Positions 1-64,000 of a stretch of DNA of 64,000 bases are shown here, in pieces. The stretch spans positions 1 through 64,000 of the forward strand of contig JAKOVY010000112.1 in the NCBI GenBank assembly GCA_029781825.1, written 5' to 3'. Source of the stretch: Bacillota bacterium. GTDB lineage: Bacteria; Bacillota; Syntrophomonadia; Syntrophomonadales; DTU052. The notes beneath the pieces were generated by a model, which saw nothing but the letters and a program-made list of their open reading frames with translations, had not been told where the DNA came from and did not search any database. The translations under genes and the position numbers were made by a program. The stretch's first letter is position 1, and each line of letters starts with the position of its first letter.

Positions 1-2
1 TA

Positions 3-149
3 GTTGATCCCAAATCTAAGCCAAGCAAAGAGGATTTAAGTAAGTGGCTGGCATCGACTGTGCCACTGCTGGAAGGACCGTCATCGGGCAAAATGTGGGT
101 CAAATATGTTCTGCGGCCATTAACCTCAGCCAGTTATCGAACTGCATGA
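3..149 (+). CDS. C-terminal end of an unidentified protein (partial)
   Basis: An open frame runs in from the left edge for 48 codons and stops with TGA at 147-149. The visible peptide begins VDPKSKPSKED and ends SYRTA. I recognise no domain. It may be the tail of a gene lying mostly outside the window, or a chance open frame; nothing in the 100 bases after it separates these. Transcription of the next unit appears to start independently, from the promoter at 238-246. Confidence 0.3.
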   Translation, partial: VDPKSKPSKEDLSKWLASTVPLLEGPSSGKMWVKYVLRPLTSASYRTA

Positions 150-237
150 GGTTGAGAAATAAATTATGCGGGAGTTTACCCACTTAATCTTGACAGGGAC
201 CAGCCCGGAAGAATTTATAGATTTGGCAATTTACTTG

Positions 238-246
238 TGATATAAT
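238..246 (+). promoter_or_regulatory. Extended -10 promoter for the FmdE/ABC importer operon
   Basis: TGA followed directly by a perfect TATAAT (241-246) forms an extended -10 element (TGnTATAAT). No good -35 hexamer stands 17 bases upstream, which is normal for extended -10 promoters. The start would fall near 253 and leave a leader of about 290 bases before the first gene. A second TGATATAAT occurs at 14498-14506 before the sigma-54 activator. Confidence 0.55.
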
Positions 247-252
247 TTTAAA

Positions 253-541
253 CTGACAATGGAGCCATGAAGGCTCATATCCTTTTGTAATCCTTTGAAA
301 ACAATTCAACCACGAAGGTGAAAGTAACTGCGGGAATGCAGTGATCACTTCGTGGTTTTTTATTTCGATTTTTTGCAAATATGCAGATCAAGAGAGTTAA
401 TGACCGCTATTGCGGAAATCACTGTCGAAGACGAGGGGATCGCTTCCTATCTTAAGACCTTGGCTGAAATGGTCTTGTTTAAGCAACTATAGCAATTCTG
501 TTTTTGGCATTGATGGTAACGACCAGGAGGAGATACAGCTA
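253..541 (+). promoter_or_regulatory. Structured leader RNA, candidate riboswitch/attenuator
   Basis: This 390-base non-coding stretch between 150 and 541 holds a promoter, a small hairpin (GAGCC..GGCTC, about 261-276) and then the terminator at 308-361, all upstream of an FmdE-like gene and an importer. Promoter, structured domain, terminator and metal-related operon is the layout of a riboswitch. Leaders responding to molybdenum cofactor are known in front of molybdate transport and Mo-enzyme genes, but I cannot match the conserved core of that class here, so the ligand is left open. Confidence 0.4.
308..361 (+). terminator. Intrinsic terminator/attenuator in the leader
   Basis: AACCACGAAGGTGA (308-321) pairs with TCACTTCGTGGTT (345-357) with one bulged base. 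It encloses a second small hairpin (ACTGC/GCAGT) and is followed by seven T residues. It lies after the promoter at 241-246 and before the first gene, so it is positioned to attenuate that operon. Confidence 0.7.
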
Positions 542-742
542 ATGAACAGACTGGATTGGATAAAAGCGGTGGAGTTTCACGGACACGAGTGTCCGGGGCT
601 GGCGATTGGATTCAGAGCCAGGATCTTTAATTCTGTGGTTTGCGAGTCCTGCGGGGAGAATACCGCCGAACACAAGATGAGATTACAGGATGGAAAAAAA
701 GTCTGCCTGGATTGCTTTAAGGATTACAGCCGGGGATGGTAG
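542..742 (+). CDS. Shortened FmdE-like protein with zinc ribbon
   Basis: The 66-residue product starts with the FmdE signature (FHGHECPGLAIGFRA, about residues 9-23). It passes almost directly into a C-terminal zinc ribbon with two CxxC pairs (CESC and CLDC). FmdE-family proteins, associated with molybdenum/tungsten enzymes, are usually around 200 residues, so about 100 central residues are missing while the frame is kept. The ATG at 542 follows AGGAGGAG; an upstream in-frame codon at 410 lacks a ribosome site. The stop overlaps the start of the permease gene by 7 bases, so the two are probably translationally coupled. It may be a degraded remnant or a small metal-binding partner of the importer. 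Confidence 0.7.
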   Translation: MNRLDWIKAVEFHGHECPGLAIGFRARIFNSVVCESCGENTAEHKMRLQDGKKVCLDCFKDYSRGW

Positions 743-1797
743 TGACAGATACGAGCGACTATAAGAGGTTTACAGGAAGAAAAAAAACAATCCTGGCCTT
801 GCTGGCAGTCCTGATTGTTATTGCGTCTGCCGTCGCCATAAATACAGGATCGATTAAGTTAAGCCTTTATGAGATTATTCAGGCTATTGTCAGCGGCGGT
901 AACGGCGTGTCAGATTTGGTGATCTGGAGGATTCGCCTGCCGCGAATAACGGCGGCAATTGTTGCCGGAGCGGGTTTGTCGGTGGCCGGTTGTGTCATGC
1001 AGAACACCCTCAGAAATCCGCTGGCTTCGCCGTCTACGCTGGGCATAGCCAATGCCGCGGCCTTTGGAGCCAATTTGGCGATCATTGTTTTTGGGGCCGG
1101 CTCTATACAAAGTACCAGCACCGACGCGGTGATCATCAATAATCCTTATTTGGTAACGGTTCTGGCTTTTGTTTGTTCAATGCTGGCCACAGTTGTTATC
1201 TTGCTGCTTGCCAGACTAAGGAACTTTACGCCTGAGGCCATGGTTCTGGCTGGAGTTGCACTGAGCTCGCTCTTTGCAGCGGGGACCATTCTAATCCAGT
1301 ACTTTGCCCAGGATTATCAGATTGCCGCAGCAGTGTTCTGGACCTTCGGCGATCTGGGGAGGATAGCCTGGCCTGAAGTTGCCATCCTGGCTGTTCTCGT
1401 TACCATATCGTTTATCTATTTCATGTTCAGGAGATGGGATTACAACGCTCTGGAAAGCGGCGAGGAAACCGCCAAGAGCTTGGGCGTAAATGTTGAAAGG
1501 GTAAGACAGTTCGGGATGCTGGTGTCTTCCTTGATTACGGCGGTGGCGGTTTCATTTCTGGGCATAATCGGTTTTATCGGGTTGGTGGGACCCCACATCA
1601 TGCGGAGAATAATTGGGGGGGATCACCGCTACCTGATACCGGCATCGGCTATGATAGGCTCTCTCCTGCTGCTGGTTTCGGACACCCTGGCCCGGACCAT
1701 GGTGGCTCCGGTAGTGCTTCCGGTGGGAGCCATTACTTCCTTCTTTGGCGCACCGCTGTTCCTGTATCTGCTTATCAGGGGGTATCAGAGGAGATGA
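736..1797 (+). CDS. FecCD/BtuC-family ABC importer permease
   Basis: A 353-residue membrane protein with about ten hydrophobic segments and the family's marks: RLPR near residue 60, the run GCVMQNTLRNPLASP, and a late GFIGLVGPH motif before the coupling helix. This family forms the membrane channel of type II importers for siderophores, haem, cobalamin and, in the MolBCA system of Haemophilus, molybdate and tungstate. It overlaps the upstream FmdE-like gene by 7 bases and the ATPase gene by 4. The neighbouring FmdE domain favours an oxyanion or metal cargo, but substrate cannot be read from the permease. Confidence 0.9.
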   Translation: MVVTDTSDYKRFTGRKKTILALLAVLIVIASAVAINTGSIKLSLYEIIQAIVSGGNGVSDLVIWRIRLPRITAAIVAGAGLSVAGCVMQNTLRNPLASPSTLGIANAAAFGANLAIIVFGAGSIQSTSTDAVIINNPYLVTVLAFVCSMLATVVILLLARLRNFTPEAMVLAGVALSSLFAAGTILIQYFAQDYQIAAAVFWTFGDLGRIAWPEVAILAVLVTISFIYFMFRRWDYNALESGEETAKSLGVNVERVRQFGMLVSSLITAVAVSFLGIIGFIGLVGPHIMRRIIGGDHRYLIPASAMIGSLLLLVSDTLARTMVAPVVLPVGAITSFFGAPLFLYLLIRGYQRR

Positions 1798-2546
1798 TAT
1801 TGTCGGTAAATGGACTGGCTTTCGACTATCCCAGCCGTCCGGTCCTAAAGAACATCAACTTTTCTATATGCAAAGGTACTTTCCTGGCCGTTCTCGGGGT
1901 AAATGGCGCCGGCAAGTCAACCCTGCTGAAGTGCATTAACCGGGTTTTGAAGCCCCGCGTTGGTACGGTCTTGCTGCAGGAGAAAGAGGTGGCGAAGTTT
2001 TCTCGCCGAGAGCTGGCGAAGAGAATCGGTTATGTGGCTCAGCGCCGGGAGCAGGTCAGCACAACCGTCTTTGATGCGGTGCTGCTGGGGAGAAAACCGT
2101 ATATCCAGTGGGAGGCTTCCCCCAAGGACTTGGAGACCGCAAAAAAGGCCCTGAGCATGCTTGAGATGGAAGAGTATTCATTAAGGTACTTTGACGAGTT
2201 GAGCGGCGGAGAACAGCAAAAGGTGATGATCGCCAGGGCTCTGGCGCAGGAGCCGGAGCTGCTGCTGCTTGATGAACCTACCAGCAACCTTGACCTCAAA
2301 AACCAATTGGAAGTTTTAAGGATCATAAAAAAGATCGTCGCCGGCGGGCAGATTGGCGCCGTGGTCAGCATGCACGATCTGAACCTCGCCATCCGCTTTG
2401 CCGATAGGTTCATATTGCTGAAAAACGGCGAGATATTTGCGGCCGGAGGGTTGGAGGTAATGACGCCGGAGAACATCGAGAAGGTTTACTCAACGCCGGT
2501 CAAGGTTGTGGAGGTAGAGAGCATTCCGATGGTGGTGCCGGTATAA
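1794..2546 (+). CDS. ABC importer ATP-binding protein (FepC/BtuD type)
   Basis: A 250-residue ATPase with Walker A GVNGAGKST (about residues 36-44), signature LSGGEQQKV, Walker B LLLLDEPTSNLD and the switch histidine in SMHDLNLA. It energises the permease encoded just upstream. The ATG overlaps the permease stop (ATGA), a standard coupling arrangement. The substrate-binding lipoprotein gene follows 39 bases downstream, completing a permease-ATPase-binding protein set. Confidence 0.93.
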   Translation: MILSVNGLAFDYPSRPVLKNINFSICKGTFLAVLGVNGAGKSTLLKCINRVLKPRVGTVLLQEKEVAKFSRRELAKRIGYVAQRREQVSTTVFDAVLLGRKPYIQWEASPKDLETAKKALSMLEMEEYSLRYFDELSGGEQQKVMIARALAQEPELLLLDEPTSNLDLKNQLEVLRIIKKIVAGGQIGAVVSMHDLNLAIRFADRFILLKNGEIFAAGGLEVMTPENIEKVYSTPVKVVEVESIPMVVPV

Positions 2547-2585
2547 TAAAATCAATGCCAGTAATTTCTGATATGGGGGATTGTC

Positions 2586-3692
2586 ATGAAAAATAGGAAG
2601 ATAGGTTTATCTGTGCTGGTCTTGTTTTGCTTTTCCCTGGCATTGAGCGGATGTTCTTTTTCCTTCAATTATGAAACCGAAATATCCTTTGTATCTGTAA
2701 CCGATACTCTGGGAAGGGTGGTCACTGTCAAAGGACCCGTAGAAAAAATTGTGGCCATTGGCCCTGGCGCCATGAGACTTTGCTGTTATTTCAACAATCC
2801 CGATATCTTCGCCGGCATTGAACAGTATGAAGTCGACAATCCGACCGGCAGGCCCTACCTTTACGCCTATCCGATGCTGAAAAGCCTACCCATAATTGGA
2901 CAGGGCGGCCCGAACAACGCACCCGATGCGGAGAAGATTCTGGCTGTCAAACCGGACGTTATTTTTACCACTTATGCTACCGACAAAGCGGCGGCCGATA
3001 AACTGCAGGAAAAAACCGGAATCCCGATTTGCGTGTTGAGCTACGGGGAAACTTCCACTTTTGATCCGAAGGTAAACAGGTCATTAACCATAATCGGGAA
3101 AATTATCGGCATGGAAGAAAGGGCAAAGGAACTGGTTGCCTTGATGGATGAATTCAAGAATGACCTGGATGCAAGGACCAAAGACATACCCCAGAATAAG
3201 AAACCTACCGCCTATGTGGGAGGCCTGGGAATGAAGGGCACCCATGGGATCGAGAGCACCCAGGGGGATTACTCGCTGTTTAATGCCGTTAATGCCAGGA
3301 ATGTGGTGGACGAGACCGGCATAACCGGGTCGGTGATGATTGACAAGGAACAACTGGTCAAGTGGGACCCGGATAAGATATTCATTGATGCGGCCGGGTA
3401 TCCCTCGGTGCTTGAGGATTACAGGAGAAACAAGCAGTTCTACCAATCCCTGTCGGCGGTGAAACAAGGCGAACTCTACCAGATACTGCCCTACAATTTC
3501 TATACGACCAATATTGATACCGCAATCGCCGATGCCTACTACATCGGCAAGGTTCTCTATCCGGATCGGTTCCAGGATATTGAACCCGAGAAAAAGGCGG
3601 ATGAGATTTATCGGCTCCTTTTGGGGAAAGAGGTCTATGCCCAAATGGCCGAGGACTTCGGCGGTTTCAAAAAAATGACCCTGCCTGAGTAA
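2586..3692 (+). CDS. Substrate-binding lipoprotein of the type II ABC importer
   Basis: A 368-residue protein with a lipoprotein signal peptide (hydrophobic stretch, then lipobox LSGC near residue 23). It has the helical-backbone binding-protein fold of the BtuF/FhuD class, starting at VTDTLGRVVTVKGPVEKIV and with the typical YGETSTFDP hinge area. It resembles proteins annotated as iron or molybdate/tungstate (MolA-like) binders. It is the last gene of the operon, with its ATG preceded by GGGGGA. Cargo is inferred only from the FmdE neighbour. Confidence 0.88.
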   Translation: MKNRKIGLSVLVLFCFSLALSGCSFSFNYETEISFVSVTDTLGRVVTVKGPVEKIVAIGPGAMRLCCYFNNPDIFAGIEQYEVDNPTGRPYLYAYPMLKSLPIIGQGGPNNAPDAEKILAVKPDVIFTTYATDKAAADKLQEKTGIPICVLSYGETSTFDPKVNRSLTIIGKIIGMEERAKELVALMDEFKNDLDARTKDIPQNKKPTAYVGGLGMKGTHGIESTQGDYSLFNAVNARNVVDETGITGSVMIDKEQLVKWDPDKIFIDAAGYPSVLEDYRRNKQFYQSLSAVKQGELYQILPYNFYTTNIDTAIADAYYIGKVLYPDRFQDIEPEKKADEIYRLLLGKEVYAQMAEDFGGFKKMTLPE

Positions 3693-3720
3693 CGGCAGCA
3701 AAGCGGAAAGCCCGTGGAAA

Positions 3721-3808
3721 AAGCACGTTTGATTAAATCCGCCGCTTGGGTTTATGCGGCTGCCAAGCACCAGCACGGCTCTGGCAAGGCCGTTTGAGGA
3801 GAAACTAT
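3721..3808. repeat. Weak twin repeat, period 65
   Basis: AAGCACGTTTGA at 3721 recurs as AAGGCCGTTTGA at 3786, 28 bases after the stop of the binding-protein gene. The similarity is short and could be chance. It is listed because the 65-base period matches the clearer pairs elsewhere in the window. The rest of 3693-3930, between two converging genes, shows no strong terminator. Confidence 0.3.
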
Positions 3809-3930
3809 CGGCGTGGTTGGTGATAAGGGAACACTTGTGAATACCTTAACCATCAAACCCACACGGGTAATTCGGTCAAATCTCGGGTTATCCCAGGGAT
3901 GATGACCGGTTTTTCCATTTCTTTAGCAGC

Positions 3931-5097
3931 TTATTTCTTCCTGGAGTAGCTCTTTTGATAAACAAAATTCATCAAGCGGCACTCCAGGGGATTGATAGGC
4001 CGTACCCTTCCGAACAGACGGGCACCGATGTAAGCCTGACAGGCCTTCTGGGTTACCATTCCCGCCGCCGTGGCTTCGTCATGGTCTGCTCCGCTGCACA
4101 GCGCGCCCCGACCGCGGACGAATACCACCGGTGATTTCTTCAATGCGGCCGCTACCCGGTCCGGGTCGCTGTCAACGGTTGGAGCATAGGGCCCCACGAT
4201 CTGGGCAAAGTCATCCAGCAAGGCCCTAAACTTGATGCCCAAGCCGGATATGGCCAGTGTTTCCGGGGTGCTAACGAAAACGATATGGTTTATGTCCTCA
4301 TGTTTCTTGTAAACGGTGTCATGCAGTATTGCCTCTTCAGACAGGCGGGGATTATTTGACGTAATTTTGGTCTCCCGGCCTTGTTCATCATAAAGAATAA
4401 ATCCGCGGTCGGTCCGCCGGCTGTTGCAAAACGGTTTGCCATCACTTTTGAGCCGGTTGCCGGGCTCGCCAAACAAGGCAAACTCGATCATCTCCACCGG
4501 ATCAAAGGTTTCGCGGCCGCTTAGTTTTAAATACCTGTCCACGATAAATTCCCGACAGGCGTCCTCCAGTTGCCGGGCGATCAGGAAAGCCTCGCCATAG
4601 TCTTTTCCGAAACAGAGGGCACCGTGGTTTTTCATTATGATCGCCTGTCCCTGTGACCGGGCCAGGGTGCGGGATACGAGGCGGGTGAGCCTGCCGGTAC
4701 CGGGAAGGGCGTAGGGGGCGACCGGCACCTCCGAACCGAGCCCCGGGAAAGAATTCAGTACCTTGATGCTTTTCAAATCGGAGGCGCTGATAATGGAGGC
4801 CTGGTCCTGATGAGTATGAATAACGAAGTTGGCATCCGGGAAAAGCCTGTATACTGCAGCATGAATGCGCTTTTCGGACGAGGGCTTGATGCCGCCTTGA
4901 TAACTGCAGTCGGCGATCTTAACCGTAACAATATCATCGGGAGTCAGGTTCAGGTAATCTCTGCCGCTCGGAGTAATTAAAAAATGATCGGCATCGAGCC
5001 GGCAGCTGACATTGCCCCAGGTGCGGGCGATCAGCCTGGATTCCAGCAGATCAATGCCGGCCTTTACTACCAGCTTTTGCGCCTCGGTTTTATTCAC
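3931..5097 (-). CDS. Tandem class II aldolase/adducin-domain protein
   Basis: The 388-residue protein contains two class II aldolase folds. The N-terminal half (about 1-200) keeps the catalytic glutamate (SSEKRIH) and the zinc histidines HTH and NHG, so it should bind metal and act on a phosphorylated or free hydroxy-carbonyl substrate. The C-terminal half (about 235-375) aligns with the first (LSEEAILHDTVY), but HTH is replaced by STP and NHG by GRG, so it is presumably non-catalytic. Single-domain members are about 200-230 residues. It lies 10 bases downstream of the aminotransferase gene, which points to one pathway. Substrate is unknown. Confidence 0.85.
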   Translation of the reverse strand: MNKTEAQKLVVKAGIDLLESRLIARTWGNVSCRLDADHFLITPSGRDYLNLTPDDIVTVKIADCSYQGGIKPSSEKRIHAAVYRLFPDANFVIHTHQDQASIISASDLKSIKVLNSFPGLGSEVPVAPYALPGTGRLTRLVSRTLARSQGQAIIMKNHGALCFGKDYGEAFLIARQLEDACREFIVDRYLKLSGRETFDPVEMIEFALFGEPGNRLKSDGKPFCNSRRTDRGFILYDEQGRETKITSNNPRLSEEAILHDTVYKKHEDINHIVFVSTPETLAISGLGIKFRALLDDFAQIVGPYAPTVDSDPDRVAAALKKSPVVFVRGRGALCSGADHDEATAAGMVTQKACQAYIGARLFGRVRPINPLECRLMNFVYQKSYSRKK

Positions 5098-5107
5098 GGC
5101 ATCCTCC

Positions 5108-6583
5108 TCATGCTTTGACGGCTACATTCCGAAAGACGTTGTCGAAGCGGGACAGCACATCATCGATCATCTCCTCGGTGTAGGCGGCGCTGGTATAGAG
5201 CCTGCTGCCGGCCAGGGTTACCAGACCTTCCGCCATGTAGGCGGCGCCCATGTGCTCCATCTCTGCTTTCCTCTCCGAGGTGGCCGCTATTACTTTCGGT
5301 ATGGTCCAGGGCTTTAACCAGTTGATGCTGAAATGCAGGGTTCCCACGGTCTCCAGATGGCAGATGGAGCCCTGGTTGAAGGCGACAAACGGCAGTTTAT
5401 GCTTCTTAATGAGCTCCTGCAGACCGGCAATCAGCCTGTCACCCATCTCACCGGCGCGGACGGCGGCATTGGTGCGCTCGATTTCGCAAAGGGTGTAGTA
5501 ACCTGCTACGCAGCTTAGGGGATTGGCGGCCATGGTGCCGCCTACCAGGGCCTTTTTATGCTTGTCGCCCGAGTCGAGTCCGGCAGCCAGGTATTTCATG
5601 TATTCTCTCTTGCCGCCGAGGCCGCCGGCTCCGGGGTAACCCCCGGCCACCACCTTGCCGAATACGGTAAGATCCGGGGATACGCCGAAATATCCCTGAG
5701 CCCCCGACATGCCGAGGCGGAAAGCGGTAACCACTTCGTCGAATATGAGGAGAGCCCCGTATTTGCGGCACAGCTGTTCCACGTTGCGGTTAAAATCATA
5801 GTCCAGCGGCCAGGTCCCGCTTTCAGGACCCACCGGTTCGATGAGAACGGCGGCTGTTCCGCCCCGCAGGCGATTCCAGCGGAGTTTTCTTTCCAGGTCA
5901 TTCAGGTCATTGGGGAAGAACTCCTGGGTGTATTTGAAGCAGTTAAGGGGAACTCCCGGAGCCTGGGTCCACTTGGAACCGGGAATCCTTATCCCGTAAG
6001 CCAACTGGTCGCTCCACCCGTGATAGGCCCCGCCCATCTTGATGATGTACTTTTTGCCGGTGGCGAGACGGGCCACCCTGATGGCCGCCATGCAAGCCTC
6101 GGTTCCCGAACCCAGCATGCGAAACATCTCTACGCTCTTGAAGTTGGCGGAGATTTTTTCCGCCAGCTTGTACTCGTATTCATGGAAGAGCCCGGTGGAA
6201 GGACCGCACTCGTTCAAGAGTTCAATTACCTTCTCCCGGACCTCGATGGGGTTTGAGCCCAGGACCGTCGGGCCGCCGGCCTGGAGGAAATCATAGTAGC
6301 GGTTGCCGTCGATGTCATAGAGGTAGGCCCCTTCGGCTTTGGTAAACACCAGGGGGAAGGGGTAGTTAAAGGCCAGATTGTGCTGTACCCCGCCGGGGAT
6401 TATCTTTTGGGCTTCCATGATTATCTGCTTGGAGCGGGCACACTTCTTTTCAAAGTACTCTTCAACATAAGTTTTAAGCGCATCAGGACGGATCGTATAT
6501 ATGGGAAGTTTTATCAGTTCATCCAACTGCTTATTTATAAGAGCGCTGTCAGGGTATTTTGAGATGCCGGACCCTTGATTCAT
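5108..6583 (-). CDS. Class III aminotransferase (glutamate-1-semialdehyde aminomutase-like)
   Basis: A 491-residue PLP enzyme with glycine-rich LGSGTEACMAAIRVAR, the cofactor-binding FDEVVTAFR and the Schiff-base lysine in FGKVVAGGYPGAGG. It resembles HemL, but the lack of other haem genes and the aldolase partner argue for a catabolic aminotransferase or aminomutase. The ATG at 6583 follows GGAGGG by five bases and is preferred over an in-frame ATG at 6631, which would lie inside the operator palindrome. It is probably transcribed with the tandem aldolase and repressed from the palindrome at 6613-6638. Confidence 0.87.
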   Translation of the reverse strand: MNQGSGISKYPDSALINKQLDELIKLPIYTIRPDALKTYVEEYFEKKCARSKQIIMEAQKIIPGGVQHNLAFNYPFPLVFTKAEGAYLYDIDGNRYYDFLQAGGPTVLGSNPIEVREKVIELLNECGPSTGLFHEYEYKLAEKISANFKSVEMFRMLGSGTEACMAAIRVARLATGKKYIIKMGGAYHGWSDQLAYGIRIPGSKWTQAPGVPLNCFKYTQEFFPNDLNDLERKLRWNRLRGGTAAVLIEPVGPESGTWPLDYDFNRNVEQLCRKYGALLIFDEVVTAFRLGMSGAQGYFGVSPDLTVFGKVVAGGYPGAGGLGGKREYMKYLAAGLDSGDKHKKALVGGTMAANPLSCVAGYYTLCEIERTNAAVRAGEMGDRLIAGLQELIKKHKLPFVAFNQGSICHLETVGTLHFSINWLKPWTIPKVIAATSERKAEMEHMGAAYMAEGLVTLAGSRLYTSAAYTEEMIDDVLSRFDNVFRNVAVKA

Positions 6584-6612
6584 GGAATCCCTCCATATTA
6601 TTATATAGACAT

Positions 6613-6638
6613 TAAGTGAGTGAACATTCACTCACTTA
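6613..6638. promoter_or_regulatory. Perfect palindromic operator between aminotransferase and TetR genes
   Basis: TAAGTGAGTGAA and its exact complement TTCACTCACTTA are separated by CA, giving a 26-base perfect inverted repeat 29 bases upstream of the aminotransferase start. The core TGAGTGA..TCACTCA resembles operators of TetR-type fatty-acid regulators such as FadR of Bacillus. An AT-rich run (TATTATTATATAG) next to it could hold a -10 element of the minus-strand gene. The divergent TetR protein is the natural ligand. Confidence 0.85.
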
Positions 6639-6715
6639 CAGCATATGCTATTGTTGGGTCATCGTCAATCATCCCCGACCGAGCTGATCATAAGGAACGA
6701 AAAGGTGAAATATCT

Positions 6716-7363
6716 ATGAATCAATTCAGGGAAACTTTCAACAAGTTGTCGCCGGAAAAGCAAGGCCGGATATTGGAGGCGGCTATCGACGAGTTTGCCG
6801 GACACGGCTACGACAGCGCGAACATCAACAGCATTGCGCAGAAGGCCGGAGTGAGCGTAGGCTCGATCTACAATTATTTTGAGAGCAAAGAGGACCTTTA
6901 TCTGGCGGTGGTTCATCATGCGGTCGAGACTCTTAAAGCGGCTCTGGAGGATATAGTTACCCGGGAAGACGACCTGTTCAAGCGGATAGAGATGATACTC
7001 CGGTCCATACAGACTTTTACCCGGCGCTACGTCAATTTGACCAGGCTGTACAATGAGATGACCACCGAGAGCAGATCCGATCTTACCTGGACCATTGTTT
7101 CCAAAATGGAAGGGGTGACCGCCGAACTGTATGCTTCGTACATCAAAGAAGCTCAGGAAAACGGCCGGGTCCGTCCGGACATCGACCCCAAATACTTCGC
7201 CTTCTTTCTGGACAATCTTTTTGTTCAGCTGCAGTTTGCGTATGCCTGCGACTATTACAAGAACCGGCTGAAGATGTTTGTAGGCGAGGATGCCCTTGAC
7301 AACGATGAGCTGATGGTGGAGCAGCTGATGAAGTTTATCCGCGGGGCCTTTTGTCTGCAGTAA
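6716..7363 (+). CDS. TetR-family transcriptional regulator
   Basis: A 215-residue regulator with the TetR helix-turn-helix at residues 15-60 (INSIAQKAGVSVGSIYNYFESKEDLY) and an all-helical ligand domain. The ATG at 6716 sits seven bases after AAAGGTGA; upstream in-frame codons would run through the operator. It diverges from the aminotransferase-aldolase pair across the perfect palindrome at 6613-6638. It therefore probably represses that pair and itself, and may respond to an acyl-CoA or related compound, as many members with this operator type do. Confidence 0.9.
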   Translation: MNQFRETFNKLSPEKQGRILEAAIDEFAGHGYDSANINSIAQKAGVSVGSIYNYFESKEDLYLAVVHHAVETLKAALEDIVTREDDLFKRIEMILRSIQTFTRRYVNLTRLYNEMTTESRSDLTWTIVSKMEGVTAELYASYIKEAQENGRVRPDIDPKYFAFFLDNLFVQLQFAYACDYYKNRLKMFVGEDALDNDELMVEQLMKFIRGAFCLQ

Positions 7364-7466
7364 AACGCCGGGAGGGTGCGGTGGCGGCGGAGAATGAGAT
7401 CCGGCGCTCATGCCCGGCAAACCCGTAAAAGATAATCCTGTCCAAACTGGGGGAGGGGAGCTTGAG

Positions 7467-9074
7467 ATGAACCCTTTGATAATTGCCTATGATGTGGGAA
7501 CGACCGGGATCAAAACCTGCGTTTACGAGGTAGCGGATACCATAAGGTTGCTGGCCAGTGATATGGAAGTCTATGAACTGCATGTTCTGGACAACGGCGG
7601 GGCCGAGCAGGAGCCTTACGACTGGTGGCATGCCATGTGCAGCACCACCAGGAAGGTACTGCTCAAAAACAGCATAGCCCCCAACCGGATAAAGGGCATA
7701 TCGTTCTGTGCCCAGATGCAGGGGCTGGTCCTGGTGGATCGCGAAGGGGAACCCGTGCGCCGAGCCATGAGCTATATGGACAACCGGGCCCAAAAGCAGT
7801 TCAAAGATGGCATGGCTCACGGGCTGCAGATCGCGGGGGTCAATGTGTTCAAGCTCTTGAAATCCCTCCGCATCACGGGAGCGGTTGCGGCCAGTGTAAA
7901 GGACCCGGTATGGAAATACAAATGGGTGGAAGCGAACGAGCCTGAGCTGTTCGAGAGGGTTCATAAATGGCTGGACGTTAAAGAGTTCCTGATCGCCAGG
8001 TGTACGGACCAGTTTGTGATGACCGAGGACAGCGCCTTCGCTACGCTCCTCTATGACACCCGCCCGGGGCGAAAGTGTTTCAGCCCGGAGATATGCAGGA
8101 TGCTGGGCGTCAACATGCAACACCTGCCGCGGATAGTTCGCTCCACCGACATGGTAGGGGGGCTGACGGCCAGGGCTGCGGCGGAGCTGGGCTTGGATGA
8201 AGGAACCCCGGTATTCGGCGGAGGAGGGGACGCTTCCTTGATCGGGGTGGGAGCGGGAGCCGTAGACCTGGGCAGCACTCACGCCTATTTGGGGACTTCC
8301 GGCTGGATCTCAACTGTGGTCGACCGCCAGATCGTCGACACCGGCAGCATGATCGCTTCGATAGTAGGTGCTGATCCCAGGTACTTCAACTACTTTGCCG
8401 AGCTGGAGACGGCCGGCAAGTGCCTGGAATGGGTTAAGGACCACCTGGCACTGGATGAGATCAGCATTTACCTGGAGAAGAAACAGGTCGACGAGGGTCC
8501 GGAGGCGGTTTATCGAAACCTGTATGATTACATGATGGATGCCATAAAGCACGTACCGGCCGGCAGCAACGGCGTCATATTCACCCCCTGGCTGCACGGC
8601 AACCGGTGTCCCTTCGAAGACCCCTACGCCCGGGGTATGTTTTTCAACATCAGCATCGAGACCGGAAAGTCGGACATGATCCACGCCGTATTGGAAGGGG
8701 TTTGCTACCATCTGCGCTGGCAGCTGGAGTCACAGGAGAAAAAGGTCAAGACTTCGGAAGTGATCAGGCTGGTCGGCGGCGGGGCTCTGGCTCCTCTTAC
8801 CTGCCAGACCTTGGCCGACGTGCTGGGACGGGAGATAGAGACCGTGGAAAACCCGCAGAATGTGGGTGCGGTCGGGGCGGTGGCGGTAGCGGCCGTGGGT
8901 CTCGGGATCATCAGTGAGCTCAGTGATGTGAAGAGCCTGATAAAGGTAACCGGACGGTACACGCCCAATCGGAACACCCGGGAGGTCCATGACCGGAATT
9001 TTAAGGCTTTCAAGGCCCTCTACCGGAATAACCGCAGACTTTTCGGTTTATTAAACAATGCCTCAAAAACCTGA
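7467..9074 (+). CDS. FGGY-family carbohydrate kinase
   Basis: A 535-residue kinase of the xylulokinase/glycerol kinase superfamily. It has the N-terminal phosphate loop YDVGTTGIKTCVYE, the substrate-region CAQMQGLVLVD, the catalytic-aspartate region GGGGDASLIGVGAGA and the C-terminal nucleotide site VRLVGGGALAPL. ATG 7467 lies six bases after GGGAGGGGAG. It follows the TetR gene by 103 bases on the same strand and may be co-transcribed. No isomerase, dehydrogenase or transporter adjoins it, so the sugar or polyol is unknown. The tandem aldolase nearby could act on its phosphorylated product. Confidence 0.85.
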   Translation: MNPLIIAYDVGTTGIKTCVYEVADTIRLLASDMEVYELHVLDNGGAEQEPYDWWHAMCSTTRKVLLKNSIAPNRIKGISFCAQMQGLVLVDREGEPVRRAMSYMDNRAQKQFKDGMAHGLQIAGVNVFKLLKSLRITGAVAASVKDPVWKYKWVEANEPELFERVHKWLDVKEFLIARCTDQFVMTEDSAFATLLYDTRPGRKCFSPEICRMLGVNMQHLPRIVRSTDMVGGLTARAAAELGLDEGTPVFGGGGDASLIGVGAGAVDLGSTHAYLGTSGWISTVVDRQIVDTGSMIASIVGADPRYFNYFAELETAGKCLEWVKDHLALDEISIYLEKKQVDEGPEAVYRNLYDYMMDAIKHVPAGSNGVIFTPWLHGNRCPFEDPYARGMFFNISIETGKSDMIHAVLEGVCYHLRWQLESQEKKVKTSEVIRLVGGGALAPLTCQTLADVLGREIETVENPQNVGAVGAVAVAAVGLGIISELSDVKSLIKVTGRYTPNRNTREVHDRNFKAFKALYRNNRRLFGLLNNASKT

Positions 9075-9099
9075 ATGCCCCCTGTAAGCCGGGTGGGAC

Positions 9100-9193
9100 G
9101 GATGGTCCCAATACATTGATGTTCGCCGAAGAAAACGGATCGCACTGGACCCAGCTTTTTCAGGTATGGCCCCAATACAATGATGGTTCGCCG
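9100..9193. repeat. Twin direct repeat, period 64
   Basis: ATGGTCCCAATACATTGATG (from 9102) recurs as ATGGCCCCAATACAATGATG (from 9166), and both copies continue into GTTCGCCG. Copies are about 29 and 31 bases with roughly 35 bases between. The first copy begins 26 bases after the kinase stop codon. It fills most of the 214-base gap before the dGTPase-like gene, where I see no other feature. Confidence 0.75.
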
Positions 9194-9288
9194 CCTGCAG
9201 GAGCATGAGCAGCCAGGAGCACAGCTCGCTGGTCAGCTTCATGCGAGGGGGCGGCAGATATCAGATTGAAAAAACCGCCTCTTCTGCC

Positions 9289-10476
9289 TTAAGTTATTTC
9301 CCGGCCGAATTTCTGGGGCAGAAAGAGGCTGGTGTAAGTATCCATGAAGTAGTCATCGGTCATGCCGGCAATGTAGTCCGCTACTATGCGCGCCGGAGGC
9401 GTGTTTTCTATATACTTGGGGCACATGCCATCGAGGAAATCGTAAAATATGGGGGAGGATTTTTCATTTCCCTTGACGTGTTCCAGCAGAGCCTTGAACA
9501 GCTGGCGGAACATCGACCTGATCTTGGCATCCTGAGATTGTTTGAGCGGTGATAAGTAAATGTACCGGTAATTGAAATCCCTGAGCTCGTGCAGGGCGCC
9601 GACAATCTCGGGGGAGAATACCAGGTACGGTTTTCCCAGGCTGTGCTGCACCAGGTCCCGTATCAGCCGGTCAATGATCTCGCGGTTGGTGTTTCCCAGC
9701 ACCCTTGCAACGTGCTCGGGCACCTGGTCCCGGGTAATCAGCTTTACGATAATGGCATCTTCGATGTCGCGGCCGATGTAGGCAATAACGTCGGATATCC
9801 TGACTACGCATCCTTCCAGCGTGTACGGCTTAATGTCTTTGCCGAAGTCCTTTTCCGTCCACAGTTTTTCATACTCGAGCTGAAAGTCCTCGAAGGTCTT
9901 TTTCGGGGCGGGGACGTACTGCTCGGAGATGGCCTCCCCGTTGTGGCACAGAATCCCGTCCAGAACCTGCAGAGTAAGGTTTAAGCCCTCTCCGCCCTTT
10001 TCCAGTTCCTGCAGGCACCGCACGCTTTGTGCATTGTGCCGGAAGTATCCTATCCCCATTTCCTCGCAGATTTCGTTCAGATATCGTTCGCCGTCGTGTC
10101 CGAATGGGGTGTGCCCAATGTCGTGACCCAGGGCGATGGCTTCGATCAGATCCTCGTTGAGCCGCAAAAATCGCCCAATCGTGCGAGCGATTTTGGATAC
10201 CAGCTGCACATGCAGGACCCGGTGAGTTATGTGGTCGTTCTCAAACAGGAAGAAAACCTGGGTTTTGTCTATGTAACGGCTGTAGGCGAGGGAATGGATT
10301 ATCCGATCGGTATCATGATAGTATGCAGGCCTGATGTTCTCGGAGTCAGGGATTGGTTCCGGGCGCAGACGTTCCGCGGCACTGCTGAGACATGCGTAAG
10401 GACTAAGGGTCAACTGCTCTCTCTTTTCATTGTTCGCAACAATTGATTTCTCCCATGCAGACAGCAGCAGAATCAC
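9289..10476 (-). CDS. dGTPase-like HD-domain triphosphohydrolase
   Basis: A 395-residue HD-superfamily enzyme. The metal site is visible as THRVLHVQLVSK (first histidine) and ALGHDIGHTPFGHDGE (HD and following histidines), and a downstream RISDVIAYIGRD supplies the last aspartate. The family hydrolyses dNTPs, classically dGTP, to nucleoside and triphosphate. The start is uncertain: the GTG at 10476 abuts a GGGGA run with almost no spacing. It is the last gene of a minus-strand purine salvage group, which fits a role in purine nucleotide turnover. Confidence 0.85.
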   Translation of the reverse strand: MILLLSAWEKSIVANNEKREQLTLSPYACLSSAAERLRPEPIPDSENIRPAYYHDTDRIIHSLAYSRYIDKTQVFFLFENDHITHRVLHVQLVSKIARTIGRFLRLNEDLIEAIALGHDIGHTPFGHDGERYLNEICEEMGIGYFRHNAQSVRCLQELEKGGEGLNLTLQVLDGILCHNGEAISEQYVPAPKKTFEDFQLEYEKLWTEKDFGKDIKPYTLEGCVVRISDVIAYIGRDIEDAIIVKLITRDQVPEHVARVLGNTNREIIDRLIRDLVQHSLGKPYLVFSPEIVGALHELRDFNYRYIYLSPLKQSQDAKIRSMFRQLFKALLEHVKGNEKSSPIFYDFLDGMCPKYIENTPPARIVADYIAGMTDDYFMDTYTSLFLPQKFGREIT

Positions 10477-10480
10477 TCCC

Positions 10481-10582
10481 CAACGCTGAATTTTTTATGA
10501 TCCTACCTCATATCAGCGTTGTTAACCAGATGGTTATGGGGAGAACAAGCAACAAGTGAACCGTCTCGCTTGTTGCTTGTTC
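10481..10582. repeat. Two perfect inverted repeats between phosphoribosyltransferase and dGTPase-like genes
   Basis: CAACGCTGA (10481-10489) pairs with TCAGCGTTG (10513-10521). Independently, GAACAAGCAACAAG (10543-10556) pairs perfectly with CTTGTTGCTTGTTC (10569-10582), a 14-base stem with a 12-base loop. Neither is followed by a T-run on either strand, so they are not clear intrinsic terminators. They may be RNA processing or stabilising stems or protein sites. Confidence 0.7.
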
Positions 10583-10588
10583 ACAAAC

Positions 10589-11140
10589 TTATGAATAAAA
10601 CAAGGGCAAAACCTCGAGGAAAATGATGTCCTTGTTTTTCGCCGCATCCCCCTCGGCCAGGATGGCCGCTTTGGCGACCACCGTTCCACCCGCTTTTTCG
10701 ACCAGCCTGGCAACAGCGTTGACTGATTCCCCGGTGCTGATCACATCATCCACGATTGCTACCCGGCGGTTTCTAATCTGCCTGATATCTTCGCCGTTCA
10801 AAGACAGGATTTGGGTCTTCTGGGTGGTGATAGAGTTGACTTCTTCTATTACCGGGTTCTCCATGTATGATTTGATGCTCTTGCGGGCCACAATGTAGTT
10901 TTTCATGCCCAGCAGCCGCGAAATCTCAAAAGCCAGCGGTATTCCCTTGGCTTCGGCCGTTACCAGCACGTCAAAGGGAGGCATCTTTTTAATCAGTTCC
11001 GGGGCTACCCGGCATACCAGTTCGGTGTCGCCCAGAATGACAAAGCTGGCTATGCTCACATGTTCATTGATGGCAACGATCGGCAGATAACGGGTGAGCC
11101 CGGCAATCTCCAGCTTATAGGTTTTCTGTTCGGTTGACAT
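10589..11140 (-). CDS. Purine phosphoribosyltransferase (adenine/xanthine PRT-like)
   Basis: A 183-residue type I phosphoribosyltransferase with the PRPP-binding motif VAIVDDVISTGES (about residues 126-138) and the flexible-loop region RKSIKSYM. It makes a purine nucleotide from base and PRPP. The sequence is closest in look to adenine/xanthine PRTs, but base specificity cannot be fixed here. Start ATG follows CGAGGT by seven bases. It lies 42 bases downstream of the purine permease gene in the same minus-strand group as adenine deaminase. Confidence 0.85.
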   Translation of the reverse strand: MSTEQKTYKLEIAGLTRYLPIVAINEHVSIASFVILGDTELVCRVAPELIKKMPPFDVLVTAEAKGIPLAFEISRLLGMKNYIVARKSIKSYMENPVIEEVNSITTQKTQILSLNGEDIRQIRNRRVAIVDDVISTGESVNAVARLVEKAGGTVVAKAAILAEGDAAKNKDIIFLEVLPLFYS

Positions 11141-11182
11141 ACTGATTACCTCGTGTTCATTAAGACTGTCGGAGACTGATCG

Positions 11183-12268
11183 CTACATGATTAGTTGGGT
11201 CAGTATCCCTGCCAGCATTCCGATGAAGGGATCCGATATGGCGGTTATGACGAAGGTGATGATGCCCACCATATTCCCGTCCTGCACGGCAGCGACCAGA
11301 TTTTCCGGTATAACAATTATAGCACCAATTATGAACAGATACCCGGCAGTTGCCCCGATGGGGATGAGTTTTCCGATCTTCGGCAGCAGGAACAGCAGAA
11401 GGATGAAGGCCATGATGGCCATAAACGCAATACCGGCGTTTACCGGATTGTCAGCCACCGCGGTAATAGACACGATGGGGGACAGCGGAGCGCCGCCGAA
11501 CAGGGAGCTGACCGCCTGTGAAAGACCGGACATGATCGTCAGCTTATCCACATGGAACTCAGCGTTGGCCATCGAAGCGGTGATGGCGCCGTAACTGATA
11601 AAGGTGCCTATTTGCAGGGCGATTACGGCCAGTACCGCTTTCCAGATGCGCCAGGAGTTGAGAATCGGGGTCTGCAGTTGGAGCTGTTTTTTTACGTTGT
11701 CCCAGAAGGAGCGGGGAGCGTCGTCATCCTCCTCGATGATTTCCTCTTCCGGTTGGTTGAAATCTTTTTTGATCAGGTGGTGTACCAGGGTTCCCACTAT
11801 CAGAGACACTACTACGGTGTAGGCCAGGTTTTCGGTCAGGAACCATACCGGCAGTGCGGAGATGAATGATCCTACACCGGCTTTTATGCTGTCGCGGGCG
11901 ATGTCGATGCTGGTCCTGACCAGGATGACCCCGACTCCGGCCAGCATACCGGCCAGGATAATCTCGCCTATATAATCAACAATGGCCCCCAGCAGTCCCA
12001 GAATACCGAGCACCGTCATGACCACGCCGCAAAGCAGGACAATCGATATCCGTTCCCGGAGGTTTTTCCCCATACTCCCGGCCAGGACTATGGTTTCCGC
12101 CTGGAACGATATCGGGGTGACCAGTCCCCAGACCAGTGCCAGAAAAGCGGCCAGGGCAAATGCTATGCCGGTGGGAAACGCTAGAAATCCGTAATAAAGG
12201 GCGATTAAACCTGAAGCAATAGCGTCAGCAAGTGCTCCAATAACGCTGACGAAATCCTGCGGTGACAT
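11183..12268 (-). CDS. NCS2-like purine permease
   Basis: A 361-residue integral membrane protein with about 10-12 hydrophobic segments and an acidic cytoplasmic loop (EEEIIEEDDD near residue 190). The segment SLFGGAPLSPIVSITAV is characteristic of the guanine/hypoxanthine branch of the nucleobase-cation symporters. It is flanked by adenine deaminase upstream and a purine phosphoribosyltransferase downstream, so it likely brings in hypoxanthine, guanine or adenine for salvage. It is somewhat shorter than typical family members (about 430 residues). Confidence 0.8.
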   Translation of the reverse strand: MSPQDFVSVIGALADAIASGLIALYYGFLAFPTGIAFALAAFLALVWGLVTPISFQAETIVLAGSMGKNLRERISIVLLCGVVMTVLGILGLLGAIVDYIGEIILAGMLAGVGVILVRTSIDIARDSIKAGVGSFISALPVWFLTENLAYTVVVSLIVGTLVHHLIKKDFNQPEEEIIEEDDDAPRSFWDNVKKQLQLQTPILNSWRIWKAVLAVIALQIGTFISYGAITASMANAEFHVDKLTIMSGLSQAVSSLFGGAPLSPIVSITAVADNPVNAGIAFMAIMAFILLLFLLPKIGKLIPIGATAGYLFIIGAIIVIPENLVAAVQDGNMVGIITFVITAISDPFIGMLAGILTQLIM

Positions 12269-12338
12269 CAGTGCCGATCATCCTTTCCATATTATTTTTC
12301 ATAATTTGGCCTTCAAGATGATTGCCGTTATCAGGGCC

Positions 12339-14102
12339 CTATTCGAGCAGCAAAGGAACGAACTGACCGGAAAGGGCATCCACCAATCCGCGGTTGGTGA
12401 TTTTCAACTCCGGAATAACCGCACAGGTAAGCAGCAGAGACAAGTCAAAAGAAGGATTGTCCTGCTTGCTTCCCATATCCCACAGTCTTTGGTGCAGTTC
12501 CCTGAACTGCCGCTGCAGCTCCCGCGGCTCGATATTGCTCATAATACCGGCGATGGGCAGGCTTACCTTGGCAATTACCTGGCCGTCGGCGGCAAACACT
12601 ATACCGCCCTGCATTTGCCTAATGGTGTTAACCACCAGGGCCATGTCTTCATCGCTGCTGCCGACTACCACCAGGTTTTGACTGTCCTGACCCACGCTGC
12701 CGCCGAAAGCGCCCTTCTTCAGCCCGAACCCCCTGACTATTCCCAGGGCATGGTTTCCGCCCTTGCGGTAACGGTCGAATACCGCCACCTTCAACAGATC
12801 GCGGCTTACATCCGTCTGCAGGAGACCGTTTACTACCGGGAGTTTCTCATGTTCTTCGCGGGTGGCCACCGTTCCGGCAATTATGGTCATTACCCGCACC
12901 TCTGCCTCACCGGAAGCAATGGGTGCTTTTATCTGGAAGGCCTCGGGGGAAACCTCGCCCATTTTCACGGTGTTGAGCACCTCGCGCGGATGATTGTACG
13001 GCGGGACCGAGTAAGTCTCGGGATCAAATTTCTTCCCGCCGAGGAAGACCGCTTCCACATCAAAGTTTTGCAGGTCGGAAACGAGAACCAGATCGGCTCT
13101 CCTGCCGGGGGCGATGGAACCGATGCGGTGGTCAACCCCGTAAGCCCGGGCCACGTTGATGGTAGCCATTTGAATGGCGGTAATCGGATCTACGCCTTCA
13201 GAGACGATAGCCTGCAGGGCTCGGTTCATGTGGCCTTTGTCGAGTATGTCGTCCAGGAATATACAGCCGTCGGTGGACAGGAGAACGTTGGTGGTATCGG
13301 GCAGGGCTTCCACCAGATCACCGGCCCGCACCGGCTCTTGAAGCGATCCCCGCCGAAGGATTATTCTCATGCCCAGCCGGTATTTTTCCAGCATCTCCGG
13401 GAGCGATACGGATTCGTGGTCGGTAAGGATACCTGCCGCAATATAGGCCTGCAGATCATCGCCCACCAGCTCCGGACAATGTCCGTCAATGCGAAGATTC
13501 TGCTCCCGGCTCCAGGCCAGTATCGACATGATTTCCGGTTCCTGATCCAGAACCCGGTTAAAGTCCATGGTTTCCGCAATCCCCCATGCGTTTGGCAGGC
13601 GCATAGCATCCTGCACATCTTTCAGGGTCATCTCGGCACCCGCTTCCTCCAGGGTGGGGGTCCCAGGAACACAGGGGGGTATCATGAGAATAACGTTCAG
13701 AGGAGTCTGAGCCAGTTCCAGGGCGAAGCTGTGCATGCACTCGATCCCCGCATTGCACACATCGTGCATATCGAGAACGGCCGCAGTGGTACCGTGGGCT
13801 AAAATCGTTTTCACAAAAGGAATCGGAGACATGAAGGACATCTCAATATGGCAGTGGGCGTCGATCAATCCGGGAATCAGGTACTTCCCTCCGGCATCGA
13901 AAACGGCGGCTGCCGGGCGCGGTTTATCCGGATCAGGTTTTCCCACCCAGGCGATGGTACCCGCCCCTATGGCTACCTCCGCGTCCTCAATCTGCTTGGT
14001 AAACACATTTACCACCCGGGCATTGCGGATGAGCAGGTCCGCCGGCGCCTTGCCCCGGGCTATGTCCATGATTAAAGCCAAGTCTTTGGTCTTCAAAATC
14101 AT
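12339..14102 (-). CDS. ade: Adenine deaminase
   Basis: An amidohydrolase of 587 residues from the ATG at 14102. The metal-binding DAHCHIEMSFMSP, the Ade-type IPPCVPGTP segment and the C-terminal Ade domain (VVVGSSDEDMALVVN) are all present. It converts adenine to hypoxanthine. The GGAGG at the start is only one base from ATG 14102 but seven bases from an in-frame TTG at 14096, so TTG may be the true start; a GTG at 14132 lacks a ribosome site. It leads a minus-strand group with purine permease, phosphoribosyltransferase and dGTPase-like genes. Confidence 0.92.
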   Translation of the reverse strand: MILKTKDLALIMDIARGKAPADLLIRNARVVNVFTKQIEDAEVAIGAGTIAWVGKPDPDKPRPAAAVFDAGGKYLIPGLIDAHCHIEMSFMSPIPFVKTILAHGTTAAVLDMHDVCNAGIECMHSFALELAQTPLNVILMIPPCVPGTPTLEEAGAEMTLKDVQDAMRLPNAWGIAETMDFNRVLDQEPEIMSILAWSREQNLRIDGHCPELVGDDLQAYIAAGILTDHESVSLPEMLEKYRLGMRIILRRGSLQEPVRAGDLVEALPDTTNVLLSTDGCIFLDDILDKGHMNRALQAIVSEGVDPITAIQMATINVARAYGVDHRIGSIAPGRRADLVLVSDLQNFDVEAVFLGGKKFDPETYSVPPYNHPREVLNTVKMGEVSPEAFQIKAPIASGEAEVRVMTIIAGTVATREEHEKLPVVNGLLQTDVSRDLLKVAVFDRYRKGGNHALGIVRGFGLKKGAFGGSVGQDSQNLVVVGSSDEDMALVVNTIRQMQGGIVFAADGQVIAKVSLPIAGIMSNIEPRELQRQFRELHQRLWDMGSKQDNPSFDLSLLLTCAVIPELKITNRGLVDALSGQFVPLLLE

Positions 14103-14232
14103 ACCTCCATCAAAATAGAAATTTGTCGTCACAGCAACCAGATGGCAGCAATTGTGCGACGCCGGAATTGGATGTTTTAAAAACCTTGAGTATATTTTTG
14201 CCGGATAACGAGTATGGTACTATCATTTTTGG

Positions 14233-14256
14233 CTTCCCGGAAGCTGCACCGGGAAG
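14233..14256. repeat. Perfect 8-bp inverted repeat in the ade/sigma-54 activator intergenic region
   Basis: CTTCCCGG (14233-14240) and CCGGGAAG (14249-14256) form a perfect stem with an eight-base loop, about 130 bases upstream of ade. It could be an operator or the base of a leader hairpin for the ade group. I found no purine riboswitch core here on either strand. Confidence 0.4.
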
Positions 14257-14497
14257 TGCCGGTTATTGACGATACATTCCAGGGCCGCACAGTCAGAGAT
14301 AATTCGACAAAATGGAATTGTATACCTTCCGGAACTTGATAAAAAAAATGAAGGTTTGAATTGCCTGGAGGTGTGGCGGCATGGCCGGGGCAAAAGTGCA
14401 AAAAAGCTTTTCCCAAAGAGCTTCATTAAGTGACTGAGAACCGGGCTCCGGACAAACTTTCAGGAAATTATAGTCGGTAGCGAGGCGGTGTAAAAGC

Positions 14498-14506
14498 TGA
14501 TATAAT
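14498..14506 (+). promoter_or_regulatory. Extended -10 promoter for the sigma-54 activator gene
   Basis: TGA followed by TATAAT (14501-14506) forms an extended -10 element. No strong -35 is visible. It would start a leader of about 190 bases containing the hairpin at 14520-14541 (GTGATTT/AAATCAC) and the terminator at 14581-14619, ahead of the activator gene. Confidence 0.5.
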
Positions 14507-14580
14507 GTGCGTGATTAAAGTGATTTAAGGCTAGAAATCACCCCCTTGTAAACAAATGGGATATTTCTTCATTACATAAA

Positions 14581-14619
14581 GCATAATTGCGCCCCAGGCG
14601 GCGGGGTTATGCCTTTTTT
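14581..14619 (+). terminator. Terminator-like hairpin in the activator leader
   Basis: GCATAA and CCCC on the left pair with GGGG and TTATGC on the right, with a five-base bulge, followed by CTTTTTTC. It lies 80 bases upstream of the activator ATG and downstream of the TGATATAAT promoter. It may attenuate the activator gene, or it may end a transcript from further left. Confidence 0.6.
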
Positions 14620-14702
14620 CTTGACGCAGGAATTGGGGGACGGGTGGCTTTCACAACAAACTACGAAACCATTAAATCTATCGCTGAGAGGTTGGACCCA
14701 AC

Positions 14703-17162
14703 ATGAAAATACGTGACGTAATGACGCTCCATCCTTTGACTATTGACCCTGAAAACTCAATAAAAGAAGTCGCCGCCATATTCCTGGAGCACGGTATCGA
14801 TGGTGCCCCGGTTGTTGACGAAAACGGGGGACTTCTTGGCCTGGTTACCAAAAAGCATCTATATCGAGCGATTGTGAACGAGCAGCAATTAAGCCGTCCG
14901 GTAAAAGAGATAATGACGGTAGAGGTCCGCACCCTTGATGAAGATACCCAGGTAGATGTAATACATGAGCTGAACTTTGGCAGGTTCCCGGTGCTTAATA
15001 ATGGCAAGGTAACGGGAATGTTTACGAAATCTGATGCCAAGAGGGTATATACGCAGGAACTTACGGAGATGAAAAACCGGTTACAGGCAGTGGTGGATGC
15101 GGCCTATAATTCCATCGTAAGTATAGATGAAGACGGAATAATCAGGATTTTTAACCGGGCAGCTGAAGAATTATTCGGCCTGAAAAAAGAGGATGTCATC
15201 GGTGCCAGGTACACAGAGGCATTCCCCAAAGGCGCATTAACCGATGTTTTGGAGTCAGGGTCGGCAGTTAGCGAAAAGATGGTTTACAAGGATAAGACCA
15301 TTCTCAGCAATCGTACTCCCATACTGAAAGAGGATGGCAGTATCGGCGGAGCCGTGGCTGTAGCCCAGGATATATCCGATTTGGAGCACATCTCCCAGGA
15401 GCTCACGCGAACTAAAGAAACCAAAGAGTGGATGGACCACCTTTTGGGTGAATCACTGGACAGCTTTTTCGTTGCCGATAAGAACGGAGTAGTCCTCAAT
15501 GTCAACAAGGCTTACACCCGCATGACCGGGCACAAAGCCGAGGACATAATTGGCCGCTCAATGTATGAGCTGGTTGAGAAGGGCTATTATCGACGGGCTG
15601 CGACCTTGATGGTTTTGGAGAGCGGTCAGCCGGTTATGTATAAAGAAAGGACCTCGACGGGAAGGGTGGCTCTGTACACCGGTCTTCCTATATACGACGA
15701 GAAGGGCGAACTGAAAAACGTCCTGGTAAACATTAAGGACATCACCGATTTGGAGACGGTGTCCGGCGAGCTGGAAAGGACCCAGGAATTGAAAGACGAA
15801 CTGGATAAGGTTATTCAGGCTTCTTTTGACGGTATTTGCGAGACTGATGCTCACGGCAAAATATTAATAGTCAATGATGCCTATGCCCGCATTACCGGCA
15901 AGAGCAGAGAGGAACTGATAGGCAAGAACGTGGAAGACATGGCCGGCAATGGATATTATGACCATTCCATTGCCTTGATGGTGATTGAGCAGGGCAAACC
16001 GGTGACCATTGAGCAAAGACTTAACTCCGGGAGAAAGGTCTTGGTAACCGGGAACCCCGTTTTTAATGACCGGAATGAATTGGTCAGGGTTATAATCAAT
16101 GCGCGAGATTTAACAGAATTGGAACAGCTGCGTCAGGAAGTGGAGCAGGCGCAGCAGCTCAGCCGCCACTATAAAGAAGAATTGGAAAAAATGAGATTGC
16201 TGGAAGAGAGCAGCATTGTAGTGGAATCCCAGGCGTCGAAGGATCTTTTTGAGCTTATTTTGCGGGTAAGCAGGGTTGACTCCACCGTATTGATTCAGGG
16301 TGAGTCCGGTGTAGGGAAAGAGGTTATCGCCAGAGAACTGCATAAACACAGCCCGAGGTGCAATTATCCGCTGATCAAAGTCAACTGTGCCGCCATCCCG
16401 GAAACGCTGCTGGAATCCGAACTGTTCGGATACGAAGCAGGGGCCTTCACCGGGGCCAGCAAAGGCGGCAAGGCCGGGCTGTTTGAGTTGGCCAATAAAG
16501 GGACTTTGTTCCTGGATGAGGTGGGCGAGATTCCCCTGCATCTCCAGGCCAAGCTGTTAAGAGTCCTGCAGGACAATGAATTTACCAAAGTAGGGGGTTC
16601 CGAACCGGTCAAGGTTGATGTAAGAGTTATTGCCGCCACCAATCGTGACTTAAGCAAGATGGTCGCTGAAGGCAAGTTCAGAGAGGATTTGTATTACCGG
16701 TTGAACGTAATCCCCATTCATGTTCCCGCACTCCGGGAAAGAAAAGAAGAAATTGCGGCTCTGGTAAGGCAGTTCTTAAAGATATTCAATGACAAGTACG
16801 GTTTCAACAAGACCATTACCGCTTCGGCAATGGGTGTTCTGATGGATTATGATTGGCCCGGGAACATCAGGGAACTGCGCAATGTAATTGAACGGGCGGT
16901 TGTTACCAGTCCTCACCCGGTAATTAATGATTTCAGCTTTTTGAATAACTTGGAACAAAAAAATGCTCAAGCTCTCAATGAAAACTACGGCCCGGTCGAT
17001 CTCAAAAAAGAGGTGGAGGAATTCGAGAAACAGCTGATCCTTAAATATGTATCCAAATACGGGAGCCTCCGCAAGGCGGCACGGTTCCTGGGAGCCAGTC
17101 AAACAACGCTGTGGCGCAAGGCATCTCATTACGGTATTAAAACTGATCAGCAGGAGGCCTGA
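14703..17162 (+). CDS. Sigma-54-dependent activator with CBS pair and three PAS domains
   Basis: An 819-residue enhancer-binding protein. An N-terminal CBS pair (1-115) is followed by three PAS-like domains (about 120-240, 245-355, 370-485), then the AAA+ domain with Walker A GESGVGKE (about 533), the sigma-54 contact loop GAFTGA (about 579) and Walker B LFLDEVGE (about 602). It ends in a Fis-type helix-turn-helix (about 785-812). CBS pairs usually bind adenosyl ligands and PAS domains bind small molecules, so it may combine energy and substrate sensing. There is no receiver domain. A canonical -24/-12 promoter lies 330 bases downstream, before the catabolic operon it most likely controls. 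Confidence 0.95.
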   Translation: MKIRDVMTLHPLTIDPENSIKEVAAIFLEHGIDGAPVVDENGGLLGLVTKKHLYRAIVNEQQLSRPVKEIMTVEVRTLDEDTQVDVIHELNFGRFPVLNNGKVTGMFTKSDAKRVYTQELTEMKNRLQAVVDAAYNSIVSIDEDGIIRIFNRAAEELFGLKKEDVIGARYTEAFPKGALTDVLESGSAVSEKMVYKDKTILSNRTPILKEDGSIGGAVAVAQDISDLEHISQELTRTKETKEWMDHLLGESLDSFFVADKNGVVLNVNKAYTRMTGHKAEDIIGRSMYELVEKGYYRRAATLMVLESGQPVMYKERTSTGRVALYTGLPIYDEKGELKNVLVNIKDITDLETVSGELERTQELKDELDKVIQASFDGICETDAHGKILIVNDAYARITGKSREELIGKNVEDMAGNGYYDHSIALMVIEQGKPVTIEQRLNSGRKVLVTGNPVFNDRNELVRVIINARDLTELEQLRQEVEQAQQLSRHYKEELEKMRLLEESSIVVESQASKDLFELILRVSRVDSTVLIQGESGVGKEVIARELHKHSPRCNYPLIKVNCAAIPETLLESELFGYEAGAFTGASKGGKAGLFELANKGTLFLDEVGEIPLHLQAKLLRVLQDNEFTKVGGSEPVKVDVRVIAATNRDLSKMVAEGKFREDLYYRLNVIPIHVPALRERKEEIAALVRQFLKIFNDKYGFNKTITASAMGVLMDYDWPGNIRELRNVIERAVVTSPHPVINDFSFLNNLEQKNAQALNENYGPVDLKKEVEEFEKQLILKYVSKYGSLRKAARFLGASQTTLWRKASHYGIKTDQQEA

Positions 17163-17182
17163 CAAAGTTCACGGTGTTCCAT

Positions 17183-17224
17183 AAATGAAACGGCCGACCC
17201 ATTTTTGGGTCGGCCGTTTCATTT
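17183..17224. terminator. Strong terminator after the activator gene
   Basis: A perfect 19-base stem has arms at 17183-17201 and 17206-17224 (core AACGGCCGACCCA) with a TTTT loop, and the right arm runs into ATTTTCG. It lies 21 bases after the stop codon. It separates activator transcription from the sigma-54-driven operon downstream. Confidence 0.9.
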
Positions 17225-17494
17225 TCGTATATATTGGCGTTTGGAAATGGCAAATTGGAGAGCAGTGTCTTAAGCGTTTCAAAAATGGGTCACCAGGGAA
17301 ATCCAAATAACGAATTGGGAATGGAAACCGAACACTTATACAATCATGGCCTTCCAGATAGTGGTTCTGAAATAATCCTGCCGTATTTTCCGTGAACCGA
17401 GCTTGGCTATTTTTCGGCTTTCCCCGTTCGGAATACCATGTTGGTCTTAAGTGCAATTGGGAGTTAAAGGCAATATCTTTGGCCGGGATGACAC

Positions 17495-17512
17495 CTGGCA
17501 TAGATGTTGCAT
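17495..17512 (+). promoter_or_regulatory. Sigma-54 (-24/-12) promoter
   Basis: CTGGCAT-AGATG-TTGCAT matches the sigma-54 consensus (TGGCAC-N5-TTGCA). The invariant GG at 17497-17498 and GC at 17509-17510 are spaced by exactly ten bases. Transcription would start near 17522. It lies between the sigma-54 activator gene and the SDR gene, on the coding strand of the operon. No repeated enhancer site was recognisable in 17227-17490, which otherwise seems empty. Confidence 0.85.
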
Positions 17513-17521
17513 GGGAGTATG

Positions 17522-17635
17522 ACCGGACTCACCGTGAGTTCGCTCTTTGGGCTGACGAGTCCGAAGAGAGGTGAGTTGACCTTGCGGCAAGGGACGAATG
17601 CGGAATTGATCCTTATTGGCTAAAGGGGTGATTAA
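17522..17635 (+). promoter_or_regulatory. 5' leader with mutually exclusive pairings
   Basis: The predicted 114-base leader opens with CGGACTC (17524-17530), complementary to GAGTCCG (17557-17563). The overlapping ACTCACC (17527-17533) is perfectly complementary to GGTGAGT (17570-17576), and ACTCAC can also pair locally with GTGAGT (17533-17538). These pairings cannot coexist, so the leader could switch between folds. Function unproven. Confidence 0.4.
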
Positions 17636-18400
17636 ATGCCAAATTTCAAGGTTGACCTTAGCGGGCAGGTCGCAGTGGTGACAGGGGCCGGCAACGGTAT
17701 CGGTAAAGCTTGTGCCATTGCTCTCGCTGACAGCGGCGCCCAGGTAGCTCTCATTGATATTTCACAAGCGGCTATGGAGCAAACCCAGGCGGAAATCACG
17801 AGCCGGGGTGGAAGCTGTACCGCTTATCTCTGCGATGTAAGCAATGTTGCGGCCATCAATGAGACCTATCAAGCTATTGTCGACTATTATGGACGAATTG
17901 ATATCGCCGTAAATTCGGCGGGTATCAATATTCAACAGCGAGGTGAAGAAGTAACCGAGGAAGCCTGGGACAGAATAATGGGGATAAACGCCAAAGGAGC
18001 ATTCTTCTGCAGCCAGGCGGCCGGACGCATAATGATAAAGCAGAGAAAGGGCAAGATTATAAACATTGGATCTGCAATGTCAGTGGTAGGGTATGTGAAG
18101 CGGTCGGCCTACTGTGCCAGCAAAGGAGCGGTAGCCCAGTTTACCAAAGTTTTGGCGGGAGAGTGGGCGCCATACAATGTTACGGTCAACACCGTTGCTC
18201 CGACCTTTATCAATACCCCTTTTACCGAGCCGATGTTTAAGGATGCGGAATTCAAAGCGGATGTTGAACGGCGTATCCTGTTAAACCGGATCGGTGAAGT
18301 TGATGATGTTACCGGCACGGTACTTTATTTGGCCTCCGACGCCTCCGACTTTGTAACCGGTTCAATTGTAATGGTTGATGGAGGGTGGACAGCCTGGTAA
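17636..18400 (+). CDS. Short-chain dehydrogenase/reductase
   Basis: A 254-residue classical SDR with cofactor motif TGAGNGIGKA (residues 16-25), NSAG (93-96), and catalytic Asn118, Ser146, Tyr159 and Lys163 (YCASK). It oxidises or reduces a hydroxyl/keto substrate with NAD(P). The ATG follows AAGGGGTG. It is the first gene behind the sigma-54 promoter. In this setting it could oxidise a 3-hydroxyacyl-CoA made by the MaoC hydratase, or act on the free hydroxy acid. It resembles FabG-like catabolic dehydrogenases, and specificity is not readable. Confidence 0.9.
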   Translation: MPNFKVDLSGQVAVVTGAGNGIGKACAIALADSGAQVALIDISQAAMEQTQAEITSRGGSCTAYLCDVSNVAAINETYQAIVDYYGRIDIAVNSAGINIQQRGEEVTEEAWDRIMGINAKGAFFCSQAAGRIMIKQRKGKIINIGSAMSVVGYVKRSAYCASKGAVAQFTKVLAGEWAPYNVTVNTVAPTFINTPFTEPMFKDAEFKADVERRILLNRIGEVDDVTGTVLYLASDASDFVTGSIVMVDGGWTAW

Positions 18401-18483
18401 TACCCGGGATTCCAGGGCCATTACCGGCCAAGCAGTCCATAGGCAATGTGTATTCCGCAAATCCAATCAGGGGAGGAAGAAGA

Positions 18484-19908
18484 ATGTCAAAATCTGCAGC
18501 GAGTTTGATCGCTCGGCTTGATGAATCCCGTTTGACGACGAATCACTATAAAGTGATCAGTGCTGCCGTCCTGGGGGACATGCTGGAGTTCTTTGACTTT
18601 ACCATTATAAGCTTTGTTATTGCATTTATCATGGTTCCGTGGGGCCTTGATTACGGTTCCTCAGCGATTATATTGCTGGCGTCGGGATTGGGCGCTATTA
18701 TCGGTGCCGCCCTGTTCGGCAATATAGCCGACAGAATCGGAAGAAGGCCGGTCTTTATTTTCACCATATTGTTTAGCGCTCTGATGACGGGTGCCATGTA
18801 CTTTACACCCGAAGGCAATTGGCAGTTCCTCGCAGTCTTTCGTTTCCTGACCGGTTTGGCGCTCGGTGGACTGTACTGCGTCGACCTGCCATTGGTACAG
18901 GAGTTTGTGCCCTCGAAGTATCGCGGTCGGGTTAGCGGAATTGTAACCGCATTTATTCCGATTGGTACAATGATTGCCAGCAGTAGTGCGGCCTTCCTGA
19001 CGCCATCCATTGGCTGGAGAGGGCTCTTCCTGGTCGGACTGCTTCCGGCTTTGCTGTGTCTCTTAATTCGAATTTGGGTCCCCGAATCTCCACGCTGGCT
19101 TATCAGCAGGAAGAGGTTCGATGAAGCTGAAGCGGCGGTGGACTGGGTTACCGGCCATCACCACGATTTCCGTGAGGTTAGGAAGAGCGACACCGAGTGG
19201 GTGGATGACCTTCCGGCTCAGACCCAGCACAGCTGGAGCGAGCTTTTCCAATATCCCCGCAGTGTTATAACCACCTGGTTTACCAATATCGCGCAACAGT
19301 GCGGTTACTACTGCTTTACCATGTGGGGTCCGGCGCTCCTGGCTTTGGTTATAGGAAGAACCCCGCAGGAAGCGGCCAAGCTTTATATCGCGGTTACCCT
19401 GGGAGGTTTTATCGGCAGATGGTTCTGGGCGTTCATGTCCGACTATCTGGGTCGCAGGGTCAGCGGGATGCTGCTGGGCGCTGGTGCCGCAACCATGCTG
19501 GTCATCGCCATATTCAATACCGGGAACTTCATTGGCGGAATCTCGGTATTCTGGCTCTGCATGATCGGTATCTACTTCTTTGCTGACGGCGGTTTTGCTC
19601 TGGTAGGACCTTATGGCTCCGAGGTATGGCCTGCTCAGCTGCGGGCAACCGGTATGGGCTCCGCGTACGGAATGGGCGGTATCGGCAAATTGGTCGGTCC
19701 CATGATCGTTGCCTGGTTTGCCGGTTCCAGCAACCTGGTCAGCCCGAAAGCAACCACGGATGCAATTGCTCCTGTGTACCTTTTCCTGGCCGGCTGTTTT
19801 GTAGTCCTGGGAGTCCTGTTCTACTTTGCCCGGGAGACCAAAGGCAAGACCATGGAACAGATTGAAGCCGAGCTGGAAGCGGAAAGGCTTGGAGCCCGCG
19901 CTGCTTAA
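18484..19908 (+). CDS. MFS metabolite:proton symporter
   Basis: A 474-residue major facilitator with about twelve membrane segments. The loop motif ADRIGRRP follows segment 2 and a related DYLGRR occurs in the second half; WVPESPRWLISRKR marks the sugar/organic-acid branch. The start ATG 18484 follows GGGGAGGA; an in-frame start at 18385 would overlap the SDR gene. Placed second in the sigma-54 operon, it most likely imports the organic acid or lactone that the other products degrade. The branch includes aromatic and carboxylic acid symporters. Confidence 0.88.
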   Translation: MSKSAASLIARLDESRLTTNHYKVISAAVLGDMLEFFDFTIISFVIAFIMVPWGLDYGSSAIILLASGLGAIIGAALFGNIADRIGRRPVFIFTILFSALMTGAMYFTPEGNWQFLAVFRFLTGLALGGLYCVDLPLVQEFVPSKYRGRVSGIVTAFIPIGTMIASSSAAFLTPSIGWRGLFLVGLLPALLCLLIRIWVPESPRWLISRKRFDEAEAAVDWVTGHHHDFREVRKSDTEWVDDLPAQTQHSWSELFQYPRSVITTWFTNIAQQCGYYCFTMWGPALLALVIGRTPQEAAKLYIAVTLGGFIGRWFWAFMSDYLGRRVSGMLLGAGAATMLVIAIFNTGNFIGGISVFWLCMIGIYFFADGGFALVGPYGSEVWPAQLRATGMGSAYGMGGIGKLVGPMIVAWFAGSSNLVSPKATTDAIAPVYLFLAGCFVVLGVLFYFARETKGKTMEQIEAELEAERLGARAA

Positions 19909-19973
19909 TCAAGCATGTTGATCAATAACCTAAACAATACACGTCTATATAAAACTTGGGGAGGGTACTGTAA

Positions 19974-20732
19974 ATGAGTGAGAACAATGTAAAAATTGAC
20001 GTTATTGAATTCATGGGGAAGAAGTTGAGCTTCCTTGACTTGAGCAAGGATATCGGTCCGGATATCCCCGTTTACCCGGGTCACATGAAGACTGATTTCT
20101 GGTGGCATAAGACCCACGAAGAAACCGTGTTCAGCCTGGGAGACAAGAGCAGCTACAAGTATGGTTTCGGAGTAAAAGGGATTATTACCTGTGACCATAC
20201 CAGTACCCACGTGGATGCGGTTTACCATTTCGACCCTAATAAATCGCACCTGTCCGTGGACAAGATAACCCTTCAAGAGTTAATCACCCCCGCAGCCTGG
20301 ATTGATGTATCGTTTGTGCCGCCTCGCAGTCATATAACCGTGGATGCGTTGAAAAAAGCCCTGGATGCGGCGGAAGTAACCCTTCAGCCGGGGATGACCC
20401 TGCTGTACTGGACAGGCATTGAGCCCTATGGGGTTACCGATCCCTTCTATTTCCTGAGCCAATACCCCGGACTGAATAGAGAAGCAACCAACTGGCTGCT
20501 GGATCACGGTCTGGTGAATATTGGCACGGATGCGGCCAGCCTGGATACTCCGGCTGATATAAACTATCCCAACCATTCCGTTCATGCGGAGAGAGAGGTC
20601 ATTCATACCGAGAGCCTGGTGAATATTACCAAGATCCCACGGCACAGCGGTTTTTACTATGCGATGTTCCCTCTCAAATGGATTGGCCTGACCGGCAGCC
20701 CCGTACGGGCATTCGCCATCTGGGAAGATTAA
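19974..20732 (+). CDS. Cyclase-family metal-dependent hydrolase
   Basis: A 252-residue member of the cyclase/kynurenine formamidase family. The metal motif appears as CDHTSTHVDAVYHF (the family's HxGTHxDxPxH), with STH in place of GTH, and the C-terminal SLVNITKIPRHSGFYY is also typical. Relatives hydrolyse amides, lactones or cyclic esters. In front of a CoA-transferase and a 4-hydroxyacyl-CoA dehydratase homologue, the attractive but unproven role is opening a lactone to the free hydroxy acid. The ATG follows GGGGAGGG. Confidence 0.85.
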   Translation: MSENNVKIDVIEFMGKKLSFLDLSKDIGPDIPVYPGHMKTDFWWHKTHEETVFSLGDKSSYKYGFGVKGIITCDHTSTHVDAVYHFDPNKSHLSVDKITLQELITPAAWIDVSFVPPRSHITVDALKKALDAAEVTLQPGMTLLYWTGIEPYGVTDPFYFLSQYPGLNREATNWLLDHGLVNIGTDAASLDTPADINYPNHSVHAEREVIHTESLVNITKIPRHSGFYYAMFPLKWIGLTGSPVRAFAIWED

Positions 20733-20777
20733 GCGGATTCTTATTGAATTGAACACCGAGTGCTCCCTATTGTCCTT

Positions 20778-20810
20778 GAGAAGAAAGGGACTGCAAGTCT
20801 CTTTCTTCTC
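20778..20810 (+). terminator. Hairpin between cyclase and CoA-transferase genes
   Basis: GAGAAGAAAGGGACT pairs with AGTCTCTTTCTTCTC, a 15-base stem with one mismatch or wobble and a GCA loop. It is followed by ATCCCC, not a T-run, so it is probably a weak terminator or mRNA stability element inside the operon. The 156-base gap here is the largest in the cluster. Confidence 0.55.
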
Positions 20811-20888
20811 ATCCCCAATATCTCAGAAAACGACCAAACAATATTAATCCCATCGGAAAAATGGGTTGTTGGAATGGAGGGGTGAGAT

Positions 20889-22187
20889 GTGAAGTGGCAG
20901 GATTACTATAAAGAAAGAACATGTACGGCGGATGAAGCTGTACGCCACATAAAGTCGGGAGATACGGTAGTGGTAGCTCATGCCTGCGGAGAGCCCGTGT
21001 TGCTGACCAATGCCATGAGCGATAGATACGCCGAACTGGAAAACGTCAAAGTTGTGCACCGGGTGGGCATGGGTGAAGGCAGGTATTGCCAGCCCGGAAT
21101 GGAGAAGCATTTCCGACATGTATCGTTGTTTGCCGGTCCCAGCACCAGGCAGGCCATTAACAGCGGTCGGGCTGATTTTATCCCCAGATTTATATCCGAA
21201 ATCCCGGCATTATTCATTAACGGAACCATTCCCATTGACGTAGCCCTGGTAACCGTAAGCCCGCCCGACAGACATGGCTATTGCAGCCTGGGAATATCGG
21301 TGGACTACACCCTCCCGGCGGCTCGCCAGGCGAAGATGATCATCGCTGAAGTGAACGAGAATATGCCCAGAACTCATGGCGACTCGTTCCTTCATGTGAG
21401 GGAGATCTCCTATTTTGTCCCCAGCAACCGGGAACTGATTCAATTGGAGCGTCCGACCTTTACCGAGGTGGAAGAAGCTATTGGCCGCTATGTAAACACC
21501 TTGATTAAAGACGGCGACACCCTGCAGTTGGGAATAGGAGCAATTCCCGATGCCATCCTGTCCTTCCTGAAGGAGAAAAACGATCTGGGGATCCATACCG
21601 AGGTGTTTTCGGATGGCGTGATGGAACTGACCGAATTGGGTGTCATCACCGGGGCCAAAAAAACCTTGCACAGGGGCAAGATTGTTTCAACCTTTGCTAT
21701 GGGCACCAAAAAGCTGTATGAATGGCTGGATGACAATCCCTTCATTGAAATGCACTCCGAGGACTATGTAAACAATCCCTGGGTCATCGGGCAGAACGAC
21801 AACATGGTCTCGATAAACTCAGCCCTGCAGGTTGATGTCCTGGGCCAGGTAGCGGCAGACCAGATCAACGGCCGGCAGTTCAGCGGCGTCGGCGGCCAGG
21901 TGGACTTCATCCGCGGCGTCCGCCTCAGCAAAAACGGGAGATCAATTATTGCTATGCCTTCAACTGCGGCCAAGGGAACCGTCAGCCGAATTGTTCCGGC
22001 CCTGTCACGGGGAACAGCCGTGACCACGAGCCGAAACGAAGTCAGCTGCATCGTTACCGAATACGGGATTGCCATGTTGGACGGCAAGACCAATCTGGAA
22101 AGGATGAATGCCCTGATAGCAATAAGCCACCCCGATTTCAGGGATGAAATCAGGGAAGAAGCCATGAAACTGTATTACAGCGGCTGA
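20889..22187 (+). CDS. 4-Hydroxybutyrate CoA-transferase-like protein
   Basis: A 432-residue acetyl-CoA hydrolase/transferase family protein resembling AbfT/Cat2. It has ACGEP near the start, [10 protein letters not shown], the catalytic-glutamate segment [12 protein letters not shown] and the [10 protein letters not shown] motif that shapes the CoA site. The enzyme would move CoA from acetyl-CoA or another donor onto a hydroxy acid. The start is GTG at 20889 after GGAGGGGTGAG, since the ATG two bases earlier meets an immediate stop. Its partner dehydratase is encoded four genes later, in the same operon. Confidence 0.9.
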
Positions 22188-22237
22188 GAGATAAATCGGG
22201 GAACGGCAGGAGCGAATACGCGCAGAAAGGAAGATCA

Positions 22238-23383
22238 ATGATGGATTTCAAGCTGGGTGAAGAATATGAAATGCTGAGACAGTCAGTGCGGGACTTCGCT
22301 GAAGGGGTCCTGGCACCTGGCGTAGTTGACAGGGATGAAAAGGAATACTTCGATCGCAGTGTTTTCGACAAGATGGGGGAACTGGGACTTACCGGCATTC
22401 CCTTTGAAGAGGAATACGGCGGGGCCGGAATGGACTACATTGCCTATGCCATCGCCGTTGAAGAACTGGGAAGAGTGGACCCCTCGGCGGCCGACACGCT
22501 TTCATCCCATGTAAGTCTGGGCGCCTGGCCGATATATAAATGGGGAACCGAAGAGCAGAAGCAGAAGTATTTAATTCCCCTGGTAAAGGGAACCAAACTC
22601 GGAGCGTTTGGACTCACCGAGGCCGGAGCAGGCTCGGATGCCATCGCCATGAGCTGCAGGGCCGATCGGGACGGGGACAGCTATGTTTTGAACGGCAGGA
22701 AAATCTTTATTACCAATGCCGGAGCCGCCGATATCTATGTGGTATTTGCCCGCACCGGACCCAAAGAGTTAAGAAGCAAAGCCTTCAGCGCCTTCATCGT
22801 TGAAAAGGGAACCCCCGGTTTCAGCTTTGGGAAGTTCGAAAAGAAAATGGGTTTGCGGGGTACGCAGAACTGTGACTTGATTTTCGAAGACTGCCGGATA
22901 CCGAAGGAGAACCTGCTGGGCAAAGAAGGGGAAGGATTCAAGATGGCCATGGCAACACTGGATGGCGGAAGAATCGGAATTGCAGCCCAAGCGGTTGGGA
23001 TTGCCCAGGGAGCCTATGAAATCGCGGTAGCCTATGCCAAACAGAGGGTACAGTTCGGTAAACCCATCGCCGCTTTGCAGGCCATCCAGTTCAAACTGGC
23101 GGATATGGCAGTGGAAATCAAAGCCTCGCGGCTCTTGACCTATGAAGCTGCCTGGAGGAAGAGCCAGGGTCTTGATTATGGCGCCGATGCCGCCATGGCG
23201 AAATTGAAAGCCTCCGAGACCGCCAATTGGGTGGCCAACCAGGCCGTACAGATCCATGGAGGTTATGGATACACCCGTGATTTCCCGGTAGAAAGAATCA
23301 TGCGCGACGCCAAGATTACGGAAATCTATGAAGGAACCAGTGAAATTCAGCGAGTGGTTATCAGCAACAGCATCTTACGTTAG
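22238..23383 (+). CDS. Acyl-CoA dehydrogenase
   Basis: A 381-residue flavoprotein with FAD/substrate motifs [12 protein letters not shown] (about 127-138) and [10 protein letters not shown], and the C-terminal YEGTSEIQR with the catalytic base Glu365 in the short/medium-chain position. It introduces or, in reverse, reduces the 2,3 double bond of an acyl-CoA, with electrons passing to ETF. The etfAB genes are not in this window. It sits between the CoA-transferase and MaoC hydratase genes with short gaps (50 and 14 bases), so it belongs to the same pathway. Confidence 0.93.
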
Positions 23384-23397
23384 AGGGAGGGAACGGG

Positions 23398-23820
23398 ATG
23401 AGCTACAGTGAACGCATAAAACGCTGGGACGACTTGAATGTAGGCGATACGGCCAGCTTCACCAAAACCATAACCGAAACCGATGTGATCTTGTGGGTAG
23501 GATTGGCCGGAGATATGAATCCGATTCATATAGACAGGGAATACAGTAAAACCACCCGTTTCGGAGATGTTATTGCTCCGGGGGTCCTGGTAATGGGGCT
23601 TATATCCACGACCGTTACCATGCTTACCTTCGGCAATGTATATGCCAGCCAGAATGTGAGGTTCCGCAGACCGGTATATATCGGTGACACCATCACCGCA
23701 ACGACAACGATTGTGGAAAAGCTGGAAGAGAAGCGCATGGTGCGTATGGAAACTAAATGCGTGAACCAGAAGGGTGAAACCGTTATAATTGGAGAAGGAA
23801 TGCAGTTCATTCTTGAGTAA
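23398..23820 (+). CDS. MaoC-like enoyl-CoA hydratase
   Basis: A 140-residue hot-dog-fold protein with the R-hydratase catalytic signature GDMNPIHIDREYSKTTRFGD (Asp and His of the dyad about residues 39-44) and the following APGVLVMGLIS. It adds water to a trans-2-enoyl-CoA to give a 3-hydroxyacyl-CoA of R configuration. Its length is typical for PhaJ-like proteins. It is 14 bases downstream of the acyl-CoA dehydrogenase gene, after GGGAGGG. Within the operon it would process the enoyl-CoA produced by the dehydratase/isomerase. Confidence 0.9.
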   Translation: MSYSERIKRWDDLNVGDTASFTKTITETDVILWVGLAGDMNPIHIDREYSKTTRFGDVIAPGVLVMGLISTTVTMLTFGNVYASQNVRFRRPVYIGDTITATTTIVEKLEEKRMVRMETKCVNQKGETVIIGEGMQFILE

Positions 23821-23867
23821 CAATTTACCGGCTGCAGCGGAATGCTGCCCGAAGGGGAGGGAATGGT

Positions 23868-25337
23868 ATGGCATTAAAAACGCCTCAGCAATACCTGGAC
23901 GAGCTAAGGCAAATGAATATTGAACTGTATATGTTTGGGGAAAAGGTGGAGAACCGGGTTGATCATCCCATCATCAGACCGTCCATCAACTCTGTGGCCA
24001 TGACTTATAAGCTGGCCCTGGATCCCGAGTATGAGGATATTATGACGGCGACCTCAAACCTGACCGGGAAAAAGATTAACCGTTTTACCCACCTGCACCA
24101 GAGCACTGACGACCTGATCAAGAAAGTTAAAATGCAGCGTTTACTGGGTCAGAAGACCGGCAGCTGTTTTCAGCGCTGTGTGGGTTTGGATGCCTTCAAT
24201 GCTTTGTACAGTACGACATTTGAAATCGACCAGGCCCACGGCACCGAATATCACCAGCGTTTTAAGAAGTACATGGAATATGTACAGGAAAACGACCTGG
24301 TGGTCGACGGCTGCATGACCGACGCCCGCGGCGATCGTTCAAAATCGCCGGGTCAGCAGCCGGACCCCGACGCCTACCTGCATGTGGTGGAAAGGCGGGC
24401 GGACGGAATTGTGGTTCGCGGCTGTAAACTCCATCAAACCGGTATGGTGAATTCTCATGAGATCCTGGTCATGCCCAACAACAGCTTGCGGCCGGAGGAA
24501 AAAGACTGGGCAGTAAGTTTTGCCATCCCGCTGGATACACCGGGGATGATCTATGTCTACGGCCGCCAGTCCTGTGATACCCGCAGGCTCGAGGGTGGAA
24601 CCGTAGATATCGGGAATGTTCATTTTGGCGGCCAGGAAGTCATGACCATCTTCAATGATGTTTTTGTTCCCTGGGAGCGGGTCTTCATGGACGGAGAGAC
24701 CGATTTCACCACCATGCTGGTCGAGCGTTTTGCCGGCTATCACCGCCAGAGCTACGGCGGCTGTAAAGTGGGAGTGGGAGATGCCCTCATCGGTGCTGCC
24801 AAAGCAATTGCCGATTACCAGGGGACTTCCAACGCCTCACACATCAAGGACAAGCTGGTTGAGATGTGCCACCTCAATGAAACCCTCTACGGCTGCGGGA
24901 TTGCCTGTTCGGCGGAGGGCAGAAAGACGGCCGCCGGCAACTATTTGATCGATCTCTTGCTGGCCAACATCTGCAAGCAGAACGTCACCCGTTTCCCGTA
25001 TGAGATCGCCAGGCTGGCCCAGGACATTGCCGGCGGGTTCTTCGTGACCATGCCTTCGGAGAAGGATTTCGAAAACCCGGTTATCGGCCCGCTGGTTAAA
25101 AAGTATGCCGCCAGCAAAGCGGACGTACCGGTTGAGCACCGGCAGAGGATGCTGCGGCTTATTGAGAACCTTACCCTGGGAACAGCCGCGGTTGGATACC
25201 TTACCGAATCGATGCATGGTGCCGGGTCGCCCCAGGCTCAGCGGATTATGATCACCCGTCTGATTAACCTGGAGCATCGCAAACATCTGGCTGAAACCCT
25301 CTGCGGTATAAGAGAAAACCCGGATATTGATTGGTAA
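23868..25337 (+). CDS. 4-Hydroxybutyryl-CoA dehydratase/vinylacetyl-CoA isomerase homologue
   Basis: A 489-residue protein of the flavin- and [4Fe-4S]-dependent AbfD family. All four cluster ligands known from the Clostridium aminobutyricum enzyme can be placed: Cys100 and Cys104 (GSCFQRCVG), His292 and Cys299 (YHRQSYGGC). AbfD removes water from a 4-hydroxyacyl-CoA by a radical route and isomerises to crotonyl-CoA. With ligands intact, a true dehydratase is likelier than a 4-hydroxyphenylacetate hydroxylase-type flavoprotein. It is the last gene of the sigma-54 operon. A branched or longer 4-hydroxy acid is possible as substrate. Confidence 0.92.
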   Translation: MALKTPQQYLDELRQMNIELYMFGEKVENRVDHPIIRPSINSVAMTYKLALDPEYEDIMTATSNLTGKKINRFTHLHQSTDDLIKKVKMQRLLGQKTGSCFQRCVGLDAFNALYSTTFEIDQAHGTEYHQRFKKYMEYVQENDLVVDGCMTDARGDRSKSPGQQPDPDAYLHVVERRADGIVVRGCKLHQTGMVNSHEILVMPNNSLRPEEKDWAVSFAIPLDTPGMIYVYGRQSCDTRRLEGGTVDIGNVHFGGQEVMTIFNDVFVPWERVFMDGETDFTTMLVERFAGYHRQSYGGCKVGVGDALIGAAKAIADYQGTSNASHIKDKLVEMCHLNETLYGCGIACSAEGRKTAAGNYLIDLLLANICKQNVTRFPYEIARLAQDIAGGFFVTMPSEKDFENPVIGPLVKKYAASKADVPVEHRQRMLRLIENLTLGTAAVGYLTESMHGAGSPQAQRIMITRLINLEHRKHLAETLCGIRENPDIDW

Positions 25338-25481
25338 GGAACCGGGGAGCAGTAAGTATAGTTCCGCTTATGCAGCAGGTAGAAGAACCGTCAGGCCGCG
25401 TTAAAACCGAATATTAAACACTATTGCCTGTCCCAACGACAAACGCCCCATCGCGCGGCTTGCTCCTGTACCTGCTGACAA

Positions 25482-25515
25482 CAAAGCCCTCCTGGAATGT
25501 TCCAGGAGGGCTTTG
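25482..25515. terminator. Bidirectional terminator between converging operons
   Basis: CAAAGCCCTCCTGGAA and its exact complement TTCCAGGAGGGCTTTG are separated by TG, a 16-base perfect stem. It lies 145 bases after the dehydratase stop and 16 bases beyond the end of the minus-strand TIM-barrel gene. T-runs are short on both sides. The converging position supports termination in both directions. Confidence 0.8.
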
Positions 25516-25530
25516 CAACTGGGATACGTT

Positions 25531-26370
25531 CTAGCTCTCTTTCACCTTTATTGCCTTGTACTCTCTGGTGATCGCGATTACGGCATTTTCGGTCGGAGTC
25601 CGCTCACCGCTGGAGCCGGAGGCATAGCCGTCGGCATCCGAGTTGACGACGGAGTACTGCGCTGTTTCCACGTCCGCAAAGGGCCCGCCATGCGTCAACA
25701 CGAACACATCGGGGTTTACCGCCCGAGCCGCCAGGCACATTTTCTGCACCTCGGCGGTTGCTTTTTCCAGGGTCATGACCTCTTTGGCGCCGGTTAGACC
25801 GCCGCCGGTTACTCCAACAATGGCTCCGATAACGTCGGCTCCCGCCTCGGCCATTATCCGGGCCTCAGTTTCGTTAAAGGCCCAGGCTACGGTGAAGATA
25901 TCCTTTTTATGAGCGGTTTTTATCAGCTCGACCTCGCGGGAAAAGCCGATTCCCGCATTTTCCAGCTGCCGGGCAAAGTATTCCCCGTAGAGCCCGGCAA
26001 AGGGCTCGTTGGTGATGCCGGAAAAGCCCAGGTCCATCATTTCATCGATGATCCGCTCCAGGTTTATTGCCGGGTTATGAGCCCCGATACCGGCGATGCA
26101 GGGTGCGGTTTTGACAACCGGGAGTATTTCCCTGGCCATCTCTTTGACCCGGGCATTGCAGTCTTCATACGGCATCCAGGCCAGGAGGGTAGGAAGCCCC
26201 ATCATGCGCCATATAGCCGTAGAATAAACGGCCACCAGGTCGGCTCCGCCCAGGTCGGCGCACTTGGCCGTTAAACCGGTTCCGGCGCCGAACATCAAGA
26301 GGGCTCGGTTGTTGTTGACCTGCTCCCGCAGCCTGGCTATTATTTCACTCCGCTTATACTGTACTGCCAT
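25531..26370 (-). CDS. PEP-hydrolase-type TIM-barrel protein (copy B)
   Basis: A 279-residue protein of the phosphoenolpyruvate hydrolase/TIM-barrel signal transduction family (PF09370 type). It has an early glycine-rich LLMFGAGTGLTAKCAD, a central GIGFSREVELI and a late VLTHGGPF. It is clearly paralogous to copy A (28599-29447) along its whole length. It is encoded 15 bases after the Tm-1-like gene; in plant Tm-1 these two domains are fused in one chain, so the two bacterial products may form a complex. Reaction unknown. Confidence 0.8.
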   Translation of the reverse strand: MAVQYKRSEIIARLREQVNNNRALLMFGAGTGLTAKCADLGGADLVAVYSTAIWRMMGLPTLLAWMPYEDCNARVKEMAREILPVVKTAPCIAGIGAHNPAINLERIIDEMMDLGFSGITNEPFAGLYGEYFARQLENAGIGFSREVELIKTAHKKDIFTVAWAFNETEARIMAEAGADVIGAIVGVTGGGLTGAKEVMTLEKATAEVQKMCLAARAVNPDVFVLTHGGPFADVETAQYSVVNSDADGYASGSSGERTPTENAVIAITREYKAIKVKES

Positions 26371-26385
26371 AGATGAACCTCCGGG

Positions 26386-27735
26386 CTAAAAGTTCTCAAA
26401 AGGAATAACATCCGGGCGATCCTTTTTGTTCCCCTTGACCCAGGTCCCGTTGAGCATTTCCAGGAGCAGTTCAGCCAGCAGATCGGCAAATTCGGGTTCA
26501 TTCATGTGCCGATCCACCACAATAACCTCCAGATTGTCCTTGTTGGGGTCAATCTTGGCCCGGAGAGCTTTTACATAACGCACTGAACGCCGTGACCACT
26601 GGGGATTCTCTTCATCGGACGCCCACACCGGTCCGGGTCCGGGTCCCGACCAACCCAGTTTTATATCGGGGGTCGCGAGATCACAGGCGCCCCATCCCCG
26701 CATGGGCACGCACAGAACGCTGGGACCTTTGGCTCGATTGAGCTTTTCCGCCATGTGTTCGCCGATCCGGTAGGCCTCATCCATGGACACCCCGATACAG
26801 GTTACCGTGGGGTTATGCTCATACAGACCCCGTCCGGGCTGGTCGGTCTCCTTTAAGAGCCTTTCCGGCACGGTGTTCTTGGGGCCGAAGTTAATGAGGT
26901 CCAGTCCGCCCGGAGCCACTACCTGCGGAATGCCCATATCCCCGGCGGCGGTCAGGCGGTCGGGACCGGCACTCAGCACGCCGCCCAGCATTTCGTCGGC
27001 AATTTCATGGGTGGTTATATCCAGCATCCCGGCTATAAAACCGTTCCGGATCAGGTCCTCCATGGAACGGCCGCCGCTGCCCACAGCATGGTTGATCATA
27101 ACGTCGTAACCGGCCTTTTCCATAATGGAGGAGGCCCGCAGTACACAGGGGGTGGTAACGCCGAACATCATGCAGCCGATCAGCGGTTTTTCCTCGATTC
27201 CTTCCAAGGCGGGAGCGTTGGCCATTCCAACTACAGCCCCGGCGGCGTTGTTAAGTATCCCCCGGGTGACCTTATTAAGACCGGCTTCAGCAATGGGGTA
27301 TATCATGCAGATGTCCGAGGTGCCCACATAAGGAGCGACGTCTCCTGAAGCCATGGTGGTGAGCATGAACTTGGGAAATCCGATGGGAAGCGTCTGCATG
27401 ATCCTGGTTGCAATACTGGCTCCCATGGAACCGCCGTAAGCAATGATGCCGTGCACCTTGCCTGCGGCCACCATTTCATTTACCAGTTTGATGGCCCCTT
27501 CCGCCACCAGGTCGGATGCGGCTTTGCGGTCCAGGGCAAATATGTCTTCCGGTTTTTTTCCTACCCGGGCGATTACTTCGCTCAGGCTGATATCGGCCCA
27601 TCCAACTTCACGGCCGACGCTCAGTTCCAAAATGGTGGGGTTGCCGCCCGCTGCTTTGACCCGTTCGGCCAGGAACTTGATCTCTTCCCCTTTGGTATCG
27701 AGGATTCCGGTCACCAGTATCTCTTTAACCGTCAT
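26386..27735 (-). CDS. Tm-1-like ATP-binding (UPF0261) protein
   Basis: A 449-residue UPF0261 protein. The N-terminal segment ILVTGILDTKGEEI, the glycine-rich IIAYGGSMGASIATR, GTSDICMIYPIAEAGLN and INHAVGSGGRSMEDL (about 225-245) are family hallmarks. The fold binds ATP, and the plant relative Tm-1 blocks tobamovirus replication, but bacterial function is not established. It overlaps the ComB-like gene by 11 bases and precedes TIM-barrel copy B by 15, so these are tightly coupled. ATG 27735 follows GGAGGG by six bases. Confidence 0.88.
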   Translation of the reverse strand: MTVKEILVTGILDTKGEEIKFLAERVKAAGGNPTILELSVGREVGWADISLSEVIARVGKKPEDIFALDRKAASDLVAEGAIKLVNEMVAAGKVHGIIAYGGSMGASIATRIMQTLPIGFPKFMLTTMASGDVAPYVGTSDICMIYPIAEAGLNKVTRGILNNAAGAVVGMANAPALEGIEEKPLIGCMMFGVTTPCVLRASSIMEKAGYDVMINHAVGSGGRSMEDLIRNGFIAGMLDITTHEIADEMLGGVLSAGPDRLTAAGDMGIPQVVAPGGLDLINFGPKNTVPERLLKETDQPGRGLYEHNPTVTCIGVSMDEAYRIGEHMAEKLNRAKGPSVLCVPMRGWGACDLATPDIKLGWSGPGPGPVWASDEENPQWSRRSVRYVKALRAKIDPNKDNLEVIVVDRHMNEPEFADLLAELLLEMLNGTWVKGNKKDRPDVIPFENF

Positions 27736-28522
27736 GGGTTTCCCTCCTCAATTGGTTTATGTTTTTACCTTCCCAGTTGGAAAACCGGATCAGACCGTGA
27801 TCCAACTGCATATGAGGAACGACTTGCGAGGTGTTTATCTGCAGGCAGACCTCAAAATCATCTCTTCCGCCCACTTCCAGGAGTACCTGGCCGCTGGCGG
27901 ATTCGAGAAAAGCGGCCCGTGCATCGGGGTAGGCGGCCAGCAAGGCTTTGGCCGCTCGGCATGAATCCGAAATACGGAGCGTAATTCCCCGATCCCGGGC
28001 CAGGTCTTCCAGCTCCTGCAGGAGGTATCCGGCGCAGTATGCATCATCCAGCACAAATTTGCCGTACTGCCCTGCACATACTATCGTTATTCCGCAGGAT
28101 GCGGCCAGGGCGGCAGTCAAACCGGCCCGGGCGCAGGCTCTGGCGTTCAGGAGGCTGGCGATAAACAGGCTGACACACCCCCTGGCTTTGTCTATCGCCC
28201 GCGTACCGTTGCTGGTGCACAGGGCCACATCCCTGCCCTTAACCGGATACTTTTTGGCTTCCGCCGGTGAGTTGTCCATATCAAATCCAGGCAGTTTCCG
28301 TCCCTGCCATTCGCCGCTGGTAACCATCTGCCTCTGAGCTCCCAACCGCCGGGCTTGTTCTTCCTCGGCCACGGTATAAACCCATCGGCAGCCGTTGTCC
28401 AGGAGCGAAACAATGGTACTGCTGGCCCGGAGCACGTCTATCAGCAGACAGACGGTTTTATCCGCTTCAGGAGCATATTCTCTTAATGACAGAGCGGTAT
28501 CCACCTCAATAACCATGCTCAT
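27725..28522 (-). CDS. ComB-family 2-phosphosulfolactate phosphatase-like protein
   Basis: A 265-residue protein with the ComB signature: LLIDVLRASSTIVSLL (about 26-41), SGEWQGRKLPGFDMDNSPAE (about 69-88) and ALCTSNGTRAIDKA. ComB removes phosphate from 2-phosphosulfolactate in coenzyme M synthesis using Mg2+. No ComA or other CoM gene is near, and a bacterium of this kind would not obviously make CoM. It may therefore dephosphorylate another 2-phospho-3-substituted acid. It overlaps the Tm-1-like gene and shares the operon with the RuBisCO-like gene. Confidence 0.85.
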   Translation of the reverse strand: MSMVIEVDTALSLREYAPEADKTVCLLIDVLRASSTIVSLLDNGCRWVYTVAEEEQARRLGAQRQMVTSGEWQGRKLPGFDMDNSPAEAKKYPVKGRDVALCTSNGTRAIDKARGCVSLFIASLLNARACARAGLTAALAASCGITIVCAGQYGKFVLDDAYCAGYLLQELEDLARDRGITLRISDSCRAAKALLAAYPDARAAFLESASGQVLLEVGGRDDFEVCLQINTSQVVPHMQLDHGLIRFSNWEGKNINQLRRETHDG

Positions 28523-28559
28523 TTAACCGCATTCCCCGTTCTTGTTGCCTTTTGAAAAC

Positions 28560-28589
28560 CTCCCTGTTGCCCGGACGGGCAACAGGGAG
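28560..28589 (-). terminator. Stable hairpin within the RuBisCO-like operon
   Basis: CTCCCTGTTGCCC (28560-28572) and GGGCAACAGGGAG (28577-28589) form a perfect 13-base stem with a GGAC loop. Read on the minus strand it is followed by GTTTTC, a short T-run. It lies between TIM-barrel copy A and the ComB-like gene, so it could partially terminate and set unequal expression of the two halves. Confidence 0.6.
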
Positions 28590-28598
28590 CAACGGAGC

Positions 28599-29447
28599 TT
28601 ATGATTTTTTGAGTGGAATGTTCTTGAATTGCTGACAGGCTTCCTTGAGCGGTACTTCGATGGGAATACGTTCAATACTGGATGCACCCAAAAAGCCTAC
28701 TGCTTCAGTGTGTTCATAGATATAGCGGGTGTCCTCCGGATAGGCTATCGGTCCGCCATGGGCAAAGATCATGATATCCTTGTACCCGCTGCGAGCCGCC
28801 TGGGTCATTTCTCTAATCAGTTCCGCACATTTTTCGAGGGTGAGCTTGTCCTCCGCATATTTGGATCCGATGGAACCGCCGGCGGTCAGACCCATATGGC
28901 ATATCAGAACGTCAAGTTGGGCTTCGCCGACGAGCCGGGCTTCCTCCACGTTAAAGGCATAACCCAGGGTGAACAGACCCAGCTCCTTAGCAACTTTCAG
29001 GGCCTCGATTTCCACCGCATATCCCATACCGGTATCCTCCAGCTCCTGGCGGAAACGGCCGTCGATCAAACCGACAGTGGGGAAATTCATGACGGCCGAG
29101 AAACCTAGGTACTGCAGGTGCTGGAGGTAGGGACGCATTTCCCTGGTGGGGTCGGTTCCGCATATACCGGCAATCATGGGAGTTTCCTTAATTACCGGGA
29201 ATACGCGGTGTGCCAGATCGATGACTATCTGATTGGCATCACCATAGGGCATGAGCCCGGCCAGGGAACCTTTACCATCCATGCGGAACAGACCGGAATT
29301 GTAGACCCCGATAAGGTCAACTCCTCCCTGCTCCGCAAATTTGCCGGATATACCGGTTCCGGCACCGGCAATAATGATCGGTCTGCCCTTAGCAATTTCC
29401 GCTTGTAACCTGGCCTTGACTTCATCACGGGTGTACTGTTTCGCCAT
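28599..29447 (-). CDS. PEP-hydrolase-type TIM-barrel protein (copy A)
   Basis: A 282-residue paralogue of copy B. The shared landmarks are IIIAGAGTGISGKFAEQGG, MIAGICGTDPTREM, GMGYAVEIEALKVAKELG, the strand with HMGLTAGGSIG, and IFAHGGPIAYPEDTRYIY near the end. This family is annotated as PEP hydrolase or signal-transduction TIM barrel, with no firm reaction known to me. It is the gene immediately after the RuBisCO-like gene (14 bases). Two paralogues in one operon suggest a heteromer or two related reactions. Confidence 0.8.
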   Translation of the reverse strand: MAKQYTRDEVKARLQAEIAKGRPIIIAGAGTGISGKFAEQGGVDLIGVYNSGLFRMDGKGSLAGLMPYGDANQIVIDLAHRVFPVIKETPMIAGICGTDPTREMRPYLQHLQYLGFSAVMNFPTVGLIDGRFRQELEDTGMGYAVEIEALKVAKELGLFTLGYAFNVEEARLVGEAQLDVLICHMGLTAGGSIGSKYAEDKLTLEKCAELIREMTQAARSGYKDIMIFAHGGPIAYPEDTRYIYEHTEAVGFLGASSIERIPIEVPLKEACQQFKNIPLKKS

Positions 29448-29461
29448 AGCAATTCCTCCTT

Positions 29462-30778
29462 TTATCCTTTGATATCAAAGATGCCGGTTTCTTCATCTTC
29501 AAGAAGCCCCCAGGCGTCAATTGCCGCCTGCAACTCGGGGTGTTCTTTGGCTGCTTCCACAATGGGGATTCCGGCCACGGCTGCGTCTATCGCCTGGCGC
29601 ATGGCTCTGGCTCCTGCAACCGGTCCCATAGGATGGCCGTGAATTGCTCCTCCGGCCCCCATAATACAGTCAAGTCCGAGATCGCGATATATGGCCTCGA
29701 CGCAGTTCGGCATTACCCCTCCGCCGGGCATGGGGAACGCCCGGTTAATATGGCACCACGGGCTGTTCAGGTGATGTCCTATCTGCAGATAGCGTTCCCG
29801 CAGGAATGGGAACTTGCCGTAAGGACTGGGGTAGACTACCATATCGGCACCGGCCATGCGGGCGAGTTTCCCCAAAATCAGATGGGAGCTCATACCGGAT
29901 ACCGGTGACTCATACATGGTTCCGGCAAAGTCCAGGTGGGCCATTATGGGGACATTGATATCAGGATGCTCCGCCAAACCCTGCAAAGCGGAAATACCTA
30001 CGGTAAGGAAGTTGATCATCAGTGCGTTGGCTCCAGCATCAATAGCCCGCCGTGCATTATCCAGCACTTTAAACGCTGAATCGGTGATATTGGGAGTATA
30101 CAGCACCCGGTGCCCGGTTTCTTCGTAGTGCTTGCGAACAGCCTCCATATACAGCTTGATTCTCTGCTCAATGGGGTTAAACGGGGGGTCGGCGATCAAC
30201 TCATCGTCCTTGATAATGTCCACACCGCCTTCAACCGCCCGGGTAAACAGCTTGCAGCCGACTTCAGGAGTATACCCGGTACAGGGCTTAATCATGTTGT
30301 TCAGCAGCGGTCGGTCGTATACTCCTAAGAGCTGGCGCACCCCTTCAACCCCGAATTTGGGACCCTTAAACTGGGACAGAAAACCGGGGGGGAATTTAAT
30401 ATCCAGCAGTTTCAGGGGGCCTATCATCGAAATATTACCGATTATTGTAGACAGCATCATGGGGATTTGGGGTCCGAAGTTCACAGCCGGGTACGCCAAT
30501 TGAAATACCCATTGGCGTTTATCCAGGTTCTCCGGAACCTCGTATTCATGCCCCGGCACCTCATATATACTTACCACTTTGGCTACATGTTTTTCCCGAA
30601 CTTCCGGGGTTTCTTCGGGAACGGCTACCCAGGTACCAGTTGTCTGTTCAATGGCGATGGAACTGATCTTCTTTACGATATCCAGGTCGCGTCCGGTCTG
30701 CAGGTAATAGGTCGCGATTACATATTCGCCGGTTGCCTCAATATGTTCGGGGATGACCATCATATCCAGCTCAGACAA
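29462..30778 (-). CDS. RuBisCO-like protein (form IV type)
   Basis: A 438-residue RuBisCO-fold protein. TTG 30778 is chosen as start because GGAGG lies eight bases upstream; an in-frame codon at 30883 would add 35 unrelated residues. Numbered from the TTG, many active-site positions survive: TGTW, GN near 115, Lys164 (IKP), the metal-lysine motif KDDE at 190-193, Lys304 (LGK) and GHPMGPVAG. The second substrate lysine is replaced (IKPC where RuBisCO has IKPK), and the HRA motif reads HLDF. Carboxylation is therefore unlikely, and an enolisation, decarboxylation or isomerisation is more plausible. It leads the minus-strand operon. Confidence 0.9.
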   Translation of the reverse strand: MSELDMMVIPEHIEATGEYVIATYYLQTGRDLDIVKKISSIAIEQTTGTWVAVPEETPEVREKHVAKVVSIYEVPGHEYEVPENLDKRQWVFQLAYPAVNFGPQIPMMLSTIIGNISMIGPLKLLDIKFPPGFLSQFKGPKFGVEGVRQLLGVYDRPLLNNMIKPCTGYTPEVGCKLFTRAVEGGVDIIKDDELIADPPFNPIEQRIKLYMEAVRKHYEETGHRVLYTPNITDSAFKVLDNARRAIDAGANALMINFLTVGISALQGLAEHPDINVPIMAHLDFAGTMYESPVSGMSSHLILGKLARMAGADMVVYPSPYGKFPFLRERYLQIGHHLNSPWCHINRAFPMPGGGVMPNCVEAIYRDLGLDCIMGAGGAIHGHPMGPVAGARAMRQAIDAAVAGIPIVEAAKEHPELQAAIDAWGLLEDEETGIFDIKG

Positions 30779-31611
30779 ATCGGAATCCTCCTTACTTAAG
30801 AAGTGTTGGGGAACGCTTCCATTGATTCTCCCATTGAAAAAAGAAGCACCACCTCCTTGTTGGCATTGCTTAAAGTGCGTCAATTGATACCTGTAGAAGG
30901 TTGCGCATCTTGCTGATCCTTTATTCCAAATGGATTAGACAGTTGTGGCAGGTTCGTTTGTACTCTTAATTCTACCACAAATTTGCCGGCAATCATTACC
31001 GTAATAACCCAATTAATTCCATACTGTTAAAAATAGCGGCGAATAATCCAAGAAATATGGCACTTTAGTCGAGTAAACTCAATGAATGGTAATAAAACAC
31101 ACAAACCAGCCGAGGCGGAACCCACATCAAAGACCGGCCTGAATGGAAAAACGAGAAAAAATGACAAAAATAGACCAATTATTATAGAGGAATTCCAGGA
31201 CCGGCTACAGAAAACAGTTTATCAAGTACGAACTTATCGAATATAGTGATAATTTCGTTAAGTTTGTCAAAGGGCCGGATCGTCAGGGAGCGTTGGAGAG
31301 GTACCATCCCTGATTTGTGATGTATTGAGCAAAAAAGTGACCGGTTGAGCCCTGCAGCGGCTGCTCACTTCGTAGCAAACCCAGGGCTAAAAATATGTCA
31401 TTCAATCCCCGACCAGTCTCTACGCAAGTACAGTTCGAACCTAATCGGCACCTGTTGGGCGCAATTATCGCGGAAACAAAAGCGGATACACCCGGGGATG
31501 AACCCAGGAACGGCTGCGCCGGCGAAAGCCCAGTATAAATCAATAAGGAAAGGAGGGTAGTGTTAACGCAGCAGCTTTGATCTTTGCTTAAACAAAGTAG
31601 GGGGGATTGCA
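30779..31611. other. Long intergenic region between RuBisCO-like and acyl-CoA synthetase genes
   Basis: About 830 bases with no convincing gene. It holds a possible minus-strand promoter (31240-31270), a stem AGCCCTG (31347-31353) with CAGGGCT (31382-31388), a GGCGAAAGCC hairpin near 31520, and a weak GG-N10-GC element at 31446-31459 that could be a degenerate sigma-54 promoter for the synthetase gene. The right half (31270-31560) is more GC-rich and folded-looking than the AT-rich left half, so a leader RNA is possible. Confidence 0.4.
31240..31270 (-). promoter_or_regulatory. Possible sigma-A promoter for the RuBisCO-like operon
   Basis: On the minus strand a perfect TTGACA (31270-31265) is followed after 19 bases by TATATT (31245-31240), or after 17 by ACTATA. 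It would give a leader of about 450 bases. The -35 is good; the -10 or spacing is imperfect. Confidence 0.4.
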
Positions 31612-33612
31612 ATGTATAAGGACAAGAATCCGGTACTTTCAATTTTCGAGGATGAGTTCAACGCTCGGCGAGAGAACCTGGAACTGTACAAGCACAGCCT
31701 TCTCGAAAAGTTTGATAATGAAATTCATACCGTTCCCCAGATGCTGTATAATACGCAAACGTATTATGGAGGCCGACAAGCGCAGATGTATAAGGATGAT
31801 GGGGAATGGAAAATCATCACCTATAATCAACTGGTAGAGCGAACGGAAAACCTGGCAATTGCGCTCATCAAACTGGGGCTGCAGCCCGGGGACCGAACCG
31901 GCATCAAAGCCCATACCTGCGCTCAATGGACCTGGGCGGACCTGGCCACTCTTCTGGCCGGTTGTGTAACGACCTCCCTCCACGCCTCGCTGTCCCAACG
32001 CGATACCACCTTTATTGTCAACCACGCAGAAGTGCAGCTCTTGTTTGTAGATACCCTGGACCACCTGTTGGAGATCGTCAGCTACCGCAGTGACCTCCCC
32101 ACCCTTAAATACCTGGTTTGTATGGAGAAGAATTTCAAAGGAAACGGCAAGGATATCTGGGGACTCGAGGAACTCATGAAGTTGGGAGAGGAAGCCCGTT
32201 CCGAGTATTTATCGGTGTTAAATGAGCGGACAGCGGCGTTAAAAGGAACCGATCCCGCCGCCCTGGTATACACCTCCGGAACAACCGGCGATCTGAAGGG
32301 CGTAATGCATACCCATAAGAATATCTGTTATGGCGGCAGCCGCTCGATGAAGCACTATTTCAACTGCGGGCATGTAATTACCTGTGATACCGTCCTCGTA
32401 TGTGTTCTTCCGCTATCGCACATCGTTGAAAAATGTAACACCTATTATGTAGCCATAGCCGTGGGGGGAATGTTAGGGTTTTCAGATGTCAAGTCACTGG
32501 CCGAGGATTATCAGGTTATTCGCCCTACGGGGCAGATGTTTGTACCCCGTCTCCTTTCCCGACTGATGCTGGCTATCGAAAAAAGGTTTACTGAAACTGA
32601 ACAGGGGAAAAAACTGTGGGATTGGGCCATGGATGTAGCCATAAGGGCGACTTATGCCGTGGAAAATGAAGACGGGTGCATCAATACCAATATCCCCTTC
32701 CCGAAACAGTTGGCGCATAACCCTGAGCTGCAGCAGGAGTGGATAGATGCTTACAATAAAGTATTTTGGCGTATTCATCATTTCTTCGGCGGCCGGTTGA
32801 AAGAGATGAATTGCGGAGGTTCGGCCCTGGATCCGATGCTGCATCGGAAACTCATCGGAATTGGATTCTTTGTCGGCTATGGCTACGGATTAACGGAGAC
32901 CGCAGCCGGTATAACCAACGCCACGCCCAGCGCCACTCTGCCGGGTTGGACTTCGCAGCCGAACCCGGGCGTGGAATACAAACTGGCTGAAGATGGAGAA
33001 CTGCTCTTGCGCGGTAACGGAATCATCACCGAGTATTACAAGAACGAGAAAGCCACCCGGGAGAGCTTTACCGAGGACGGCTTTTTCCGTACCGGGGATA
33101 TCGCTGAAATATCGCCTACCGGTTACATCAGGATTGTAGATCGGAAGAAATCCCTGATTGTCCTGGATACCGGCAAAAACGTGCCGATTTCCCGCATCGA
33201 ATCCCTTTGCGACAGCCAGCCTTTGATCGAGCAGATTATGGTTGTCGGTCAGGATCGCCCGTGTGTAGGCGCACTTATCGTACCCAACTACGATGCATTA
33301 ATCACCATCCTGCAGCAAGCAGGAGTGCCTTATGACACCAGCAAACTCAAAACCGGTATAGTAAACGGAATGCCGGCGTTCGTAGAAGTGGGAGAAGATG
33401 TGATAAATCACGAATTGGCAATAGCCGCGGTTCAAAAGGCGGTCGACAAGGTGAACGAACAGCTTGAGCATTGGGAGCGGATACTGCGCTTCAAGCTGTT
33501 ACCTCGACGTTTTACCGAAGAACAAGGCGAAGTCACCGCCTCCATGAAATTGAAAATGAAAGTCCTCGAGGCGAAGTACAAAGAAGAGATTGAATCTCTT
33601 TATCGTGACTAA
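31612..33612 (+). CDS. Long-chain acyl-CoA synthetase (AMP-forming)
   Basis: A 666-residue ANL-superfamily ligase. It has the P-loop YTSGTTGDLKGVMHTH (about 223-238), the aromatic/adenine motif GYGYGLTETAAG, and FRTGDIAEISPTGYIRIVDR, where the C-terminal domain begins. It makes acyl-CoA, AMP and PPi from a fatty or other carboxylic acid, ATP and CoA. Length and motifs match FadD15-like long-chain synthetases. It diverges from the RuBisCO-like operon and stands alone, ending in a terminator. ATG follows GGGGGG by seven bases. Confidence 0.92.
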   Translation: MYKDKNPVLSIFEDEFNARRENLELYKHSLLEKFDNEIHTVPQMLYNTQTYYGGRQAQMYKDDGEWKIITYNQLVERTENLAIALIKLGLQPGDRTGIKAHTCAQWTWADLATLLAGCVTTSLHASLSQRDTTFIVNHAEVQLLFVDTLDHLLEIVSYRSDLPTLKYLVCMEKNFKGNGKDIWGLEELMKLGEEARSEYLSVLNERTAALKGTDPAALVYTSGTTGDLKGVMHTHKNICYGGSRSMKHYFNCGHVITCDTVLVCVLPLSHIVEKCNTYYVAIAVGGMLGFSDVKSLAEDYQVIRPTGQMFVPRLLSRLMLAIEKRFTETEQGKKLWDWAMDVAIRATYAVENEDGCINTNIPFPKQLAHNPELQQEWIDAYNKVFWRIHHFFGGRLKEMNCGGSALDPMLHRKLIGIGFFVGYGYGLTETAAGITNATPSATLPGWTSQPNPGVEYKLAEDGELLLRGNGIITEYYKNEKATRESFTEDGFFRTGDIAEISPTGYIRIVDRKKSLIVLDTGKNVPISRIESLCDSQPLIEQIMVVGQDRPCVGALIVPNYDALITILQQAGVPYDTSKLKTGIVNGMPAFVEVGEDVINHELAIAAVQKAVDKVNEQLEHWERILRFKLLPRRFTEEQGEVTASMKLKMKVLEAKYKEEIESLYRD

Positions 33613-33647
33613 AAATACGGGGATTTGTTTTTCCATAGTAGACGTTC

Positions 33648-33693
33648 AAGGGCGGCAATCCCTGGGGGCGGGGGTACCGCCCTTTGCTTTTTT
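33648..33693 (+). terminator. Terminator after acyl-CoA synthetase
   Basis: AAGGGCGG (33648-33655) pairs with CCGCCCTT (33677-33684) across a G-rich 21-base loop, followed by TGCTTTTTT. It begins 35 bases after the stop codon. Confidence 0.85.
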
Positions 33694-33844
33694 ACGGGTG
33701 TTTAACCGGGAAAAACAGACGGGCGGCTTCGGGTGAGGAGACAGCTCAGGGAAAAAACGAAATTATTTCCTAATAGTCTAGTAAAACCATTGGAGTTATG
33801 TTATTATACATTCAGACTAAAACATCCGGTGGAGGCATCCTTGA

Positions 33845-34765
33845 ATGAGAAGTTCTGATGGATACCTTGTTGACAGGTTCCTTAAGCTTAAGGAGGAACG
33901 TTCCGCCTATGTGATAGCCCATTATTACCAGCGGCCGGAGGTCCAGGATGTGGCTGACTTCGTAGGTGATTCATACAGCATGGCCCTGGCGGCCAGGGAG
34001 ACTTCCTGCCAGACCATACTGGTCGCCGGGGTTGATTTCATGGCGGAGACCGCGGTCATTCTATGTCCGGAGAAAACGGTACTGACCCCGGAACCGGAAG
34101 CTACCTGTCCGATGGCGAACGATATAACGGCGCGAGATGTCCTGGAATACAAGGAACGCTACCCGGACAGCATAGTTGTCTGCTATGTGAATACTCCGGC
34201 CGAGGTCAAGGCGGTGAGCGATGTTTGCTGTACCTCATCCAATGCCGCCAAGATCATTGAAAAATTGCCGCCCGGCGCCAGGATATTCTTCATACCTGAT
34301 CGCCACTTGGGCCATAATATTGCACACCGACTGAATCGCAGCATCGACCTTTTTCACTCGTGCTGTCCGACCCATGAGGAGGTCAGGCTTAATGAACTGC
34401 TGGAGCTGAAACGGAGATATCCTGCCGCCAAGATCTTGGTACATCCGGAGTGCCGCCCGGAAGTAGTCGAAGTGGCCGATTTTGCAGGGAGTACCAAGGC
34501 CATTATTCAATATGCAGGGTCTTCGGATGCGGATTCATTTATCATTGGAACCGAATGTGGAATCCTTCATCCCCTCCAAAAGGCCAACCCCGGCAAGGAG
34601 TTCATCCTGGCGACCGAAGATTTGATATGCCCCAATATGAAGAGCATCACCCTGGAAAAGATGATTCACTCTCTGGAGCATATGGAAACCAGGGTGGAGG
34701 TGGAAGAGTCGGTTAGAGACAAGGCCAGGATAGCTTTGGAGCGGATGATTGAATACTCTTCGTAA
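33845..34765 (+). CDS. nadA: Quinolinate synthase
   Basis: A 306-residue NadA that condenses iminoaspartate with dihydroxyacetone phosphate to quinolinate in NAD synthesis. The [4Fe-4S] ligands are most likely Cys88 (EATCPMA), Cys174 (HSCCPTH) and Cys262 (LICPNMK). AHYYQRPEVQDVADFVGDS near the start and HPEC are also conserved. No nadB or nadC follows. Instead an Rrf2-IscS-IscU block begins 61 bases downstream, which is sensible for an Fe-S enzyme. ATG follows GGTGGAGG. Confidence 0.95.
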   Translation: MRSSDGYLVDRFLKLKEERSAYVIAHYYQRPEVQDVADFVGDSYSMALAARETSCQTILVAGVDFMAETAVILCPEKTVLTPEPEATCPMANDITARDVLEYKERYPDSIVVCYVNTPAEVKAVSDVCCTSSNAAKIIEKLPPGARIFFIPDRHLGHNIAHRLNRSIDLFHSCCPTHEEVRLNELLELKRRYPAAKILVHPECRPEVVEVADFAGSTKAIIQYAGSSDADSFIIGTECGILHPLQKANPGKEFILATEDLICPNMKSITLEKMIHSLEHMETRVEVEESVRDKARIALERMIEYSS

Positions 34766-34826
34766 GTTGGCATAACCCCTGATTTGGCGTATTACCAGTG
34801 AATGTCTGCAGAAATGGAGGTACGGT

Positions 34827-35273
34827 ATGAAGTTATCTACCAAAGGACGATACGGATTGAGAGCCATGATTAACCTGGCCCTGCACAAGGATGAAGGACC
34901 GACTGCTGTCTACCTGGTTGCGGAAGAGGAAGGGATATCGGATCGGTACCTGGAGCAGATAATGACGTCTCTTAAACGAGCAGGGCTGATTAAAAGCGTA
35001 CGCGGACCCCAGGGGGGATATGTCCTGACCAGAGATCCGGGCGAGATCACGGTTGGTCAGATAATCCGTGCCCTGGAGGGGCCGATCGCTCCGGTCGACT
35101 GCGTCAGTGAAGAGTATCCGGAGGAATGTGACCGGGCCGACCATTGTGTTACCCGGCTGCTCTGGGCCAAGGTCCGGGATTCCATCGCCGGAGTTCTGGA
35201 CTCTTACAGCCTGCAGGACCTGGTCGAAGAGGCGAAACAGACGGATTCCAACTGCTCTCAATCCGCAGAATAG
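34827..35273 (+). CDS. Rrf2-family (IscR-like) regulator
   Basis: A 148-residue winged-helix protein beginning MKLSTKGRYGLRAMINLA, the Rrf2 hallmark. The DNA-recognition region is SDRYLEQIMTSLKRAGLI and the wing is SVRGPQGGYVL. Three cysteines in CVSEEYPEECDRADHC match the Fe-S binding loop of IscR-type members, so it should sense Fe-S supply. It lies 21 bases before the cysteine desulfurase gene and probably controls the Isc genes, perhaps with nadA upstream. Confidence 0.93.
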   Translation: MKLSTKGRYGLRAMINLALHKDEGPTAVYLVAEEEGISDRYLEQIMTSLKRAGLIKSVRGPQGGYVLTRDPGEITVGQIIRALEGPIAPVDCVSEEYPEECDRADHCVTRLLWAKVRDSIAGVLDSYSLQDLVEEAKQTDSNCSQSAE

Positions 35274-35294
35274 GATTGGAAAGGGGACTGTCAT

Positions 35295-36464
35295 GTGAAA
35301 CGAGTTTACATGGATCATAGCGCGACTACTCCCGTTGATTCCCGAGCCTTCCGGGCCATGGAACCGTACCTGACCGAGGAGTACGGCAACCCCTCCAGTA
35401 TACACCGAATGGGTCAGGCCGCCCGCAATGGGGTGGAAACCGCCCGGGAGCAGGTGGCCCGCTTAATCAATGCCTCACCCGAGGAGATCATATTCACCAG
35501 CGGGGGGACCGAATCTGACAATCTGGCGATACTGGGTCTGATGGAAACGATGCCGTCCCGGGGACAGCATATAATCACCTCGGCGGTTGAGCACCATGCG
35601 GTCCTGGACGTTTTCACCTACCTGGAACGGAAAGGTTACGAGGTGACGATTCTTCCCGTAAACAAGTACGGGACGGTGGAACCGGAAACCCTGGAGCGTG
35701 CGATGAAACCGAATACAGTGCTGGTTTCGATCATGCACGCCAACAATGAGATCGGCACCATTCAGCCCATAAAAGAGCTGGCGGCTATTGCCCACAAGGG
35801 AGGAGCCGTCTTTCATACCGACGCGGTTCAGACGGTGGGACGCATCCCGGTTGATGTAAAGGACCTGGGAGTGGATATGTTGTCCTGTTCTTCCCACAAG
35901 CTCTACGGGCCGAAAGGGGTGGGATGCCTGTATATAAAGAAGGGAACCCGCCTGGCCCGGCGCCTGTATGGAGGCTCCCAGGAGCGCAAACTGAGGTCGG
36001 GGACGGAGAATGTACCGGGCATTGTCGGTTTTGGCGCGGCGGCGGAAATCGCTGCTGAAGTAATGAGCGAATCAATGGAACGCCTGAATGAGTTGGGCCG
36101 TAACCTATCCGACAGTCTGCAGAGGCTGATTCCGGATACCATCCTGACCGGGGACCCTGTTAACCGTATACCCGGTCATGTCAGCCTTTGTTTCAAATAT
36201 GTTGAGGGCGAGTCCATCCTGTTGATGCTGGACCAAATGGGAATCATGGCCTCCAGCGGCTCGGCCTGCACTTCGGGCTCTCTGGACCCTTCTCACGTGC
36301 TTTTGGCTATCGGCCTTCCTCAAGAGATCGCCCACGGGTCCGTACGGCTGAGCCTGGGCCGATGCAATACGCAGGAAGACGTGGACTACGTGGTGCAAAT
36401 CCTGCCGGGTATTATTGAGCGGCTGCGGGCGATGTCTCCTATGACCGGGGAAGGGGGAATGTAA
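35295..36464 (+). CDS. iscS: Cysteine desulfurase
   Basis: A 389-residue PLP enzyme that takes sulfur from cysteine for Fe-S clusters and tRNA thiolation. HTDAVQTVGRIPVDV leads to the Schiff-base lysine in SCSSHKLYGPKG; the catalytic cysteine sits in SSGSACTSGSLDPSHVL, a loop length typical of the IscS/NifS group. The start is GTG 35295 after AAGGGGA. The gene abuts iscU with no gap. It could also supply sulfur to MnmA, whose gene is 5 kb downstream. Confidence 0.95.
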   Translation: MKRVYMDHSATTPVDSRAFRAMEPYLTEEYGNPSSIHRMGQAARNGVETAREQVARLINASPEEIIFTSGGTESDNLAILGLMETMPSRGQHIITSAVEHHAVLDVFTYLERKGYEVTILPVNKYGTVEPETLERAMKPNTVLVSIMHANNEIGTIQPIKELAAIAHKGGAVFHTDAVQTVGRIPVDVKDLGVDMLSCSSHKLYGPKGVGCLYIKKGTRLARRLYGGSQERKLRSGTENVPGIVGFGAAAEIAAEVMSESMERLNELGRNLSDSLQRLIPDTILTGDPVNRIPGHVSLCFKYVEGESILLMLDQMGIMASSGSACTSGSLDPSHVLLAIGLPQEIAHGSVRLSLGRCNTQEDVDYVVQILPGIIERLRAMSPMTGEGGM

Positions 36465-36845
36465 ATGGCTTTGTATTCAGAGAAGGTAATGGATCATTTT
36501 CTTAACCCGCGAAATGTGGGTACAATCGAAAACCCGAGCGGAGTAGGCAAAGTCGGGAACCCGGTTTGCGGCGATGTGATGCAGATCGAAATAAAGGTGG
36601 AAAACGACCGGATCGAGGACATCAAATTTAAAACCTTCGGCTGTGCCGCGGCTATCGCCACCAGCAGCATGGTCACCGAGATGGTAAAGGGCAAGACCCT
36701 GGAAGAAGCCAGCAGCATCACCAATAAAGCCGTGGCTGAGGCCCTGGGCGGACTGCCTCCGGTCAAGATGCACTGTTCCAACCTGGCTGCCGAAGCGCTG
36801 CAGGAAGCGATCAACCATTACCGTGAGAATGCCAAACAACAATAG
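36465..36845 (+). CDS. iscU: Fe-S scaffold protein IscU/NifU N-domain type
   Basis: A 126-residue scaffold with the three conserved cysteines in GNPVCGDVM, FGCAAAIA and MHCSNLA and the essential aspartate after the first. It assembles [2Fe-2S] and [4Fe-4S] clusters using sulfur from IscS. Its start codon follows directly after the iscS stop, so the pair is co-translated. No hscBA or fdx genes follow, as is usual in Bacillota with this short Isc set. Confidence 0.95.
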   Translation: MALYSEKVMDHFLNPRNVGTIENPSGVGKVGNPVCGDVMQIEIKVENDRIEDIKFKTFGCAAAIATSSMVTEMVKGKTLEEASSITNKAVAEALGGLPPVKMHCSNLAAEALQEAINHYRENAKQQ

Positions 36846-36923
36846 CACAATGGGCTTCGGCTTGGCCGTGAAAAGACCGCAGGCAGAGGACCTTAAAGCG
36901 CTGATCCCGCTTACACAACATAA

Positions 36924-36966
36924 CAGGGGAGGTTCATCTTCGGAATAACGGAAGTGACCTCCCCTG
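36924..36966. terminator. Bidirectional terminator between iscU and cysK
   Basis: CAGGGGAGGTTCA (36924-36936) pairs with TGACCTCCCCTG (36955-36966) with one bulged T. An inner CTTCGG-like segment lies in the loop and T-rich sequence follows on the plus strand. The genes on both sides converge on it. Confidence 0.75.
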
Positions 36967-36984
36967 CATCTATTTTCTCCTCAG

Positions 36985-37920
36985 TTACATACCCTGGAAC
37001 AACTGCGTTGACAGGTACCTCTCACCGGTATCGGGAAGCAGAGCCACGATGGTTTTGCCGCTGTTTTCAGGCCGTTTGGCGATCTGGGTGGCGGCAAAGG
37101 CTGCGGCTCCGGAGGAGATACCGACCAGGAGCCCCTCGGTTTGAGCGAGCTTGCGCGCAGCGTCGAAGGCTTCATCCGTTTTTACCCTAATGATCTCATC
37201 AATGATATCGGTGTTGAGAACCTTGGGAACAAACCCGGCTCCAATTCCCTGTATTCCGTGAGGCCCCGGGCTGCCCCCGGAAAGCACCGGCGAATCGTGG
37301 GGCTCGACCGCGACCACTTTAAACCCCGGCCTGCGGGACTTAATAACTTCGCCCACCCCGGTCAGAGTACCGCCGGTTCCGACCCCGGCCACGAAAATGT
37401 CGACTTCGCCCTCAGTGTCACGCCATATCTCCTCGGCGGTGGTCCGGCGGTGGATCGCCGGGTTGGAGGGGTTTTCAAACTGCTGCGGTATGAAGGAATG
37501 CGGAATCTCGGCCGCCAGTTCCTGAGCCTTCCTGATGGCGCCCGCCATTCCCTCCGCTCCGGGGGTCAGTACCAGCTCCGCTCCCAGGGCTTTCAAGAGG
37601 TTGCGACGCTCCAGGCTCATAGTTTCCGGCATGGTAAGAATAAGCCGGTAGCCTTTGGCCGAAGCCACAAAAGCGAGGGCAATTCCGGTATTGCCGCTGG
37701 TAGGCTCAATAATGACCGAATCCGGGTGCAATAACCCCTTGTCCTCCGCATCCTTGATCATGGCATACCCGATGCGGTCCTTGACGCTGCCGGCGGGATT
37801 GAAATACTCCAGCTTCAAGAGCAGCCGGGCGGTGAGGTTCTGCGACCGGCTGTAGTTTACGGGTTCAAGGAGCGGTGTATTGCCTATCAAATCAGTTAAA
37901 CTCCGTGCAATTCTGGGCAT
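36985..37920 (-). CDS. cysK: Cysteine synthase (O-acetylserine sulfhydrylase)
   Basis: A 311-residue PLP enzyme. The lysine is in [12 protein letters not shown] (about residue 46), the substrate loop is [12 protein letters not shown] and the phosphate cup is [10 protein letters not shown]. It forms cysteine from O-acetylserine and sulfide. ATG 37920 follows GGAGGT by seven bases; the longer in-frame reading to 38034 has no ribosome site and runs toward the metY stop. It is 77 bases downstream of metY, so the two sulfhydrylases are probably co-transcribed. Confidence 0.95.
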
Positions 37921-37997
37921 GGTTTTACCTCCGTTCCCAACAAGAATAACGTCGATATCAGCCCGAAGTTCGTGAAGAACAGCGGCTCCAACTCTTC

Positions 37998-39515
<1,518 letters not shown>

Positions 39516-39715
39516 TCAGGAATAATATCCTAGTAATCCGATATACTTTATTGATTAAAGCATTTCGCTCCGGCCTTGTCAACGATTAAAACGATTAAGC
39601 GTTCACTGCCGTGGTTGCCCTTGAAAAACTGTCCGGCCATAACCTATAATACCAATAAAAACTATAGAAACAGTGTAGTATATCCCTTAACCGGGTTTAA
39701 GAAAGGATGATGACC

Positions 39716-40633
39716 ATGCCCATTATTATTCCCGATGATCTGCCTGCCAGCAGCATCCTGCAGAACGAGAATGTTTTCGTAATGCACGAGCGGCGGGCGC
39801 TGCGCCAGGATATAAGGCCGTTAAGAATTGCCATACTCAACATCATGCCACAGAAGGAGATTACTGAAACCCAGTTGCTGCGCCTGCTGGCCAACACACC
39901 CCTGCAGGTCGAAATCGTCCTTTTGTATCCGGAAACGCACCAGAGCAAAAATACGTCGCAAGCCCACCTGAATAACTTTTACCAGACCTTCTCCGAGGTT
40001 TGTTATCAAAAATTTGATGGAATGATCATCACCGGGGCTCCGGTCGAACTCCTTGATTTTGAGGAGTGGAATTACTGGGAGGAACTGAAGGACATAATGA
40101 AATGGACTCGAACCCACGTTTTTTCAACCTTCCACATCTGTGTGGGAGCCCAGGCCGGTTTGTACTATCACTATGGCATACCCAAGCATCCTTTGCCGCA
40201 GAAGATGTTTGGCGTATTTGAACACAGGGTTTGCGTAAGAAACAAGCCTTTGCTGCGCGGGTTCGATGATGTCTTTTATGCTCCGCATTCCCGACACACC
40301 GAGGTCTTGAAAAGGGACATAGAAAAGGTTCCCGAGCTGGAGATTCTGGCTGAATCCGAAGCAGCCGGGATTTACATCGTCAGCAGTTTGGACGGGCGGC
40401 AGGTCTTTGTGACCGGCCACTCGGAGTATGACCCTCTTACCTTGAAATACGAATATGAGCGCGATCTTGCCAAGGGGCTGCCCATACAAATACCTGTCAA
40501 TTACTTTCCCGGGGACGACCCCTCAAATCCCCCCAGGGTTTTGTGGCGCAGCCATGGTTTCCTGCTGTTCTCAAACTGGCTGAACTACCATGTGTACCAG
40601 GAAACCCCCTACGACTTAAATGAAATAAAGTGA
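39716..40633 (+). CDS. metA: Homoserine O-acetyltransferase (MetA family)
   Basis: A 305-residue MetA-type acyltransferase. The catalytic cysteine lies in [13 protein letters not shown] and the catalytic histidine in [12 protein letters not shown]. The specificity site reads [13 protein letters not shown]: glutamate, rather than the glycine of the E. coli enzyme, at this position is known to favour acetyl-CoA over succinyl-CoA. That agrees with the divergent O-acetylhomoserine sulfhydrylase. ATG 39716 is preferred over 39707, which abuts the AAAGGA site. Confidence 0.95.
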
Positions 40634-40637
40634 GCGA

Positions 40638-40728
40638 CGGAAAGATCTTTTCATAAGTGTTTGGGCCGAGCTTGTCTTTGATCCGGCAGCCACCGAAATC
40701 GGTCGGAAAGATCTGTTCATAGGTATTT
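40638..40728. repeat. Twin direct repeat, period 66
   Basis: CGGAAAGATCTTTTCATAAG at 40638 recurs as CGGAAAGATCTGTTCATAGG at 40704 (22 of 25 bases identical over the full copies). The first copy starts four bases after the metA stop. The rest of the 385-base gap to mnmA holds a small hairpin ACCTTT/AAAGGT (40841-40856) followed by CTTTTATCTTT, a weak terminator, and no gene. Confidence 0.8.
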
Positions 40729-41018
40729 TCCCTGGTCAAGCGGGCGGCCGGGATTCCGGCACTCGCAGGCAGTTCGACGTTGCCGCCGGTTTGCTCTACA
40801 ATGTTATTACCGGATGTTTTCCGTCATAGCCGGCCTTCACACCTTTAGACAAAGGTCTTTTATCTTTGACATTAAACAGGATAAACTGTAAATGCTGTTG
40901 GCAAGGCCGGCGAGGGCCTTATCAAGATGAATTTGCGGCGGAAGTTTGCCGGCTGTTCATATCCGGCGGGAGGTAGGTGCCTCCGGTTGATCAAAGGTAA
41001 TGGGAAGGTGTTTACAGA

Positions 41019-42095
41019 GTGCCCAAGGTATTGGTGGCGATGAGCGGGGGGGTTGACAGCTCGGTAACCGCCTGGCTGCTCAAAAACCAGGGATATGAAG
41101 TGGTGGGGGTGACCATGCAAATCTGGCCCCGGGAGGAGGACGATTCCAAAGCCTGCTGCAGCTTGAGTGCAGTGAATGATGCCCGCAGGGTGGCGGCCCA
41201 TCTGCAGATACCTCATTATGTTATGAACTTCAGGGACGAGTTCCAGGCGGAGGTTATTGACCTGTTCGTCCGGGAGTACCTGGCCGGCAGGACCCCCAAC
41301 CCCTGTATCGAGTGCAACCGCAGGCTGAAGTTTGGCTCCCTCCTTGACAAGGCCCTGGCCATGGGTTTTGATTACATCGCTACCGGTCACTATGCCCGCA
41401 TCCAGCGTCGGAATGGGGAGTATATGTTGTTAACGGGCGTCGATCCAAAGAAGGACCAGAGCTATTTCCTGTATGCCATGAATCAGCACCAACTGGCTCA
41501 TACCCTCCTGCCTTTGGGGGAATACCGCAAAACAGAGGTGCGAGCCATGGCGAAAGAAGCCGGTTTGCCGGTAGCCCATAAGAGCGAAAGCCAGGAAATA
41601 TGTTTTGTCTCCTCCGGCAGTTACGGTGATTTTGTGGAGGAATATACCGGAAAAGTACCCCGTCCCGGACAGTTCCGGCTCACAAACGGCGAGTATCTGG
41701 GTCCCCACCGCGGCATACACAGGTATACCATCGGCCAGCGGAAGGGGTTGGGAATTGCTTTAGGAAAGCCGGTTTTCGTTACCAGAATTGATGCTGAGAC
41801 TCGTGAGGTATGGCTGGGGGAAAACCACGAGCTTTTCAAGCCCGGGCTGATAGCCGAGCAGGTCAATTATATTTCGGGAGTGCCGTTTTCCGGCCCCACG
41901 CAGGTGACCGCCAAAATCAGATCGGCCGCTCCCCGGGTTAAAGCTACTGCGACTCCCCTGGAAAACCGGCGCCTGCAGGTGGTATTTGAAGAGCCCCAGA
42001 GGGCCATAACCCCCGGACAGGCGGTTGTTCTTTATGATGGCGACCGGGTCCTGGCGGGGGGAACGATAGCGGACATAATCGAAAAGGTCGGGTAA
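41019..42095 (+). CDS. mnmA: tRNA-specific 2-thiouridylase MnmA
   Basis: A 358-residue enzyme that thiolates U34 of tRNAs for Lys, Glu and Gln. It has the ATP pyrophosphatase loop [13 protein letters not shown] at the N-terminus and the two catalytic cysteines in [14 protein letters not shown] and [15 protein letters not shown]. The start is GTG 41019 after GGAAGGTG. Sulfur would come from the cysteine desulfurase encoded upstream. The gene stands alone between two non-coding gaps. Confidence 0.95.
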
Positions 42096-42575
42096 CCGTA
42101 CCCTTGGTAAACCAATTCCCTTGATGGCGTTTGATGCAAAGGAATCTTGTCCTTGGTTGGGGCAGGTCTTAACCGCATTCCTTTGGCGGTTTTCCGGCCC
42201 GCCCCTTCGCAAAATCCGCACCGCACCGGCCTGCGTTCGATGCTTTCTTTATTGCTATCCGATGCTCGGAATCCAACATTCCGCCGCTCTTCGCTTTGCT
42301 CCCTCCCAATTTACACACACGCGTGTTACGCAAAGAACAGGATATTTCAGATAGAAAAATTAATACATGTAATTAAATGCAAATAAAGGAAATAAGGTTA
42401 AACTGGCGAACTTGGTAATCACGACCGAGGTTGTAAGCACTTTTCAACGGTTGAACAGGCGGAAACAAACTCAAGTAAAAGGCGTTGGTTTGCCGACAGG
42501 CCATCAGCTTTCTTTAATGAAAACCGGTCGTTAGACCAAGGCATTGCTGCGCTCAGATTGAAGGAGGGGAGAGTA
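42096..42575. other. Non-coding gap upstream of ilvD
   Basis: About 480 bases. Near its start, AACCAATTCCCTTGATGGCG (42111) is loosely echoed by AACCGCATTCCTTTGGCGGT (42171), a 60-base offset that may be a degraded twin repeat. I see no T-box motif or clear terminator; the right half is AT-rich (42340-42410) and may hold the ilvD promoter. Confidence 0.35.
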
Positions 42576-44237
42576 ATGGAGAGCAATAAGGTAAAAGAGG
42601 GACCAACCAAGGCCGGCTCCAGGTCCCTGATGAAGGCCGCCGGATTTACCGACCTGGAGATCAAACAGCCGTTTATCGGGGTGGCCAATGCGGTCGCCAA
42701 CTTTTATCCGGGGCATTCACACCTGCAGCAGGTGGAGGATGCGGTGGTGGCCGGCATTAGAATGGCGGGAGGGACTCCCCTGGTATTTTCCACCATCGGG
42801 GTCTGTGACGGGATTGCCATGGGTCAGGAGGGTATGAAGTACTCGCTTCCGAGTCGGGAGATCATCGCCGATTCGGTAGAAATCATGGCGCGCAGCCACT
42901 GCTTCGACGCCCTCGTTCTCATCGCCGCCTGCGACAAGATCGTGCCGGGCATGCTTATGGCCGCAGCCAGGCTGAATATCCCCAGCATCATGGTTACCGG
43001 CGGGCCCATGATGGCGGGGTATTACAAAGGTCAGGATATAAGTGTAATAGATTTGGGCGAGGCCATCATGAAGGCTGTAACAGGCGTGATTCCCATGGAA
43101 GAGCTCAATGAGATGGAGGATGCGGCCTGCCCCGGCTGCGGTTCATGTGCCGGGATGTTTACCGCCAATTCTATGGCCTGTGTGGCGGAAGCCCTGGGGA
43201 TGACCCTGCCCGGGAATGCGAGCATACCGGCGGTCAACGCAGCCAGACTGCGTATGGCCAAGGAAACAGGGCGCAGAATAGTCGAGATGTTCAGAGAGGA
43301 CCTGCGACCGTCTGCGATCTTAACCGAGAAGGCATTTCGGAATGCGATTGTAATGGATATGCTGATTGGATGTTCTACCAATACCGTGCTTCATCTCCCC
43401 GCAATCGCCGCTGAAACCGGTATAAAGCTGGACTTAAAGACTATCGACTCCATAAGCCGTTCAACCCCCAACATCTGCCGCCTGTCACCGGCGGGACGGC
43501 ACCATATGCAGGATCTGCATAGGGCCGGCGGAATCCCGGCTCTGCTTAAGCAGGCCCTGGATGGCGGCCTGATCGATGGTGAGGTGATGACCGTAACCGG
43601 GAAGACCTTATCGGAGAACCTGGTTTCGGCAAAGGTACTGGACAGCAGTGTCATTCGCCCGTTGGAGCAGCCTTACAGTGAGGATGGGGGATTGGCTATC
43701 CTGTGGGGGAACCTGGCTCCGGAGGGAGCCGTCGTCAAGGCGTCCGCAGTGGTTCCGGAAATGATGGTACATGAAGGACCGGCCCGCGTTTTCAATTCGG
43801 AAAACGAAGCCGCTCTGGCGGTATTCTCAGGCGAGATTAAAAAAGGGGACGTGGTGGTGATCCGCTATGAGGGTCCGGCCGGAGGTCCGGGTATGCAGGA
43901 AATGCTGGCTGTTACTGCCGGGTTGGCAGGACTGAGTCTGGACCGGGACGTGGCTCTGGTTACTGACGGGCGTTTCAGCGGGGCGACTCGTGGGGCTTCA
44001 ATAGGGCATATATCCCCGGAAGCCGCTGCCGGCGGACCCCTGGCCCTGGTGGAGGAGGGGGATCTGATAAGGATTGATATCCCGAATAGGTCGCTGGAGG
44101 TCCTGGTTGATGATGCGGTTCTGGAAGAGAGAAGGTCGAGATGGGTAAAACCGGCCCCCAAAATCAGTTTCGGGTACCTGGGCAGGTATGCGGCTCAGGT
44201 TAGTTCAGCATCCGAAGGGGCTATAGTACGCAGATAA
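42576..44237 (+). CDS. ilvD: Dihydroxy-acid dehydratase
   Basis: A 553-residue IlvD/Edd-family Fe-S dehydratase for valine and isoleucine synthesis. Cluster cysteines are in AACDKIVPG and [16 protein letters not shown], and [12 protein letters not shown] and the late [15 protein letters not shown] are also conserved. ATG 42576 follows GGAGGGGAG; an in-frame codon at 42558 overlaps that site. No other ilv genes flank it. Its last codons (GTA CGC AGA TAA) are duplicated 67 bases downstream, in a twin repeat. Confidence 0.94.
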
Positions 44238-44318
44238 GAGTATAGGGGAACTCCCAAGCGGGTGCCCAAGAACTCCCGGGTATCCTTCTATACTACGCAG
44301 ATAAGAGTATACGCGAAC
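44222..44318. repeat. Twin direct repeat (period 67) overlapping the ilvD stop
   Basis: TATAGTACGCAGATAAGAGT at 44222 recurs as TATACTACGCAGATAAGAGT at 44289; 27 of 30 bases agree over the full copies. The left copy contains the last four sense/stop codons of ilvD, so the right copy is a displaced duplicate of the gene's 3' end. About 37 bases separate the copies. Confidence 0.85.
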
Positions 44319-44352
44319 CTCACCCCGGGTTTTAACAACAAGCCTTATTATG

Positions 44353-44380
44353 GAAAAACCGGTTGTTAACCGGTTTTTCT
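44353..44380 (+). terminator. Terminator downstream of ilvD
   Basis: GAAAAACCGGTT (44353-44364) and AACCGGTTTTTC (44368-44379) form a perfect 12-base stem with a GTT loop and built-in T-run. It lies 115 bases past the stop, beyond the twin repeat. The remaining bases to 44593 carry no gene. Confidence 0.85.
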
Positions 44381-44593
44381 ATTGCCGAAGCCGCCAAATA
44401 TGCGGAGCCGGCTGGCAAATGGTTTCTGCAGTTAAGGAGAACAGTCCGAAGAGATTGTTCGAATATTGATCACTATTAATGTTAAAATACAGGAGTGGTT
44501 TACTTTTTGGTTTCGACTTGATTCGTTTGGTAGGCAGTTCTTTAGGGTTTATACACGAAAGAAAGCAGGAGTCATAGTTACAGGAGTTAACAG

Positions 44594-45517
44594 ATGAGCG
44601 TTTTCAAAGCCAACATTTTACTGCTGATTACCGCAGCTATTTGGGGACTCGCTTTTGTAGCCCAAAGGGTGGGCATGGATTATGTCGGCCCCTTTACCTT
44701 CAACGGAGTGAGGTTTTTTCTCGGCAGCATGTCCCTGATTCCGCTCATATTTTATTTTCGCCGGGATGCCGAGAGCTCGCGCCGGGAGTTTAAGAGTGCG
44801 GTGGTGCCGGGAATTATTGCCGGTTCGGTGCTGTTTGCCGGGGTATCCCTGCAGCAGGTAGGTCTCGTCTATACTACGGCCGGCAAGGCGGCGTTTATTA
44901 CCGGTCTGTATGTGGTCCTGGTGCCGTTGATCAGTATACTGCTGGGAAGAAAAATCGGCGGAAGCAGTCTCCTGGGGAGCGTTCTGGCCGCAATCGGGCT
45001 CTACCTCCTGTGCGTGAAGGAAGCCATGACCATCAATTTCGGGGATATGCTGCAGTTCATGGGGGCGTTTTTCTGGGCTATTCACATCCTGGTAATCGGT
45101 TATTTCTCCCGCCGGGTAGATGCATTGAAGCTCTCATGCCTCCAGTTTTTCGTTTGCTCTGTGCTCAGTATGGCGGTGGCGTTGGTCGTCGAAACCATAG
45201 TATGGGCTGATATACTCGCCGCCTATATCGTTATATTATATGGCGGGGTATGCTCGACCGGGATTGCCTACACCCTGCAGGTTGTGGCGCAGAAGTGGGC
45301 TCCGCCCGCCAACGCAGCCATCATTTTAAGCATGGAAACGGTGTTTGCCGCTATCGGTGGTTTCCTTATATTGAACGAAAGGATGACCGGAACGGAGGTG
45401 CTCGGATGCGCGCTGATGCTGTCGGGTATGCTGACCGCTCAGATCGGAAGCCTGCGCAGGGAAAAAGCCGAGAAGGCCCGGCCGGAGTGCCAAAGTTCAG
45501 CAGATGTCACTTTCTAA
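44594..45517 (+). CDS. DMT-family (EamA) transporter
   Basis: A 307-residue membrane protein with ten predicted helices in two EamA halves. The first starts LLLITAAIWGLAFVAQRVG; the second ends in the typical STGIAYTLQVVAQKWAPPANAA and ESVFA-like SMETVFAAIGGFLILNERM. The family mostly exports amino acids or other metabolites. There is no operon partner; it is flanked by ilvD upstream and an ABC importer downstream. Substrate unknown. Confidence 0.88.
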   Translation: MSVFKANILLLITAAIWGLAFVAQRVGMDYVGPFTFNGVRFFLGSMSLIPLIFYFRRDAESSRREFKSAVVPGIIAGSVLFAGVSLQQVGLVYTTAGKAAFITGLYVVLVPLISILLGRKIGGSSLLGSVLAAIGLYLLCVKEAMTINFGDMLQFMGAFFWAIHILVIGYFSRRVDALKLSCLQFFVCSVLSMAVALVVETIVWADILAAYIVILYGGVCSTGIAYTLQVVAQKWAPPANAAIILSMETVFAAIGGFLILNERMTGTEVLGCALMLSGMLTAQIGSLRREKAEKARPECQSSADVTF

Positions 45518-45535
45518 TGTGTTCGGAAGGTACGA

Positions 45536-45626
45536 GATTTCGAAAGGCATACTAAAAACGGATGAACAGGTGGGCTTGCGCAGCGGCCCCTTAGGATGAG
45601 TCGATTTCGAAAGCTATGCTAAAAAA
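45536..45626. repeat. Twin direct repeat, period 67
   Basis: GATTTCGAAAGGCATACTAA at 45536 recurs as GATTTCGAAAGCTATGCTAA at 45603 (20 of 23 over full copies). It begins 18 bases after the EamA stop. The spacer contains GCAGCGGCCCCTTAGGAT (45580-45597), closely matching a segment of the spacer at 51310-51327. The remainder of the gap to 45966 has a TCCGGT/ACCGGA hairpin (45773-45794) shortly before CTCTTTTTCC and no gene. Confidence 0.8.
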
Positions 45627-45966
45627 GAATGACAGCACCGGCACGATGGCTCGGCTGGTACTGGGCGGCTGCAGAACCGGCTTGCCGGTATCCGTACCTG
45701 ACCCTTGAAACCGGGAGATGAGCGCCGAGATACGTTTGGGACATCATGTTCCTTTTGGTATCTGCCGGTAGTTCCGGTTTTTCAGAAGACCGGAGCGCCT
45801 CTTTTTCCTATAACGGAAGCAAAGCAGGTGCAGCTTTAAATAAAGATCAGCTATAATCTTTAGAGACCCAGGCCCTCATGCCGAGCGGCCCGGGGATTCA
45901 GAGAATAACGATCAGCTTAATCTTTGGAAACCGGCCGGGGAAGGCCGAAGAGAGAGAGGGATTGCC

Positions 45967-46926
45967 GTGAAAAGAGTAATGATATTTATCCTTGCCGTCG
46001 TTATCGGCCTGGGTTTGGCCGGCTGTGACCGTGAGGGACCCCCGTCGGGTGTGAACGAGGAGGCGAAGAAAACCATCACTATAGGGGTAATGCCGGATGT
46101 GGAGTCGATCCCGCTCATCATAGCCTACAGGAACGGCTATTTTGAAGACGAGGGAGTCAAGGTTAAAATAGAGCATTTCAAGAGCGCTCAGGACAGAGAC
46201 AGTGCCCTGCAGGGCGGTCGGCTCGATGGAGTCATCACTGATGTCGTGGCCGTTGTTTTTTCCAACGAAGGGGGTACTGATTTAAAGATAATATCCAAGA
46301 ATGATGGAGATATTGAACTCATGGCCGGCAAAGGATCCGGAATAGAGACGTTGGCCGACATCAAGGGGAAAAGCATCGGCCTTTCCTCCAATACCATCAT
46401 GGAGTATACTGCCGACCGGATGCTGGAATCGGCCGGAATTTCGCCCGATGAGGTGAAGAAGGTAATCATTCCGCCGCTGTCTACCCGTTTGGAGATGCTC
46501 CAGGGTGGCAGGATTGATGCCGCGATTCTTCCGCAGCCCCTGGCAGGTTTGGGGGTGAAGAACGGCGCTCGGGTCCTGGCCAGCACCAGTGAGGTTATCG
46601 GTAAAGCCGGGGCTATTGCATTTACCTCCGAGAGCCTGAGGCAAAACCGGGAGGAGATCAAGGCGGTCTTCCGAGCCTACAACCGGGCGGTGGAGTACCT
46701 GAGAACGGAACCGGCATCCAGCTACACTGATTATATAGTCGAAGTTCAGAATTTCCCCGCCGGCTTGGAGGCATCCCTCCAGCTTCCCGACTATGACAAA
46801 GCAAGTCCGCCCGATCCGCAGGTGGTAGAGGATGTTGTTAAGTGGATGAGAGACAAGAACTTGATCCAGAAGGATTATGAATACTCGAGCCTGGTGGATC
46901 AGGAGATCCTGAGGGAGATACAGTGA
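45967..46926 (+). CDS. NMT1/SsuA-type ABC substrate-binding lipoprotein
   Basis: A 319-residue periplasmic-type binding protein with lipoprotein signal (LGLAGC, Cys about residue 19). The mature part starts TITIGVMPDVESIPLIIAYR and carries the DVVAVVFSNEGG and GKSIGLSSNTIMEYTADRML segments of the NitT/TauT family. Relatives bind sulfonates, nitrate, bicarbonate or thiamine precursors; there is no thiamine or sulfonate gene nearby to decide. GTG 45967 follows GAGAGAGGG. The stop overlaps the ATPase start. Confidence 0.88.
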   Translation: MKRVMIFILAVVIGLGLAGCDREGPPSGVNEEAKKTITIGVMPDVESIPLIIAYRNGYFEDEGVKVKIEHFKSAQDRDSALQGGRLDGVITDVVAVVFSNEGGTDLKIISKNDGDIELMAGKGSGIETLADIKGKSIGLSSNTIMEYTADRMLESAGISPDEVKKVIIPPLSTRLEMLQGGRIDAAILPQPLAGLGVKNGARVLASTSEVIGKAGAIAFTSESLRQNREEIKAVFRAYNRAVEYLRTEPASSYTDYIVEVQNFPAGLEASLQLPDYDKASPPDPQVVEDVVKWMRDKNLIQKDYEYSSLVDQEILREIQ

Positions 46927-47663
46927 TCACCATCAGGGATCTGTCGGTAAGATATAAAAACCGCTGCGGGGAGATTCTGGCACTGAATAAAGTCAACATT
47001 ACTATGGATTCCAGGGAGATCTATACTGTCATCGGGCCTTCCGGCTGTGGCAAGTCAACCCTGCTCTATGTCCTGTCGGGCATACTGACCGATTTTGAGG
47101 GCAGTGTTTTAATTGACGGCAAAGGGATTAATCCCAGGAACCAGCGCATTGGTCTGGTCCTGCAAAACTATGGGCTGCTGCCGTGGAAGACGGTTTACCA
47201 GAATGTCATGCTGGGTCTGAAGATCAAACATGGACAGACGGTTCTGGACGATTACGGAGCTTATTTGGTGAAGCAGCTCGGAATAGATGACCTGCTGCAC
47301 AGGTACCCCAAAGAGCTGAGCGGCGGCCAGCAGCAGCGGGTGGCTCTGGCCCGGGCCTTCATGCTGAAGCCTGATCTGCTTTTGATGGACGAGCCTTTTT
47401 CGGCTTTGGATGCCATCACCCGGGAAGAGGTTCAGGAGCTTTTCCTGAAAGCCTGGCACCAGAATCCGGTTAATACAGTATTTGTTACTCACAGCGTCGA
47501 TGAAGCCCTGTACCTGGGCCGCAAAATAGCGGTGTTTTCGCCTTCTCCCGGCAGGATACTCGAAGTTGTTGACAACCCGTGCTTCAACCAGGATAAGCTG
47601 CGGGCAAGGAATGATTATGTGGAGATGTCGATCTATTTACGCAAACTGCTGAGCAGAGGATGA
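46923..47663 (+). CDS. NitT/TauT-type ABC ATP-binding protein
   Basis: A 246-residue ATPase with Walker A GPSGCGKSTLL, signature LSGGQQQRVALARA and Walker B LLMDEPFSALDAIT, followed by TVFVTHSVDEALYLG. These are the usual SsuB/TauB features. It starts with GTG overlapping the binding-protein stop, and its stop overlaps the permease ATG, so the three genes are translationally coupled. Confidence 0.93.
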   Translation: MITIRDLSVRYKNRCGEILALNKVNITMDSREIYTVIGPSGCGKSTLLYVLSGILTDFEGSVLIDGKGINPRNQRIGLVLQNYGLLPWKTVYQNVMLGLKIKHGQTVLDDYGAYLVKQLGIDDLLHRYPKELSGGQQQRVALARAFMLKPDLLLMDEPFSALDAITREEVQELFLKAWHQNPVNTVFVTHSVDEALYLGRKIAVFSPSPGRILEVVDNPCFNQDKLRARNDYVEMSIYLRKLLSRG

Positions 47664-48409
47664 TTCCCATGCAGTCAAAAGAAAGTTGGCGGGGGGCTTT
47701 GTACAGCCTGGCGGTTGTGCTGGTTGTCTGGTGGCTGGTTGCCTGGATCATAAGACTGCCGATTGTTCCCTCCCCGGTGGATGTATTTGTCAATATCGGC
47801 CAGGATTTTTCCACAAAGATGGGGACCCATGTGCTGTACAGCCTGGGGCGAATCTGTGGAGGGATCGTGCTGTCCATAATTATCGGGGTTCCCCTGGGTT
47901 ATTTGATGGGAACCTATGAACGGGTCAACCGTCTTTTATCCCCCCTGGTGTATTTCACCTACCCGGTTCCCAAGCTGGCTCTGCTTCCTGTGGTCATGCT
48001 GCTGTTCGGGCTGGGGGAGACTTCCAAGCTGATAATGATTGTGCTCATAGTTGTGTTCCAGATCATCGTCTCCTCTCGGGATGCGGTAATGAACATACCC
48101 CAGGAGATATATCGTTCCCTCCAATCAATGGGCGCCAACCGGATACAGATGCTGACCGAGATTATCCTGCCGGCAACGCTCTCCGAGGTTTTGACCGCAA
48201 CCCGACTGGCTTTGGGGACTGCGGTGTCGATTTTATTCTTTACCGAAACCTTCGGCACCGAGTTTGGCATGGGATACTTTATAATGGACGCCTGGCTGCG
48301 GGTGGATTACCTGGATATGTATGGCGGGATCGTGGTTTTGAGCTTAATGGGTTTCTTTTTATTCATCTTAATTGACCTGATCGACCGGCGCCTCAGCTCC
48401 TGGCGTTGA
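47660..48409 (+). CDS. NitT/TauT-type ABC permease
   Basis: A 249-residue permease with six predicted membrane helices and the BPD_transp_1 coupling loop around QEIYRSLQSMGANRIQMLTE, then ILPATLSEVLTATRLALG. It completes the importer with the preceding binding protein and ATPase. The transcript ends at the hairpin at 48541-48586. Confidence 0.92.
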   Translation: MIPMQSKESWRGALYSLAVVLVVWWLVAWIIRLPIVPSPVDVFVNIGQDFSTKMGTHVLYSLGRICGGIVLSIIIGVPLGYLMGTYERVNRLLSPLVYFTYPVPKLALLPVVMLLFGLGETSKLIMIVLIVVFQIIVSSRDAVMNIPQEIYRSLQSMGANRIQMLTEIILPATLSEVLTATRLALGTAVSILFFTETFGTEFGMGYFIMDAWLRVDYLDMYGGIVVLSLMGFFLFILIDLIDRRLSSWR

Positions 48410-48540
48410 ACAATTTCCTTCTTTCCTGCCGTATATTTATTCCGCTAAAGGAGCCGCCCCGGAGTTGCTGAAGGCCATGTGTTCCGGCTTGATGTTTTCC
48501 GAGCCGGGGTCGGCATTCAGTGAAATCACACTGACAACTC

Positions 48541-48586
48541 ATCCTTCTTTATGAAGCTTAAGTGCTTTATGGAGAAGGATATTTTT
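48541..48586 (+). terminator. Terminator of the NitT/TauT-type ABC operon
   Basis: ATCCTTCT and AGAAGGAT close a long stem that continues with TATGAAGC against GCTTTATG (one wobble pair), followed by ATTTTT. It lies 131 bases after the permease stop. The rest of the gap to 48793 is AT-rich (including GATAATATT near 48680), probably the promoter region of the next operon. Confidence 0.8.
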
Positions 48587-48793
48587 CGGGAAATCAGTAA
48601 CTGTATTTCTAAATTTCCAATTTAATTTATCTTTTTATGTACGACTCATGATTAGATGGGACAAACATTGTGGCATTTATGATAATATTAGACAGAGGCA
48701 TTCCCTGTTCATCAGTCTGGAGGTGTGAGGCTGATGGCCAGGATGCAAGCGGACGAACTTTATTATTAAAATTAAAAAATGGTGGAGGGGATA

Positions 48794-49630
48794 ATGGTAA
48801 TGAGAAGGATGTTGACTCTGGCTCTGTGTGTAGTCCTGGCTCTGGGATTGCTGGCAGCGGCCGCAGGCTGCGGTGGGGAGGAACCGGAGAAGAAGCAGTT
48901 CAAGGTCGGCCTTGAATGTGGATATGCTCCGTTCAACTGGACACAGGCTGACGACAGCAACGGTGCAGTTCCGATTTCCGGAACCAACCAGTACGCAGGC
49001 GGCTATGATGTTGAGATTGCGAAACGCATCGCTGAGGGTCTGGGGAGAGAACTGGTTATTGTGAAGACCTCCTGGAAGGGTCTGCCGGCAGCAGTGCAGG
49101 CGGGTACTATTGACGCCATCATCGCCGGTATGTCACCCACCGCCGAGCGGAAAAAGACCCTCGATTTTTCGGATCCATACTACAGATCGGAACTGGTAAT
49201 GGTGGTCAAGAAGGGTTCCCCCTATGAAAATGCCACCAGTATTCAAGATTTTGCGGGAGCCAAGATTACTGCTCAGCAGAATACTTTCCACTACACGGTA
49301 ATTGACCAGATTAAGGGTGTGCAAAAACAGACGGCAATGGATGACTTTCCCGCTATGCGCGTGGCCCTGGAATCTGGTATTATTGACGGGTACGTATCGG
49401 AAAGACCGGAAGGAATTTCGGCTTCGGCTGCCAACCCCAATTTCGTGATGGTTGAGTTCGAGGAAGGCAAGGGATTCCAGGCCTCGGATGAGGACGTGGC
49501 GGTAGCGGTTGGTCTTAAGAAGGGCAACCCCGATCTGGAGAAGATAAACCAGATCCTGGCTACCATTTCCGAGGAAGAAAGAATAAGGCTGATGGATGAA
49601 GCAATAAAGAATCAGCCTTCCGCGCAATAA
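48794..49630 (+). CDS. Polar amino acid ABC substrate-binding lipoprotein
   Basis: A 278-residue family 3 solute-binding protein with lipoprotein signal (AAAAGCGG). It carries FKVGLECGYAPFNWTQ, the GGYDVEIAKRIAEGLG signature, TIDAIIAGMSPTAERKKTLDFS and SDPYYRSELVMVV. These mark binders of polar or basic amino acids. ATG 48794 follows GGAGGGG. It leads a binding protein-permease-ATPase operon. Confidence 0.93.
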   Translation: MVMRRMLTLALCVVLALGLLAAAAGCGGEEPEKKQFKVGLECGYAPFNWTQADDSNGAVPISGTNQYAGGYDVEIAKRIAEGLGRELVIVKTSWKGLPAAVQAGTIDAIIAGMSPTAERKKTLDFSDPYYRSELVMVVKKGSPYENATSIQDFAGAKITAQQNTFHYTVIDQIKGVQKQTAMDDFPAMRVALESGIIDGYVSERPEGISASAANPNFVMVEFEEGKGFQASDEDVAVAVGLKKGNPDLEKINQILATISEEERIRLMDEAIKNQPSAQ

Positions 49631-49661
49631 CAAGCATATGGCTTTAGAGGTGTAATAACTT

Positions 49662-50441
49662 GTGACTGCGGATAATTCGTTTTTAGAATGGGTTTACTTT
49701 ATATGGCAAAACAACTGGCCCCTATTCCTTGTAGGGGCCAGGAATACTATTATAATCGCATTGTCCGGTACAATTATCGGATTTTTTATTGGGGTCCTGA
49801 TCGGAATTATCAGGACTATTCCCATTGATCACAAGACTCATCCGGTGCTGAGAGCGGTCTATAACGTCGTCAACTTTATTCTGCTCAGCTATATTGAGGT
49901 ATTTCGCGGCACTCCCATGATGGTACAGGCCATGGTTATCTTTTATGGAGCCGCCATGGTATACGGTATACATCTGGATCCGATTCCCGCCGGGATATTT
50001 ATTGTCTCCATAAATACCGGAGCCTATATGGCGGAAATAGTACGCGGCGGTATACTCGCCGTGGACAAAGGCCAGTTTGAAGCAGCCCACTCCATTGGCA
50101 TGACTCACACCCAGACTATGACATATATTGTGCTTCCCCAAGCCTTACGGAGTATTCTGCCCGCGACCAGCAATGAGTTTGTCATAAATATCAAGGATAC
50201 CTCGGTGCTGAGTGTTATCTCCGTTACGGAACTGTTTTTCAATTCCAATTCCGTGGCGGGTATCAATTATCGGTACTTTGAAGTGTTTCTTATCACCTGT
50301 ATCATCTATTTCATTATGACGTTTACGGTTACCAGGCTGCTCCGTTATCTCGAAATCAAACTGGAAGGTCCGTCCGTTTATATAATCCACGGTTCACAGA
50401 CGGTACCGGAGGCACAAATAAGGATTGTGGGCAAGGAGTAG
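49662..50441 (+). CDS. Polar amino acid ABC permease (HisM type)
   Basis: A 259-residue permease with about five or six helices. [37 protein letters not shown] and [19 protein letters not shown] are diagnostic for the histidine/glutamine-type family. It starts with GTG 49662, 31 bases after the binding-protein stop. A single permease gene implies a homodimeric channel. Confidence 0.93.
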
Positions 50442-50448
50442 GCAGGCT

Positions 50449-51186
50449 ATGGACAAGATTATCGAAGTCAGGCATTTGCGAAAAGTCTTTGGCAACAACG
50501 AGGTATTAAAGGATATAAACTTCTCCGTCAGCAAGGGGGAGGTGGTTTGCATCATCGGCGCCAGCGGTTCCGGAAAGTCGACTCTGCTCCGCTGCCTGAA
50601 CCTGCTCGAATACCCTACCAGCGGGGAGATACTTTATCACGGCGTTAATATCCTTGAACAGAAGATGTCCAACGCGGTTTACCGGACCAAGTTGGGCATG
50701 GTCTTTCAACAGTTCAACCTCTTCAATAACCTTACGGTTTTGGATAACTGCATGGTGGGGCAGTTGAAGGTGCTGAAGAAGGATAAGGCGTCGGCCAGGG
50801 AAACCGCCATGAAATACCTGGAACTCGTGGGCATGTCCCAGTACATTAACGCCAAACCCGACCAGATCTCGGGGGGACAGAAACAGCGGGTGGCCATTGC
50901 CCGCGCCCTGTCGATGGAGCCGGAAGCGCTTTTGTTTGATGAACCGACTAGCGCCCTGGACCCGGAACTGGTGGGCGAGGTGCTGAAGGTTATGAAAGAC
51001 CTGGCCCGCAGCGGGATGACCATGCTGGTGGTTACTCATGAGATGGGTTTCGCCCGCGAGGTGGCCAACCGTGTGGTATTTATGGACGCCGGAGTAATCG
51101 TGGAGGAAGACGTTCCCGAGGTAATTTTCAACAACCCTTCCAACGAGCGGACCCGGGAATTCCTGCGGCGGATTTTGGACGAGTAG
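50449..51186 (+). CDS. Polar amino acid ABC ATP-binding protein (HisP/GlnQ type)
   Basis: A 245-residue ATPase with Walker [21 protein letters not shown] (Q-loop), [15 protein letters not shown] and [18 protein letters not shown] 50449 follows AAGGAG and comes seven bases after the permease stop. It completes the amino acid importer. The apparent terminator lies about 170 bases downstream, after a twin repeat. Confidence 0.95.
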
Positions 51187-51258
51187 GTCCGGTCATCAAA
51201 ACCAAGCAAGGAGTTGTTGCTGTTTAAGAACCGTTCGAAGAAACCCGGTTTCCTGTTG

Positions 51259-51353
51259 TCTGCCAACAGGATATACAGTTGTCGAGCTGCATCCGCAAAC
51301 TCGCCTGCCGCAGTTGCCCCATAGGATCTGCCAACAGCATATACAGTTGTCGA
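51259..51353. repeat. Twin direct repeat, period 68
   Basis: TCTGCCAACAGGATATACAG at 51259 recurs as TCTGCCAACAGCATATACAG at 51327; 26 of 27 bases agree over the full copies (both ending GTTGTCGA). It starts 73 bases after the ATPase stop. The spacer holds GCAGTTGCCCCATAGGAT (51310-51327), similar to the spacer at 45580-45597. Confidence 0.88.
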
Positions 51354-51357
51354 CCAC

Positions 51358-51380
51358 ACCGGCCTGACGCCGGTTTTTTA
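51358..51380 (+). terminator. Terminator after the amino acid ABC operon
   Basis: ACCGGC (51358-51363) pairs with GCCGGT (51369-51374) across CTGAC and is followed by TTTTTA. It stands directly after the second copy of the twin repeat. Confidence 0.8.
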
Positions 51381-51460
51381 TTTGCTCTTAACCCGGTGTA
51401 AAACGAATCAGCGAATACGAGAGTGGATTCCTGTTTGCTTTTAACCCGGCAAAACCTCGA
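51381..51460. repeat. Direct repeat, period 53
   Basis: TTTGCTCTTAACCCGG at 51381 recurs as TTTGCTTTTAACCCGG at 51434, with AAAAC continuing in both. It has a shorter period than the other pairs. Together with the twin repeat at 51259 it makes most of the 548-base gap before the DUF2935 gene; 51460-51734 shows nothing further. Confidence 0.6.
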
Positions 51461-51734
51461 CCGACAGAAGCCGTCCCATAAGAGATACGTATGGTGCAGC
51501 AATCGACTGCAGGCGGTGGCCCGATAGGTCCGACCGGCTGACGATAACTACATTACTGTGCAGAGCATCGGCTCGCGCTTTGGTTGTCACCACCCGCTGC
51601 ATTTGTTACCTGACACCCCATTAGAATGTTCTTTTCCCAAATTCCGATTGCCCCCTCCGGTTGTTGGCCGAAGAGTGAAGCAAATGTTGATGAGATGAAT
51701 AAGATAACATATGAAACACCGAGGAGGTAATATA

Positions 51735-52658
51735 TTGGATCGACAGCTGGGAAGCATGGAATTTATTCAAATGTCGCTGGGCCTTAACCTTTTCTTTTTG
51801 AGGATCATGAAGGAGCATTCGCTCGTTCTGGAGGCGGGCATTGCTCCCAAGAACACCGAATTGGTCGAGGCGGCCGGTGAGTTCAGGAAAAGATTCAACA
51901 ACCTGCTTAACGAAGCCGTAAGAATGGCCGATGGCAATGTTAGTCGCACTGTACTTAAATCGGAGGAGATCGTTACCGATCAAACCCTGCGGGCAGAAGA
52001 GAAAACAGAGGAGCTCTCCGGGCTGGACATCGATACGTCCTTGACAAAGATGGAGATGATGCTCAGGCCGGGGCAGGGGGATCCCGGGTTGGAGGACGCG
52101 GTGCGGCGGCTTAATTCACAGGCCATTCAGCTGACGCGTTCCCTGGCTGACTTTAAAAGCAGGGTCCTCAATGGGGTACGTAACTGCAATATCTTCACCT
52201 ATATACTGCCGACCATGATCGAACACCTGCTGGAGGAGGCTGATACCTACATTGAATACCTGGAAAAGCTCCAAAACGGCATAGATCCGTATCAGGACAG
52301 CCGCTTTATGGAGGCCAAAGCCTTCTGGGACCACATCATGGCCGAACATGCACAGTTTGTAGCGCACCTCCTGGATCCTTCTGAGGCAAAGCTTATCCAG
52401 CAAGCCAACCGTTTTGCCGAAAAGTTCTTCAAACTGGCCCGCGAGGCCGAGTGGTTAAAGTCGCGAGGGCGATTTGACCGCTATATGCGAGCGCTGATTC
52501 AGGAAGAAATCAGGGCTGTCACTGAGATTCGCAATTTCAAGAAAACGGGTGAAGAACTGATTTTGGCCTGTCAGGTTAAATCCATCATTATTCCGCTGTT
52601 GGCCGACCATATACTCCGGGAAGCCAATCATTTTCTGGCGGTCCTGACAAGTCGTTAA
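51735..52658 (+). CDS. DUF2935 protein (two helical metal-binding-like domains)
   Basis: A 307-residue helical protein with two DUF2935 repeats. The first (about 1-130) contains NLFFLRIMKEHSLVLEAGI; the second (about 150-300) contains FWDHIMAEHAQFVAHLLDP and HILREANHFL. Regular E and H residues on the helices suggest a ferritin- or hemerythrin-like metal centre. Function is not established; the family is frequent in spore-forming Bacillota. The start is TTG 51735, seven bases after GAGGAGGT. Confidence 0.85.
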   Translation: MDRQLGSMEFIQMSLGLNLFFLRIMKEHSLVLEAGIAPKNTELVEAAGEFRKRFNNLLNEAVRMADGNVSRTVLKSEEIVTDQTLRAEEKTEELSGLDIDTSLTKMEMMLRPGQGDPGLEDAVRRLNSQAIQLTRSLADFKSRVLNGVRNCNIFTYILPTMIEHLLEEADTYIEYLEKLQNGIDPYQDSRFMEAKAFWDHIMAEHAQFVAHLLDPSEAKLIQQANRFAEKFFKLAREAEWLKSRGRFDRYMRALIQEEIRAVTEIRNFKKTGEELILACQVKSIIIPLLADHILREANHFLAVLTSR

Positions 52659-53013
52659 ACCCGCGGGGTTTTTGCGGTTCCGAAAGCATGAAGGCACCGG
52701 TGACAACCGGTGTACGGACCTGAGTAAAGGGACTGCAGGTTAAAAAGATGCCGGTTGTGAACCTTATCATGCCGCCTCCTCCAAAAAACCGGCCCTCTCA
52801 TGGGTTGCAGTTCGGGGGAAATACGTTTTTCGTTACCGAAACTGCCGTTTGAGCCCCTCCCGACTGCTTACTCCAGTGCGGCCGGAAAAAATTGCTATCA
52901 TTAAAAGAGACAGGCAGTGAGGTTTTCTTGTTGAAAAGGGTATGCCCGCCTTTGACAGCGGTTATGACCGCCGCACTGCCCGGTCGACATCATAATCAAA
53001 TGGGGGGTTGGAC
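52659..53013. other. Intergenic region with terminator and palindrome
   Basis: Right after the stop, AAACCC-GCG-GGGTTTTT (52658-52674) is a short terminator-like hairpin. CACCGGT (52695-52701) and ACCGGTG (52706-52712) form a perfect palindrome with a GACA loop. No gene or further structure was recognised up to the esterase. Confidence 0.45.
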
Positions 53014-54288
53014 ATGGGTGGTACTGATAAAGGATCGGCGGCGTTGCTGAGTCTCGAACTGTCACAACTGAAGTATGTGTTCTTCGGAACCGGGGATGGG
53101 CACCTGGTTAGAGCCGACTATGAAAAGGCGGTTGCAACAGGGGGAGCCATGCTTTCAGGATTGCAGCAGGGCTATGCCGACGCTATTTCCAGTTCATCCG
53201 GAGCAGTCTACTTTCAGGACTCCATGGGGTTCATGTATGACTGGGGGAAAAACGTGAGATCATCTGAGCCCATGGATTGGGATCGGATGCGCAGTGAAAT
53301 GATGGCCGCACTGGCAGCCGGCGACGTGTCAAAACTGATACCGTCATATCCCTATGACCGGTTCCTTAAAGAGGACGGCTCATTGGGTATTGCCTGTTAT
53401 CCCCTGCAGCACGGGAGCCTGGAGCTGGATGGGCTGACCCGTAATTACTACTATTACGTCCCTTCATCATACGACGGTAAGACTCCGGTCCCGCTTGTCC
53501 TTTCATTCCACGGGATGCACAGCAGCGGTATGGGGCAGCAAAGCCTTACCAAGATGGATATTCTGGCCGAGAAGGAAGGCTTCATTATCGTATACCCCGA
53601 CGGTCAGCCCATACCGGAAGGGCTGGGAATCCTGCAGGACAGTTCCATGATCGTCGGGTATCAGGGGTTGTGGAATTTTACTGACCAGGGCATAAGCGAT
53701 CTGAAATTCGTATCTATTTTAATCGATAAACTGGGCGGCACCGATACCGCCGAGGGAGAGTTTAATATTGATCGTACCCGCGTCTATGCTGTCGGCATGT
53801 CCAATGGAGGCATATTCAGCCATAAACTGGCGATTGAACTCTCACATAAGATTGCAGCCGTTGCCAGTGTTACCGGTCCGTTGGCCGGGATTATGACGGA
53901 CAAGGTACCCGCTAGGCCCATCACCGTGATTCAAGCCAGCGGGGATGCGGACCCGGTCCTTGCCTGGAATGGCAACGATGCCCTGGGGACACTCTCGGTG
54001 GATGATACCGTCGCCTGGTGGACAAAGCACAACCGGACATCTGCAACCCCGGTTATAGAGGAGTACCCGCCGGCAGTGCCCGAAGACCCCACCAGGGTGA
54101 CCAAGTATACATACGCCGGGGGTATCAACGACACCAAAGTGATCCTGTACAAGATCAAACAGATGGGACATACTTGGCCAATGGGTCCTCAGTATCTGCC
54201 GATTCCTCTTATTGGTAACGTCAGCTATCAGATAGATTTAAACCGGGCCATATGGGATGACATCAAGGATGTCCGGCATCCCAAATAA
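53014..54288 (+). CDS. PHB depolymerase/LpqC-like serine esterase without signal peptide
   Basis: The 424-residue protein has an alpha/beta-hydrolase esterase domain from about residue 140: NYYYYVPSSYDGKTPVPLVL, oxyanion FHGMHSSG, nucleophile GMSNGG (about 256-261), acid SGDADPV and histidine MGHTWPMG. This is the CE1/PHB-depolymerase arrangement. The first 140 residues match nothing I know, and no signal peptide is seen, so it appears cytoplasmic, whereas relatives are mostly secreted. ATG 53014 follows GGGGGG. It converges with a TetR gene. Confidence 0.82.
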   Translation: MGGTDKGSAALLSLELSQLKYVFFGTGDGHLVRADYEKAVATGGAMLSGLQQGYADAISSSSGAVYFQDSMGFMYDWGKNVRSSEPMDWDRMRSEMMAALAAGDVSKLIPSYPYDRFLKEDGSLGIACYPLQHGSLELDGLTRNYYYYVPSSYDGKTPVPLVLSFHGMHSSGMGQQSLTKMDILAEKEGFIIVYPDGQPIPEGLGILQDSSMIVGYQGLWNFTDQGISDLKFVSILIDKLGGTDTAEGEFNIDRTRVYAVGMSNGGIFSHKLAIELSHKIAAVASVTGPLAGIMTDKVPARPITVIQASGDADPVLAWNGNDALGTLSVDDTVAWWTKHNRTSATPVIEEYPPAVPEDPTRVTKYTYAGGINDTKVILYKIKQMGHTWPMGPQYLPIPLIGNVSYQIDLNRAIWDDIKDVRHPK

Positions 54289-54347
54289 AAGGATATGCAG
54301 TCCGCTCCATTGATGGGTTTAATGCCGGGAAATGATAGGGTTCGGCT

Positions 54348-54926
54348 TCATGTAGCGGATATGGTTTGGGGGTTGCTAACGCTATCCCAGATAAAGCTCA
54401 ACGCGCGTTCCACATACTCGGGATCCGATGCTTTATGACGGTTGTCCAAAAAATGAACGATCAGAACGTGAAGAAGATTCCCTGTTACCTCTACGATGAG
54501 CTCGGGGGGGCTGTCCTTAAAAAGCTTCTGCCGCTCCCCGGGCTCAATAATTTTTTCGATAAATTCGCTGAATACCAGGATTTTTTCTTCTTTTGAGAGG
54601 TAGGTTGAGGTCAAGTACAAGTTGATGAACAGGTACTGATCAGTGTGGTCCAGAGCAAAATCCAGCCAGTTTCGAAGCAGCTGCATGAATTTGCCCTTGA
54701 TGGATTTGTGTTTTTCCAGCCCTTTCCGGTAGTATCTCTCGGCATTTATACTGCACAGCAGAAACAGGGTATCTATTATGTCGTCTTTGGTTGGGAAATA
54801 GTGAAACAAGGTACCGTTGGCGACCCCGGCTTCCCTGGCGATCTGCGAGGTGGTAGTTTCCCGGAGACCATTCCTGGCGAACAGCCTTAATGCAGTTTTA
54901 AGGATCTTATTTTTTTTGTTTTCCAT
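54348..54926 (-). CDS. TetR-family transcriptional regulator
   Basis: A 192-residue regulator with the N-terminal helix-turn-helix TTSQIAREAGVANGTLFHYFPTKDD (residues 25-49) and a helical ligand domain. It converges on the esterase gene with a 59-base gap, and its own upstream neighbour is a GGDEF gene on the same strand. No palindrome is visible next to its start. Target unknown. Confidence 0.88.
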   Translation of the reverse strand: MENKKNKILKTALRLFARNGLRETTTSQIAREAGVANGTLFHYFPTKDDIIDTLFLLCSINAERYYRKGLEKHKSIKGKFMQLLRNWLDFALDHTDQYLFINLYLTSTYLSKEEKILVFSEFIEKIIEPGERQKLFKDSPPELIVEVTGNLLHVLIVHFLDNRHKASDPEYVERALSFIWDSVSNPQTISAT

Positions 54927-55004
54927 ACCCGCTCACGTGTTTGAGAACGCAAGGGTCACAACAGGAAAAGCGTTCCCCGGGCTAAATAAATCGGGAAAAC
55001 CTGT

Positions 55005-55946
55005 CTACTTTGGATTATGAGGAAGCAGGAGCTGTTGATCCATGACCACACCGATCTGGTTTCTGCCGGCTCTCTTCGCCTTGTACAGGGCTTCATCGGA
55101 GCGCCTCACCAGCTCAATGGGGTCTTGCCCCGGATGGGGTACCATGCTGGAAACTCCCAGGCTGACGGTGACAACCGAGGCTATGGGGGAACTGATGTGC
55201 GGAATGGCGAGATCAATTACTCCCAGCCTGATGCGTTCGGCAACGGTCATGGCACCGGCAAGGTCGGTCTCCGGAAGGATGCAGGCGAATTCCTCGCCTC
55301 CCCATCTGCCGACGAGGTCGCCGGGCCTCTTCAGCGAATCACAAAACTTGTTGGCTATCTTGCGCAAACAGGCATCACCTTCCAGGTGTCCGTAGGTATC
55401 ATTATAATTCTTGAAAAAGTCGATGTCGCCCATAATCATTGACAGCGGCTGGCTGGAACGGACGGCCCGCCTCCACTCCAGCGACAAAACCTCGTCAAAC
55501 CGTCTCCGGTTAGGAATACCCGTAACACCGTCGATCATGCCGATTTTGGCCAAACGATCACGATAGTATTTTAGCTGCAGGTGGTTTCTGACCCTGGCTC
55601 TCAATATGGAGGGTTTAAAAGGTTTGGTGATGTAATCAATAGCTCCGAGCCTTAGACCGTACTCCTCATCGTATTCATTATTGACTCCGGTCAGATAGAT
55701 AATGGGAATATCCTTGGTCTTTTCAATAGACTTGATCCGCTTGCATACCTCGAATCCGTCCATGTCCGGCATGACAATATCCAGCAGGATCAAATCCGGC
55801 GGAGGATCGGAACAGGCGATGCGAATGGCGTCTGCCCCGTTCCTGGCCAGCAATACGTTGCATTCTTCCTTCAGGACGTCAGATATTATTTGCAGATTCA
55901 GGAGGCTGTCATCAACGGCCAAGACCGTCTGCCTGGGTTCTTCCAT
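55005..55946 (-). CDS. Response regulator-diguanylate cyclase (PleD-like)
   Basis: A 313-residue two-domain protein. A receiver domain (about 8-125) with phospho-acceptor LILLDIVMPDMDGFE and lysine TKPFKPS is followed by a GGDEF domain (about 150-305) with active-site RWGGEEFACI. Five residues before GGEEF lies RPGD, an RxxD product-inhibition I-site, so it should make cyclic di-GMP under feedback control. ATG 55946 follows AAGGGGA. No histidine kinase is adjacent. Confidence 0.94.
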   Translation of the reverse strand: MEEPRQTVLAVDDSLLNLQIISDVLKEECNVLLARNGADAIRIACSDPPPDLILLDIVMPDMDGFEVCKRIKSIEKTKDIPIIYLTGVNNEYDEEYGLRLGAIDYITKPFKPSILRARVRNHLQLKYYRDRLAKIGMIDGVTGIPNRRRFDEVLSLEWRRAVRSSQPLSMIMGDIDFFKNYNDTYGHLEGDACLRKIANKFCDSLKRPGDLVGRWGGEEFACILPETDLAGAMTVAERIRLGVIDLAIPHISSPIASVVTVSLGVSSMVPHPGQDPIELVRRSDEALYKAKRAGRNQIGVVMDQQLLLPHNPK

Positions 55947-56226
55947 AATTTTTCCCCTTGACAACAAACCATTTCTTACCGCAAATACTTGATATTGTTA
56001 TGAATGTTTCGTCTTAACAACACGATTTCCTGCTGCCATAAAAATACATTATCTTGTTGGATGCCAAAAGGTAGGATAAAATAGGAAAGAAAGCTCGACT
56101 ATTATGGATTTTCAGAGTAATTGCGACACATAGATATTTGTTTAGTTTTAATCAAGCATAACACCGGCTGACAATCAGCCAATTCTGGTAATCTTGGGGA
56201 ACAGGTTAAATTTTCGGGGACTGGAT

Positions 56227-57636
56227 ATGAGACGGTGTCCCCTTGTTGAGGGGGTTTGTTTTTTGTTAAGATTTAGGAAGCTTTGTGTTTTTTGTGCATT
56301 TGTGCTTGGGTTCCTCCTTCTGTTTCCATCTTATCCCGCCAGAGCCGAATCCCCGGTTTTGTGCTTTATTGACGGACAGGAATTGATATGTGATCCAGCT
56401 CCTTTTATTGTCAACGGACGGACGATGGTTCCCCTGCGCGCAGTGGGTGAGACACTGGGGATGGATGTGCATTGGCTGCAGGATGTAAGGGTGGCATGGA
56501 TTATTACCGGTAAGAAAGGATCCGACATCTCCCTGCCGCCGCTGCCGGAACGAGACTCCCCTGCCGGTCCCCTGATTTTTGTGGATGATGTTCAGGTGCC
56601 GTCCGATGTGGATCCGGTGATAGTCAATGGACGCATCATGATACCGATAAGTGCTGTTAAAAATTACCTGGGAATGAAGGTTGACTGGTATGAGGATGCC
56701 CGTCATGTCCACATAACAAGAATCCAGCCGCCGGCAGAGGTGCCGGAGGAACCGACGACAGTGGTGCCGGAGGAGCCTCCGGGTGACGAAGAGCCGTCCG
56801 AGCAGGAGTCCCCCGGGCACAAATACCTGGGGATTCCGATAATGGGACAGGCCAAAGCCGGTGCCGCCGACATGGCCCGTGTGGCTTTTGAGGCAGCAGC
56901 GTCCCGGATTTGTCCAGGAATAACCGAATCCGAATCCGCAGGGTACATCAGCCGGGCCAAGAACAGCGTGGAAAGCCAGTACCATGAGGTTACAACCCTG
57001 GAAGTGGTTAATCTGACTTCGATATTGAACAGGAGTACAGCGGAGCTTAAGCAGTTGTCACCGGCGGAGAGAGACCAGATTCTTAATTTTATAGCCTCTA
57101 CCTATTACAAAATCGCCCGGCTCTATCTGGAGAAGGGGCAGCAGTACGGTATACGCGGTGATATCGCCTTTTTCCAGGCCGCCCATGAGACCGGATGGTG
57201 GAGGTTCGGCGGGCTGGTGACCCCGGAGCAGAACAACTATTGCGGCTTGGGAGCTACCGGCAAAGCCGCAACCGCGGATGAGCCGCTCAGAGGAGCCAAT
57301 CCGTCCCGGGTCTGGTTTGTTGAGGGGAAGCACGGTGCATTCTTCGATACCCCGGCCACCGGGATTGAAGCTCAAATGCAGCACCTGTATGCGTATGCCA
57401 CTACCCGGGATCTGCCGCCGGGAGTTGACCTGTTAAGCCCGCGTTACCGACTGGTAACCAAGGGGATCGCCCCCAACTGGGAGGACCTGGGGGGCAAGTG
57501 GGCGGTACCCGGCTATCCGCGAGGAGCACCGTACTATTATGAAACCATGCCGGATCCATTCGCCGCAGCCTTCGCTGACGGGCGGACCTACGGGCAGACA
57601 ATCCTTGCTCTTTATTTCCGGACGGGATGCAGTTAA
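56227..57636 (+). CDS. Secreted glucosaminidase with copper-amine-oxidase-like N-domains
   Basis: A 469-residue exported protein: a signal peptide of about 40 residues ending ARAES; two copper amine oxidase N-domain repeats (VNGRTMVPLRAVGETLGMDV and VNGRIMIPISAVKNYLGMKV); a Pro/Glu-rich linker; and a C-terminal lysozyme-like glucosaminidase domain with GDIAFFQAAHETGWWRFGG, whose Glu is the probable catalytic acid. The N-domains are a common wall-associated module in Bacillota, so it likely acts on peptidoglycan. ATG 56227 follows GGGGA; TTG 56194 is less likely. Confidence 0.85.
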   Translation: MRRCPLVEGVCFLLRFRKLCVFCAFVLGFLLLFPSYPARAESPVLCFIDGQELICDPAPFIVNGRTMVPLRAVGETLGMDVHWLQDVRVAWIITGKKGSDISLPPLPERDSPAGPLIFVDDVQVPSDVDPVIVNGRIMIPISAVKNYLGMKVDWYEDARHVHITRIQPPAEVPEEPTTVVPEEPPGDEEPSEQESPGHKYLGIPIMGQAKAGAADMARVAFEAAASRICPGITESESAGYISRAKNSVESQYHEVTTLEVVNLTSILNRSTAELKQLSPAERDQILNFIASTYYKIARLYLEKGQQYGIRGDIAFFQAAHETGWWRFGGLVTPEQNNYCGLGATGKAATADEPLRGANPSRVWFVEGKHGAFFDTPATGIEAQMQHLYAYATTRDLPPGVDLLSPRYRLVTKGIAPNWEDLGGKWAVPGYPRGAPYYYETMPDPFAAAFADGRTYGQTILALYFRTGCS

Positions 57637-57871
57637 CGACGCCGCACCTGTTTTTCCGGGGAACCGACCCTGAAAGAACGCGGTTATTTCCGCTGACAGA
57701 AGAATTAAGACAATATTGTTGTTTTGCCATTGAGGATCGGCTGGCGGTCCTTGTTTCTTTCTAAGGGAGTTTGTTATGGATGGGCTTCATCACAGTTGCA
57801 CCGAAAGGGATTGAAGGCTGTCTATAGAAAATGTAGACTACAGGAACTCGTAAAGCACCAAGGAGAAGCAT

Positions 57872-58750
57872 ATGCTGATACCTATTACCGACCGGATAAA
57901 AATGGTTAAGGCCTCGACCAATGTAAAACTGCTGGTGGCCAATTCGCTGCTGGTGGAGGATGATCAGATCCTCCTGATTGACGCCGGTTTTGGCCACGGA
58001 AATGTCGACACCCTTAGGGATGTCCCTGTGGACTATCTGGTTAATTCGCATTTTCACGAAGACCACGTAATGTTCAACTGGCTTTTCCCCAAGGCCAAGC
58101 TCTTCGTGCCCCGAGAAGATGCAGAGGGAATCAGCTCACGCCAGACCTACATCGACTGGTACGGTTTTCAGGTCCTTGACGGGCAGGCGGTTCAGGACTG
58201 GATATTCGACGCATTTGACTGGCGGGAGTACCATACAGACAACCTGTTTACAGAGGGACACAAGTGGGAACTTGGGAATACGACCGTACAGGCTTTGCAC
58301 ACTCCCGGTCATACCAAGGGACACTACTCCTTCTGGTTAGAAAAGGAACGGATTCTGTTTGCAGCCGATGTGGCCCTTACTCCCACCGGTCCGTGGTATG
58401 GCAACATGACCAGCGATGTGGATGAATTCATCGCTTCCATAAAGCGGTTGAAGGCCCTAAAACCTCAGGTCGTGGTATCTTCACACCGTTCGCTGATTGA
58501 CAAGAATATTGACGAACAGTTTGACCGGTACCTCGAAATAGTATTCGAGCGCGAGGAAAAGCTGTTGAAATACCTACGGAACGCACATACTCTGGAAGAG
58601 ATTGCCGCCCAAAAGTATCTTTACGGCTACCAACCCGCCGAACTGGTTCAGGGCTTTTTCGAAAGGGTACACGTCTACACACATCTGCGCAGGCTGCGGA
58701 AATTGGGATGGGTGGAAGAGGTAGACGGGAAGTACCGCAGCACCAGATAA
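57872..58750 (+). CDS. Metallo-beta-lactamase-fold hydrolase
   Basis: A 292-residue MBL protein. Metal motifs are SHFHEDH (about 59-65), TPGHTKGH, AADVAL and SSHR. The C-terminal part (about 215-290) is helical and basic, like the winged-helix tail of LACTB2-type proteins. It could hydrolyse a thioester or nucleic acid; no neighbour settles this. ATG follows AAGGAGAAG. The last codons (AGC ACC AGA TAA) lie inside a twin repeat. Confidence 0.87.
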   Translation: MLIPITDRIKMVKASTNVKLLVANSLLVEDDQILLIDAGFGHGNVDTLRDVPVDYLVNSHFHEDHVMFNWLFPKAKLFVPREDAEGISSRQTYIDWYGFQVLDGQAVQDWIFDAFDWREYHTDNLFTEGHKWELGNTTVQALHTPGHTKGHYSFWLEKERILFAADVALTPTGPWYGNMTSDVDEFIASIKRLKALKPQVVVSSHRSLIDKNIDEQFDRYLEIVFEREEKLLKYLRNAHTLEEIAAQKYLYGYQPAELVQGFFERVHVYTHLRRLRKLGWVEEVDGKYRSTR

Positions 58751-58836
58751 ACATGAGATGGAAAACGGGAATAGGACACCGGGCAGATTTACAGATGGCA
58801 GTTGGGCACCGGACAAACATGTGATGGAAAACGGGA
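58740..58836. repeat. Twin direct repeat (period 66) overlapping the MBL gene stop
   Basis: GCACCAGATAAACATGAGAT at 58740 recurs as GCACCGGACAAACATGTGAT at 58806; 28 of 31 bases agree over the full copies. A diverged third unit (CACCGGGCAGATTTACAGATGG, given here as two halves: CACCGGGCAG and ATTTACAGATGG, from 58777) may sit between them at half the period. The left copy contains the MBL stop codon. Confidence 0.85.
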
Positions 58837-58867
58837 GCACGGGGGATGCGATTCCCGGTGCTCCCGT
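58831..58867 (-). terminator. Terminator between MBL and crotonase genes
   Basis: ACGGGAGCAC (58831-58840) pairs perfectly with GTGCTCCCGT (58858-58867). Read on the minus strand, the stem is followed by TTTCC, so it best serves the crotonase gene, which ends at 58897. It overlaps the right copy of the twin repeat by six bases. Confidence 0.75.
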
Positions 58868-58896
58868 CTCTATCTGGGGCTAAGTACAGGATAACG

Positions 58897-59679
58897 TTAA
58901 CGACCGTGGAATTCGGGTTTTCTCTTTTCGAAGAACGCGCGTACGGCCTCCTTCATATCCTCGGTTCCACAGCAGTATACGGATTGGGCACCCTCGAAAA
59001 GCAGACCGGCCATGCGGCTGCTTTCCACCGCCAGGTTGATGCCCTTCTTGGCCATGCGCACGGCCACCGGAGGCATACCGGCGATCTTCTTCGCCAGTCT
59101 CATGGCTTCATCCATCAGCTTGTCCGGTTCCACGACAACTTCCACCAGGCCGATGGCTTTGGCTTCGTAAGCGTCTATTTCCTCGCAGGCTATAATCAGC
59201 CGTTTGGCCTGACCGGGACCGACCAGCCTGGGCAGGCGGGTGGTTCCCCCCATATCCGGTGCCAGGCCGAAACGTACTTCGGGAATGGCAATCCGCAAAT
59301 TGGAGGCCGCGACCCTGATGTCACATGCCAGGATGAATTCCGTACCCCCACCGTAGCAGATACCCTGTACGGCTGCAATTACCGGAACGGGGAAGTCTTC
59401 CCACACCGTGTAGATAGACTGCAGCCAGTTGGCCTTCTTCAGCACAAGCTCCGAGCTGCCTTCTCCCAGGAATTTAACGTCCAGACCTGCGGAGAAGTGC
59501 TCCCCGGCGGCATTGATGACCACGGCCCGGATATCACCCATGTCCTCCACCACCTGGGCGGCATCATGGATTTCCTGCCATACTTCATGATTCAAAGTGT
59601 TAAAATGTTCCGCCCGGTTCAAGGTTACGATTGCCACTTTGTCGTCCCTGTTGATGAGTAAATGCTTAAAATCCGCCAT
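58897..59679 (-). CDS. Enoyl-CoA hydratase/isomerase (crotonase family)
   Basis: A 260-residue crotonase. The oxyanion-hole segments NAAGEHFSAGLDVKFL and GICYGGGTEFILACD are present, and glutamates fall at both catalytic positions of enoyl-CoA hydratase (GGTEF and IPEVRFGLAPDMGG). A 2-enoyl-CoA hydratase is likely, though isomerases share much of this. ATG 59679 follows AAGGAG; the in-frame codon at 59709 is not supported. It diverges from citrate synthase. No thiolase gene is close. Confidence 0.88.
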   Translation of the reverse strand: MADFKHLLINRDDKVAIVTLNRAEHFNTLNHEVWQEIHDAAQVVEDMGDIRAVVINAAGEHFSAGLDVKFLGEGSSELVLKKANWLQSIYTVWEDFPVPVIAAVQGICYGGGTEFILACDIRVAASNLRIAIPEVRFGLAPDMGGTTRLPRLVGPGQAKRLIIACEEIDAYEAKAIGLVEVVVEPDKLMDEAMRLAKKIAGMPPVAVRMAKKGINLAVESSRMAGLLFEGAQSVYCCGTEDMKEAVRAFFEKRKPEFHGR

Positions 59680-59887
59680 ACTGGTCAGCTCCTTTGTAAT
59701 TTGTTGCACTTATTCTATTTTACTGTACCATGCATACTTTTGCAGAATCAAAAATCCCCGAAGGCGGAGAATGCCGAGGCTGGAATGCGAGGTACAAGAA
59801 AAACTCCGGGGAAAACTTGAAAATCAGCCCGCAAACTGGTGAAATAAAATGGTAAGAAAATTCACATAGAGCAACCAGGGAGATAGT

Positions 59888-61258
59888 ATGGCGATTCACG
59901 GTGTTCAGGATTACGAGGAAAAAACCCTGACCAGACTGACCGAACTGGCCAGGAAAAACAGTTTCATAAACCCTTATCTTTATAAGAAGTACGTCGTTAA
60001 GCGGGGCCTGCGCGATGTTGACGGCCGCGGTGTGCTGGTGGGCTTGACCCGGATCGGTGAAGTTCACTCTTATATAATCGATGAGAATGAGATAATTCCG
60101 GTACCGGGTCGTCTGATGTACCGCGGGATTGATATCAACGACATTGTGGAAGGGTTTATCAGCGAGGATCGCTTCGGTTTCGAAGAGACCTGTTATCTGC
60201 TGCTCTTTGGCAATTTGCCGAACCGGGAGGAACTGGAGGAGTTCAAAAAGCTGCTGGCCGCCCGGCAAAAAATGCCGGAGGATTTTGTTCGTGATGTAAT
60301 CTTGAAAACTCCCAGCAGGAACATAATGATCGTGATGGCGAGAAGCGTACTGGCTCTTTACAGCTATGACGACCGCGCGGATGACACCTCACTGGAGAAT
60401 ACAGTAAGGCAGTGCTTGTCGTTGATTGCCTGTTTCCCTTCCCTGGCGGTTTACGGGTATCAAGCCTACCGCCATTACTACCACAACCAGAGCATGTTCC
60501 TGCACAGTCCCCGTCCAGACTTGAGCCTGGCGGAAAACATCCTTTATATGCTCAGACCGAACAGCAAATATACGCCCCTCGAAGCCAAGATGCTTGATCT
60601 GGCCTTGGTACTGCATGCGGAACACGGCGGAGGGAACAACTCTTCTTTTGTCACCCATGTGCTGACATCGACCGGGACCGACACCTACTCGACGATTGCG
60701 GCGGCTTTGGGATCGCTCAAGGGACCCCGCCATGGGGGGGCCAATATTAAAGTGGTGCAGATGTTTGAGGACCTGAAGCGGCATGTAAGGGACTGGAATG
60801 ATGATGACGAGATCGAAGCCTATCTCACCAAACTGCTGAACAAGGACGCCTTTGATCGCAGCGGTCTCATATATGGGGTGGGACATGCAGTCTACTCAAT
60901 CTCCGATCCCCGGTCGATCATCCTCAGAAACCAGGTGGCCCGGTTGGCGGCTGAGAAAGGGCTGGAAGATGAATTTCGGCTGTATGAGAAAGTTGAGAGA
61001 TTGGCCCCGCAGGTTATCGGAAAGTTTCGCAAGATATACAAAGGTGTCAGCACCAACGTTGATTTTTATTCGGGTTTTGTCTACCGTATGCTGGACATCC
61101 CTCAGGAACTGTATACTCCCCTCTTTGCCATCGCCAGAATTGCCGGTTGGAGTGCGCACCGCATCGAAGAACTGGTGAATGCAGGAAAAATTATCAGACC
61201 GGCCTACAAAAGCGTTGCGAAGAGGAGGAATTACCTGCCCCTTGACCAGCGCCAGTGA
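59888..61258 (+). CDS. Citrate synthase
   Basis: A 456-residue citrate/2-methylcitrate synthase. The catalytic trio can be placed as His246 (LHAEHGGGN), His333 (GVGHAVY) and Asp392 (NVDFYSGF), with GPRHGGAN between. It condenses acetyl-CoA with oxaloacetate or a homologue. The length and N-terminal extension are those of the longer clostridial form. ATG follows AGGGAG. It stands alone, so its role in glutamate synthesis or in the methylcitrate route cannot be separated. Confidence 0.93.
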   Translation: MAIHGVQDYEEKTLTRLTELARKNSFINPYLYKKYVVKRGLRDVDGRGVLVGLTRIGEVHSYIIDENEIIPVPGRLMYRGIDINDIVEGFISEDRFGFEETCYLLLFGNLPNREELEEFKKLLAARQKMPEDFVRDVILKTPSRNIMIVMARSVLALYSYDDRADDTSLENTVRQCLSLIACFPSLAVYGYQAYRHYYHNQSMFLHSPRPDLSLAENILYMLRPNSKYTPLEAKMLDLALVLHAEHGGGNNSSFVTHVLTSTGTDTYSTIAAALGSLKGPRHGGANIKVVQMFEDLKRHVRDWNDDDEIEAYLTKLLNKDAFDRSGLIYGVGHAVYSISDPRSIILRNQVARLAAEKGLEDEFRLYEKVERLAPQVIGKFRKIYKGVSTNVDFYSGFVYRMLDIPQELYTPLFAIARIAGWSAHRIEELVNAGKIIRPAYKSVAKRRNYLPLDQRQ

Positions 61259-61345
61259 TGAACGGTCTGTATATGCCCGGGGGTACCCGGGGCGCCTGTT
61301 AACCGGGGGACCGTAACCGGTGAAGTGAGAAACGGTTTGTAAAGG
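61254..61345. repeat. Diverged twin repeat (period 70) at the citrate synthase stop
   Basis: AGTGATGAACGGTCTGTATA at 61254 is echoed by AGTGAGAAACGGTTTGTAAA at 61324. The left copy includes the TGA stop of citrate synthase. It is less well conserved than other pairs and has a slightly longer period. Confidence 0.45.
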
Positions 61346-61375
61346 GTCACACGCCTTCCGCGTCATACGCGAAGC

Positions 61376-61409
61376 AAACCGGCGGCCTTTGAGACCAAGC
61401 CGCCGGTTT
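61376..61409. terminator. Bidirectional terminator between citrate synthase and sspH-like genes
   Basis: AAACCGGCGGC (61376-61386) and GCCGCCGGTTT (61399-61409) form a perfect 11-base stem. Both neighbouring genes converge on it; T-runs are short. Confidence 0.8.
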
Positions 61410-61432
61410 AATGGTGCAGACGGATGCGGGTT

Positions 61433-61672
61433 TTACGCTCTTATTACCGGTGACGTCCGGCTTAGCCACCCGGTAGGGTACTGGTCTTCCAGGTCGGGAA
61501 GGTCCACTTCCACCAGCTCGGATATCGGGACCACCGCTTCCTGGTTGCTGTTAAGGTAACGGATGCGTGCTGAACTGCCGCTTACTGATTCAACCCTTAT
61601 CGCCGCGGTATTGTGAACCAGTGCGGGAGGGTCTGATGATTCCATTATTTCAGTTAATCTCTCGAGATCCAT
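61433..61672 (-). CDS. SspH-type small acid-soluble spore protein
   Basis: The 79-residue product from ATG 61672 opens MDLERLTEIMESSDPPALV and ends its core with NQEAVVPISELVEVD. This matches the H-type small acid-soluble spore protein pattern (MD..R..EIL.S near the start, N..QE..VPVSELVE near residue 55). Known members are about 60 residues; here a tail of some 22 residues (DLPDLEDQYPTGWLSRT) is added. Tandem AGGAG and GGAGG sites precede the ATG. It would be made in the forespore, and it supports a spore-forming host. Confidence 0.7.
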   Translation of the reverse strand: MDLERLTEIMESSDPPALVHNTAAIRVESVSGSSARIRYLNSNQEAVVPISELVEVDLPDLEDQYPTGWLSRTSPVIRA

Positions 61673-62053
61673 CCTCCGTACTCCTTTCGTTTTCTCATAA
61701 TATGTCTCAGGACGGCGCCAATTATTACGCGATGCAGCGGCCAATTTATTCTGAGAAAACTTTTTCAAGGCGGCACTTTACACGGGTTCGGAGCATATGA
61801 TAGAATCTGATAAATTTCATATCAATAGAAGTGATGAAAGAGGAAAGTAGGTTCCGGGTACTTCTTACAGGGAGGAGATGCCGCGACTGAAAGCGTCTCC
61901 AGAAGGAAGGAATTGAAGTTCCCTCTGGAACTCCCGGCTGAAACAAGGGTGCAAGTAGGCTAGGGCGGAGCTTTCGCCGTTAAAAGAAAGGGGGTATCGG
62001 ATGACACATCCCGTACCTTTGCTTGCCCCGATAAGGGTGGTATAGCGAAAGGG

Positions 62054-62094
62054 AAAGCCTTTCGTCCCTTGTGGACCAAAGGCTTTGTTGTTTC
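62054..62094 (+). terminator. First T-box terminator
   Basis: AAAGCCTTT (62054-62062) pairs with AAAGGCTTT (62078-62086), followed by GTTGTTTC. The left arm would be sequestered when uncharged tRNA stabilises the first antiterminator. Confidence 0.75.
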
Positions 62095-62154
62095 ATCCCG
62101 TACCTCACAGAGTGGGGCACCAACGTGCCCAATAAGGGTGGTACCGCGGGTAGC

Positions 62155-62195
62155 AGGCCTCTCGTCCCTTGGCAGGATGAGAGGCCTTTATTATT
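62155..62195 (+). terminator. Second T-box terminator
   Basis: AGGCCTCTC (62155-62163) pairs with GAGAGGCCT (62179-62187), followed by TTATTATTTA. It mirrors the first unit about 100 bases upstream and sits 36 bases before the aroF region. Confidence 0.8.
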
Positions 62196-62222
62196 TATAT
62201 TCAATACTTAGGAGGGGTTAAA

Positions 62223-62288
62223 ATGGGATTTTGTTGGCTGACAGCAAAATTGAATCCATGTCTTCTGCGGGTGCCGGAAATGAAGTGA
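62223..62288 (+). other. Possible 21-codon leader ORF overlapping the aroF start
   Basis: The strong GGAGGGG at 62211-62217 is best spaced for ATG 62223, which opens a short frame ([21 protein letters not shown]) ending in TGA at 62286-62288. AroF is in a different frame and starts inside it. This may be a translational coupling peptide, a frameshift site, or an artefact with aroF using TTG/ATT starts. Confidence 0.35.
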
Positions 62289-63058
62289 GCGTTGGCGGTC
62301 TGCGTATCGGAGCCAGTGCTCCCCTGGCAGTCATAGCCGGACCCTGCGCCATCGAGAACGAGCACATGTTGAGAGAGACTGCCAGGCAGGTGATTAAATA
62401 CGGTGCCGGGATGATTCGAGGGGGAGCATTCAAACCCCGCACTTCTCCTTACAGTTTCCAGGGTCTTGGACTGCCGGGACTGAAGATGCTCCACCGCGTA
62501 GGCCGGGAACTTGGAGTTCCGGTGGTCAGCGAGGTCATGGACAGCGGGGATGTTGAGGTAATGGCTGAATATGTCGATGTCCTGCAGGTTGGAGCCCGCA
62601 ATATGCAGAACTTCCCCCTGCTTAAAAAGCTGGGGACCATAGATAAGCCGGTGGTATTAAAGAGAGGCCTGGCTGCCACCATCGAGGAGTGGCTGCTGGC
62701 GGCGGAATACATCATGGTGGGGGGCAATAAAAAGGTAATCCTGTGCGAGCGCGGGATTCGCACCCATGAACGCTGGACTCGCAATACCCTGGACCTGTCG
62801 GCGGTCGCCGTAGTCAAGAGCCGTTCAAACCTGCCGGTTATTGTGGATCCCAGCCATGCCACCGGCTATACCCACCTGGTGGCACCGATGGCCAAAGCCG
62901 CCGTTGCCGCGGGTGCAGACGGTTTGATGATCGAGGTCCATCCCTGTCCGGAAAACGCCATGTCCGATGGGCAGCAGTCCCTGACTCCGGAACAGTTCCG
63001 GGAGATGATGGCGGAAGTGTCACGGGTAGCTGCTGCGGTGGGGAGGGATGTAGTATGA
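62231..63058 (+). CDS. aroF: 3-Deoxy-7-phosphoheptulonate (DAHP) synthase
   Basis: A 275-residue type I-beta DAHP synthase. It has [19 protein letters not shown] (about residues 34-52), [16 protein letters not shown], the metal cysteine/PEP region and [12 protein letters not shown] near the end. It joins PEP and erythrose 4-phosphate, the first step of aromatic synthesis. The N-terminal ferredoxin-like regulatory domain of Thermotoga-type enzymes is absent. The start is unsettled: TTG 62231 is in frame but distant from the GGAGGGG, which fits ATG 62223 in another frame; ATG 62258 is an alternative. It overlaps pheA by 4 bases and lies behind a T-box. Confidence 0.92.
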
Positions 63059-63894
63059 GCAGATACGCGATTTTGGGTCCTCCCGGCACCTACTCCGAGG
63101 ATGCAGCGCGGTATTACTGGCCGGAGACATCAGAGCTGATTTACGTCCCTGACATCGGCCGGGTTTTTGATCTGGTCAGCGAGGGCGGGGTTGAGGAAGG
63201 CCTGGTACCGTTCTATAACAGCCTGGGCGGAACGATCGGGGTTACCATGAACAACCTGCTGCGCCATGAACTCTTCATCGGCGGGGAGTGTGTCCTGCCG
63301 GTGAGACACTGCCTCATGGCGAAGGAGCCGATAGAACTGGATGAGGTGGAACTCGTTATCTCTCAGCCGGAAGCATTCCTGCAGTGTCAGGGATTTCTGG
63401 CCCGGGAGCTGCCCAATGCGCGTAGGGAGATCGTCAACAGCACCGGACAGGCGGCCAGCTACATCAGGCGGGAACAGCGCCGAGCCGCCGCCATCGGTTC
63501 GCACCGGGCAGCGGAGGTTTACGGTTTGTGTGTTATTGCCAGTTCCCTGGAGGATAATGAGGAAAACCAGACCACCTTCATTAACATAAGGAGGACTCCC
63601 CCGAGCGAAGGCGAGAGAACCTCGATACTATTTCGTCTCAAGGATGTGCCCGGGGCTCTTTACCGGGCCCTGGAGGTCTTCGCCCGGCGCGAGGTAAACC
63701 TCTCCCGATTGGAGTCACGTCCCGGGGGGCTTGTTAATCATGACTACGTTTTTTATGCCGTTATTGAAGGCGGGAGTCAGGAACCGCGAATAATGAAGGC
63801 CTTAAACGAACTGTCCGGCAAAGCGGCGTACTACCGCTTTCTGGGTTCGTATTCACAGCGCAGTTGTCCGGTGGTGCGGCCGGTTTCGGGATGA
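63055..63894 (+). CDS. pheA: Prephenate dehydratase
   Basis: A 279-residue enzyme: a catalytic domain (1-185) starting [15 protein letters not shown], with [16 protein letters not shown], followed by a C-terminal ACT domain (about 195-275) with the phenylalanine-binding ESRP (SRLESRPGG). It turns prephenate into phenylpyruvate. The conserved TRF catalytic triplet reads TTF here ([11 protein letters not shown]), so the usual arginine is replaced by threonine while the essential first threonine remains. It overlaps aroF (ATGA type). The ACT domain gives feedback control in addition to the T-box. Confidence 0.92.
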
Positions 63895-63905
63895 AACCGG
63901 CCTCC

Positions 63906-64000
63906 GTGCACCGCATCTTTAAAAACCTTTTCACCCCAGTTCTGGAAACAGCCGTTACTGGGACTGTCGGGTGCACCGCATCTTGCAACTCTTTTCACCC
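63906..64000. repeat. Twin direct repeat, period 65
   Basis: GTGCACCGCATCTTTAAAAA at 63906 recurs as GTGCACCGCATCTTGCAACT at 63971, and both end in CTTTTCACCC with one gap. The first copy starts 11 bases after the pheA stop; the second runs into the window edge, so its true length is unknown. Confidence 0.8.

Follow-up and report, generated by a model that had tools for sequence, protein, structure and literature searches.

An operon joining a RuBisCO-like protein with ComB-type, UPF0261, and PEP-hydrolase-type proteins, and a possible pathway for small phosphorylated keto compounds

Results

A conserved five-gene operon

Five minus-strand genes (25531–30778) in the 64,000-nt stretch of DNA analyzed here (the window) form one conserved operon that is intact and under purifying selection (Table 1). 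They code for a RuBisCO-like protein (RLP), two PEP-hydrolase-type TIM barrels (PEPH1 and PEPH2), a ComB-type phosphatase, and a UPF0261 protein. On balance, we lean toward a catabolic or salvage route in which a small hydroxy-ketone or keto acid would be phosphorylated, remodeled, dephosphorylated, and cleaved.

The initial annotation described five tightly packed genes, and all five open reading frames are present with strong Pfam assignments (PF00016, 177 bits; PF09370, 364 and 311; PF04029, 204; PF06792/PF23189, 171/233). Intergenic gaps in operon order are 14, 76, -11, and 15 bp, and dN/dS relative to a congener is 0.06–0.13 for every gene. Two starts are available for the RLP, ATG 30763 (433 aa) and TTG 30778 (438 aa); the latter is preceded by a GGAGG ribosome-binding site and is the end point given in that annotation.

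Table 1. Features of the operon and its flanking hairpin, in order of transcription.
Feature	Coordinates	Strand	Evidence
RuBisCO-like protein (RLP, form IV type)	29462..30778	-	First gene; PF00016/PF02788, catalytic residues mapped
PEPH1, PEP-hydrolase-type TIM barrel	28599..29447	-	PF09370 363.8 bits; canonical motifs; 2p10 by sequence and fold
Hairpin between PEPH1 and ComB	28560..28589	-	13-bp perfect stem, then GTTTTC; -26.4 kcal/mol
ComB-type (2-phosphosulfolactate phosphatase family) phosphatase	27725..28522	-	PF04029 203.9 bits; 1vr0 E 1e-29
UPF0261/Tm-1-like ATP-binding protein, putative small-molecule kinase	26386..27735	-	PF06792 and PF23189; nearest solved structure 9mpy
PEPH2, second PEP-hydrolase-type TIM barrel	25531..26370	-	PF09370 311.4 bits; conserved paralogue, altered active-site motifs
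Intrinsic-terminator-like hairpin at operon end	25484..25513	-	AAGCCCTCCTGGAACATTCCAGGAGGGCTT then TGTTG; -25.1 kcal/mol; 17 nt past PEPH2 stop

Gene neighborhoods were surveyed at 80 RLP loci, and families found in at least four of them were treated as recurrent. The order RLP-PEPH1-(ComB)-UPF0261-PEPH2 was found again in ~28 further loci, some truncated at contig ends, so the arrangement is not due to chance. The set had been proposed to serve an undescribed pathway, a proposal to be dropped if the genes did not co-occur elsewhere; the set is conserved and the families do co-occur.

Co-occurrence was examined in 63 genomes of the class, 15 carrying an RLP and 48 without one. ComB is present in 13 of the 15 carriers and in none of the RLP-negative genomes (Fisher 1e-11), or, counted by genus, in 6/6 RLP genera and 0/23 others (Fisher 2e-6). 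PEP-hydrolase is found in all 15 carriers and in 3/48 of the remainder. Within the class, ComB is thus exclusive to RLP genomes and PEP-hydrolase nearly so. Bacteria living on waste acids carry the operon.

Both barrels score above the PF09370 cut-off and have a TIM-barrel fold, placing them in the PEP_hydrolase (TBST) family. PEPH1 has canonical motifs (NSGxxRMxGxGSLAGL, NFPTVGLIDG, CHMGLT, and GASSIERIP), and in the alignment those of PEPH2 are altered (NEPFxGLYGE, (A/M)xxGVT, and SGSSGER). Many bacteria have neighboring UPF0261 and PEP_hydrolase genes, and plants have them fused; of bacterial genomes that carry TBST, 97.4% have the pair, which co-evolves (PMC5028733). It is also found in many unrelated operons, as expected if a generic two-protein enzyme had been inserted beside the RLP, with ComB a housekeeping phosphatase and no pathway in common. 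We regard this as highly doubtful given the absence of ComB from every RLP-negative genome of the class and the retention of gene order and spacing down to 50%–60% protein identity. In locus L022, from another phylum, the four families of the operon are also found together, though arranged differently, and are accompanied by a Zn-alcohol dehydrogenase, an amidase, and a SorC regulator of the sugar-phosphate type. The studied operon shares adjoining UPF0261 and PEP_hydrolase genes with the UPF0261-TBST (Tm-1-like) module but has two diverged PEPH paralogues, an RLP, and ComB.

The RLP clade and its active site

The RLP is the only RuBisCO homologue of the genome and belongs to the RuBisCO superfamily (form IV/RLP), its PF00016 score far exceeding the cut-off of 30. 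Its clade includes Bacillota, Chloroflexota, Actinomycetota, Caldisericota, and archaea, has no assigned reaction, and lies outside the solved clades as far as tested. Membership of a solved clade had been named as grounds for abandoning the initial interpretation.

Seven RuBisCO residues, N123, K175, K201, D203, E204, H294, and loop-6 K334, are invariant in 78/78 aligned clade members and correspond to N110, K159, K185, D187, E188, H276, and K317 of the studied RLP. All carbamate and Mg ligands of carboxylating RuBisCO (forms I–III) are therefore present in it, and the P1 phosphate site is kept. The second phosphate site is lost, with R295 replaced by L277 and H327 by V310, and R295 and H327 are absent across the 78-member clade. 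At the position of RuBisCO K177 there is an invariant cysteine (78/78; C161 in the studied RLP).

The closest characterized relative by model and structure is MtnW, the 2,3-diketo-5-methylthiopentyl-1-phosphate enolase of methionine salvage. MtnW enolases are the best PDB matches, and the best NCBIfam match, PRK09549, falls just below its cut-off (405.3 vs 409; TIGR03332, 356 bits vs 513.6). MtnW shares with the studied RLP the fold, the carbamate/Mg residues, one phosphate site, and a phosphatase as the following step, MtnX acting after MtnW (PMC6302742). An MtnA-family gene occurs elsewhere in the genome. These likenesses would suit a variant of methionine or 5'-deoxyadenosine salvage with an MtnW-like enolase, ComB in place of MtnX, and methylthio- or 5-deoxy-sugar phosphates recycled in anaerobes. 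That variant is very unlikely. The RLP is not MtnW because the general base of MtnW, K98 (GKLS), is missing from all 78 clade members, which have N instead (N110 in the studied RLP); the loop-6 S of MtnW is K in the same 78, and C177 is a further difference. No mtn gene was recognized among the recurrent neighbor families, and the partners are UPF0261, PEPH, and ComB, whereas MtnW has no UPF0261 or PEPH partners. The MtnA family is found in 58/63 class genomes regardless of RLP. Model scores and neighbors thus agree with the residues in rejecting MtnW as the function. An RLP clade excluding MtnW has an AU P value of 0.35, with long branches affecting MtnW placement.

Decarboxylation of an acid-sugar phosphate was also considered. 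The RLP would then act like OiaX, decarboxylating a phosphorylated beta-keto acid and delivering a DHAP-like triose phosphate to glycolysis, with the phosphatase as overflow control and the PEP-hydrolases on a separate branch. RLP decarboxylases/transcarboxylases of 3-oxo-isoapionate-4-phosphate exist (Carter 2018, cited in PMC6302742). Like OiaX/OiaT and other acid-sugar RLPs of D-apiose pathways, the clade combines a kinase with an RLP and keeps K334 and K175. Neighborhoods with a kinase and an RLP (and a dehydrogenase) recur; a Haloterrigena RLP occurs with a four-carbon acid sugar kinase, FGGY genes with saccharopine-dehydrogenase-like or aminotransferase genes are found within the clade, and L072 and L076 have GlpA/DUF1667 neighbors. 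The OiaX model (NF042437), however, scores 208 against a cut-off of 700, and the P2 residues partly retained by OiaX (R295 and H327/Q) are lost in the clade, where N123 is present and UPF0261 or FGGY replaces the DUF1537 kinase. If phosphate were retained, the operon would have no need of a phosphatase of its own, and we consider this route unlikely.

The phosphatase

ComB belongs to its family by PF04029 (203.9 vs a cut-off of 26.4) and is below every NCBIfam equivalog cut-off (TIGR00298, 134 vs 175). The absence of ComA noted in the initial annotation holds for the whole genome assembly. The operon thus has a ComB-family phosphatase in common with the ComA/ComB coenzyme M branch, and coenzyme M synthesis is rejected as its function since the genome has no ComA. 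The two RLP carriers without ComB come from lineages in which a HAD or PHP phosphatase adjoins the operon; ComB-less loci have HAD (L011 and L035) or PHP (L026, L043, L046, and L099). These positions suggest that the phosphatase is kept by replacement, although HAD and PHP are very common families and the evidence is their adjacency.

The probable kinase

UPF0261/Tm-1-like membership is indicated by both Pfam domains, which score over their cut-offs, and by the adjoining PEPH partner. The nearest solved relative, 9mpy, is Saro_1862 with bound acetovanillone, from a bacterium whose acetovanillone pathway reportedly begins with a one-protein kinase, MarK. Because the closest structure holds this ligand and the pathway starts with such an enzyme, the UPF0261 protein is probably a kinase, one that the initial annotation missed. 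We infer that Saro_1862 is MarK, and this step weakens the argument, as does an identity of only 32% to 9mpy, at which the pocket could differ. Structure alignments covered the window and contig proteins; the individual domains of the predicted UPF0261 model are good, but they are oriented unlike those of crystal structures, and superposition of the whole model is poor (TM 0.49, rmsd 15).

In the L102 operon, a close 9mpy homologue (E 9e-173) is accompanied by a HAD phosphatase, a BKACE, and a biotin carboxylase in three parts, which brings kinase, carboxylase, phosphatase, and cleavage enzyme together as in the Hpe pathway (PMC9618137). The MarK (UPF0261) variant of the Hpe/Acv acetovanillone pathway resembles the studied operon in having a kinase homologue, an enzyme of C-C chemistry, a phosphatase, and a TIM-barrel cleavage enzyme per operon. 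Biotin carboxylase and BKACE there stand against RLP and PEP-hydrolase-type barrels here, and, unlike in Hpe/Acv, the substrate is probably not aromatic.

Outside the PEPH/UPF0261 operons, 35/51 loci have an FGGY kinase <300 bp from the RLP on the same strand. FGGY and UPF0261 plus PEP-hydrolase exchange places beside the RLP in one Clostridia clade, where FGGY-type L062, L072, and L073 are nested among UPF0261-type members (96% support); the genomes of L062 and L072 have no UPF0261 anywhere. The AU test rejects a single monophyletic group for the UPF0261-type RLPs (P = 2e-6). Other clade members thus probably use FGGY as the kinase in place of UPF0261, although the two could work in separate pathways with only an RLP in common.

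Contrary to the claim that no sugar kinase is present, the window has an FGGY kinase at 7410–9074, ~20 kb from the operon. The aminotransferase of the same cluster (3.9–9.1 kb) is 51%–61% identical to RLP-adjacent aminotransferases. This kinase/aminotransferase/aldolase cluster was rejected as a requirement of the pathway, since three congeners keep the RLP operon without it.

Leader RNA and regulation

Six loci (L013 and L016–L020) have a GlpP gene immediately upstream of the RLP. An antiterminator/terminator leader, found once per genome, occurs in these and in L014, seven related operons in all, and suggests a glycerol-phosphate-like inducer. A GlpP-family antiterminator would thus permit expression of the related operons, and the pathway metabolite is accordingly likely to resemble glycerol-3-phosphate. 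This argument is drawn from relatives, and their GlpP may sense another ligand; neither a GlpP gene nor its leader motif was found in the studied genome. Upstream of the studied operon there was no Rfam match, and hence no riboswitch was recognized; promoter and terminator pattern scans at the operon gave counts not above shuffles. The stem of the PEPH1-ComB hairpin recurs with compensating changes in L002 and L003 and as variants in L005, L006, and L010, and is missing from others. It is possibly a partial terminator or an element of RNA processing or stability.

Discussion

Gene content, conservation, dedicated co-occurrence, partner swapping, active-site residues, and leader RNA were observed here, and from these we infer the catalytic steps, their order, and the substrate. 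UPF0261 would act as an ATP-dependent, MarK-like kinase on the substrate. The RLP would bind the monophosphate in the RuBisCO P1 site, and its carbamylated-Lys/Mg centre would form an enolate. The invariant loop-6 K334 makes gain or loss of a carboxyl group by this enolate most likely; decarboxylation of a beta-keto-acid phosphate is favored, followed by simple isomerization. K334 suggests decarboxylation rather than enolization only, but its conservation also fits roles besides carboxylate binding. ComB, or a HAD or PHP phosphatase in relatives, would take off the phosphate, and PEPH1, a PEP/pyruvate-superfamily-like barrel, would cleave the product at a C-C bond, with PEPH2 as a possible diverged partner or enzyme of second specificity. 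Chemistry on a phosphorylated keto compound was anticipated in the initial annotation and gains support from the retained P1 site and Mg/carbamate residues and from a phosphatase dedicated to RLP carriers; as a whole, that interpretation is partly supported.

Because all catalytic residues including K334 are kept, the RLP might instead be a true carboxylase that belongs to neither the Calvin nor the AMP pathway. UPF0261 would phosphorylate a ketone, the RLP add CO2 to the enolate, ComB dephosphorylate, and the barrels cleave the beta-keto acid. We think this quite unlikely; if it holds, anaerobic syntrophs, Chloroflexota, and archaea would have a route that parallels the biotin-dependent Hpe/MarK pathway but is built on RuBisCO.

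RLPs give the best access to RuBisCO evolution, and few of their clades have an assigned reaction. The present clade, widely distributed among uncultured anaerobes and archaea, has an almost complete RuBisCO active site and occurs with either of two exchangeable partner gene sets. This narrows its reaction to a testable kinase, RLP, phosphatase, and lyase, and the GlpP-type leader ahead of related operons provides a direct way to find the inducer and hence the substrate. The plant UPF0261/PEP-hydrolase fusion Tm-1 blocks a tomato virus, and the pathway favored here would give the UPF0261/PEP-hydrolase pair a cellular role.

Conservation and layout of the RLP operon

Genes for a RuBisCO-like protein (RLP), a PEP-hydrolase-type (PF09370) barrel (PEPH1), a ComB-type phosphatase (ComB), a Tm-1-like ATP-binding protein (UPF0261), and a second barrel (PEPH2) are packed as a single tight run on the minus strand of the window. 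dN/dS against one congener is 0.06–0.13 across all five, and the RLP is the sole RuBisCO homologue of the 2.4-Mb assembly. The hairpin between PEPH1 and ComB may set RLP/PEPH1 expression above that of ComB/UPF0261/PEPH2. A plus-strand cluster converges on the operon, and its last genes also adjoin the RLP operon at locus L012.

Features of the window and of compared loci
Feature	Location	Strand	Content or remarks
RLP start codon	TTG 30778 or ATG 30763	minus	
Perfect 13-bp hairpin between PEPH1 and ComB	28560-28589	minus	compensating changes in close relatives
Terminator-like hairpin	25513-25484	minus	strong; ends operon
Converging cluster	17636-25337	plus	SDR, MFS-type transporter, cyclase family, CoA-transferase, acyl-CoA dehydrogenase, MaoC, 4-hydroxybutyryl-CoA-dehydratase-like HpaB protein
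Aminotransferase-FGGY cluster	3931-9074		class II aldolase (two domains), class III aminotransferase, TetR regulator, FGGY kinase
L022 operon (Caldisericota)	L022:8838-18208		SorC, RLP, UPF0261, PEPH, DUF1097 membrane protein, acetamidase/formamidase, PEPH, Zn-ADH, ComB
L102 operon (Sphingomonas bisphenolicum pBAR1, bisphenol-A plasmid)	L102:8075-14365		BKACE, UPF0261, three biotin carboxylase genes, HAD phosphatase
L104 (Thermus plasmid)	L104:6989-8852		UPF0261, class II aldolase, tripartite tricarboxylate transporter
Partial RLP match (genome G013)	G013:C3:298290-299240		residues 116-433 only, in-frame TAG; followed by ComB and two PEPH genes

A single scan covering 85,000 species genomes yielded 80 loci that encode relatives of the RLP. 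Syntrophomonadaceae-like Bacillota share the window gene order; other Clostridia, including Candidatus Formimonas warabiya, have RLP-PEPH1-UPF0261-PEPH2 without ComB, often with a SorC-type regulator. A differently ordered set of RLP, ComB, UPF0261, and two PEP-hydrolases is found on the Caldisericota contig L022; this, the richest version, probably offers the best lead to the substrate. Of 63 genomes from the window's class, 15 carry RLP, 13 carry ComB (every one an RLP carrier), and 18 carry PEP-hydrolase (all 15 RLP carriers and three others). Association with RLP was significant per genome and when collapsed to genera, both for ComB (Fisher P = 1e-11 and 2e-6) and for PEP-hydrolase (7e-12 and 6e-5). 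Across these two samples, the families grouped by the initial annotation are found together elsewhere, and the RLP operon is real, conserved, and undescribed. The partial RLP match in G013 is likely a broken gene or an assembly error.

The gene immediately 5' of RLP in L013 and L016-L020 encodes a GlpP-family antiterminator. Upstream of RLP, these loci and L014 carry a GlpP-type antiterminator leader, GGGACYAGAGAYGAGAGTRAGTCCC, that overlaps a terminator. Pairing is preserved in both alternative helices in 7/7 loci, with changes on both sides of four terminator pairs and one antiterminator pair. Each of these genomes has exactly one copy of the motif, always upstream of RLP, and it was not found in four genomes without the GlpP-RLP arrangement; it is apparently an RNA element not described before. 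Known GlpP proteins bind glycerol-3-phosphate. Neither GlpP in the window genome nor the leader in the window was found.

RLP active site

Residues of 78 RLP clade members were mapped onto form II RuBisCO, whose numbering is used. N123, K175, K201, D203, E204, H294, and K334 are kept in 78/78, as are the P1 phosphate glycines G381 and G403 (G404, 75/78). K177 is replaced by Cys, and R295 and H327, which bind the second phosphate of RuBP in RuBisCO, are lost. Because these two are lost and the P1 glycines kept, the clade should bind a single phosphate. In the methionine-salvage enolase MtnW, the residues at positions 123 and 334 are Lys and Ser, whereas the clade has N and K, which rules out an MtnW identity. 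K334, which contacts the incoming carboxylate in RuBisCO, is also kept in the acid-sugar RLP decarboxylase OiaX. From the kept residues we read enolate chemistry with carboxyl gain or loss, loss being more likely for catabolism. Of the two reactions proposed initially, the invariant K334 suggests decarboxylation rather than enolisation alone.

Probable kinase, phosphatase, and cleavage partners

Among solved structures, 9mpy (Novosphingobium aromaticivorans Saro_1862, with acetovanillone bound) is closest to the window UPF0261 in both sequence and fold; we infer Saro_1862 to be MarK, the one-protein kinase of the acetovanillone pathway. A close Saro_1862 homologue on the Sphingomonas bisphenolicum plasmid (L102) is flanked by a beta-keto-acid cleavage protein on one side and by a three-gene biotin carboxylase with HAD phosphatase on the other; this is probably a hydroxyphenyl-ketone operon of the MarK type. 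The gene set is that of the Hpe pathway, for which the kinase, carboxylase, and phosphatase reactions have been proven (PMC9618137).

RLP lacks UPF0261/PEPH partners in some Clostridia and in Chloroflexota, Actinomycetota, and archaea, and occurs with an FGGY kinase instead (next to RLP and on the same strand in 35 of 51 such loci), often alongside a saccharopine-dehydrogenase-like protein or class III aminotransferase; L072 and L076 add a GlpA-like FAD dehydrogenase and a DUF1667 protein. The two types interleave in the RLP tree (UPF0261-type monophyly rejected, P = 2e-6), with FGGY-type L062, L072, and L073 nested in a fully supported Clostridia clade having UPF0261-type members. UPF0261 was not found in the L062 or L072 genomes either; together with the tree, this suggests that FGGY and UPF0261 (with PEPH) have been exchanged as functional equivalents. 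This exchange and the MarK homology, two independent lines, make UPF0261 the likely kinase. L104, where no PEPH adjoins UPF0261, is a further partner swap for this putative kinase.

The FGGY kinase-RLP-saccharopine-dehydrogenase-like/aminotransferase operons of Chloroflexota, archaea, and Actinomycetota (L023-L081) likewise have the RLP signature NNMIKPCTG and constitute a second RLP pathway without assigned function. The window's own FGGY cluster encodes an aminotransferase 51–61% identical to RLP-adjacent ones of L036, L037, L070, L075, and L080 and missing in congeners that retain the RLP operon; the cluster seems to be a fragment or variant of the FGGY-type pathway that was acquired recently.

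ComB is absent from some PEPH/UPF0261 operons. A HAD hydrolase gene lies immediately 3' of PEPH2 in L011 and L035, and a PHP-family phosphatase gene adjoins RLP in L026, L043, L046, and G050 (L099); in a few ComB-less loci no phosphatase was seen within the locus sequence examined. HAD and PHP are common families, so their adjacency is no more than suggestive, but the pattern indicates that the pathway calls for a phosphatase.

Both PEPH proteins are TIM barrels matching 2p10 first; many other TIM barrels follow, including two C-C bond enzymes, ketopantoate hydroxymethyltransferase and methylisocitrate lyase. PEPH2 is not a decayed copy, since distantly related Clostridia share its altered motifs. 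UPF0261 and the PEPH-type barrel family co-occur in 97.4% of TBST-carrying bacterial genomes and co-evolve (PMC5028733).

Proposed pathway

Encoding a kinase together with a phosphatase would be futile unless RLP acts between them. The likely logic is phosphorylation by UPF0261, enolate/carboxyl chemistry by RLP, dephosphorylation by ComB, and cleavage by PEPH. There is an outside chance that the RLP is a true non-Calvin carboxylase. Among kinase-RLP catabolic pathways, the operon would stand as a new variant.
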